From the NCBI GenBank assembly GCA_017396555.1, contig JAFQLS010000041.1, positions 1-34,882 on the forward strand: a stretch of DNA of 34,882 nt, in the 5' to 3' direction. The number at the start of each line of letters is the position of its first letter. Positions within the stretch are counted from its first letter, which is position 1. Positions 1 through 34,882 of this stretch are shown here, piece by piece. The position numbers and the translations under genes were made by a program. The stretch is from Lachnospiraceae bacterium. Lineage in GTDB: Bacteria; Bacillota; Clostridia; Lachnospirales; Lachnospiraceae. The notes beneath the pieces are model-generated. The model searched no databases. It was not told the DNA's origin and saw only the letters and a program-made list of their open reading frames with translations.

Positions 1-286
1 AGATACAGACAAAGAAGTGACGGACACAGAACTTTTGGACATTCAAAATATTGTTAAGACCATTAAAGGTGATGCGAAGGTGGGTGAAAGGTATATGACT
101 CTTGGAACTACATTGTATTATGAAAAGAAAATGAGCTATGACGAGGGCAAGGATGCTGGAATCCAGATTGGCGAGGAGCGAGGAATCCAGATTGGCGAGG
201 AGAAAAACAGGAAACTGATTGATGAACTTATCGAGTTAGGTGTATCACCTGAATTGATTGAAAAAGCAAGAGAAACTATTAACTAA
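1..286 (+). CDS. Rpn-family recombination-promoting nuclease/putative transposase, C-terminal part (left-truncated)
   Basis: The frame is open from base 2 to the TAA at 284-286, so the gene enters from the left and only about 94 C-terminal residues are visible. A GTG at 17 is in frame but has no ribosome binding site and is probably internal. The tail is helical and charged and carries the octapeptide GIQIGEER/GIQIGEEK in tandem, then ends in a helix of the form LIELGVSPELIEKAR. This charged repeat followed by a terminal helix is typical of the C-terminus of PD-(D/E)XK nuclease family transposases of the Rpn/YhgA type, which are common in Lachnospiraceae. The nuclease domain itself lies outside the window, so activity cannot be judged. 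The family call rests on the tail only. Confidence 0.6.
   Translation, partial: DTDKEVTDTELLDIQNIVKTIKGDAKVGERYMTLGTTLYYEKKMSYDEGKDAGIQIGEERGIQIGEEKNRKLIDELIELGVSPELIEKARETIN
158..202 (+). repeat. Tandem 24-bp repeat in the Rpn gene tail
   Basis: Two identical 21-bp blocks lie at 158-178 and 182-202 (period 24 bp) and encode the repeated GIQIGEE. They look like a recent in-frame duplication inside the charged C-terminal helix. Copy number in this tail usually varies between paralogs. Confidence 0.8.
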
Positions 287-312
287 GTAAATGCAGAATA
301 ATACCAATAAGA

Positions 313-344
313 AGGAGGATGTACACTAGCAGGTGCATCCTCCT
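313..344. terminator. Bidirectional hairpin terminator
   Basis: A 12-bp stem (313-324 with 333-344, one G-T pair) with an 8-nt loop sits between two convergent genes. Both flanks are only moderately T-rich, so it may serve both strands with modest efficiency. Confidence 0.6.
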
Positions 345-353
345 GTAATGTTC

Positions 354-788
354 TTATAGATATCCCTTGATATCTTTACAAAGTTGTTCTTCCAATTTGA
401 TAAGTTGTGTACAAATATCCTTAACCTTTGAATTGGCGGCTTCATATTTGTTAAAGTATTCATTTAGGGATTTTACCCCCATATTGCAGCCGTCCGTTAT
501 TAAATCAGCAACAGTTGCATCTGACTCATCCATACTCATTTTAAAATTGGTTTTAAGCCATGACATTCCTTTTGCCATTGCATTTGGCTCTTTCTCGTCG
601 CTATCATATTCGTTTAGAAGAACCTTGATTTCATCTTCGATTTTTGTATGTTCTTCCTTGCTTTTGCTAAGAATATTTTTAAGTTTTTCATCTTTTACCT
701 TTTCAAGAATGTCATCTATTGAAGATATAGCCATTTTAGTGCCGGCGTCGCACTCCTTAAGTAAATGAATAGTATCTTGATTTTCCAT
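354..788 (-). CDS. Ferritin-like/DUF2383-like four-helix protein of unknown function
   Basis: The start at 788 is chosen because a clear GGAGG (793-797) precedes this ATG; the frame can be read further upstream but without a ribosome binding site. The 144-residue product is entirely helical and acidic with no signal peptide. Paired carboxylates and His occur in helix 2 (EEHTKIEDEI, about residues 53-62), as in small ferritin-like bundles of the DUF2383 type. No metal-binding set can be assigned with confidence. It is divergent from the padR gene and shares its intergenic region, so the PadR palindromes could also affect it. A possible -10 (TATACT, complement of 813-818) lies upstream. The function is unknown; stress or storage roles are inference only. 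Confidence 0.65.
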   Translation of the reverse strand: MENQDTIHLLKECDAGTKMAISSIDDILEKVKDEKLKNILSKSKEEHTKIEDEIKVLLNEYDSDEKEPNAMAKGMSWLKTNFKMSMDESDATVADLITDGCNMGVKSLNEYFNKYEAANSKVKDICTQLIKLEEQLCKDIKGYL

Positions 789-847
789 ATTTACCTCCAT
801 ATTTTTATTTTTAGTATAACCATAAAATAAAAAAATATTAAAAAATG

Positions 848-876
848 TTGACATATATCGAAGTACGATATACAAT
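848..876 (+). promoter_or_regulatory. Promoter of the padR gene (TTGACA-17-TACAAT)
   Basis: The -35 TTGACA (848-853) and -10 TACAAT (871-876) are separated by 17 bp. The first palindromic operator (856-870) lies exactly in the spacer, so a repressor bound there would block RNA polymerase. This fits PadR autoregulation. Confidence 0.8.
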
Positions 877-928
877 ACAAATATATCGAGGTACGATATA
901 TTGAAGTGCAATGTATCGAGGCACAATA
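856..928. repeat. Array of four 15-bp palindromes, likely PadR operators
   Basis: Four copies of a dyad of the form TATCGAnGTnCGATA occur at 856-870, 884-898, 899-913 and 914-928. The first two are nearly perfect; the third and fourth are weaker (TATTG...CAATG and TATCG...CAATA). The last three are directly contiguous, with a 15-bp period. They cover the promoter spacer and the whole stretch from the expected transcription start almost to the ribosome binding site. Confidence 0.75.
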
Positions 929-946
929 TTGAAAAGGAGACTGGCT

Positions 947-1261
947 ATGGATGCACATATTAAGAAAGTATATGTTCCAATGACTGAAACAGGGTTTTAC
1001 ATACTATTATGTTTAAGAAAGCCAAATCATGGATATGGAATAGTTCAACTGGTAGACAATATGACAGGTGGGGAAGTTAAGCTTGCTCCGGGAACAATGT
1101 ACGGAAGCTTGTCAAAGATGGAGAAGGATAAACTTATTAGATTTGTAAAAGAAGAAGAGAAGAGAAAGATATATCAGATAACAGAATTAGGAAATAAAGT
1201 GCTTGAGCTGGAGTTAAAGAGGATTGAACGATTATATAGAAATTCAAAGGAGAAAAATTAA
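947..1261 (+). CDS. PadR-family transcriptional regulator
   Basis: The start is the ATG at 947, seven bases after AAAAGGAG (932-939); a longer frame from 911 would begin inside the operator array. The 104-residue protein is a typical short PadR: a helix leading into ETGFYILLCL, the HGYGIVQ helix, the turn with APGTMYGSLSKME (recognition helix) and the wing with KRKIYQITELG. PadR proteins are usually repressors that bind inverted repeats at their own promoter and respond to small molecules or antimicrobials. The upstream palindromes fit autoregulation. The gene often sits next to membrane or transport genes; here only a broken small membrane ORF follows. Confidence 0.92.
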   Translation: MDAHIKKVYVPMTETGFYILLCLRKPNHGYGIVQLVDNMTGGEVKLAPGTMYGSLSKMEKDKLIRFVKEEEKRKIYQITELGNKVLELELKRIERLYRNSKEKN

Positions 1262-1263
1262 TC

Positions 1264-1384
1264 ATGAGGACAAAGACATAGATATTATATCAGATTAGGA
1301 ATTCTTGGAACAGTTGATGCTTTATACTTGATTATTATGCTATCATTTGCTATAAAATATATTAGATATAAAAGAAAAATATAG
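1264..1384 (+). pseudogene. Possible frameshifted small membrane protein after padR
   Basis: An ATG at 1264 follows an AAAGGAG and reads MRTKT then stops. Shifting frame at that point gives an open stretch from 1280 to the stop at 1382-1384: a hydrophobic segment (LGILGTVDALYLIIMLSF) flanked by basic residues, like a single-span membrane peptide of about 40 residues. The two pieces join by a single frame change, so this looks like a recently broken or misread small partner gene of padR. It could also be chance; the stretch is short. Confidence 0.35.
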
Positions 1385-1390
1385 AAAAAT

Positions 1391-1420
1391 AGAGCTGGCA
1401 AAACTACCCTTGCCAGCTCT
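1391..1420. terminator. Bidirectional hairpin terminator
   Basis: A perfect 11-bp stem (1391-1401 with 1410-1420) and an 8-nt loop separate the convergent padR and XRE genes. The plus side continues ATTTCTCT; the minus side continues into a T-rich run, so it can act on both strands. Confidence 0.8.
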
Positions 1421-1433
1421 ATTTCTCTAAAGA

Positions 1434-1649
1434 CTATTCTTGATTTTTATCATATTCCAGTATATCGCCCGGTTGACAATCTAACACCTCACAAATTGCT
1501 TCCAAAGTAGAAAATCTTATCGCACTTATTTTTCCGGTTTTCATTTTTGATAAATTCACGTTAGATATCCCGACTTTTTCTGAAAGCTCGTTAAGAGACA
1601 TTTTTCTATCTGCCATAATGCGGTCTAATCTTAATATTATTTTTCCCAT
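1434..1649 (-). CDS. Small XRE-family regulator (YozG-like), partner of DUF2975 protein
   Basis: This 71-residue protein is a bare Cro/C1-type helix-turn-helix: MSLNELSEKVGISNVNLSKMKTG covers helices 2-3, followed by FSTLEAICEVLDCQPGDILEY, the characteristic end of the YozG-like group. It is the downstream gene of a two-gene minus-strand unit with the DUF2975 membrane protein, separated by 14 bp, with a GGTGAT ribosome binding site in the gap. This gene order (DUF2975 membrane protein plus small XRE protein) recurs widely in Firmicutes. The regulator probably controls its own promoter upstream of the membrane gene. The target signal is not known. Confidence 0.9.
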   Translation of the reverse strand: MGKIILRLDRIMADRKMSLNELSEKVGISNVNLSKMKTGKISAIRFSTLEAICEVLDCQPGDILEYDKNQE

Positions 1650-1663
1650 ATTATCACCATTCC

Positions 1664-2371
1664 CTATAAAGTTTCATCGGATTCCTGCTGCAAAATTGCT
1701 CCATATTTAAAGATATATGCGATAAATAGAATTATCAAAATTAAAAATACAATTTCGAGGTTAAGATTAATAGAAATCCTGATATTTCCGGAGAAGAAAC
1801 TATTTATAACGCTGTTTGATATAGAAGAAATAATTGACCAGGGAATAAGAGAAAATGCAAATTGCTGCAGTTTGTTTATAACGTTTTCCTCAAATGGCGA
1901 TGAGCAATTTTTTATTGCTACGCATAATCTATCTACAAAAATTACAGTTATAAAGGACATTATTACTGTTAGAGATGCGGCAAATACAACAATTAGAAAA
2001 TCCTTGAAAAATATAATGATTTCAGGAGTTTCAGTATATATATCTACATATGAATCACCTACCTCGGATTCAATTATTCCATAATCAGAATTATTTAGTT
2101 TGATATTAGAATTATCATCTCCTAATAAAGCCTCTGTGATATTGGCGCGCTCTTCGTCAGAAAATTTAATATCAAGCTCATCAACATTGAGACTGAAAGC
2201 TGCTTTTCCACTGATAGTAGTAGTGATAAAATTGTTTGGTAGTATTGCGATAATAATACCTGTTCCCATTAATGCTACAAAACTAATGATTAATAATATC
2301 TTTGAAATAATAGCAAATACATGACATATATTGCCGATATTGTTGATTTTTTTAATGGCTTGTTCCTTCAT
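1664..2371 (-). CDS. DUF2975 family membrane protein
   Basis: A 235-residue protein with four predicted membrane segments (about residues 22-44, 118-147, 171-189 and 204-224) and an acidic extracytoplasmic loop of about 70 residues between the first two. The family is nearly always encoded beside a small XRE regulator, as here. By analogy with other membrane-protein/HTH pairs it may sense the envelope or sequester the regulator, but this is inference. A good GGAGG ribosome binding site precedes the ATG. The promoter upstream has a consensus -35 and a nearby palindrome. Confidence 0.85.
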   Translation of the reverse strand: MKEQAIKKINNIGNICHVFAIISKILLIISFVALMGTGIIIAILPNNFITTTISGKAAFSLNVDELDIKFSDEERANITEALLGDDNSNIKLNNSDYGIIESEVGDSYVDIYTETPEIIIFFKDFLIVVFAASLTVIMSFITVIFVDRLCVAIKNCSSPFEENVINKLQQFAFSLIPWSIISSISNSVINSFFSGNIRISINLNLEIVFLILIILFIAYIFKYGAILQQESDETL

Positions 2372-2406
2372 ATAATCATCCTCCGTTTTTCGTTAAAAAA
2401 TTAATG

Positions 2407-2418
2407 TTTATCGATAAA
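2407..2418. promoter_or_regulatory. Perfect 12-bp palindrome downstream of the DUF2975 promoter
   Basis: TTTATCGATAAA is a perfect dyad just downstream of the -10 of the minus-strand promoter, in operator position. A related half, ACGATAAA, recurs at 2474-2481 on the other side of that promoter. It is a plausible binding site for the linked XRE regulator. Confidence 0.45.
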
Positions 2419-2427
2419 TCTAAATGC

Positions 2428-2456
2428 ATATTACAACATAAAATAATGTTTGTCAA
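2428..2456 (-). promoter_or_regulatory. Promoter of the DUF2975-XRE unit
   Basis: On the minus strand TTGACA (complement of 2451-2456) and TAATAT (complement of 2428-2433) are spaced by 17 bp, giving a near-consensus vegetative promoter about 55 bp upstream of the start codon. Confidence 0.75.
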
Positions 2457-2492
2457 CAATTTTTTAATGATAAACGATAAAAATGTTTAAAA

Positions 2493-2521
2493 TTGAAAGT
2501 TTGCCTAAAATATGGTAGGAT
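2493..2521 (+). promoter_or_regulatory. Promoter of the CarD-like gene
   Basis: TTGAAA (2493-2498), 17 bp, TAGGAT (2516-2521). It is divergent from the DUF2975 promoter and precedes the start at 2559 by about 38 bp. Confidence 0.55.
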
Positions 2522-2558
2522 ATATGTATGTAAAATCCTACGAATAGATGGTGAAAAT

Positions 2559-2864
2559 ATGGAAGAAAATACAACGATATATGAGAAAAAACAGGTTATA
2601 TTTAGTGATTCATTAGGAGTGTGTGTAGTGGCGGAGGTAACAAAGTTGTCATCAGGCAAAACAGAACCCGTATTATACTACAAATTGAACTCTTTATATG
2701 AAAAAGGAAAAACTGCATATGTACCGGCAGTAGGTCATAAGGTTAAATTAAGAGAATTAATTACAGTGGAAGAAGCTGAGAAATTGAAGGAAAAAGTCAC
2801 AGAAGATACAGAACCAATGATTTTACATGAGATAAATTATGTGCTGGAAAAAAATAAAAAGTAA
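2559..2864 (+). CDS. Small CarD/CdnL-like protein (probable RNA polymerase-interacting domain)
   Basis: The start at 2559 is preferred; the frame can be opened at 2493, but that places the start inside the predicted -35 box. The 101-residue product begins with the strand pattern KKQVIFSDSLGVCVVAEV, followed by VLYYKL, a lysine-rich turn, TAYVPAVG and KLRELITVEEAEKL. This resembles the RID fold of CarD/CdnL and TRCF (conserved hydrophobic strands, a tyrosine-rich YYxL strand, then the VP turn and RxLIxxEEA helix). CarD proteins bind the RNA polymerase beta subunit and affect initiation. The protein lacks the longer C-terminal DNA-binding domain, so it would be a RID-only version. The assignment is by pattern only. 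Confidence 0.5.
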   Translation: MEENTTIYEKKQVIFSDSLGVCVVAEVTKLSSGKTEPVLYYKLNSLYEKGKTAYVPAVGHKVKLRELITVEEAEKLKEKVTEDTEPMILHEINYVLEKNKK

Positions 2865-2946
2865 ATTGAACTTAAATGCGTTGAAATATTGAACTTTGTG
2901 TGGTATTATATCTTTAAAATTGAACTTTGTAAAATAAATTGAACTT
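2865..2946 (+). repeat. Four ATTGAACTT direct repeats around the aminotransferase promoter
   Basis: Exact 9-mers lie at 2865-2873, 2888-2896, 2919-2927 and 2938-2946 (spacings 23, 31 and 19 bp): one upstream, one in the promoter spacer and two in the leader. They fill a 103-bp gap. The downstream gene encodes its own N-terminal HTH, so self-binding is the natural hypothesis. Confidence 0.75.
2881..2909 (+). promoter_or_regulatory. Promoter of the HTH-aminotransferase/TIR/cyclase operon
   Basis: TTGAAA (2881-2886), 17 bp, TATTAT (2904-2909). One ATTGAACTT copy lies in the spacer. No other strong promoter was seen before the terminator at 7772, so this probably drives four genes. Confidence 0.65.
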
Positions 2947-2967
2947 GAATAAGGAGTTGAGGAAGAT

Positions 2968-4446
2968 ATGCGAGATTTTTCACAGCGTTTAAAAAAAGCT
3001 ATGGAAGATAGTGGTATGAAACAGGTAGATTTGATTCGTATTGCTGAGGAACAGGGGATAAAGCTCGGGAAGAGTCATATTAGCCAGTATGTTAGCGGTA
3101 AAACAGTTCCACGAACAGACATGATTCATTTTCTTGCAGGAGCATTGTCAGTAGATGAAGCATGGCTTATGGGAAAACAGAAGAATATACCGAACACACA
3201 CGATATTGATATTTCAGGAGGAAAGGCTATGCGCGAATTTAAAAAATCGTTAAAATTAGATAATGTATTATATGATGTTAGAGGACCAGTTGTTGAAGAA
3301 GCATCAAGAATGGAACAGTCAGGAATGCAGGTTCTTAAGTTAAATATTGGTAACCCTGCTCCATTTGGATTCCGTGCACCTGATGAAGTTATATGTGATA
3401 TGAGAAGTCAGCTTATAGAATGTGAGGGCTATTCGGATTCTAAAGGCTTGTTTTCGGCGAGAAAGGCTATAATGCAGTATGCACAGTTAAAAGGTATACC
3501 AAGTGTAACTATTGATGACATTTATATTGGAAATGGTGTTAGTGAACTGATTAATCTTAGTATGTCGGCACTTCTCGATGATGGTGATGAGGTGTTAGTG
3601 CCATCACCTGATTATCCGTTATGGACAGCCTGCGTAACTCTTGCAGGAGGAAAAGCGGTTCATTATGTATGTGATGAACAGTCAGAGTGGTATCCTGATA
3701 TGGCTGATATTAGAAAAAAAGTAAATTCAAGAACTAAGGCAATTGTATTGATTAACCCTAATAATCCTACGGGAGCATTGTATCCGAGAGAGGTGTTACA
3801 AGAAATTGTAAATATTGCAAGAGAACATCAGTTGATTATTTTTTCGGATGAAATATATGACAGGCTTGTTATGGATGGTGAGGAACATATTTCCATTGCT
3901 TCTATGGCGCCCGATGTATTCTGTGTTACATATAGCGGATTGTCAAAATCACATATGGTTGCAGGCTTTAGAGTTGGCTGGATGATTTTAAGTGGAAATA
4001 AAAGGGGTGCCTACGATTATATACAGGGGTTAAATATGCTCTCTAATATGCGTCTTTGTTCTAACGTACCTGCACAGTCAATTGTACAGACTTCATTAGG
4101 AGGATATCAGAGTGTACAGAATTATATTGTTCCGGGTGGAAGAATATATGAGCAGAGAGAATTTATTTATAAGGCGTTAAATGATATACCGGGAATTAGT
4201 GCTGTAAAGCCTAAAGCAGCATTTTACATTTTCCCTAAAATAGATATTAAAAAGTTCAATATAACAAATGATGAGAAATTTGCACTTGATTTATTAAGGG
4301 AGAAAAAGATACTTCTTATACATGGTGGAGGATTCAACTGGAAACAGCCTGACCATTTCAGAGTAGTATATTTGCCTAGGGTTGAAGTGTTAGAAGATGC
4401 GGCAGCAAAGCTGGCAGACTTCTTTAGTTATTACAAGCAAATGTAA
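2968..4446 (+). CDS. XRE-type HTH fused to class I/II PLP aminotransferase (AlaA-like)
   Basis: Residues 1-75 form a Cro/C1 HTH (FSQRLKKAMEDSGMKQVDL... SHISQYVSGKTVP). Residues 88-492 are a complete fold-type I aminotransferase of the alanine/aspartate group: GNGVSE (189-193), NPNNPTG (263-269), DEIYD (294-298), the SGLSK segment with Schiff-base Lys327, Arg335 for PLP phosphate, and Arg465 for the substrate carboxylate. The enzyme part most resembles AlaA (glutamate-pyruvate transaminase). The fusion is analogous to MocR regulators, but those use a GntR winged helix. An ATG at 3229 (Met88), exactly at the domain border, has an ideal AGGAGG (3216-3221), so a free 405-residue enzyme may also be made. 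It is probably the first gene of an operon with the TIR, cyclase and DHHA1 genes. Confidence 0.9.
   Translation: MRDFSQRLKKAMEDSGMKQVDLIRIAEEQGIKLGKSHISQYVSGKTVPRTDMIHFLAGALSVDEAWLMGKQKNIPNTHDIDISGGKAMREFKKSLKLDNVLYDVRGPVVEEASRMEQSGMQVLKLNIGNPAPFGFRAPDEVICDMRSQLIECEGYSDSKGLFSARKAIMQYAQLKGIPSVTIDDIYIGNGVSELINLSMSALLDDGDEVLVPSPDYPLWTACVTLAGGKAVHYVCDEQSEWYPDMADIRKKVNSRTKAIVLINPNNPTGALYPREVLQEIVNIAREHQLIIFSDEIYDRLVMDGEEHISIASMAPDVFCVTYSGLSKSHMVAGFRVGWMILSGNKRGAYDYIQGLNMLSNMRLCSNVPAQSIVQTSLGGYQSVQNYIVPGGRIYEQREFIYKALNDIPGISAVKPKAAFYIFPKIDIKKFNITNDEKFALDLLREKKILLIHGGGFNWKQPDHFRVVYLPRVEVLEDAAAKLADFFSYYKQM
3216..3231 (+). promoter_or_regulatory. Internal ribosome binding site and start at the HTH/aminotransferase boundary
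   Basis: AGGAGG (3216-3221) lies 7 bases before the in-frame ATG at 3229, which is the natural first residue of the aminotransferase domain. It is stronger than most ribosome binding sites in the window. Either two products are made from one gene, or the fusion is recent and the old start signal was kept. Confidence 0.6.
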
Positions 4447-4473
4447 AATAATTTGCAATCAGGAGGAAACAAT

Positions 4474-5226
4474 ATGGAACAAAGTACTGTTTTTGTTAGC
4501 TATAGTTCAAAGAATATAGACGTTGCCAATTATATAGTTAGTAGACTGCAAAAATTAAATATTTCATATTGGAAAGCTCCAGAAATGATACCGGCAGGTT
4601 CAAGCTATGCGAAAGAGATTCCAAAAGCAATCCAAAATTGTCAGATAGTCTTACTTGTATTGTCTAAGGCTTCACAGGAATCTATCTGGGTTGAGAAGGA
4701 GATAGACAGTGCTATTTGTAACAGGAAGGTAATTATTCCTTTCCAAATAGAGGAAATGGAGCTTAATGATACCTTTAAGTTTTATCTTAATAATGTACAG
4801 ACAGTTATGTATTATAATGATAAAGAAGAAGCATTTAAGATGTTGAGAGCAAAGCTTGCACCTATTGCAGCAGAGGAAGAGATCAGAAAAGACATAGAGC
4901 CGCAGGCGCAGATATTTGAAGTCAATAAAGGTACGGGTTCGAGAAGAAAAAGTGCAGATGTTAATGCACTTCGTATGAATAGGATTCCTGTTGTGTGCAG
5001 GTTTTGCGGATGCAAGGAATTGGAACATACATCGCTTGGTACTTATAAATGTATTCGTTGTAATGGGGAAAACTATGATGATTACCAGACTATAAGAAAA
5101 TACATAGAGCAAAAAGGTCGGGCTTCTTATCTTGAGATAGAAAGAGAAACGGGAATTCCAAGAAGAATAATAGATAATTGTCTTAAAGAAGGCTATTTAT
5201 TTGAAGGTAAAAAGAGCAATTTTTAG
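4474..5226 (+). CDS. TIR-domain protein with zinc ribbon and winged helix
   Basis: The start at 4474 follows AGGAGG (4461-4466) by 7 bases. Residues 5-115 are a bacterial TIR domain: FVSYSS (7-12), the IPAG loop (39-42), IVLLVLS strand (58-64) and SxWxxxE with Trp72 and the putative catalytic Glu76, the position needed for NAD-cleaving TIRs. Residues 175-196 hold a CxxC...CxxC zinc ribbon (C175, C178, C193, C196). Residues 205-243 look like a winged helix (SYLEIERETGIPRRIIDNCL). No transmembrane or cyclic-nucleotide-binding domain is visible. It lies 27 bp after the aminotransferase and 17 bp before a class III cyclase. TIR proteins act as NADases or signalling scaffolds; the ribbon and HTH suggest nucleic-acid contact. 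The role is unknown. Confidence 0.85.
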   Translation: MEQSTVFVSYSSKNIDVANYIVSRLQKLNISYWKAPEMIPAGSSYAKEIPKAIQNCQIVLLVLSKASQESIWVEKEIDSAICNRKVIIPFQIEEMELNDTFKFYLNNVQTVMYYNDKEEAFKMLRAKLAPIAAEEEIRKDIEPQAQIFEVNKGTGSRRKSADVNALRMNRIPVVCRFCGCKELEHTSLGTYKCIRCNGENYDDYQTIRKYIEQKGRASYLEIERETGIPRRIIDNCLKEGYLFEGKKSNF

Positions 5227-5243
5227 TATATAGGAATTTGGGT

Positions 5244-6743
5244 ATGGAGAAGATAATTTGGACAATTGGAGATAAACGTGATGAAATGATAGAAGCGCAA
5301 CGTAGGATTAATTCTATTGGCAGTATGCGTGCGCTTTGTATGCTATCAATAGAAGCACTTGAAAAAGCTATTATAACCATACAGGAAAATCTTGCGTCCA
5401 GAATTAGTTTTCCGTCACTTATAATAATTGATTACGAAATGGCAGTTAAAGATAATTGTAACTTATTATCTATTATTAAAAATCAGAAATATGTAGCAGG
5501 TGTTCCACTATTTATTATGATGGATAAGAGGACGAGGGAACTGGATGAAGAGTGTTACTCTCTGGGGGCTATGGTAGTGCTTACCAAACCATTTTCGAAA
5601 TCGGGAATACTCAGAATCGAAAGAATAGCATGGCAGTATGAGGTTACAAAAAACTATGAGAAAACTCTGCAGAAGCAGGCTATGGATTTGCAGGCAGCAA
5701 GAGAAATTATGAGACTTAATAAGCAGCTTGAAGCAAGGAACGAATTGTTATATAAGGTGTTTGGACGTTATTTCTCGGATAGTGTGGTAGAAGTTATTTT
5801 AGAGCATCCGGAGGGTGTCTCGATTGGTGGAAAAAAGGCAGATATGACTGTTATGATGGTTGATTTGAGAGGTTTCACTTCGTTGTCAACCCAATTAGAG
5901 CCGGAAGTTGTTACAACTGTTCTTAATGTGTTTTTCGACAGAATGATTGAAATTATAAGAAAATATGGGGGGACAGTTATAGAACTGTTAGGGGATTGTA
6001 TTTTAGCAGTGTTTGGTGCACCTTTGCCAAATGAGGAGCATACGGCGAATGCTATTGCAACAGCTATAGAAATGCAGAATGCAATGAGTGATATAAATAT
6101 ATATTGCGAGGAATATGGATATCCACACTTAGAGATAGGAGTGGGACTTCATAGAGGTGAGGCGTTTATTGGAAATGTAGGTTCTGAGCGAATGATGAGA
6201 TATAATGTTGTGGGCAGCGTGGTAAATGAATGTTCGCGAATTGAAGGCTTAAGTGTTGGAGGTCAGATTTTGATTTCGGAGGATTCGCTTGAAAATATTT
6301 CTGTTCCGATTACAATAAATAACAAAATAAAAGTAAATGCTAAAGGATTACTCCGAGCAATAAGTATATGCGATGTAACCGGTATAGGTGGAAAATATAA
6401 CGTTTGCATTGAGAATATAGAAAATAATAATGGTACTGATATAACGGACAAAGTGAAAATTATGTTATATCCGGTTGAAAATAAAGTTGTAGAAGATGAA
6501 GCTATTGTAGCCGAACTTAGGAGAATATCGGAAAAAAGGGCGATTGTAGAACTTAAGGATGAAGGGTTGCCGATTTTTACAGATGTACAGGTAGAGGCTG
6601 TAATGGAGGACGGTAGAGTTATTTTTGATGATATATATGCTAAAATAATTGATAAGAAAGATAATAATGTAACACTACATTTTACACATATAAATCATAG
6701 CTTTAAGGTGTACGCAGAAAAGGTTATTAATAACAGAGGGTGA
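5244..6743 (+). CDS. REC-like/class III nucleotide cyclase response protein
   Basis: The start is the ATG at 5244; a TTG at 5238 is an alternative. Residues 1-130 form a receiver-like domain with Asp63 at the phosphoacceptor position and the TKPF signature (Lys115). A coiled linker (135-168) leads to a class III cyclase domain (195-335) with both metal-binding aspartates (Asp207 in MMVDLRGF, Asp251 in LLGDC) and the transition-state pair Asn328 and Arg332. The base-recognition positions are Glu247 (Lys in adenylyl cyclases, Glu in guanylyl cyclases) and Asn321 (usually Asp/Thr for ATP, Cys for GTP). The enzyme therefore looks catalytically complete but with non-adenylyl specificity. Residues 400-499 form a beta-rich tail, perhaps PilZ-like. 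No partner kinase is adjacent. The next gene overlaps its stop. Confidence 0.88.
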   Translation: MEKIIWTIGDKRDEMIEAQRRINSIGSMRALCMLSIEALEKAIITIQENLASRISFPSLIIIDYEMAVKDNCNLLSIIKNQKYVAGVPLFIMMDKRTRELDEECYSLGAMVVLTKPFSKSGILRIERIAWQYEVTKNYEKTLQKQAMDLQAAREIMRLNKQLEARNELLYKVFGRYFSDSVVEVILEHPEGVSIGGKKADMTVMMVDLRGFTSLSTQLEPEVVTTVLNVFFDRMIEIIRKYGGTVIELLGDCILAVFGAPLPNEEHTANAIATAIEMQNAMSDINIYCEEYGYPHLEIGVGLHRGEAFIGNVGSERMMRYNVVGSVVNECSRIEGLSVGGQILISEDSLENISVPITINNKIKVNAKGLLRAISICDVTGIGGKYNVCIENIENNNGTDITDKVKIMLYPVENKVVEDEAIVAELRRISEKRAIVELKDEGLPIFTDVQVEAVMEDGRVIFDDIYAKIIDKKDNNVTLHFTHINHSFKVYAEKVINNRG

Positions 6744-6748
6744 TAAAA

Positions 6749-7768
6749 GTGGAAAATAAATTGTATGGTTTTATTAAAGAAAGGAATATAGAATTACCTG
6801 GTATAATCAGCACATATAAATATGTAAGGGAATCCTTTGCTATAGTTGAAGTTACAGAGGATGTATTCCATAAATTGTCCTCGCTAATGATGGATGTCAA
6901 AATGCAAAGAGAAGATGTGCTCGAATATCGAAATTTTATGAAAGAATTAAAATGTAATTTTTTGCTTCTTATTTGGCATGAGCATGAAGAAGAAAGATTA
7001 TATTTTATGAGTGAATCTAAGAGAGTGAGAGCACTAGAGTTTATTGATTATCTTATGCCGGAATTTGGACTTGTAAGAGGGAATGAAAAGGCAGCAGGAG
7101 GTAGAATTTCGTCAGCAATATTACGGGTAAAGATGTCTGAAAATGATATTGAAACAACTATGGAATATTTTTTGAAGATGTCTAATTCTTATTTTGAAGA
7201 TTGTGAGTTGATTATTGCAGCAGATTATGGAATTCGTATGGAAGAGTCGATTAAAAAAATGGAGAGATATCATAAGAAAAAGATTCCTTGGGCATTTGTA
7301 AAGAGTACAGACATTGTAGCACAAGGAGAGGTGCTTCGTATCAAGTCTTTGGAAAATGAATCAGGCCTTCAATTAACAGCCGACAAAGATGTATATATAA
7401 TGATAGGTGCAAGAGGCGAAGTCTATGATATAGAAAGAAATAAGTTTGAAAAGACATATGATGAAACAGATGGCAAATTAGATATATTTGAACAAATGCT
7501 TGATTTTTTGCCTGAGGTTGAGAGAGAATCTGATGGTAAATTTATAAGTCTGGACGAGATAGCACACTTATGTTACCCAAAGCTGGGAACGGGTATTTAT
7601 GCAAAAGAACTGGAGAACAGAACAAAGGTATTTTCGGTAATACGGGAACAGGAATATTTTTTGGGAAGACCGGGTGATTATCTTGCTGTAAGGGCAGACG
7701 ATTTGTGTGATGTGTATATAATTCAGGGCGAAATTTTCAGACAAACATATGAACCTATGGAGAAATAA
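6749..7768 (+). CDS. DHHA1-PGDYG protein without the DHH catalytic domain
   Basis: The preceding AGAGGGTGAT overlaps the cyclase stop and is best placed for the GTG at 6749; a GTG at 6740 is the alternative. Residues 65-150 align by eye with the DHHA1 part of the DHH protein encoded at 11834: both have a hydrophobic strand, YL..G, GN..KA.GG.I and YF...N.Y.E. The GGGH nucleotide-binding histidine is replaced (RGNEKAAGG, 110-118) and no DHH motifs exist. Residues 181-238 and 290-339 are two further modules shared with that protein (KSTDI...GE..R..SLE...YIM.G..GE.Y.I.R.KF; then RPGDYL...VYII...F..TY, a PGDYG-like domain). It is translationally coupled to the cyclase. It may be a non-catalytic binding or regulatory paralog. 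Confidence 0.7.
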   Translation: MENKLYGFIKERNIELPGIISTYKYVRESFAIVEVTEDVFHKLSSLMMDVKMQREDVLEYRNFMKELKCNFLLLIWHEHEEERLYFMSESKRVRALEFIDYLMPEFGLVRGNEKAAGGRISSAILRVKMSENDIETTMEYFLKMSNSYFEDCELIIAADYGIRMEESIKKMERYHKKKIPWAFVKSTDIVAQGEVLRIKSLENESGLQLTADKDVYIMIGARGEVYDIERNKFEKTYDETDGKLDIFEQMLDFLPEVERESDGKFISLDEIAHLCYPKLGTGIYAKELENRTKVFSVIREQEYFLGRPGDYLAVRADDLCDVYIIQGEIFRQTYEPMEK

Positions 7769-7771
7769 AAG

Positions 7772-7797
7772 AGAACCTTGGCATTTGCCAAGGTTCT
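7772..7797. terminator. Strong bidirectional hairpin between convergent operons
   Basis: A perfect inverted repeat (7772-7783 with 7786-7797, effective loop 4 nt) sits between the DHHA1 gene stop and purC. On the minus side it is followed by CTTTTATTTCT, a good U-tract. It ends the TIR/cyclase operon and the purC transcript. Confidence 0.85.
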
Positions 7798-7808
7798 TAT
7801 CATTATAA

Positions 7809-8492
7809 TTATCTGTTATTAATAATCTTTGTTAATTCTACAGGATCTACAATCTTGCCATCTTTGTATACTCTCATGTTACCGGAAGCAATTTCGTCAA
7901 TAAGAATTACTTCGTCATTGTTATAACCGAATTCAAATTTGATATCCCAAAGATCAAGACCAAGAGTCTTTAAGTCGTCTGCAATAATCTTAGTAATCTT
8001 TAATGTCTGTTCCTTCATGCTTTCGAACATCTCAGGACTCATAACACCTAAAGCAGCAAGTCCTTCGCCTGTTACAAGTGGATCGCCTAAAGCATCATTT
8101 TTGAATGTACATTCTACATAACCACCTTCAAGAACAGTGCCATCTTCAATATATTCGCCATATCTGCGGATAAAGCTGCCTGTAGCAACTAAACGGCAGA
8201 TTACCTCAAGACCATGTCCAAATACTTTGCCAGGAAGAACTTCCATTGTAGCATCATCAATGTTAGCGCTAACATAGTGTGTCTTGATACCAGCTTCCTT
8301 TAATAATTCGAAGTAGTAGATAGATGTCTGTAAGTTAGCTTTACCAATACCTTCGATTGTTAAACCAACACTATTTTCGCCCGGATCAAATACTCCGTCT
8401 TTTCCTGTACAGTCATCTTTGAACTTCAACATTACATTGCCATTTTCAAGTTCAAATACATCCTTTGTCTTACCTTCATAAATCTTCTTCAT
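7809..8492 (-). CDS. purC: SAICAR synthetase (phosphoribosylaminoimidazole-succinocarboxamide synthase)
   Basis: PurC joins CAIR and aspartate with ATP to give SAICAR in purine synthesis. The protein opens with [13 protein letters not shown] (the nucleotide-binding N-terminus), and shows [39 protein letters not shown] and WDIKFEFGY...LIDEI, all diagnostic of the family; the length (227 residues) fits. Two ATGs lie six bases apart. AAAGGAG is 3 bases from the first (8498) and 9 from the second (8492), so 8492 is preferred. It lies 19-25 bp downstream of the CofE-like gene on the minus strand and is probably co-transcribed with it. No PurR-type operator or other pur genes are in the window. Confidence 0.97.
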
Positions 8493-8517
8493 AGCCATAG
8501 TCTCCTTTACTATTTAA

Positions 8518-9708
8518 TTAATCTGTAAAATTGTCAAAGTAACCCTGAATTAATATTACAGGAGTTCCCTTATCGCCTGAACCACTTGTTAAGTCGCATA
8601 ATGAACCAAGTAAGTCTGTTAACTGTCTAGGGGTTGTACCCTGTGAAGCCATATTACCAACTAAGTTGTTGTTCTTTTCCTTAATACTCTTAGAGATAGC
8701 TTCCTTTAATTCATTACCGCTTAAATTCTTAAAATCATTATCTGCAAGATATTTTAATTTTAATTCGTTTGGTGTACCAATAAGCCCATTTGTAAATGCC
8801 GGTGATACGACAGGGTCTGCTAATTCCCAAATTTTTCCCTGAGGATCCTTGAATGCACCATCACCATAAACCATAACTTCAACATGCTTTCCTGTTAATT
8901 TAAGTATCTCAGCCTGAATATCCTCAACTAGTGATTGACATTCTTTAGGGAATAACTTAATCTGGTCTTCAGTTGACTTGTTAGAACCAAGTAAACCGTA
9001 TTTTTCATTATATCCACTTCCGTTAACAGAAGAAGTAAGGATATCATCGAGACCGCATACAACCTTTGCACCGGCTTCTTTTAAGAGACGTTTTGTTCTC
9101 TGTCTTGTATGAATATCACATGTTAACACACAATCTGTGTAGTTAAGGATAGTCTTTGCCTGATTAGCAAAGATAATTTCAACCTCTGCTCCTGCATCAG
9201 TTATTATATTTGAATAGTAATCTACATAATCAATTCCGGTAAATTCATGCTTGTTATCACCAAATAATTCGCGATATCTTTCAAGTGTTAATACATCGCT
9301 ATATGGGTTGATACCAGCTTCATCTAACTGGTCATAAGTTAATAATGCATTTCCAACCTCGTCACTTGGATAACTTAACATTAACACAACCTTCTTTGCT
9401 CCCATTGCTATACCCTTAAGACATATAGCAAAACGGTTACGTGATAAGATAGGAAGAATAACACCGATTGTTTCTCCGCCTAACTTTGCACGAACATCAT
9501 CTGCAATATTCTGAACAGTTGCATAATTGCCTTGAGAACGTGCTACAATGGATTCTGTAAGAGCAATAACGTCTCTGTCTCTAAGTGAAAAATTATCACT
9601 TTCGGCAGCTTCCATTACGCTAGTAACAGTCATTTCCACCAAATCGTCGCCTTCTCTGATGATAGGGCAACGTATACCTCTTGAAATTGTACCTACTTTT
9701 CTTTCCAT
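8518..9708 (-). CDS. COG1478/CofE-family gamma-glutamyl ligase, possibly folate polyglutamylating (FPGS2-like)
   Basis: The 396-residue protein belongs to the coenzyme F420-0:L-glutamate ligase (CofE) family: an N-terminal RGIRCPIIREGDDL strand pair, DRDVIALTESIVARSQG, ILSRNRFAICLKGIA, VYGDGAFKDP and TPVILIQGY near the end. F420 is not expected in this lineage, and no other F420 gene is nearby. The longer Firmicute form of the family, and its place immediately upstream of purC, fit a role in adding glutamate to folate, as shown for FPGS2-type COG1478 proteins in bacteria lacking FolC; purine synthesis uses formyl-folates. That assignment is inference. AGAGGT precedes the ATG at a normal distance. 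The protein appears intact. Confidence 0.85.
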   Translation of the reverse strand: MERKVGTISRGIRCPIIREGDDLVEMTVTSVMEAAESDNFSLRDRDVIALTESIVARSQGNYATVQNIADDVRAKLGGETIGVILPILSRNRFAICLKGIAMGAKKVVLMLSYPSDEVGNALLTYDQLDEAGINPYSDVLTLERYRELFGDNKHEFTGIDYVDYYSNIITDAGAEVEIIFANQAKTILNYTDCVLTCDIHTRQRTKRLLKEAGAKVVCGLDDILTSSVNGSGYNEKYGLLGSNKSTEDQIKLFPKECQSLVEDIQAEILKLTGKHVEVMVYGDGAFKDPQGKIWELADPVVSPAFTNGLIGTPNELKLKYLADNDFKNLSGNELKEAISKSIKEKNNNLVGNMASQGTTPRQLTDLLGSLCDLTSGSGDKGTPVILIQGYFDNFTD

Positions 9709-9745
9709 AGTTTTTTACCTCTTATTTACTCATAGTTTATAAGAA

Positions 9746-9776
9746 ACCTTGTTGGATGTCATTTTTCCAACAAGGT
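9746..9776 (-). terminator. Intrinsic terminator of the NlpC/P60 gene
   Basis: An 11-bp perfect stem (9746-9756 with 9766-9776) with a 9-nt loop is followed, on the minus strand, by TTTCTTAT. It lies between the NlpC/P60 gene stop and the start of the CofE-like gene, so it separates the two minus-strand transcripts. Confidence 0.8.
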
Positions 9777-9813
9777 ACATTATACATATATGTCTTTAAC
9801 TTTGCAATATTTT

Positions 9814-11712
9814 TTATTGTTTATTTTTTGTTTTTTTATATAAATTCTGGTTGAAAATTGTTGAAAAATAGAACTCCTCAGAGTATTGACTATATATCCT
9901 TTTACCATTTTCAACTCTAAATGCACGAACCTTGTAAGAATAATTTTTGTTGCCCTTAAGTGCTTTGTTAGTATAGGTAATATTTCCTTCACCATTAATG
10001 GTTTTAATAGCCTTATATTTTCCGTTTTCACCGATTTTGCGGTAAATTACATATCCGTCTGCATCATGCATTAGACTCCATTTAAGAGTTATACTATTTT
10101 TAGTACTCTTAGTTGAAGTTAGCGCAGGGGAAAATGACTTGATTGAGGTTTTGTTTTTGACACATGGTCTTGCAACCATAACATTGTACATATATGGTGA
10201 ACAGTTATACACATCCTCTACGGTAATAGATGTATAATTACCATGGTACAAATCAACATGGTAAATTCCGTTGTAACGTCCGTTATCTTCTCCGCATAAG
10301 AAAATTAAATCTCCGGGAAGCAGGTCACTCGTATCAACAATACCACTGGCAATCATATATCCCTTTTCAGTACACCAGGCTGCCATATCAGCAGCTGTAG
10401 GTGCCCAGTTAGGAAGCGGGCCTACATTCATTCCGGCACTGTTATATGAGCGCCATGCATATGAACTGCAATCGTAATAACCATCTTCCATTCGTTTGGC
10501 TTGAGAATAAGTTGCATTATGATTTTTATTTGCGTATCGGATGGCTTTGATAGCTTTTTTGTAAGAAACATTTATAGGATAATATATCTCTAGTGCACCT
10601 ACCTTTGCTGTAATTACTGCTGAACCATATCCTTTAGCAGTGACCTTGCCCTTTTTTACAATAGCTACCTTTTTATTGCTACTTGACCATTTTATTTTAC
10701 TGTTACCAAATCCCTTAGCTTTGAGGGTTGTTGATTCGCCTTTATATAATGCAAGTGTACTTTGGTAAGGAACCCATTTTTTACTGAAATAGTCGCCGAC
10801 AGTTTTTGAATTTCTGGAAAAATATGCGCTAAATACATTGACGGTACATTTTATTTTTTTGCCATCTATTATTAATGTAATCGTTCCTTTTCCTTTTTTG
10901 GTTGGATTGATATACTTAGTGAGGTATGTATAATCATAACTAGAGTAATCGTATATCTGAAATCTTTTGTTTGAATAGGTTGTTTCTATTATGCTATATT
11001 GGTTGATTCCTGTTATTTCAATTGTATTGTTGCCAGGATAATAGCAGCCATTTTCCTTTTTTAAACCATATACGTTAATGCAAAGATTTTTTGTACTTAA
11101 CTTGGGGTCTGAAATGTATACGGTATAGGAATCAGAAAATGTTTTTTCAGAGGTCGTTGTACCTGATACCGTAATGGTGGCTTGTCCGTAAGAAATACCT
11201 TTTACTACACCGTTTGAATCAACGGTGGCAACCTTACTATCAGAAGTGGTCCAGTTGACAGTTTCTACTATGTTAGGTACAGTAAGATTTAGAGTGGTGC
11301 TGGTGTTTTTTCTTATTGAAATGCCATCTGCGTCCATGTCTATTTCGGGAAGGAAGTCAGGATAAATTGAAACTGTAATTGTAATATCGAAGTTATTGGC
11401 ATTATAAAATGAAAAGCAGCACACCTCGTTTTCATAAAGTATATGTGTAATAGAAAATGATGATGAGTATTCCTCATAATAACAGGAGCTTAAAAAATCA
11501 CATTCAAAATCATTTTCTGATTCAACATTTATAATGTAGTCACCTGTATATTCAGGATAATACACATAAGCCGTATAGGATGTCGCAGGAATGACAAGGG
11601 AATAGGGAGTACCTGATGTTAAGGTATTGTTTTCAGAGGCATATGTATAGTTAAACGTTTTGCATATAAAAAATAGTAATATAGTTATAATTAATCTTAA
11701 TTTGTTTTTCAT
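9814..11712 (-). CDS. Secreted NlpC/P60 cysteine peptidase with Big_2 and Fn3 domains
   Basis: The start at 11712 begins a signal peptide (MKNKLRLIITILLFFICK... cleaved near YAS, residue 26); a longer frame to 11763 lacks any signal. After a Cys-containing beta domain come a Big_2 domain (about 125-195: WTTSDSKVATVDSNGVVKG), a beta-rich region, a second Big_2 (about 325-385: IKWSSSNKKVAIVKKGKV), the NlpC/P60 domain (about 390-510) with nucleophile Cys415 in YYDCSSYAW and His485 in IYHVDLYHG, and a C-terminal Fn3 (about 525-615). NlpC/P60 enzymes cut peptidoglycan stem peptides; Big_2/Fn3 domains would anchor or space the enzyme at the wall. No sortase motif is seen. It has its own terminator. 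Confidence 0.9.
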   Translation of the reverse strand: MKNKLRLIITILLFFICKTFNYTYASENNTLTSGTPYSLVIPATSYTAYVYYPEYTGDYIINVESENDFECDFLSSCYYEEYSSSFSITHILYENEVCCFSFYNANNFDITITVSIYPDFLPEIDMDADGISIRKNTSTTLNLTVPNIVETVNWTTSDSKVATVDSNGVVKGISYGQATITVSGTTTSEKTFSDSYTVYISDPKLSTKNLCINVYGLKKENGCYYPGNNTIEITGINQYSIIETTYSNKRFQIYDYSSYDYTYLTKYINPTKKGKGTITLIIDGKKIKCTVNVFSAYFSRNSKTVGDYFSKKWVPYQSTLALYKGESTTLKAKGFGNSKIKWSSSNKKVAIVKKGKVTAKGYGSAVITAKVGALEIYYPINVSYKKAIKAIRYANKNHNATYSQAKRMEDGYYDCSSYAWRSYNSAGMNVGPLPNWAPTAADMAAWCTEKGYMIASGIVDTSDLLPGDLIFLCGEDNGRYNGIYHVDLYHGNYTSITVEDVYNCSPYMYNVMVARPCVKNKTSIKSFSPALTSTKSTKNSITLKWSLMHDADGYVIYRKIGENGKYKAIKTINGEGNITYTNKALKGNKNYSYKVRAFRVENGKRIYSQYSEEFYFSTIFNQNLYKKTKNKQ

Positions 11713-11833
11713 AGAATCACTTCTTTCTGTTTGTTTTATATAAAAATTATACATTAAAATCAAGAAAAATAATAGTCAATAATTCAGTGATATGATAATA
11801 TATAAGGATAAATTGTTAAGAAGGTGAAATTTT

Positions 11834-13333
11834 ATGAAACTTAGTACATTAGAAAATTATAATGATATAGTTATTCAGATGCATGATAATCCGGATGCAG
11901 ATGCTATAGGCTCGGGGTATGCGATTTATAGATATTTACAGTCAAAAGGAAAAAGTCCTCGTCTTGTGTATAGCGGTGATTATATTATAACCAAAAGTAA
12001 TATTAAGATTTTAATAAAAGAACTTAAACTTCCGGTTGAATATATAACGTCGCTTGATAATCCGGAGCTATTAATAACCGTTGACTGCCAGTACGGTGAA
12101 GGCAATGTCAAATATTTTGAAGCACAAAATGTGGCGGTTATAGATCATCATAATACAGGAAAACTATCTGATGATATGGCAGAAATACGCAGTCATTTGG
12201 TTAGTTGTTCTACAATCTGCTTTGATATGTTGAGAAAAGAAGGTTACGATCTTAAGTCAGATGTGGCATTATCCACAGCTTTATATTATGGCTTATACAT
12301 GGATAGTAACGGCTTCGGAGAACTTAGACATTCACTGGAAAGAGATATGATAGACGAACTTATTATAGATAAGGGACTTATCAAGAAAATGGTACATTCA
12401 AACTTTACAATACAGGAACTCGAAACAGCCGGTATTGCATTAATCAGATATAGCTTCGATGAAAATAGAGGGGTGTCCATTATTAAATCAAAACCATGTG
12501 ATCCCAATATATTGGGGCTTATTGGAGATTTAGTATTGCAGGTAGATAGTATTAACGTATGTGTTATTTATAATGAATGTAACGGAGGATATAAATTATC
12601 TGTACGCAGCTGTGTGACTGATGTTGCAGCAAATGATGTTGCTAAATATCTTACGGAAGGTATAGGAAACGGAGGAGGACATAATGATAAAGCGGGAGGA
12701 TATATAAGTAAGAAGAATTACGAAAATAAATATGGCGATATGGGAATTGAGTTGTATTTCTTTGAAAGAGTAAATGCTTATTATGAGAGTTATGATACTA
12801 TATATGCAAAAGATGGAATTCATGATAATACAGATTTCGAATTATATACGAAGTTACCTTATTCATACGGATACATAAAGAGTACGGATATATTTGAAAA
12901 AGGTGAAGAATTCAGAATGAGGTCTTTAGAAGGTGTAGACGTATATGTTGTAGCAGGTGAAGATTTATACATAATGCTCGGATACTATGGAGAAGCTTAT
13001 CCTATTAAGAGAGATAAATTTTTACAAAAATATAGAGAAACTAACAATGCTTATACTAAAGAATTTGAATATAATCCATCGGTTAGAAGTATGAAAACTG
13101 ATGAAACAAATGAATTGATTCCTTACGCAAAGGAATGTATATGCTGTGATGGAGCAAAAATTTTAGCTAAACCTATTGAAAAGACTACGAAGGTATTTAC
13201 TAAATGGGAGCATGACAGATATATTCAGGGTGAGCCGGGTGATATGTTATGTAAATCAGTGGATGATGATTATGATATATATCTGATAAAGTGGGAAGTG
13301 TTCGAAGTTACATATAAAAAAGAGGCTGAATAG
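11834..13333 (+). CDS. DHH-DHHA1 phosphoesterase with C-terminal PGDYG-type modules
   Basis: AAGGTGA precedes the ATG. Residues 10-165 carry all DHH motifs: HDNPDADAIGS (His17, Asp21, Asp23), TVDCQ (Asp84), VIDHH (Asp104-His106) and YMDSNGF (Asp157). DHHA1 spans about 205-300 with NGGGHNDKAGG (His283). This is the NrnA/Pde architecture, so the enzyme should hydrolyse short RNAs, pAp or linear/cyclic dinucleotides with Mn2+. Beyond it are two extra modules absent from NrnA: residues 347-402 (KSTDIFEKGE...YIMLGYYGEAYPIKRDKF) and 450-499 (GEPGDML...DIYLIKWEVFEVTY). The same modules occur in the DHHA1 protein at 6749-7768. It is the first gene of a plus-strand operon with an alarmone-hydrolase-like protein. 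Confidence 0.9.
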   Translation: MKLSTLENYNDIVIQMHDNPDADAIGSGYAIYRYLQSKGKSPRLVYSGDYIITKSNIKILIKELKLPVEYITSLDNPELLITVDCQYGEGNVKYFEAQNVAVIDHHNTGKLSDDMAEIRSHLVSCSTICFDMLRKEGYDLKSDVALSTALYYGLYMDSNGFGELRHSLERDMIDELIIDKGLIKKMVHSNFTIQELETAGIALIRYSFDENRGVSIIKSKPCDPNILGLIGDLVLQVDSINVCVIYNECNGGYKLSVRSCVTDVAANDVAKYLTEGIGNGGGHNDKAGGYISKKNYENKYGDMGIELYFFERVNAYYESYDTIYAKDGIHDNTDFELYTKLPYSYGYIKSTDIFEKGEEFRMRSLEGVDVYVVAGEDLYIMLGYYGEAYPIKRDKFLQKYRETNNAYTKEFEYNPSVRSMKTDETNELIPYAKECICCDGAKILAKPIEKTTKVFTKWEHDRYIQGEPGDMLCKSVDDDYDIYLIKWEVFEVTYKKEAE

Positions 13334-13341
13334 AGGTACAT

Positions 13342-13968
13342 ATGAAGAGTGATATTTTAGGTTCAAAAAAAATTCATAGCAACTGGAAAGAAGAGGATAT
13401 TGCCTATTATGAAAAAGCAATAGAATTTGCTAAGGCTGCGCATAAGGGAGCTAAGCGAAAAGGTTCAGATGTCCCGTATATTAATCATCCTATAGAGACT
13501 TCTTTGATAGTATATGATATGACAGATGATGTAGAGGTTATAGCGGCGGCTGTATTGCATGATGTTATAGAGGATACAGAATTTTCTGAAGAGGATATAA
13601 GAAGAGAATTCGGTGATAGAGTTGCAAGGTTAGTAGCTGACGAGAGTGAAGATAAGATGAGACATATTTCGGCAGCCGAGTCGTGGAGTGCAAGAAAAGA
13701 AGCAACTATAAAGCATCTAAAAACAGCTTCACTTGAGGTTAAAATGATTGCACTTGCAGATAAACTGTCAAATATGCGAGATACTATGCGTGACTATTCT
13801 TTGGTTGGAGATGATGTATGGCTTAAATTCAACCAAAAGGATAAGAAAAAGCATGAATGGTATCAGAATGGAATTCTCGAAAACACGAAGGAACTTAAAG
13901 ATACAGAAGCATGGAAAGAATATAAGAAATTATGTGATAAGGTATTTAAAGATGGAAATAATTTGTAA
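13342..13968 (+). CDS. Stand-alone HD-domain (p)ppGpp hydrolase-like protein (SAH/Mesh1-like)
   Basis: The 208-residue protein is a single RelA/SpoT-type HD domain with no synthetase, TGS or ACT domain. It shows AHKGAKRKGSDVPYINHP (His34, His49), VLHDVIEDT (His73-Asp74, Glu77-Asp78) and LADKLSNMRD (Asp140, Asn144), the metal and nucleotide motifs of SpoT hydrolase domains. Small alarmone hydrolases remove the 3' pyrophosphate of (p)ppGpp. It starts 8 bp after the DHH gene (AGAGG ribosome binding site) and its end overlaps the next gene by 17 bp, so it is co-translated within the operon. Pairing with a DHH phosphoesterase suggests a nucleotide-turnover role. Hydrolysis of another nucleotide is possible. 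Confidence 0.85.
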   Translation: MKSDILGSKKIHSNWKEEDIAYYEKAIEFAKAAHKGAKRKGSDVPYINHPIETSLIVYDMTDDVEVIAAAVLHDVIEDTEFSEEDIRREFGDRVARLVADESEDKMRHISAAESWSARKEATIKHLKTASLEVKMIALADKLSNMRDTMRDYSLVGDDVWLKFNQKDKKKHEWYQNGILENTKELKDTEAWKEYKKLCDKVFKDGNNL

Positions 13969-14713
13969 AAATTGTGGTGGAAAATTTGATAAAGATGAGC
14001 TTGTATGTCCGTATTGTGGTTTTGAAAATTATGAGCAGGCATTTGATGAACAACAGGACTACATAGAAGATTATAAGAAAAAAACTAAAGAATTAAAGAA
14101 GGAGCCTAAGAGGCTTGCAAGGTTTAGTGGGAAAATAATATTACTGATTTTTGTCGTTATACTCACTTTGTTTTTGATTGCATTAGCTGTAGCTGCTGTA
14201 ATTAGGGAAAGGACGGGAGATGATAAAAATTTAAGTAAGCATAAAGAAGATGTTGCAGTGCTTGAAGAATATTACAATCAGATGGAATATCAGAAATTAT
14301 ATGATTATATGGAAGGAATGGATAATAGATATTCTGACTCCTATGAGAAATATTATATAATATACAGGATGTATGATGATTATATATTTGTTGATGAGCA
14401 GGCAGCAGATTGTGCTCGGTTATATGAAGAGTTTAGGTATGAAAATGATGGAGAGAACTTAGTATATTCTTTGTATCTGTGTTGTGACAATCTTAACAAG
14501 CTTAAAGAATTTAGAGAAAATGGATATGTATATGGTGAGGAAGAAGTAGCAAAGGATTTTGAAAAGAAATTTAAATATGTAATGTCTAATCACCTTAAGA
14601 TGACGGAAGAAGAAATAGACGAAGCTATAAATATGTATGAAGGTAGTTTAGATACATATAAAGATACCTGTAAAGAATTAGCCAGGAGGATGATTGAAGG
14701 AGGGAGTAAATAA
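13952..14713 (+). CDS. Zinc-ribbon single-span membrane protein A
   Basis: The start is the ATG at 13952, overlapping the 3' end of the HD gene; longer frames only read the HD gene in another frame. The 253-residue protein begins with a zinc ribbon (Cys5, Cys8, Cys19, Cys22; CKNCGG...CPYCG), then a basic stretch, one transmembrane helix (about 60-84) and a helical, Tyr/Glu-rich domain outside or inside the membrane (about 95-253). The ribbon-TM-helical layout is shared with the next gene, and the third lacks the ribbon; they look like diverged duplicates. The function is unknown. Zinc-ribbon/TM proteins of this kind are frequent in Lachnospiraceae. Confidence 0.8.
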   Translation: MEIICKNCGGKFDKDELVCPYCGFENYEQAFDEQQDYIEDYKKKTKELKKEPKRLARFSGKIILLIFVVILTLFLIALAVAAVIRERTGDDKNLSKHKEDVAVLEEYYNQMEYQKLYDYMEGMDNRYSDSYEKYYIIYRMYDDYIFVDEQAADCARLYEEFRYENDGENLVYSLYLCCDNLNKLKEFRENGYVYGEEEVAKDFEKKFKYVMSNHLKMTEEEIDEAINMYEGSLDTYKDTCKELARRMIEGGSK

Positions 14714-15456
14714 TGAAATGTATTCATTGTGGTGCAAATTATAAGACCATGGAATTAGAATGTCCATATTGTCATGCTCCTAATCCGAAGGGAAGGGAAT
14801 GGCTAAAAGAACGTAATAAAGCGGAAAATAAATATAAAAGAGAAAGAATTAATGTAATAAACAAGGGAACACCATATATAGTAAGTAGAATTATAATGTA
14901 TATAGCAATTACTATGGTAACATTTTCCGTTATAAGCTTTTTAGCTGTGGTAGCATTTTTTATTAGGGAAGAATTCAAGTCTGTCGGATACGTAAGTAGG
15001 TCAGAGGCTCTTGAACAGATGGAGAAATATTACAATAACGGAGAGTATCTGGAATTATATTTTTATATGTCAGAGAAGGATTTGTTTGATGAAGAATATT
15101 ATGTGTATTCGCAGGCTGCGTTATTGACGAATAAATACCATTTATATCAGTCAAAAAAGATGTCTATGCTAAAAGAATTAGAAGACGGTGTTATGGATGA
15201 TGATTATTATGTTTCGTACACGCTTTCAGAATCTATTGAGATATATAAGGTGGATGTCGGTGTATATGATGAAGAAGTATCGGAAAATCAGGCAATATAT
15301 GATATGTATAGAGAAGAGATAATGTCATTCTGGGTAGGAACATTAGGACTTACAGAGGAAGAGATAGAATGGATTTCTGATAAAGAAAATTATCTGTATT
15401 TTACCGATGAACAGGAATTAACGGCAAAAATAATTGAAAGGGGAATAAAGCAATGA
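14713..15456 (+). CDS. Zinc-ribbon single-span membrane protein B (paralog of A)
   Basis: The ATG at 14713 shares one base with the previous stop (TAATG). The 247-residue product has Cys3, Cys6, Cys17, Cys20 (CIHCGA...CPYCHAP), a basic segment, a transmembrane helix (about 58-86) and a C-terminal domain with the pattern MEKYYNNGEYLELYFYM, matching EEYYNQMEYQKLYDYM in protein A; near the end both have GLTEEEI/KMTEEEI. This shows common origin by duplication. The next gene overlaps its last 4 bases (ATGA). The function is unknown; a membrane-anchored sensor or assembly factor is possible. Confidence 0.8.
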   Translation: MKCIHCGANYKTMELECPYCHAPNPKGREWLKERNKAENKYKRERINVINKGTPYIVSRIIMYIAITMVTFSVISFLAVVAFFIREEFKSVGYVSRSEALEQMEKYYNNGEYLELYFYMSEKDLFDEEYYVYSQAALLTNKYHLYQSKKMSMLKELEDGVMDDDYYVSYTLSESIEIYKVDVGVYDEEVSENQAIYDMYREEIMSFWVGTLGLTEEEIEWISDKENYLYFTDEQELTAKIIERGIKQ

Positions 15457-15884
15457 GTAAGCATATTATAACAATAATAATTAGCAGTTTTTTTATTGCC
15501 TTTTCGGGATTATTCCTTATCGTAATGATTCCAAATATTATCAAGCTATATGCAGAGGGAGATGAATACTCTGAGGGAGATGATATGGTTTCACGAATTG
15601 AAAGATGCGATGGAGAGTATTATGAGAAAAATTATGGAGAACTGTATAACTGGCTTGTGCTGGATGATTGCAAGGAAGAGGAATTTGATATTTACTGGGA
15701 AATGGTAAATGGTTATTTTGACTATTGTCAGTATAGACAGTGGAGTAATTGTGATGAAGATAAATTACCAGGAAGTATCGAAAAGGCTCAATATTATAGG
15801 GAAAAGGTTATTGATAATGCAAATAATGTTAAGTTTTCAATGAATCAGAGAAGACTTGAAGAATTTGCTGAGGAATTAGAATGA
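15453..15884 (+). CDS. Small membrane protein C, third member of the cluster
   Basis: This 143-residue protein has an N-terminal membrane helix (about 5-27, IITIIISSFFIAFSGLFLIVM) and an acidic, Tyr-rich C-terminal domain (YEKNYGELYNWL recalls the YEYxxLY pattern of proteins A and B). It lacks the zinc ribbon. It is coupled by 4-bp overlaps to protein B before it and to sfsA after it. The helix could also be a signal peptide, which would make the protein secreted. The function is unknown. Confidence 0.75.
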   Translation: MSKHIITIIISSFFIAFSGLFLIVMIPNIIKLYAEGDEYSEGDDMVSRIERCDGEYYEKNYGELYNWLVLDDCKEEEFDIYWEMVNGYFDYCQYRQWSNCDEDKLPGSIEKAQYYREKVIDNANNVKFSMNQRRLEEFAEELE

Positions 15885-16546
15885 TATATAAGAAAATAAA
15901 AAAGGCAACTTTTATTGACAGACCAAATAGATTTGTAGCACACGTACTCGTGGATGGTGGGGAAGAAGTTGTTCATGTTAAAAACACTGGCAGATGCAAG
16001 GAACTTCTAAGGGAAGGTGTGCAGGTAATTCTTGAATGTTCTGACAATAAGAATAGAAAGACAGCCTATGATCTTATTTGTGTGTATAAGGAAAATCTTG
16101 GTTGGGTTAACATTGATAGTCAGGCACCTAATAAGGTTGTAAACGAATGGCTTAAAAATAATAATAAAATATTTAAAGATATAACATTTATAAAGCCAGA
16201 GTATGTATATGGTAATTCAAGGATTGATTTCTATTTAGAACAGGGCGAAAGAAAAATATTAATAGAAGTTAAGGGTTGTACTCTTGAAATAGAGGGAAAG
16301 GGTTATTTTCCGGATGCACCTACTATAAGAGGAGTAAAGCATCTTAAGGAACTTATCAAAGCAACAAGGGAAGGATACGAGTGTTATGTGGCATTTGTAA
16401 TAGCTATGGAGGGTGTGAGTGAAGTTTATGCAAATGAAATTACACATAAGGAATTTGCCGATGCACTTGAGGAAGCTAGGAATGCAGGTGTGAAGGTTCT
16501 TAATCTTAAATGTGTAGTTACGGAAAATGAACTTAGAATAATCTAA
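15881..16546 (+). CDS. sfsA: SfsA family protein (DNA/RNA nuclease, sugar fermentation stimulation protein homolog)
   Basis: The 221-residue protein matches SfsA over its full length: an OB-like N-terminal part (RPNRFVAHVLVDG...HVKNTGRCKELL), then the PD-(D/E)XK-like core with RIDFYLE (Asp about 112) and ILIEVKGCTLE (Glu/Lys), followed by GYFPDAPTIRGVKHLKEL. SfsA was named for maltose metabolism in E. coli; the fold is a restriction-like nuclease, and biochemical work describes nucleic-acid binding or cleavage. It overlaps the upstream membrane protein by ATGA and precedes dtd by 16 bp. Confidence 0.93.
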   Translation: MIYKKIKKATFIDRPNRFVAHVLVDGGEEVVHVKNTGRCKELLREGVQVILECSDNKNRKTAYDLICVYKENLGWVNIDSQAPNKVVNEWLKNNNKIFKDITFIKPEYVYGNSRIDFYLEQGERKILIEVKGCTLEIEGKGYFPDAPTIRGVKHLKELIKATREGYECYVAFVIAMEGVSEVYANEITHKEFADALEEARNAGVKVLNLKCVVTENELRII

Positions 16547-16562
16547 AGAAATGGAGAAATGA

Positions 16563-17012
16563 ATGAGATTTGTAGTACAAAGGGTCACACATGCAAGCGT
16601 GACAGTAGATGGAAATGCGGTAGGCGAAATAGGCAAGGGATTTATGGTGCTAATAGGGGTATCAGATGAAGATACTAAGGAAATTGCAGACAAGCTTATA
16701 AAGAAGCTTATTGGTCTTAGAATATTTGAAGATGAGAACGGAAAAACAAATCTGTCTTTGGCAGATGTTGAAGGTTCTCTTTTGCTGGTGTCACAATTCA
16801 CATTATATGCGGACTGCAAAAAAGGTAACAGACCGTCATTCATAAGAGCCGGTAAGCCGGATATGGCAGAAGACATGTATGAATATATTATAGAAGAATG
16901 TGATAAACAGGTTGAAAATGTTCAGCATGGAATTTTTGGTGCTGATATGAAGGTTTCATTAAATAATGATGGACCATTTACTATAATTTTAGATTCGGCA
17001 GAAATATGTTAA
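16563..17012 (+). CDS. dtd: D-aminoacyl-tRNA deacylase
   Basis: Dtd hydrolyses D-aminoacyl-tRNA and glycyl-tRNA(Ala), using the tRNA backbone rather than side chains for catalysis. The 149-residue product has [17 protein letters not shown] at the start, the SQFTLYAD motif (Ser77-Asp84), GNRPSF, and the cross-subunit Gly-Pro motif in NDGPFT near the end (usually NxGPVT). The length is exactly that of the family. GGAG precedes the ATG. It sits between sfsA and the MIF-like gene. Confidence 0.97.
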
Positions 17013-17025
17013 GGAGGAAAAAATT

Positions 17026-17367
17026 ATGCCATTTATTGATTCAAAAGTAACATTAAGTTTAACAGAGGAAAAGAAGGAAGCCATTAAGTCAAGACTTGGT
17101 AAAGCAGTAGCTATTTTAAATAAGTCAGAGGGATTTCTTATGGTAGGTATCGCAGATAACTACGACCTGTATATGGGTGGCGACAAGCTTGACAAAGGTG
17201 TATATGTATCTGTTAGCCTGTACGGAAATGCATCGCCTGATGCATATAACAAAATGACAGCAGAAATATGTAAGATATATGAAGAAGAGCTTGGCATCCC
17301 GGGTTCCAAGGTATATGTTACCTATCATGGAGTAAATGACTGGGGATGGAATGGAAGAAACTTTTAG
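17026..17367 (+). CDS. MIF-like tautomerase family protein
   Basis: The 113-residue protein matches the macrophage migration inhibitory factor/D-dopachrome tautomerase family in length and pattern: Pro2 (catalytic base once Met is removed), LGKAVAIL...EGFLMVGI, the SVSLYGN strand, AEICKIYEEELGIPGSKVYVTYH and the terminal WGWNGRNF, which parallels the NVGWN end of MIF. Such proteins form trimers and tautomerise phenylpyruvate-like substrates. There is no signal peptide. AGGAGG precedes the ATG. It is the last gene of the plus-strand operon and ends 7 bp before a convergent gene. Host mimicry is a possibility but not shown by sequence. Confidence 0.9.
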   Translation: MPFIDSKVTLSLTEEKKEAIKSRLGKAVAILNKSEGFLMVGIADNYDLYMGGDKLDKGVYVSVSLYGNASPDAYNKMTAEICKIYEEELGIPGSKVYVTYHGVNDWGWNGRNF

Positions 17368-17374
17368 CCTTACA

Positions 17375-18082
17375 TCAGTCGCTATTTTCAAAATATTTAT
17401 CATGCCATTTCTTAGCTTCGTTTTTGTAGCTTATGGCAGTAGTCATTAATTCGTTATATTGAGTTCTAATGTTAGATATTATGAGCTCTTTGTTTTTGAT
17501 TTCCTCATCATAGTATGAGGAAATTTTTTTTGTCAGGATTTTTTCGCTGGTTAATTCACACAGAATTCCATCGTTATTTAGACACCATATATTATGTGTG
17601 TTAGAAGAAGATATAACAAAGATTATGGAATCACGCAAAACAATATAATTAATCAGGGGAGCTTCTGTATAAATATTATCGATTTCTGTTACAGGCTCAT
17701 TCTCAAAAGGATACATAATCTTAACAGAATAGTTAGTGTCAAGAGGAGTTTTAACAGAATAAGCAAGTACCAGGCGTTCATTATAATTAAATATAAAGGG
17801 ATTTTGTATGGTAAGGCAATCCTTGCATTCTAAACTATAAAGAATAGTGGTGTCGGTTACATTTTTTATTACAATATCATTTTCAATATTAATATATGAA
17901 TAATAGAGCATATTGTTTACAATGGTTGAGGACATGCTGGCAAAGTAATCATTACATAAAATTGCAGGGCGTCCGATACTAAGTGAGTTGATGGTTCTAA
18001 GACATATATTGTTGTTACTTTCATAGATAATCATCTGACGTTCTGAATCAATTGTGTATGAATTTCCCATATAATCTCGCAT
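17375..18082 (-). CDS. Beta-rich repeat protein with C-terminal coiled coil, unknown function
   Basis: The start is uncertain: Met codons at 18082 (MRDYMGN) and 18070 are preferred over 18175, which would overlap the divergent gene and lie in the promoter region. The product is about 236 residues of short beta strands (MIIYESNNNICLRTI, MLYYSYINIENDIVIKN, ERLVLAYSVK, DSIIFVISSS), suggesting a small beta-propeller-like fold, then a helical coiled-coil tail (about 185-236, EEIKNKELIISNIRTQYNEL). No family is recognised. It carries a plus-strand terminator inside its 3' end. A minus-strand TATAAT lies about 17 bp before the 18082 start. It is divergent from the Cys-rich protein gene and may work with it. 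Confidence 0.6.
   Translation of the reverse strand: MRDYMGNSYTIDSERQMIIYESNNNICLRTINSLSIGRPAILCNDYFASMSSTIVNNMLYYSYINIENDIVIKNVTDTTILYSLECKDCLTIQNPFIFNYNERLVLAYSVKTPLDTNYSVKIMYPFENEPVTEIDNIYTEAPLINYIVLRDSIIFVISSSNTHNIWCLNNDGILCELTSEKILTKKISSYYDEEIKNKELIISNIRTQYNELMTTAISYKNEAKKWHDKYFENSD
17499..17531 (+). terminator. Intrinsic terminator of the plus-strand operon, inside the convergent gene
   Basis: A perfect 10-bp stem (17499-17508 with 17515-17524) and 6-nt loop followed by a run of seven or more T. It is the best plus-strand terminator after the MIF-like gene, 130 bp downstream of its stop, but lies within the coding sequence of the minus-strand gene. The convergent transcripts would therefore overlap. 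Confidence 0.75.
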
Positions 18083-18108
18083 ATAAGACTTTTTAAAATT
18101 ATATTGTG

Positions 18109-18135
18109 ACACTTGAGGAAATAGAACATATACTA
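18109..18135 (+). promoter_or_regulatory. Sigma-K-like promoter for the Cys-rich gene
   Basis: AC (18109-18110), 16 bp, then CATATACTA (18127-18135) fits the sporulation sigma-K pattern AC-N16/17-CATAnnnTA, about 30 bp before the start codon. A vegetative reading (TTGAGG-17-TATTAA) also exists, so the call is tentative. Confidence 0.35.
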
Positions 18136-18164
18136 TATTAAATAAAATAAAAAGGATGTTTATT

Positions 18165-19055
18165 ATGGCATGCAAATCTTCAAAATGTGGATGTAAAAGT
18201 CATTATGTCAGCAGATTGATAAAGCAAATGAATGATAACTCGTGTGTAGATGTGTGCAATAATCCTATATGTGGTACACCCGGAGTTCTTAATATTCTTG
18301 CACCATTGATATATGATGAAATAGGTATAAATCTCTGTACGAGTATTGATTTGGGAGTTGATATTCCTACGACCTATCCTACAGTTACTAATGCATCTGT
18401 TCAGATAGTTAATATTAGTTATGAAAATGGAGAGGGTGGAGTAACAGTTGAAGCAATTGCAGGAAGAAAACATTGTTACCTTGTAACATTATCTAATCTT
18501 CTCATAACATTTGCGGTGAAATTATATGATTCTTCATGCAGGCTGGTAGATACTATTTATCCGACAGCGACTTATTTACCACCAGAAGCAGATCCGGCTT
18601 ATGATGAAGATACTAACCCATCATCAGTAGAACTTGAAATATTTGCACCGTATGGTTTGAGTTATGATGTAACAGGGGATACACCTACACCTGTTGTAAC
18701 TAATATTTCATTTACAACAACTACTAATGTAGTGACACAAGGCTTGAACCTGTACGGAATTCCTAAACTGCTAGGTTTTAATGTTAATGACAGTACTGTA
18801 ACCATAGGAGTAACTATTGTATTGCAGAGTTTATATTATGCAGGATATATGGTTGCGACAGAAGGCAAGATTGATACACCAAAAGGTTGCACACTTAATG
18901 CGGATAATACTGACTGTATACAATTTGTTAAAGGTGAGTTACTAAATTTGGCAATAAAGCCTTTGGAATTGGGACTTCCTAGTTGTTCAAACTGTTGTAA
19001 AAAAGATGAATGCTGTAGTCAGGTAGTAGAGGGCACTATAACCACAGAAATATAG
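18165..19055 (+). CDS. Cys-rich structural-type protein, possibly spore coat/exosporium
   Basis: The start at 18165 is chosen because AAAAGG lies a normal distance upstream; the in-frame ATG at 18156 is too close to it. The 296-residue protein has Cys clusters at both ends (CKSSKCGCKS; CSNCCKKDECC), Thr/Val-rich beta strands between, and no signal peptide or membrane helix. Terminal Cys clusters around a beta body recall CotY/CotZ-type coat proteins that cross-link by disulfides, and the upstream sequence can be read as a sigma-K promoter. No family is recognised, so spore-surface location is inference. The gene is monocistronic, ending in a long hairpin. Confidence 0.65.
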   Translation: MACKSSKCGCKSHYVSRLIKQMNDNSCVDVCNNPICGTPGVLNILAPLIYDEIGINLCTSIDLGVDIPTTYPTVTNASVQIVNISYENGEGGVTVEAIAGRKHCYLVTLSNLLITFAVKLYDSSCRLVDTIYPTATYLPPEADPAYDEDTNPSSVELEIFAPYGLSYDVTGDTPTPVVTNISFTTTTNVVTQGLNLYGIPKLLGFNVNDSTVTIGVTIVLQSLYYAGYMVATEGKIDTPKGCTLNADNTDCIQFVKGELLNLAIKPLELGLPSCSNCCKKDECCSQVVEGTITTEI

Positions 19056-19063
19056 TATTAAAA

Positions 19064-19104
19064 CAGTCCTATCGGTTGGAAAAAACTTCCGGCTGATAGG
19101 ATTG
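19064..19104 (+). terminator. Long hairpin terminator after the Cys-rich gene
   Basis: About 17 base pairs (19064-19080 with 19088-19104, four G-T pairs) with a 7-nt loop, followed by TATTTAC. The nitroreductase promoter begins directly after it. Confidence 0.7.
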
Positions 19105-19106
19105 TA

Positions 19107-19135
19107 TTTACAAAAAAAGGTTTAAATGGTATTCT
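19107..19135 (+). promoter_or_regulatory. Promoter of the nitroreductase gene
   Basis: TTTACA (19107-19112), 17 bp, TATTCT (19130-19135) with an extended -10 TGG directly before. About 95 bp of leader follow before the start codon. Confidence 0.65.
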
Positions 19136-19231
19136 TAATTGTAAAAACGGCAATTTGTGTCGAAGCATCACAAATATGCCCTGTTGCTACGAGCAAATCC
19201 TACGTATAAACGCTTCAGAATGGAGATTAAT

Positions 19232-19771
19232 ATGGAATTTCAAAAAGTAATAGAAAACAGAAGAAGTATGAGAAAATATAAGGAAGGCAAAACGGTAGAT
19301 AAGTCGCTTATTGAAGAACTTATTAAGGCTGCACTTTTTGCCCCTTCATGGAAAAATTCAGAGACGGGAAGATATCATGTAATCCTTTCAGATGAAATGT
19401 TATTAAAATTTAGAAATGAATGTCTGGCTGAGTATAATAGAAATAATTCTAACAATGCATGTGCAATAATAGTAACAGCATTTGTAAAGAATCAGTCAGG
19501 ATTTAATGCAGATGGAACGCCTACAAATGAACTTGGCAATGGCTGGGGAATATATGACCTTGGGCTGCAGAATCAGAATCTATTACTCAAGGCTAAAGAG
19601 ATGGGATTGGATACCCTTGTTATGGGAATAAGAGATGAGGTCAGAATAAGAGAACTGTTAAATATTGATGAGGAAGAAATAATTGTATCGGTAATAGCTC
19701 TTGGTTATGGAGATGTGGAAAAGGAAGCGCCTAAGAGAAAAAAAATAGAGGAAGTTTTAAAAATGTACTAA
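19232..19771 (+). CDS. Nitroreductase-family FMN oxidoreductase
   Basis: The start at 19232 has GGAG upstream; the frame extends to 19157 without a ribosome binding site. The 179-residue protein has the family N-terminus FQKVIENRRSMRKYKEGK (FMN phosphate-binding Arg residues), AALFAPSWKNSE, a central helix GIYDLGLQNQNLLLKAKEMGLDTLVMG and the terminal IVSVIALGYG. Members reduce nitro compounds, quinones or flavins with NAD(P)H as dimers. The substrate cannot be told from sequence. The next gene starts 12-18 bp downstream and may be co-transcribed, although a cytosolic reductase and a secreted esterase have no obvious link. Confidence 0.93.
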   Translation: MEFQKVIENRRSMRKYKEGKTVDKSLIEELIKAALFAPSWKNSETGRYHVILSDEMLLKFRNECLAEYNRNNSNNACAIIVTAFVKNQSGFNADGTPTNELGNGWGIYDLGLQNQNLLLKAKEMGLDTLVMGIRDEVRIRELLNIDEEEIIVSVIALGYGDVEKEAPKRKKIEEVLKMY

Positions 19772-19788
19772 GAGGAAAGAGTTTGGTC

Positions 19789-21780
19789 ATGAAGAAGTTA
19801 TTATTTAGTTTTATATTTGCATTTGTAATAATTATAGGTGCAAGCAATACAACATTTGGAGAAGAAACAACAGAAGAAATTACAACGCAGGAGGAATCAA
19901 CAACGGAGGAACCGACATCAGAGGAACCGACATCAGAGGAACCGACATCAGAGGAACCGACATCAGAGGAACCGACAACGGAGGAACCGACATCGGAGGA
20001 ACCGACAACGGAGGAACCGGAGCCGGAAAAAACTGTAAGAGTTCTGTTTGTAGGAAATAGTTTTACTAGAAGTGGCGGAACTGATATTGGAGAGATGCTT
20101 GAGAAAATAGCTGTTTCTCAAAATAAAAACTTAGAAACAGATGTTATAAAAAATCCGGGTTTTTATTTATCCTACTACACAAATTCATACAATAAATATT
20201 TTGAATATCATGTGGAATTAATCAATGCTCTTAGGGATAATGAATATGACTATGTTGTGCTTCAGGAGAGTAGTTTCGGATGTATCGAAGATACGGAGGG
20301 TATGATAGAAGCCATAGATAAAATAAGGGATTATGTTCAATATTATCAGGCGGATGCGGAGATTTTATTGTACATGACACATCCATTTGAAGATGGAGCA
20401 ACTTTGGAGATAGATAATCAGGAAGTAATTCTTTCTACTCCTGAAAGACTTACATATACTCAGGCTGCCTATGTGTATGCAGGAAAGAAATTAGATTTAA
20501 AGGTAGTGATGGCAGGAGTCGGTTTCTACAGATGCTTAAAAGCATTTCCGGAAATACGGTGGTATAACGAAGACAATAAACATCCGCTATATACTACATT
20601 TTATTCTATGGCGTGTAGCTTTTACAGACAGATTTATGGTGAACAGCCAAATGTAGAAGATAATCCGATTGATATTCTGGAGCTTACAGGCGAGGAACAG
20701 CAAAATATAGCAAACATTTCTTACAATACCTTAAGCTTCAAGGAGGCATACAAGGTGTTGGGTGAAGGTGAAGCCTACCAATTAACTGCCGTATTTGAAG
20801 CTGACACTGAGGAAAAAATTAGTTGGAGCTCTTTGGATAATACAGTAGCAACGGTTAAGGATGGAGTGATTACTGCAAAAGGAAAAGGTTCAACAGTAAT
20901 AGTAGGCAGGACGAGCTCGGGTTCTCAGGCGGTTTGTTGTGTAACTGTTGAAGATGCAAATATAAAATCAAAGGGTATTTCATTTATAAATAGCAAGCAT
21001 GTACTTGAGATAGGCGAGAAACTTATGGTGATTCCGCAGGTAAGTATCATGTTAAGGGATAATAAAATAAGATGGTCAGTTTCAGGAAAAAATGTTGCTA
21101 AGGTAGATTCAAAGGGAGTTGTTACTGCCCTTGCACCGGGAAGAGCTAAAATAATTGTCACGGATACAAAAACAGGAAAAAGTGCGTCCTACTATGTATA
21201 TGTTCGTAATAAAGCACCTATTAATGTAAAAGCATCAAATGTAGTAGTTGGAAAAGGTGCAAAAGCATCAATGTATATAAAAATTAGTTGGAAAAAATCT
21301 ACAGATGCGACCTATTACATTGTGTATAGAAGCGAAGCGGCGGATGGTACATATAAGAAGATTGCAAAAACAGACAAAGTAAGCTATACAGATAAAACAG
21401 TTAAGCGAAATAAGATGTATTATTATAAAATCACAGCATATAAATCAAATGTGATTTGTGAAAGTGATAAAAGTAATAAAGTAAAAGTAATAGCCTTGGC
21501 AGCGCCGAAGGTAAGTGTAGTGTCAAACAAAAAAAATACTATCAAAATAAAATGGAATAAAAATAATTATGCAACTGGTTATATTATTTATCGCTCGGTA
21601 GGAAATAGTAAATCATACAAAAAGGTTGCTACGATAAAATCTAAGACAAAAGTAACATTTACAGATAAAAATGTTAAAGCTAAAAAGACTTATTACTACT
21701 CGGTAAAGGCGTACAGAAAAATTGGAGATAAAACATATTACAGTAATCGTCTTGCAGGGATAAAGGTGAAGTATAAATAA
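19789..21780 (+). CDS. Secreted SGNH-fold (DUF4886-like) protein with Big_2 and Fn3 domains
   Basis: The ATG at 19789 starts a signal peptide (residues 1-25); a TTG at 19783 is better spaced from AGAGG and is an alternative. Residues 35-79 are nine pentapeptides of the EEPTS type. Residues 83-300 form an SGNH-hydrolase-like domain: VLFVGNSFT with Ser91, YVVLQESS, and DNKH with Asp262 and His265, a complete catalytic triad. Two Big_2 domains (about 320-385 and 395-465) and two Fn3 domains (about 475-565 and 570-660) follow. The SGNH domain may remove acyl groups from glycans. No sortase motif is visible; attachment may be through the Big_2/Fn3 part. The stop codon overlaps the first LytTR-type site. 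Confidence 0.85.
   Translation: MKKLLFSFIFAFVIIIGASNTTFGEETTEEITTQEESTTEEPTSEEPTSEEPTSEEPTSEEPTTEEPTSEEPTTEEPEPEKTVRVLFVGNSFTRSGGTDIGEMLEKIAVSQNKNLETDVIKNPGFYLSYYTNSYNKYFEYHVELINALRDNEYDYVVLQESSFGCIEDTEGMIEAIDKIRDYVQYYQADAEILLYMTHPFEDGATLEIDNQEVILSTPERLTYTQAAYVYAGKKLDLKVVMAGVGFYRCLKAFPEIRWYNEDNKHPLYTTFYSMACSFYRQIYGEQPNVEDNPIDILELTGEEQQNIANISYNTLSFKEAYKVLGEGEAYQLTAVFEADTEEKISWSSLDNTVATVKDGVITAKGKGSTVIVGRTSSGSQAVCCVTVEDANIKSKGISFINSKHVLEIGEKLMVIPQVSIMLRDNKIRWSVSGKNVAKVDSKGVVTALAPGRAKIIVTDTKTGKSASYYVYVRNKAPINVKASNVVVGKGAKASMYIKISWKKSTDATYYIVYRSEAADGTYKKIAKTDKVSYTDKTVKRNKMYYYKITAYKSNVICESDKSNKVKVIALAAPKVSVVSNKKNTIKIKWNKNNYATGYIIYRSVGNSKSYKKVATIKSKTKVTFTDKNVKAKKTYYYSVKAYRKIGDKTYYSNRLAGIKVKYK
19891..20025 (+). 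repeat. Nine tandem 15-bp repeats encoding EEPTS/EEPTT
   Basis: Units of GAGGAACCGACATCA run in register from 19891 to 20025; four in a row (19906-19965) are identical, the rest differ by 1-4 bases. They encode an acidic Pro/Thr linker between signal peptide and enzyme domain. The near-identity suggests slippage and length variation. Confidence 0.95.
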
Positions 21781-21847
21781 CGTTTATCGAAAAAACAACT
21801 ACGTTCGTGCGTATTCTATTTACTTTTTTAGAAAAGAAGTTATCATA
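21780..21847 (+). promoter_or_regulatory. LytTR-type operator and promoter upstream of the kinase/regulator genes
   Basis: Direct repeats ACGTTTATC (21780-21788) and ACGTTCGTG (21801-21809) have a 21-bp period, the usual layout for LytTR response regulators. A -35 TTTACT (21819-21824) and -10 TATCAT (21841-21846, 16-bp spacer) follow. The 36-bp block matches 24093-24128 at 31 of 36 bases. It would drive the kinase-regulator genes with a leader of about 180 nt. Confidence 0.65.
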
Positions 21848-21848
21848 A

Positions 21849-22036
21849 ACTTGTCCGGACAATACATTTAGTATATACGGAAAGGACAAGTAGTGGTAGG
21901 TAGATTTTATGACTTTTTCAGATACTTATTTGGATAAGTCGAAGTAGAATATACTATTTTTTTCATCTTCCGTAATTATAAAGTATTTGTTATAGTATGT
22001 TTATAGTGAATACTGAAATAGTTACGGAGGAGAAAA
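21849..22036 (+). other. Leader region with hairpins and a 12-codon ORF
   Basis: ACTTGTCC (21849-21856) can pair with GGACAAGT (21884-21891), and TTGTCCGGACAA (21851-21862) is itself a perfect palindrome, so two exclusive folds are possible. A 12-codon ORF (21909-21947, MTFSDTYLDKSK) has a weak AGGT upstream. The remaining bases are AT-rich and hold the AGGAG for the kinase gene. Confidence 0.35.
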
Positions 22037-23335
22037 ATGTCACTTTTTTTGTATACGATAATGGATGTAGTGCATATGCTAGGCATTGTGTTATTATGCG
22101 AGATGTTTTTTAGATTTGAAAAAAGAGAAATAATTTATAATAAATTTGTACAGTTAGCGTTAATGATTTTTATAGTTGCTGCATCTATTGGATTATATAT
22201 TGGAAATAATGAGATTGTTGAATTTGTAGTATATATATCTGTGGTATGTATAACTTTATGTATCGTGTACAAAGAGAAAATATATGTTAATGTTATATGT
22301 TCGCTTTGGATTATGGTTATTATGGCATTGTTTGACAATATGTCTATAGTACTTTTTGAATTAGTAGGAAATATAATTAGTTTTAATAATGATGAACTGT
22401 CTAGATTATTTTGTTCGTTCATATCACTTACATATGTGTGTATATTGGGTAAGTTATATAATAGAAGGTATAGTGCGTGTGTGGGAAAGATTGGAAAGTG
22501 GAATCTTATTACATTTACAGCATTAAATATTATAGACACTGTTTTGGTAACATTATTAGCAATTGTTGTTGTAGATGAGAAGAATAATAAGCTTAAAATG
22601 GGTTATACAATAGTGTTTGTTCTTGTGATATTAGGTTTATTCATTCAATTAGGCGCAGTAATATTATTGTTGTTGCAGAGTAATGTTTACAAAGAAAAGA
22701 AATTAATTACAGAGAAATATCTGAATGAACAAAAGAGCCACTATGAATATCTTGAAAAAAGAGAAATACAGACTAAAAAATTCCGTCATGATCTTAGGAA
22801 TCATATGCAAATGTTGTCGGATTTGGCAAAGGAGCATAAATACGATGAATTTGACAAGTATTTAGAGAAAATCAATATGAAAATAGATAGATTTGGCAAT
22901 GTGATTACGGTTCAAAATGGTATAGTTGATGCTATTATTAACAGATATTATTCAGATGCACTTAGTAAAAATATCAAAATGGAAGTAAAGGGGAGATTTC
23001 CAAGTGACTGTGCAATAGAAGCATATGATTTGTGTACAATATTTTCAAATTTATTAAGTAATGCTTTAGAGGGAACTACAAATGCAGAAGATAAATGGAT
23101 AACTATTGAATGTAGGTACACAGAAAATAATATTATTGTATTAGTTAAGAATTCAATTGGCATTAGATATGAAAGGGGTAAATTAAAGACTACTAAGGAC
23201 GATAAAGGAAATCATGGATATGGTCTTGATAATGTAAAGGATAGTATTTTGAAATATAGCGGTGTATGGGATATAGAAGAAAAGGATAATGAATTTATTG
23301 TCAAAATTTTATTTAATTATTTGAGAATGGAATGA
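22037..23335 (+). CDS. AgrC-like sensor histidine kinase (GHKL family)
   Basis: ACGGAGGAG precedes the ATG. The first 215 residues contain six or seven membrane helices with short loops, as in AgrC/ComD peptide-pheromone receptors. A coiled linker (220-248) leads to the phosphoacceptor FRHDLRNHMQ with His251, an N-box (SNLLSNALEG, about 337-346) and a G-box (GNHGYGLDNV, 391-400). The D-box common in other kinases is absent, as expected for the group. The response regulator follows after 5 bp. There is no agrB or agrD homolog in the window, so the input signal is unknown; a peptide from elsewhere or envelope stress is possible. Confidence 0.93.
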   Translation: MSLFLYTIMDVVHMLGIVLLCEMFFRFEKREIIYNKFVQLALMIFIVAASIGLYIGNNEIVEFVVYISVVCITLCIVYKEKIYVNVICSLWIMVIMALFDNMSIVLFELVGNIISFNNDELSRLFCSFISLTYVCILGKLYNRRYSACVGKIGKWNLITFTALNIIDTVLVTLLAIVVVDEKNNKLKMGYTIVFVLVILGLFIQLGAVILLLLQSNVYKEKKLITEKYLNEQKSHYEYLEKREIQTKKFRHDLRNHMQMLSDLAKEHKYDEFDKYLEKINMKIDRFGNVITVQNGIVDAIINRYYSDALSKNIKMEVKGRFPSDCAIEAYDLCTIFSNLLSNALEGTTNAEDKWITIECRYTENNIIVLVKNSIGIRYERGKLKTTKDDKGNHGYGLDNVKDSILKYSGVWDIEEKDNEFIVKILFNYLRME

Positions 23336-23340
23336 TATAA

Positions 23341-24042
23341 ATGAAAATAGCGATTATTGATGATGATATGAAATGGCGGGAAAAGGCAGAGAAAATAATT
23401 TGTCAATATTTTAATGATGATGAAATACAAATTGATGTATTTCAAGATGGTTTGCAATATCTTGAAAAACAAACCAAGTATGATGTGTCATTTGTAGATA
23501 TTGAGATGCCAATATTAGATGGATTTATGACCATTGAAAGAGCTAGGGAATATAACAAGGACGGAATATTTATTATACTAACTACACATACGGAAATGAG
23601 TAGAAAAGGTTATCTTGTAAACGCATTTAGATACATAGACAAGTTAAGAATAGTTGAGGAAATAAGGGAATCACTTGATTCAGTTGAAATACTACTGAAT
23701 CGAAAAGAAAAGATTCTTCTTAATGTTATAGGTGAGGGGAAACGTGAAATATGTTTGAAGGATATAATATACATTGAAACGGAGAAACATTGGATAATAG
23801 TACATACTAATAGCAAAAGAATAAAATGTAGAGATAATATGTCAGATATAGAGCATATTCTTGCAAATAGATGGTTTTATAGATGTCATAAGTCATTTAT
23901 AGTGAATCTAGATGAGATTGAAAGGATAGAAAATTATATTATTTATTTGAATAATGGAGATGACGTAGATATAGCTAGACGAAAAGTGCCGGCTTTTAAA
24001 CGGGCTTATCTTAGTAGACAATATGAATGTGGTAATGCATAG
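23341..24042 (+). CDS. LytTR-family response regulator
   Basis: The 233-residue protein has a receiver domain (IAIIDDD at 4-9, phosphoacceptor Asp53 in FVDIEMPILDG, Lys102 in a NAFRYIDKL context) and a LytTR DNA-binding domain (about 130-230: CLKDIIYIETEKHWIIVHT, then FYRCHKSFIVNLDEIERI). LytTR regulators bind two 9-bp direct repeats spaced by two helical turns, which is exactly what is found at 21780-21809 and 24093-24122. It directly follows the AgrC-like kinase, and a hairpin ends the transcript within bases of its stop. The likely regulon includes its own operon and the downstream Rhs-like surface operon. Confidence 0.95.
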   Translation: MKIAIIDDDMKWREKAEKIICQYFNDDEIQIDVFQDGLQYLEKQTKYDVSFVDIEMPILDGFMTIERAREYNKDGIFIILTTHTEMSRKGYLVNAFRYIDKLRIVEEIRESLDSVEILLNRKEKILLNVIGEGKREICLKDIIYIETEKHWIIVHTNSKRIKCRDNMSDIEHILANRWFYRCHKSFIVNLDEIERIENYIIYLNNGDDVDIARRKVPAFKRAYLSRQYECGNA

Positions 24043-24070
24043 GAAGTCACCGTATGTACGGTGGCTTCCT
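24041..24070 (+). terminator. Intrinsic terminator after the response regulator
   Basis: A 14-bp stem (24041-24054 with 24057-24070, one G-T pair) overlaps the stop codon and is followed by ATTTTACATGTTT. It isolates the two-component genes from the next operon. Confidence 0.85.
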
Positions 24071-24092
24071 ATTTTACATGTTTGAAAACACA

Positions 24093-24160
24093 ACGTTTGT
24101 CGAAAAAACACATACGTTTGTGCGTGTTGGGTTGTTTAGGGGAAGTGAGATGGGTAAAAT
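24093..24160 (+). promoter_or_regulatory. LytTR-type operator and promoter of the YD-repeat/Rhs-like operon
   Basis: Direct repeats ACGTTTGTC (24093-24101) and ACGTTTGTG (24114-24122) with a 21-bp period lie 9 bp before a -35 TTGTTT (24132-24137), which is 17 bp from a -10 TAAAAT (24155-24160). This is the AgrA/VirR-type activator layout. The start codon at 24213 follows about 45 bp after the predicted transcription start. Confidence 0.75.
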
Positions 24161-24212
24161 GGAGATGAAAATCGATATAAGCTAATATAAACTATTTGAA
24201 GAGAGGATTACT

Positions 24213-24959
24213 ATGAAAAAACAAATAGCAAAATACATATTAACATTCATACTGATTATGGGAACACTGTGTACAGTAAATGCAGAACAGTACGAATATG
24301 ACGATCTTGACCGAGTAGTAAAGGTAATATATGAAGATGGAAGTTATATAGAGTATGAGTACGATAAAAATGGAAATATAACAAATATAGTAACTCATAT
24401 GGAAGAGACATCAAAAGATAACAATAAAGAGCCGGAAGAGACAACGAAGAAAAATGACAATAAAGAGAATAAAGAGACAACGAAGAAAAATAACAACAAA
24501 GAAACGGGTAAGGATGTAGAAATACAAACTACGGAGTCACAAATTACAGAGTTACAAACAACAGAGTCACAAACAACAGAGTCACAAACAACAGACGCAG
24601 AAACAACAGAGTCGCAAGATACAGAGTCACAAACAGAGACACAGAAAACAGAGAATTTAACTACAGAAAAAATAGAAACGGAAACAAAGGAAGTTCAATC
24701 AGAATATTCGGATGATGAAACCACTGAAAAAGAATTAGAAGAAGCAACGGATGAAAAAACTACTGAGAAGGAAGGCGATTCTTCAGATAGTGAAGATGAA
24801 AAAAGTCTAATAGAAAAAATAGTTGACGCAATAACAGGGTTCTTTGAAATGATAATAGATACTATTATAGGGTTTTATGTAACAGTATTTAATACCATAA
24901 TAGAATTTTTTAATACGATATTTACAACGATAAAGGAATTTTTTGAAGGATTATTCTAG
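24213..24959 (+). CDS. Secreted protein with one YD-repeat, Thr/Glu-rich repeats and a hydrophobic amphipathic tail
   Basis: AGAGG precedes the ATG. Residues 1-24 are a signal peptide. Residues 25-60 form one or two YD (Rhs) repeat units (YEYDDLDRVVKVIYEDG, YEYDKNGNITNI). Residues 60-195 are low-complexity Lys/Asn then Gln-Thr-Glu-Ser sequence with seven 15-bp DNA repeats. Residues 198-248 are strongly hydrophobic and amphipathic with regularly placed Phe pairs (ITGFFEMIIDTIIGF, IIEFFNTIFTTIKEFFEGLF), like a membrane-inserting or helix-bundle segment. The gene sits between a LytTR site and, 11 bp downstream, the giant Rhs-like protein. It could anchor, chaperone or interact with the YD barrel of that protein. 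No family is recognised. Confidence 0.8.
   Translation: MKKQIAKYILTFILIMGTLCTVNAEQYEYDDLDRVVKVIYEDGSYIEYEYDKNGNITNIVTHMEETSKDNNKEPEETTKKNDNKENKETTKKNNNKETGKDVEIQTTESQITELQTTESQTTESQTTDAETTESQDTESQTETQKTENLTTEKIETETKEVQSEYSDDETTEKELEEATDEKTTEKEGDSSDSEDEKSLIEKIVDAITGFFEMIIDTIIGFYVTVFNTIIEFFNTIFTTIKEFFEGLF
24525..24629 (+). repeat. Seven tandem 15-bp repeats encoding QTTES-type pentapeptides
   Basis: Units related to CAAACAACAGAGTCA run in register from 24525 to 24629; the units at 24555-24569 and 24570-24584 are identical. They encode a Thr/Glu/Ser/Gln linker. The 15-bp period is the same as in the SGNH gene although the sequence differs. Confidence 0.85.
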
Positions 24960-24970
24960 GGAGGATTAAA

Positions 24971-27900
24971 ATGAAAAGTACTAAAAAGATAATTGCTATA
25001 ATATTAGCAATAACAATGCTACCGTTTAGTGATTTTGCAGGTACAATGCCAGTGGCAGCAGAGACTGTAACAACAGACCTGGCAGATAAAAACACAGCCG
25101 AAACAAATATTAATATAGAGCCTGTATTAGAAAATATTAATTTAAAGGCAGAGCTTAATAACTATGGTGTAACAGAGTTAAGCTTTAACCGAAGTGAGGA
25201 TGCGAGTGAGTACAAAATATATAGAAATGATGAACCACTTGTATCGTTAGTTAACGGTGAAAGCAGTTATTCTGATGCAGATATAGAGGGAGAAAATGAA
25301 TACGAGTACAGGGTTGAAGCGTTTGATGATAAAGGTAATCTAAGGTATACGAGTAATGAGGCGTTTATAGAAACACCAGCGATTGTTACTGATGGTATTT
25401 ATCTTACGGAGGACACAGTAGTATTCTCTGTTAATATAGATAATGAAGGAGGCTATATAGACCTTAACGGATATAATCTCTTGGTATACAGAGATGTTTA
25501 TACAGATAATGAAGTACATTTTAATGGTGGAAGTCTCATGTGTATGGGTGACTTCACGATAATAGATTCATTTATTATGGATTATGAGTCTGATTATCTA
25601 TATGTAGGTGGAGATTTATATATCAATAGCGACAGATTTTGGCACCAAATGAATAATGGTACAGTAGAAGTTAAGGGCGATTTTAAGGCCGGTACTTTGG
25701 CAGCATACAGCTTTTATAACAAGTTCATATTCTCAGGGGATAAAAAGCAGGACATATATTTTTATGAAAAAGAGAATGAAGACGATTATATATCATCAGG
25801 AAGTGAGAATAGAGAATTCACATTTGAAAATGTAGAGCTTCTTAACAAGAGTAAGGAAGGAGTACATTTTGAAGAGGGATTTAGCTTTAATAACCTTATT
25901 ACAAATGGAAATGTAGTATATAGCGGTGAGGATTTAATAGGTACAGCGGGCGAAAATGGAAGAGAAGGCTATACCCTTACGTCTGATGAAGAAATAGAAG
26001 GGGATTTTATCCTGTCAGAAGGAGAGCTTAACCTTAACGGACATACTTTAGCTGTAAATGGAGACTTGATAAATGTTGCCGGATTAATCAACATAAATGG
26101 TGGTAGGTTGATTATAAAGGGAGATTACAGGGGACAGTCCGTAATAGGAAATGGTGAAAATACAACCTATGGAAAATCAACAGGCATAATACAGATGTAT
26201 TATGAGTCTGATTATGTATGTGTGTATGGTGATTATTATGATAACAGTATGGAAAACAATAGCTTCAGCGCAGGAACACTTGAGATAAAGGGAGATATCA
26301 GCCTAAACAGCCTGTGTAAATGCACATATTTTAATTCTGGAAGTGAACATACTATAGTTTTGAGCGGAGAAACAAAACAGAATATAATAATTAATTCATC
26401 AGATGATACAGAGCATTATGAGTTTAACAATCTTGATATTACTAACAAACAGGGAGTTAAGATAGAGGGGAATCTGGTAGTAAAGGGCAGTATAAAAACA
26501 AATGGTAATCCTGTAGAGGGATATATAGGTATATGCAATAGTACAGCATTAGAAGATGACAGCTATGATTATGATATTAAGATATTTGACACACTAAGTC
26601 TTAAAAATGATTTGGTTATAAATGGAAATATATATGTAATTGAGACCGGTACAATAGAATTTAATGGATATACAGTAAGTGTTAAGGATTTTATATGCCA
26701 TTCATATTATCTTGGAGCAGGAACCTTAAATGTATCAGGAGATATTGAAGTATGGGAATATTTTAATGCAGGAAGTAGTAATGTAGTAGTGCTAAATGGC
26801 AATAAAAAGCAGATAATAACGGCACATACTTCGTCATCCTTTGGAACAATAGAATTAAAAAACACAAGCAGTGAAGGTGTTGTGTGCACATCTCTGTTTG
26901 GCTATGAGAAGCTTATAAAGAATGACAGTAAGTTTTCGTACGAAGGAATAGAGGGAACATTTGGCTACACACTTGAAGCAGATGAGACTATAGAAGAAGA
27001 CCTTGTGCTAATAGGAGATACTCTAGACCTTAACGGACATACCTTGACAATAAAGGGTGACTTTATACATAGTGGAGGCATTATAAAGGTTAATGGCGGA
27101 AAGCTTATAGTAGAAGGAGATTACAGACAGCAATCAAGAAAACTTGCTGATAAGGAATATGTATATTCTATGTCAGCAGGTACTCTTGTTATGACTAATT
27201 CTAATGATTATGTGTGCATTGAAGGAGATTATATTTGTGAAACATATAATCAGAGTTCTGACAAATTAAGTAATGGAATTCTCGAAATAAAGGGAGACTT
27301 AATTAATGTTCAAAACGAATCTTATAATGATATATATACCAGTAATAATCATACTGTCAAACTAAGCGGTAACAGAAAACAGACTGTAAATGCAGGAGGG
27401 GAGGAATCTATACGACTTGTAAATGTGGAGTTTGCTAATACAAGTAGTGAAGGAATAGAGTTTAAAAACACCCCTGCTATTAAAGGAAACGTAACAGATA
27501 ATGGCTGTAACAAGACAGGCTACATATCTTGTGAGGATGTTATATTCACAAACGGAAGTTATAAGGGAGATTTAAAATTTGAAAGTTATGATATTCCGTT
27601 ATCAGATACAACAATAGATGGTAGTGTATTAGTAACAGGAACTGCATATTTAGATAGTAATGTAACGATTAAAGGAGATTTGATAACGGATAGTGGTTCT
27701 ATAATAATAGGTGGTTCCAATATAAATGTTTATGGAAAATGTGATATTATATTTAGCTTTAATGATTCCAACTCATATCTGACAACCTACGGAGAAGCCA
27801 TTTTAGGAGTAAACTATCTATATTCCGGTGGAACATTAGAAATCAAGGAGGATGTTACGTTTAAATATGTCAATACGACTCGTAATTCGCAATTCATCTT

Positions 27901-30900
27901 TAGCGGAGATAGCAGACAGGATGTATTTATTAATAAAGATGAGACACGTTTATCAAGGTTTGGAAAAATAGTATTAAATAATACAAGCAAAGAAGGGATA
28001 TATGTTAATACGGCATTTGATGCATATAGTATAGTAAATAATGGTTCGATGATATATTATGGAGAAGCAGAAGGATATACAGGAGATACTCTTACAGAAG
28101 ATATAACTATTGATGGGGCATATGCTCTTATAGGAGGATATCTTGATCTTAATGGGCATACTATGACTGTTAATGGTAATTTCATTCACTGTGCAGGTGC
28201 ACTTAATATTTCTAATGGACATATGATTGTAAATGGTGACTATATATCAGATGTTATTACGGAGAATAGTCTGAATCTTAGCACAGGAACACTTGAAATA
28301 AAAGGAAATATTGACATAATAAATGCCGGTCAAAGTGTGACAGAAGAAAAAATTAATAAGCTACTCCTAACCGGCAGCAACAAGCAGGCTATAAATATTC
28401 CAGCACCGGCAACAATAAACACACTTGAGACTAGAAATACAAGCAGCGAAGGCGTAGTAATATTAGATGACTCACTTGCCATCACCAACCTAATCACAAA
28501 CGGCAACAAAATAACCTACGAAAAGTATCCGGAGGCAATATTAGGCTTCGCTCTTGATAACGATTATGTAATTGATGGTGATATGGTGCTCATAGGAGGT
28601 GAGCTTAATCTAAACGGCTATACCTTAACCATAAAAGGCGACTTCATACACAAAGCAGGCAAAATAATAATGAGTGATGAAGAAGCAAAAATACTTGTTG
28701 AGGGTAATACATTTATAGAAACAGCAGATGAATGCTACGAGATGGCAAAGGCTGGAACCATAGAGCTAAAAGGAAATCTTACACTTAATGGAAGTGCAGG
28801 CTTAAATACAGCTAACACGCTTAAATTCTCAGGAGAAGACTCACAGAAAATAAGCTCTAGTCAGGCATCGGACAGTGAAGAATATGTAAGCAAAATAACA
28901 GTTAAAAACTTAATTAATGAAAACACAAAAAGAACAAAATTAAATACAAATATAAGTGTTACAGAAAAAGCACTCGACAATACAAAAACCTTAACAGGAA
29001 ATGGAATTGTAGAGATAAGCAACCTTGAAGCAATACAGGCAAAAGAATGGAATGTTGGACTCAAAGTAAAAGAAGACATAACAGTAACAGAACCATTAAT
29101 CATAGCAGGTAAGCTTATACTCTGTGGAGATACCAGATTGAATTCGGACCTTAAAGCAGGTGGAATTCAGTTAGATAAGGGCTTATACATAAACCAGTAT
29201 CAATTAATATGTGAAAATAATCTATGTATTAATGATACAGGTTATCTTGTGATGCAGAAAAGTGAAGGATATGTAAAAGTAAATAGCAGCTTCATATCAA
29301 GAACAAAGGTAAATCAGACAGGCTTATTAACAGAGGGAAACTTGTATGTAAATGGTGACTTTAATATCTATTATAACAAAATATTTACTTCAACAGAAAA
29401 CCACACCGTAACCTTTGGCAAGAAGACCAATGCATTCGGAAAAGAAGTAAAGCAGAATATTTCCTTTGGAGCAGGAAATAATGGACAATATTTTAACAGG
29501 GTAATCCTTAAGAAAAACAAGGAAGAATACAGTTGGGAAAATAACAGGGATATAGAAGATTATGCAGTAGAAGTGTTGATAGACATAGACGATTTAACAC
29601 CGCCAAGTGCCGTGACACAGCTAATTGTAAAAGCCACCGCCTTTACAGAGATAGAAATAAGCTATGACGGAGCGGAAGACAATATAGGAATAGCCGGATA
29701 CGAAATATATAGGGATAATGAATATATTGGAAGGACAACTGAGAAAAAATATAAGGACAGTAACCTTACACCGGGAACTGAGTATACATATACAGTGTAT
29801 GCATATGATGAAGACCTTAACCTTTCGCCTGTATCAGTGGAATGCAAGGCATCAACCTTAAAGGATACGACAGCGCCTGAAAAGGTAATGGAATTAGGAG
29901 CCAAAACACTTACAGGTTCAGCCATTACACTTATATTTAATAAGCCTGATGATAACGTGGGAGTAGCAGGCTACATAATCTACAGAGATAACGAAGCAAT
30001 AGCTACAACAGACAAAAATGAATATAAGGATGTCGGACTAAAGGAAGGAGTAGAATACAATTACTCGGTTAAGGCGTATGATACATCAGGTAACTGTTCT
30101 GAAATGTCAGACGCAGTCACACTGTCAGTAGCAGTACCAAAAATAACGGAAGTAACACCAAAGGACTATCAAAGTCTTAACACAGAAAATGTAACACTAA
30201 TAGTAAAATATAAAAATATACTAAACAGTACAGGAAACAAGGTAAACATAGAATACTTAAATGACAAGGGTGAGTGGCAGATTATACCAAAGACAACCCT
30301 TGCCCAGATGACCTATGACAACAACACACTATATTCATCATGTAGCTGGGATATTTCAGGTATGTCGGGAGATAAGGAATATCAGGTAAGATTTACTCTC
30401 ACGGATGCAGATGGCAATACAGATGTGAGGGAAGTGGTATACAACATAGACAGAGAGGCACCAAAGCTGCCTGCTGACATAATGGCAACCTCAGATAACG
30501 GAACAATAAAGTTAAGCTGGCAGGCATCCTATAGTGCTGACTGCGCGGTATACGAGATATATAAGAGAGCCGAAGACGAGGAAGAGAGAACACTTGTAAA
30601 GACTATACAGGGAAGACTTAACACATCATTTACAGACAGTGACGTAGAGGTTAATAAAACCTATGCCTACTCCATAAAAGTAAAGGATGAATGCAGTAAT
30701 ACAAGTGAGCTGTCAGAAGAAACGAAAGCAATGGTAGAACCTGACAAAGAAGCACCTGTTGTAAAAGCCATTACACCTGATGCAGGAAAGATAAACAAAA
30801 ATACCAGAATAAGAATACAGGCATCAGATAACAAAGCCGTAAAAGAAATAATTCTTAAATACAAGGAAGAAAATGAAGAAGAATGGACAGAGCTTGCAAC

Positions 30901-33900
30901 AGTAGAATATAACAACGAAAAGGCAGAGTATTTGTGGAATACCACTGAATTAGAGGATAAGGTCTACCATATCGGAGCCTGGGCAGTGGACACAAGTGGA
31001 AATGTAAGTACAGAGGAATTTACAAGAAGATACGAAGTAGACAACACAGGAATAAGCAAAATAGAGATTTCTAAACACACCGCAGGCTCAAGCTATATAC
31101 AGTTACACTGGAATGATGTAGAGGATGAAGACTTCTCATACTTCCAGATAGAAATGCTAGAAAATAATATATACAAGGTTGTGGGTAAGGAAAGTGCACA
31201 GCTTGGTTTTGTTGTAAATAACTTAAAGCCTGACACAGAGTACTGCTTCCGTGTAGCCGGCTATGACCTTCTTGGCAACAGAGGCGAGGAATCAGATGTA
31301 TACACTGCCACAACCTCAAGTGATACCATAGCACCAACCATCAAAACAGTACTCCCTGTATCCTCGTACTATAACGATAAAATAGACCTAAGTATGAGCA
31401 TAAGTGACAATGCAAATGTAGCTTATGGTGTATTTTCGTACTCGTTAGACAATAAAAACTTCACACAAATAGCAAAGGTAGAGGCTAAAGGTGAGGTATC
31501 AGAAGCGACTCTGTCGTATCCATATGACATAACGGGATTTGAAGAAGGAAGCATTTATATAAAATTCGAAGCCTATGATAAGGCAGGAAATAAAAATGTT
31601 CTCACTACAGAAGAAGACGACATAATAGTAGAGTATGTAATAGACAGGACACCACCGCAAAAGGTAAAAAACCTAATGGTAACAGGTGGCGGCGGTTATG
31701 CATCCCTTAACTGGAAGCATGGAAGTGACGACATAAAATACTACAAAATATACAGAAAATCAGACACAGAAGGAGAATACACCCTTATAAATGGAAATGT
31801 AACCACATTAAATTACTATGATAACGGCGTAAAAAATCAGACAAGCTACAGTTACAGAATATGTGCAGTGGACATAGCAGGAAATGAGGGTGAATTATCA
31901 GAACCGGTAAGTATAACAATAGAAGAAGACAAAGAAAAACCAAAGATAATAAGTATGTCACCATATGACGGAGAACGTATTAAGGATAACGAGGTAATAA
32001 AGGTATTAGTATCAGACAATGCAGCATTAAGCCATGTAAGCCTTAAATACAAGGGCTTAAGTGAGAGCGGAAGCCTATATAAAGACCTCGAAACAAAAAC
32101 CATAACCACAATGGACGGACTTGTAGAATTCACATTTAATACAGCGGGATTAAATGAGGGTGAGTATGTTATAAGAGCACAGGCAACAGACTTGAATGGA
32201 AATATAAGTGAACCGATGGATGTAAACTATGTGCTTGATAAGACCGCACCAAGGAAGGTAGAAATAAGTGTGGAAAATGCTGACTATATGGTGAAAATGT
32301 CATTTGGCAAATCAGAGGCAGAGGATTTTTCGCACTACGAGCTGTCAAGAAAAAGTAGTGGTAAAGAATACGAAATAATAGCATCGGATATAAAAGAAGA
32401 AAGCTATACAGATGCAACAGTAGAGACGAGGGAATTCTATGATTACATGCTGAGAGTCTATGATGATTGTGGAAACTATTCAGAAACAGAAGCGAAAGGC
32501 ATATATGTAACCGACAATGATACAATAGCACCAATAGCAGTAATTTCAGAAAACCTGACAGGTATAGCTGGGCTTGAAATAGCACTTGATGGTGGAATGT
32601 CAACAGATAACCATAGAATAAAAACCTATGAGTGGAACATGGGAAATGGTGACAGAGTAACAGGAAGACAGGCAGTGTATGTGTATGAAGAAGAGGGAGT
32701 ATACACCATAACCCTAAAGGTAACAGATGAAAACGGCAACTCAGATACCGCAACGGCAACAGTACATATACATGATGACAGCGACAGCGGACAAGCGTTT
32801 ATAAAGGTAGCGGACACAGCCGGCAATCCTATACCATATGCATCATTATATGTAAGAAGCAGTAACGATGAGATAATGAACCTTACATCTGACGAAAAAG
32901 GTATGGTAACAATAGCCGGAAAATACGACACCTACACGGTAGCTGCAATGAAAGACGGATACCTTCCGGCAGATATAGGTATTGCCATATCAAAATATGA
33001 CACACCTGAATATACATTAACTCTTAAAAAAGGTGAGGTAGTAACCGGAAATCTTTCCGTAAGACGAATGACAATGCAGGAACTGGTAGATGCAGGAGTG
33101 GATTTAAGTGATCCGGAAAACTATAATAGGTCTGTATTTACAGTAAACCTGATATTTGAAGAAAAACCAATACCTGTAGAGTATGTATTGGTAGAAGGAA
33201 AAACAACCAAAATAGAGGAAAAGACACCGGGAGGAAATCAGGAAAAACCGGAAGAAGACAAACCGGACAATGGCGGCGGAGGAAGAGAAATTATTATAAG
33301 CAGTGTAGGAGAAGAACCTGTATATGTATATTTAAGTCAGAGCCGTAGTATAAGCTGGTTAAAAGACATGTACAATGTAAGTCTTGGAGTATTTAATCAG
33401 GCAGACACAAAATATGTGTTAGAGAATTCGAAGGCAGTGCTTAATTTACCGGAGGGCGTATCTTTAGCAAAGACGGGAAAAGGACAGAGTCTTGAAATAG
33501 ACATGGGAGATATAGAAGGACAGACACAGGCTTGCGCATCATGGGTAATAAAGGGAGACAGAAGGGGAACATATACCATAACGGCAGACTACACAGGAAC
33601 TCTTATGCCGTTTGAAAAGGAGATACATAAAATCTTCAAGAGCGATGCAGAATTCACCGTAACAAGCGGAGATGATGTGTGGTTAATCTTCTATCCGGAA
33701 GAAGAGGCATATATAGGGGACTATTACTATATAGAATACAGTGTAGTAAATAAGTCAAATAAAATACTGTACAACGTAAATGTAGGTATGGGTTCTTCTA
33801 ACGTTACCGGAACAGAAACAATAAAAGTAGTAAACGAAAACGGCGAGATAGAATATGTGGAGAAAAAGCAGGAAGTATATGTTGTATCAAGTTTAGAGGG

Positions 33901-34882
33901 AAGCGGCAAAACTATGGCACCGATACTGTACGAAGGAGATATAGTATATTTTCCTGTGCTATATCCGGGCGGTACATTTAGTGGCACTATGCGTATAAGG
34001 TTTTCAAACGGAAAAGAAGGGGCATGGTACGAAACAGGTAATTATTATGAACTGGTAGAATTCTTTTCGGATAAAGTAATTGATAATATAACAGGAGTAC
34101 GTTGTCAGGTAATTCCTAAAAAAGGTCATAAAAATGCAAGAAGAAAAGAATATTTAGACATACCGAATCAGTATGGTGACCCTGTTGACACAACTACAGG
34201 AGCATTCACCGAAGAAATGGAGTTGCTTAAAATAACAGGAGGAACAACCCTTGGGATTAACTTAAGCTATAATTCATTGAATACAGGTGTTATGGGAAGA
34301 ACAGGTTACGGCTGGACTTATAACTATGCAAGCCATATAGAAGAAAATTCCGGTCGGATAAAGATGTATTTTGATGATTCATCATCAGCAACCTTCGTAA
34401 AGGAAGAATCGCTTGAGGGTACAGTATACGGAACAGTGGCAGATGACAAAATCGTATTGTCAGCAAAGGAAGAAGATACATATGGAACCTACAAATGTGT
34501 ATCAGGAGGAATGGATGACTATACTCTTGTAAAGGATGAAAAAGGCTATAAGGTATCTGCTGAAAACGCAGATGAATATATCTTTGACAAAGAAGGCAGA
34601 CTTATCAGGATAACTGACAACGAAGGGAAGAGTGTAAGCCTTACCCATACAGAACGTCAGAGCGTAGTAACTGATGACATATCGGGAAAAGAACTGATAA
34701 TTAATTACAACGAAGAGGGACTGATAACAGGAATAACCGGCGCCGGCAGAAGTGCATCAATTGCATACACAGACGGTTGCATAAGCACTATCACGGATGA
34801 AAATGGTAACAGACGCACCTTCACCTATGACGAACAGCACAGACTCATATCAGGAACAGATGGAAACAACAGTACATATGTG
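24971..34882 (+). CDS. Giant secreted Rhs/YD-repeat surface protein, N-terminal part (right-truncated)
   Basis: GGGAGG precedes the ATG, and the frame stays open for 3304 codons to the window end. Residues 1-31 are a signal peptide (cleavage near VAAE). A first Fn3-like unit (about 57-137) is followed by a long beta-rich region (about 137-1535) of recurring segments such as LNLNGHTL, INGGRLI, KGDY, FSGDKKQ and NTSSEGV, probably a solenoid. Then come at least six Fn3 domains alternating with Ig-like units (about 1539-2515), a PKD domain (about 2518-2605, EWNMGNGD), a carboxypeptidase-regulatory-like domain (about 2610-2690), a Pro/Gly linker, a DUF6531-like entry domain (about 3063-3120, DPVDTTTGAF) and the first YD repeats (FDKEGRLIRITDNEG). 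Rhs proteins encapsulate a variable C-terminal effector, which lies beyond the window. It is probably controlled by the LytTR site at 24093. Confidence 0.9.
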   Translation, partial: MKSTKKIIAIILAITMLPFSDFAGTMPVAAETVTTDLADKNTAETNINIEPVLENINLKAELNNYGVTELSFNRSEDASEYKIYRNDEPLVSLVNGESSYSDADIEGENEYEYRVEAFDDKGNLRYTSNEAFIETPAIVTDGIYLTEDTVVFSVNIDNEGGYIDLNGYNLLVYRDVYTDNEVHFNGGSLMCMGDFTIIDSFIMDYESDYLYVGGDLYINSDRFWHQMNNGTVEVKGDFKAGTLAAYSFYNKFIFSGDKKQDIYFYEKENEDDYISSGSENREFTFENVELLNKSKEGVHFEEGFSFNNLITNGNVVYSGEDLIGTAGENGREGYTLTSDEEIEGDFILSEGELNLNGHTLAVNGDLINVAGLININGGRLIIKGDYRGQSVIGNGENTTYGKSTGIIQMYYESDYVCVYGDYYDNSMENNSFSAGTLEIKGDISLNSLCKCTYFNSGSEHTIVLSGETKQNIIINSSDDTEHYEFNNLDITNKQGVKIEGNLVVKGSIKTNGNPVEGYIGICNSTALEDDSYDYDIKIFDTLSLKNDLVINGNIYVIETGTIEFNGYTVSVKDFICHSYYLGAGTLNVSGDIEVWEYFNAGSSNVVVLNGNKKQIITAHTSSSFGTIELKNTSSEGVVCTSLFGYEKLIKNDSKFSYEGIEGTFGYTLEADETIEEDLVLIGDTLDLNGHTLTIKGDFIHSGGIIKVNGGKLIVEGDYRQQSRKLADKEYVYSMSAGTLVMTNSNDYVCIEGDYICETYNQSSDKLSNGILEIKGDLINVQNESYNDIYTSNNHTVKLSGNRKQTVNAGGEESIRLVNVEFANTSSEGIEFKNTPAIKGNVTDNGCNKTGYISCEDVIFTNGSYKGDLKFESYDIPLSDTTIDGSVLVTGTAYLDSNVTIKGDLITDSGSIIIGGSNINVYGKCDIIFSFNDSNSYLTTYGEAILGVNYLYSGGTLEIKEDVTFKYVNTTRNSQFIFSGDSRQDVFINKDETRLSRFGKIVLNNTSKEGIYVNTAFDAYSIVNNGSMIYYGEAEGYTGDTLTEDITIDGAYALIGGYLDLNGHTMTVNGNFIHCAGALNISNGHMIVNGDYISDVITENSLNLSTGTLEIKGNIDIINAGQSVTEEKINKLLLTGSNKQAINIPAPATINTLETRNTSSEGVVILDDSLAITNLITNGNKITYEKYPEAILGFALDNDYVIDGDMVLIGGELNLNGYTLTIKGDFIHKAGKIIMSDEEAKILVEGNTFIETADECYEMAKAGTIELKGNLTLNGSAGLNTANTLKFSGEDSQKISSSQASDSEEYVSKITVKNLINENTKRTKLNTNISVTEKALDNTKTLTGNGIVEISNLEAIQAKEWNVGLKVKEDITVTEPLIIAGKLILCGDTRLNSDLKAGGIQLDKGLYINQYQLICENNLCINDTGYLVMQKSEGYVKVNSSFISRTKVNQTGLLTEGNLYVNGDFNIYYNKIFTSTENHTVTFGKKTNAFGKEVKQNISFGAGNNGQYFNRVILKKNKEEYSWENNRDIEDYAVEVLIDIDDLTPPSAVTQLIVKATAFTEIEISYDGAEDNIGIAGYEIYRDNEYIGRTTEKKYKDSNLTPGTEYTYTVYAYDEDLNLSPVSVECKASTLKDTTAPEKVMELGAKTLTGSAITLIFNKPDDNVGVAGYIIYRDNEAIATTDKNEYKDVGLKEGVEYNYSVKAYDTSGNCSEMSDAVTLSVAVPKITEVTPKDYQSLNTENVTLIVKYKNILNSTGNKVNIEYLNDKGEWQIIPKTTLAQMTYDNNTLYSSCSWDISGMSGDKEYQVRFTLTDADGNTDVREVVYNIDREAPKLPADIMATSDNGTIKLSWQASYSADCAVYEIYKRAEDEEERTLVKTIQGRLNTSFTDSDVEVNKTYAYSIKVKDECSNTSELSEETKAMVEPDKEAPVVKAITPDAGKINKNTRIRIQASDNKAVKEIILKYKEENEEEWTELATVEYNNEKAEYLWNTTELEDKVYHIGAWAVDTSGNVSTEEFTRRYEVDNTGISKIEISKHTAGSSYIQLHWNDVEDEDFSYFQIEMLENNIYKVVGKESAQLGFVVNNLKPDTEYCFRVAGYDLLGNRGEESDVYTATTSSDTIAPTIKTVLPVSSYYNDKIDLSMSISDNANVAYGVFSYSLDNKNFTQIAKVEAKGEVSEATLSYPYDITGFEEGSIYIKFEAYDKAGNKNVLTTEEDDIIVEYVIDRTPPQKVKNLMVTGGGGYASLNWKHGSDDIKYYKIYRKSDTEGEYTLINGNVTTLNYYDNGVKNQTSYSYRICAVDIAGNEGELSEPVSITIEEDKEKPKIISMSPYDGERIKDNEVIKVLVSDNAALSHVSLKYKGLSESGSLYKDLETKTITTMDGLVEFTFNTAGLNEGEYVIRAQATDLNGNISEPMDVNYVLDKTAPRKVEISVENADYMVKMSFGKSEAEDFSHYELSRKSSGKEYEIIASDIKEESYTDATVETREFYDYMLRVYDDCGNYSETEAKGIYVTDNDTIAPIAVISENLTGIAGLEIALDGGMSTDNHRIKTYEWNMGNGDRVTGRQAVYVYEEEGVYTITLKVTDENGNSDTATATVHIHDDSDSGQAFIKVADTAGNPIPYASLYVRSSNDEIMNLTSDEKGMVTIAGKYDTYTVAAMKDGYLPADIGIAISKYDTPEYTLTLKKGEVVTGNLSVRRMTMQELVDAGVDLSDPENYNRSVFTVNLIFEEKPIPVEYVLVEGKTTKIEEKTPGGNQEKPEEDKPDNGGGGREIIISSVGEEPVYVYLSQSRSISWLKDMYNVSLGVFNQADTKYVLENSKAVLNLPEGVSLAKTGKGQSLEIDMGDIEGQTQACASWVIKGDRRGTYTITADYTGTLMPFEKEIHKIFKSDAEFTVTSGDDVWLIFYPEEEAYIGDYYYIEYSVVNKSNKILYNVNVGMGSSNVTGTETIKVVNENGEIEYVEKKQEVYVVSSLEGSGKTMAPILYEGDIVYFPVLYPGGTFSGTMRIRFSNGKEGAWYETGNYYELVEFFSDKVIDNITGVRCQVIPKKGHKNARRKEYLDIPNQYGDPVDTTTGAFTEEMELLKITGGTTLGINLSYNSLNTGVMGRTGYGWTYNYASHIEENSGRIKMYFDDSSSATFVKEESLEGTVYGTVADDKIVLSAKEEDTYGTYKCVSGGMDDYTLVKDEKGYKVSAENADEYIFDKEGRLIRITDNEGKSVSLTHTERQSVVTDDISGKELIINYNEEGLITGITGAGRSASIAYTDGCISTITDENGNRRTFTYDEQHRLISGTDGNNSTYV
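25380..29570 (+). repeat. Diverged internal repeats of the giant protein (solenoid-like region)
   Basis: Two protein motifs alternate. One is of the form (D/N)LNGHTL..(N/K)GD(F/L)I....G...(I/V)NGG.LI(V/I).GDY, seen near 26026, 27023, 28146 and 28608. The other is of the form (F/L)SG..KQ.I...........NTSSEG(V/I), seen near 25736, 26363, 26795, 27365, 27903, 28371 and 28831. Copies differ strongly in DNA, so they are old. The strand-turn rhythm suggests a right-handed beta-helix. Confidence 0.7.

Follow-up and report, generated by a model that had tools for sequence, protein, structure and literature searches.

The conserved unit at this locus consists of three genes, which encode a TIR protein, a class III nucleotide cyclase and a protein with a DHHA1-like domain and tail (DHHA1-tail protein), and not of the four genes that had been proposed from the sequence alone. 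The locus occupies region 2968-7768 of the window, i.e. the whole stretch of 34,882 nucleotides that was analysed (Lachnospiraceae bacterium, assembly GCA_017396555.1, contig JAFQLS010000041.1, positions 1-34,882, forward strand; Table 1). In nine loci we observed a TIR gene followed by a cyclase gene and then a DHHA1-tail gene. Besides the window, these are seven genomes from a 397-genome sample of the family and the further locus L036. Since the three types of genes occur in a fixed order in nine loci, we conclude that they form a real unit.

The carriers of this cassette span eight genera of the family, in addition to L036, and have several different flanks. The unit was found in at least 8 of the 397 family genomes (window included), a lower bound because the search kept matches up to an E-value of 1e-40 and scored no more than five first-look candidates among the matches listed. 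It is thus neither confined to close relatives nor a universal core locus, the two outcomes that would have spoken against the four-gene proposal. Genomes G304, G233, G236 and G287 have matches, yet contain no cassette within the stretch read; the sample for the genus-level search consisted of the window's own genome. The gaps between the core genes range from -29 to 83 bp across loci (with start codons chosen by us), and the cyclase and DHHA1-tail genes are fused in two of the nine loci (L036 and L089). The identity matrices of the cyclase and the DHHA1-tail protein have a correlation of 0.91 (0/5000 permutations), those of the TIR protein and the cyclase a moderate correlation of 0.52 (17/5000 permutations); common descent by itself could produce such correlations. 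Alignments A1-A3 cover seven loci; the other two, L105 and L107, came to light afterwards and were included in the correlations and in the residue counts over all nine.

Table 1. Coordinates of the cassette genes and of neighbouring features in the window.
Feature	Position	Strand	Evidence or remark
CarD-like small protein, upstream	2559..2864	+	CarD_TRCF_RID 12.9 bits vs cut-off 23; cassette membership not supported
HTH-aminotransferase, 492 aa	2968..4446	+	Upstream, 27 bp from TIR gene; not a conserved partner
TIR protein, 250 aa, conserved core gene 1	4474..5226	+	TIR_2 3.5e-20
Soluble class III nucleotide cyclase, 499 aa, conserved core gene 2	5244..6743	+	Guanylate_cyc 6.2e-25
Stand-alone DHHA1-like domain + PGDYG-like tail, 342 aa, core gene 3	6740..7768	+	hhalign
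GC-rich hairpin between operon and convergent next gene	7772..7797		Terminator scan: 11 pairs, 6 GC
Full-length DHH-DHHA1 paralogue of core gene 3, outside cassette	11834..13333	+	DHH 54.9, DHHA1 26.0 bits

In the window, the four tightly spaced or overlapping open reading frames of the sequence-only reading are present and co-directional, with intergenic gaps of 27, 17 and -4 bp, the last being the overlap between the start of the DHHA1-tail gene and the stop of the cyclase gene. The first gene was correctly recognized as an aminotransferase (Aminotran_1_2, 174.9 bits compared to a cut-off of 19.7) and is probably co-transcribed with the TIR gene at this locus. However, we found no match to it at the other eight cassette loci, and within the family it occurs in 29 of 120 genomes at E<=1e-100. 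We therefore reject it as a cassette member and regard it as a neighbour, not a partner. A single promoter, as had been claimed, could not be established: a sigma-70-like site (2881-2909, 10/12 match) lies 5' of the aminotransferase gene, but the AT-rich region contains 42 such sites compared to 24.7 (sd 5.9) in shuffles. The strong terminator of the same reading corresponds to a GC-rich hairpin that is present, but that the terminator scan calls on the minus strand only; it is possible that it acts as a two-way terminator for convergent genes. By eye, the convergent gene beyond the hairpin reads as purC. An Rfam search of the window at gathering scores gave no match.

The TIR protein is composed of a TIR domain (residues 6-124, DNA 4489-4845), a linker, a zinc ribbon (residues ~172-200) and an HTH-like segment (residues ~203-242). 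The TIR domain is detected well above the Pfam cut-off (TIR_2, 73.1 bits compared to 28) and also in all seven TIR orthologues, in agreement with the earlier assignment. Its catalytic-type Glu76 is kept in all nine cassettes and aligns with the Glu of the Cat1 TIR; the WVEKEI stretch around this residue and the loop are invariant in the seven aligned orthologues. In NADase TIRs, the conserved Glu is the catalytic residue, and we predict from this residue that the TIR protein is an NAD+-cleaving or NAD+-modifying enzyme. The earlier statement that no cyclic-nucleotide-binding (CNB) domain is visible was confirmed: PF00027 had no match in the window protein at E<=1, and the domain was absent among the families listed at E<=0.1 for the seven orthologues. 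Profile searches of the cassette proteins found no STING, SAVED or CNB domains. The zinc-ribbon/HTH-like tail had been overlooked earlier. Most TIR orthologues carry a second zinc ribbon, which is missing from the window protein and likewise from L107.

The assignment of the second core protein as a class III cyclase holds (Guanylate_cyc, 88.3 bits compared to a cut-off of 21.9). Its predicted model (pLDDT 88.5) comprises a degenerate receiver-like domain (residues 3-118), a long helix (119-173), the cyclase core (~195-385) and a six-stranded barrel with a helix (405-496), the barrel being a further feature that had escaped notice. A REC domain had been proposed for the N-terminus; a folded domain is indeed present there in the model, but its REC score of 22.3 bits is below the Pfam cut-off of 30.2. 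D63 of this domain is kept in all nine cassettes, whereas the acid pair that is expected at strand 1 of response-regulator receivers is not visible in the alignment. The PilZ profile matched 7 of 38 cyclase C-termini weakly (best E-value 0.00037) and had no match in that of the window, we saw none of the canonical PilZ c-di-GMP motifs in the C-termini by eye, and the C-terminus had no match in the PDB.

The two best PDB matches of the cyclase, 6fht (2.9e-73) and 2w01 (3.8e-65), both contain the guanylate cyclase Cya2, and the catalytic core is 40-41% identical to 2w01 (Foldseek). Residues E247, D207, D251, N328 and R332 are kept in 9/9 cassette cyclases; D207 and D251 are the two metal Asp residues, and the Asn/Arg pair of class III cyclases is their transition-state pair. 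Position E247 is a Glu in 33 of 40 aligned sequences. The cyclase alignment (A6) comprises the window and 39 of 51 loci, leaving out L062, L065, L069, L070, L071, L073, L076, L080-L083 and L085; alignment A8 contains 38 of its 40 sequences, without L054 and L063. E247 is equivalent to E488 of Cya2, where the exchange E488K switches the enzyme from a guanylate to an adenylate cyclase (PMC5995499). As the cassette cyclase resembles Cya2 and keeps the GTP-specifying Glu in all nine loci, cGMP is its likely product.

The third core protein had been read as a DHHA1-PGDYG protein. It has no DHHA1 match in Pfam, but a profile comparison relates it firmly to full-length DHH-DHHA1 proteins (hhalign, probability 100, E-value 1e-52, columns 30-328 on 211-501). 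The alignment begins at column 211 of these proteins, and the DHH catalytic domain has no match in the DHHA1-tail protein at E<=1. The PGDYG-like tail also aligns with the full-length proteins, although its Pfam score of 13.2 bits (E-value 0.11) remains below the cut-off of 27 and only one of seven orthologues matches PGDYG at E<=0.1. Two motifs that are invariant in 15 full-length DHH-DHHA1 proteins have decayed: GGGH is replaced in all seven DHHA1-tail rows, and the Arg of SVRSC is lost in six of them and retained in L088. Because the receiver-like and DHHA1 domains are both degenerate, neither need be an active input. Modelling of the DHHA1-tail protein with AlphaFold, based on three sequences, gave an unusable result (pLDDT 51.8), and the profile of the protein had no match in the PDB. 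The full-length paralogue in the window, which the sequence-only reading had passed over, shares 34% identity with core gene 3 over 243 columns (E-value 2e-31). It shows the family from which core gene 3, a remnant of a nucleotide-cleaving enzyme, is derived.

Two further genes commonly accompany the unit. A GAF-GGDEF gene is located directly upstream of the cassette in seven of nine loci and a gene for an endonuclease-IV-like TIM barrel in five of the eight loci that could be judged. The window locus has neither, and none of the 18 GGDEF matches in the window's 85% complete assembly covers a GAF part as in the cassettes. In ten further loci, the TIM barrel is fused (two) or adjacent (eight) to class III cyclases; L052 and L060 match by construction, since their TIM parts had gone into the TIM profile. 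An independent Pfam search detected AP_endonuc_2 in 2 of 40 cyclases. Among 17 fetched non-cassette TIM loci, nine adjoin a class III cyclase (the window's own genome included) and eight contain none in the fetched stretch. All nine endonuclease-IV-type metal ligands are kept in each of 29 aligned TIM rows, six of them being second copies of the same gene; among the 37 genomes with a TIM match, the best 20 loci were read. Given its recurrence beside class III cyclases or in fusion with them, the TIM barrel is a specific candidate for a family of cyclic-nucleotide phosphodiesterases that has so far gone unrecognised.

We tentatively propose, with a confidence that falls slightly short of even, that these genes form the central part of a nucleotide-signalling cassette, which one bacterial family carries sporadically on its chromosomes. 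The cyclase would receive its input via the receiver-like domain, the C-terminal PilZ-like barrel or the bound DHHA1-tail protein, and the cyclase is strongly predicted to make cGMP. The output would be the TIR protein, predicted from its Glu to cleave or modify NAD+, which may be held at its target through the zinc-ribbon/HTH tail. Because no CNB domain was found in any of the three proteins, gating of the TIR protein by a complex with the cyclase and the DHHA1-tail protein, or by a free-standing cyclic-nucleotide receptor, appears likelier than gating by a Pycsar-type domain. We found no cyclic-nucleotide receptor within the cassette, which counts against the step from cGMP to the TIR protein. 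In the fuller cassettes, a further input may come from the GAF-GGDEF protein, and the signal may be removed by the TIM-barrel protein as a phosphodiesterase; the window copy would be a reduced cassette. A more far-reaching version seems rather unlikely to us: a cGMP-TIR system new to bacteria, in which a DHHA1 partner without catalytic activity, together with c-di-GMP from a GAF-GGDEF enzyme, gates a guanylate cyclase, the cyclase controls a TIR enzyme tethered through its zinc-ribbon/HTH tail, and the TIM barrel represents a new cyclic-nucleotide phosphodiesterase family serving class III cyclases widely in Clostridia.

Alternatively, the genes might form a regulatory operon, where the TIR domain is a non-enzymatic module for self-assembly or interaction on a zinc-ribbon/HTH regulator that tunes expression to cGMP and c-di-GMP. 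At E<=1e-6, 123 of the 299 family genomes searched contain relatives of the tail, largely as short separate open reading frames in the rows listed, and locus L106 has the tail without a TIR domain, where its neighbours are a GAF-GGDEF gene and a cluster of polysaccharide type. In addition, the TIM and GAF-GGDEF families are common to the cassette and other cNMP loci. However, the HTH assignment is based on weak profile matches, and the invariance of the Glu, the WVEKEI stretch and the loop points to an enzymatic activity of the TIR protein. We consider a regulatory operon unlikely, albeit plausible. A flagellar role via the tail (TIGR03826, E-value 0.00084) was unsupported, with mixed contexts among the 26 tail loci L153-L178; by eye, L155 is the cassette of G014 itself and nine others adjoin a purD-like gene.

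It is rather unlikely that the cassette is a Pycsar-like defence, in which a phage triggers the cyclase, the cyclic nucleotide leads to NAD+ depletion by the TIR protein, and the cell stops. An operon that holds both a TIR gene and a class III cyclase gene has the layout of Pycsar, the catalytic-type Glu is universal in the cassettes, presence in the family is patchy, and the cassette is matched by PADLOC profiles (PycC best 1.2e-19, TIR best 8.4e-8). Yet the PycC matches are explicable by general class III homology, the cyclase bears a guanylate-type Glu, the TIR protein has no CNB domain in our searches, and the genes that usually accompany the cassette encode a GGDEF protein and a TIM barrel. 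The genomic context also argues against the link to defence that had been raised earlier: by eye, the flanks consist of housekeeping genes, ten flank proteins of the window have no PADLOC match at E<=0.001, and the flank 3' of the cassette is common to two genera (L087, L088). In a plasmid collection, neither the TIR protein (E<=1e-10) nor the DHHA1-tail protein (E<=1e-5) had a match, and a mobile-element origin was rejected. Among phages, the DHHA1-tail protein has two weak matches in unannotated records (26-30% identity, 55-75% coverage). The cassette is probably an undescribed signalling system, sporadic and chromosomal, for which a role in phage defence is possible but unsupported.

That the cyclase instead makes cAMP, cUMP or cCMP, so that the cassette would represent a cAMP system or a diverged branch of Pycsar, we regard as improbable. 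At the second position that determines specificity, the cyclase has Asn321 in place of the Gly of Cya2, and single-residue predictions can fail. Nevertheless, E247 is universal in the cassettes, and the best sequence and structure matches contain Cya2. Furthermore, in a comparison by description, the two Pycsar cyclases with structures appear to use other residues, namely F60/K104/F109 and F100/R142/Q144 (PMC11224242). Chance neighbourhood without a common function, with which sporadic presence would agree, holds for the HTH-aminotransferase. For the three-gene core it is refuted and has a negligible probability, as the order is constant across nine loci, the genes overlap or lie close together, and gene fusions occur twice.

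If the proposed signalling cassette is real, a conserved unit of TIR protein and guanylate cyclase without a receptor domain would be another way to couple the two activities. All cyclic-nucleotide-gated TIR enzymes known to us belong to defence systems and have a dedicated receptor domain. The cassette would also provide a testable role for cGMP in this bacterial family, of which our literature search found no account.

Lastly, we compared the cassette to known systems. TIR-STING and other cyclic-nucleotide-gated TIR effectors tie TIR domains to nucleotide second messengers; unlike these, the cassette has no detected STING, SAVED or CNB domain. To our knowledge, neither a GGDEF protein nor a TIM barrel is known from Pycsar (PycC and PycTIR). 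The cassette shares with Pycsar a class III cyclase adjacent to a TIR gene, here 17 bp apart, and adds a DHHA1-tail protein and usually GGDEF and TIM genes. Its cyclase differs by the guanylate-type Glu, the receiver-like domain and the C-terminal barrel, and its TIR protein begins with the TIR domain itself and ends in the zinc-ribbon/HTH tail, whereas the Pycsar TIR effector has an N-terminal CNB domain (PMC11224242). Membership in Pycsar is rejected on this feature, which is found neither in the window protein nor in its seven orthologues, and the difference from Pycsar noted in the sequence-only reading is borne out. Compared to DHH-DHHA1 phosphoesterases, the DHHA1-tail protein aligns over 290 columns in the DHHA1 region and the PGDYG-like tail, but lacks the DHH domain and the motif residues described above. 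The cyclase is similar to Cya2 of Synechocystis in its core and GTP-specifying Glu; Cya2 is attached to a CHASE2 domain (PMC5995499), whereas the cassette cyclase is soluble, has a receiver-like domain and is encoded in an operon with a TIR gene. Within the same family, loci with FecR, cNMP-binding, class III cyclase and TIM genes (L141 and others) differ from the cassette in having an adenylate-type Lys in the cyclase (together with CHASE2 in L141) and CNB-domain proteins, and the TIR profile has no match in them at E<=1e-10. These loci nevertheless have the TIM-barrel family in common with the cassette, and L147 also the GAF-GGDEF family.

The TIR, class III cyclase and DHHA1-tail genes form a real, rare unit; the loci read across family, class and phylum samples place it in one family, by gene content probably the Lachnospiraceae, where it occurs in at least eight genera. 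Gene calling recovered the four open reading frames (ORFs) of the sequence-only reading, spaced by 27, 17 and -4 bp and followed by a hairpin. That reading had joined all four into one operon. Across genomes, the order TIR, cyclase, DHHA1-tail is kept in nine loci; the HTH-aminotransferase gene is not part of it: the eight loci outside the window contain no match to it, it occurs in 29/120 family genomes, and in G014 it lies on a separate contig from the cassette.

Coordinates of the features discussed (L, loci; G, genomes; C, contigs)
Locus	Positions	Strand	Feature
Window	354-785	-	small protein (LLKEC-AG..., by eye)
Window	2865-2946		four copies of ATTGAACTT
Window	2968-4446		HTH-aminotransferase
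Window	4474-5226	+	TIR protein
Window	5244-6743	+	class III cyclase
Window	6740-7768	+	DHHA1-tail protein
L107	12941-13369		small protein (LLKEC-AG..., by eye)
L106	8396-10028		GAF-GGDEF (degenerate signature) adjoining zinc-ribbon/HTH protein without TIR (by eye)
L108 (G646:C21)	4972-6489		HTH-aminotransferase relative (by eye)
L052	6738-8930		single ORF, endonuclease-IV-like TIM barrel and guanylate-type class III cyclase
L060	2334-4526		as L052
L141 (G000:C51)	14001-34000		second cyclic-nucleotide locus of the window's genome

The TIR profile (E<=1e-40) matched 12 of 397 family genomes, and we read the complete triad in at least eight of the 397 (G000, the window's own, G014, G176, G187, G199, G211, G285 and G333). 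L035 and the G333 triad are one and the same locus; the ninth triad, L036, came from a cyclase search. In G233, G236 and G287 a TIR gene is present and no cassette was found within the stretch read, and G304 carries the zinc-ribbon/HTH part without TIR next to a GAF-GGDEF gene. Three of 391 class genomes matched: the window's own, G409, and G646, which showed no cassette in the 12 kb read. The DHHA1-tail protein matched 35 of 200 family genomes, five of which carry a short orthologue, or one fused to the cyclase (G014). In the remaining 30 the ORFs are about 500-580 aa long; those checked match the full-length DHH protein, except that the ORF of L015 runs into the contig end. In the phylum sample (E<=1e-30), the short form was found in the window's genome only (1/279), and in the other three genomes that matched, the ORFs measure 495-516 aa.

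The gene directly 5' of TIR encodes a GAF-GGDEF protein in seven of the nine loci; in L087 it is a hybrid histidine kinase (by eye) and in the window the HTH-aminotransferase. A TIM barrel (AP_endonuc_2) lies 5' of the GGDEF gene in five loci, a count that excludes L089, where the sequence stops at its own GGDEF gene. The L106 pair lies 3' of a polysaccharide-type gene cluster (by eye).

The HTH-aminotransferase is an aminotransferase by Pfam, with the HTH below cut-off. The ATTGAACTT repeats, within about 100 bp upstream of its gene, are possibly an operator for the HTH part; WTTGAACTT occurs 8 times in the window (1.65 expected; 8 reached in 0/100 shuffles). The two small proteins are alike and lie near the cassette on opposite sides, possibly by chance.

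The DHHA1-tail protein has no Pfam family above cut-off. Aligned by profile to 15 full-length DHH proteins (probability 100, E 1e-52), it matched only their DHHA1 and tail regions, and the DHH catalytic part is absent. All the full-length proteins keep the GGGH motif, which is substituted in 7/7 DHHA1-tail rows; the Arg of SVRSC is lost in 6/7 (retained in L088). Because of these losses, the protein is unlikely to act as a phosphoesterase. Since L036 and L089 have cyclase and DHHA1-tail fused in a single ORF, the simplest reading would be that the protein partners the cyclase in a structural or regulatory role.

In the window's assembly, PF00027 found three cNMP-binding proteins, all inside 10 kb of C51. 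The locus read there, L141, contains FecR proteins, a CHASE2-cyclase whose Lys is of the adenylate type, a TIM barrel from the cassette's family, two cNMP-DUF2225-type proteins, a GGDEF protein and a cNMP-SpoIIE phosphatase (partly by eye), and STAS- and HATPase/kinase-like genes (by eye). TIM genes of this family occur in 37/299 family genomes (E<=1e-30). TIR cassettes account for three of the best 20 loci from these genomes; a class III cyclase adjoins TIM in nine of the remaining 17, always with the Lys motif, and in eight none was found next to TIM in the stretch read. The 51 cyclase loci include two with TIM fused to the cyclase, eight with the two genes adjacent and two in which TIM belongs to a TIR cassette; by record titles, the ten fused or adjacent loci are nine clostridial and one Chloroflexi (L053). 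Nine metal ligands of endonuclease-IV type are invariant in 29/29 TIM rows (six rows being duplicates), and six of the nine fall within the stretch aligned to endonuclease IV. The natural guess is that the TIM barrel may be a phosphodiesterase terminating the cyclase signal.

That the cassette is a defence system is possible, given its patchy presence, the pairing of TIR with a cyclase and the PADLOC matches of these two proteins themselves. We do not favour this explanation, however: none of ten window flank proteins has a PADLOC hit and the flanks are housekeeping by eye (carB, asnS and galE, tsaD, rsmI). Furthermore, a plasmid collection searched with TIR and DHHA1-tail gave no match, and one downstream flank is common to two genera (L087, L088). 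Searches of titles and abstract openings in the open-access literature, which leaves out most subscription papers, showed no TIR-guanylate cyclase-DHHA1 cassette; nor was the word PGDYG found there, or 'adenylate cyclase' together with 'xylose isomerase-like TIM barrel'. These searches are weak evidence that the cassette is undescribed.

Pfam placed the TIR domain in the second ORF's protein, which carries a zinc ribbon and an HTH-like tail (single profile hits weak) and in which no cyclic-nucleotide-binding domain was found. Seven orthologues all keep the four Cys of its first ribbon. The tail family is common (123/299 family genomes at E<=1e-6, cassettes included), its relatives among the matches listed being mostly short ORFs of about 100-200 aa. 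A Glu of the TIR protein, presumably the catalytic residue, aligns with that of other TIRs, e.g. Cat1. In a different family, L108 has its HTH-aminotransferase relative beside an 827-aa TIR protein that is unrelated; in L108, L109 and L180, from three genomes, TIR proteins of 729-838 aa lie 3' of membrane genes resembling ion-channel or TrkA-type genes (by eye).

The cyclase is class III by Pfam, as proposed; its receiver domain is sub-threshold. In the model (pLDDT 88.5), a receiver-like domain and a long helix lead into the core, after which comes a C-terminal barrel of six strands plus a helix. For this barrel, PilZ is the sole recurring profile, weakly (7/38), and classical c-di-GMP motifs were not seen in it. 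In 9/9 cassettes both metal Asp residues and the Asn/Arg pair are intact. The top two PDB matches each contain the Cya2 guanylate cyclase core. According to PMC5995499, the single exchange E488K confers adenylate cyclase activity on Cya2. At this position the chimera 6fht has Lys in the alignment, and Glu (E247 in the window) stands there in 9/9 cassettes and 33/40 aligned sequences.
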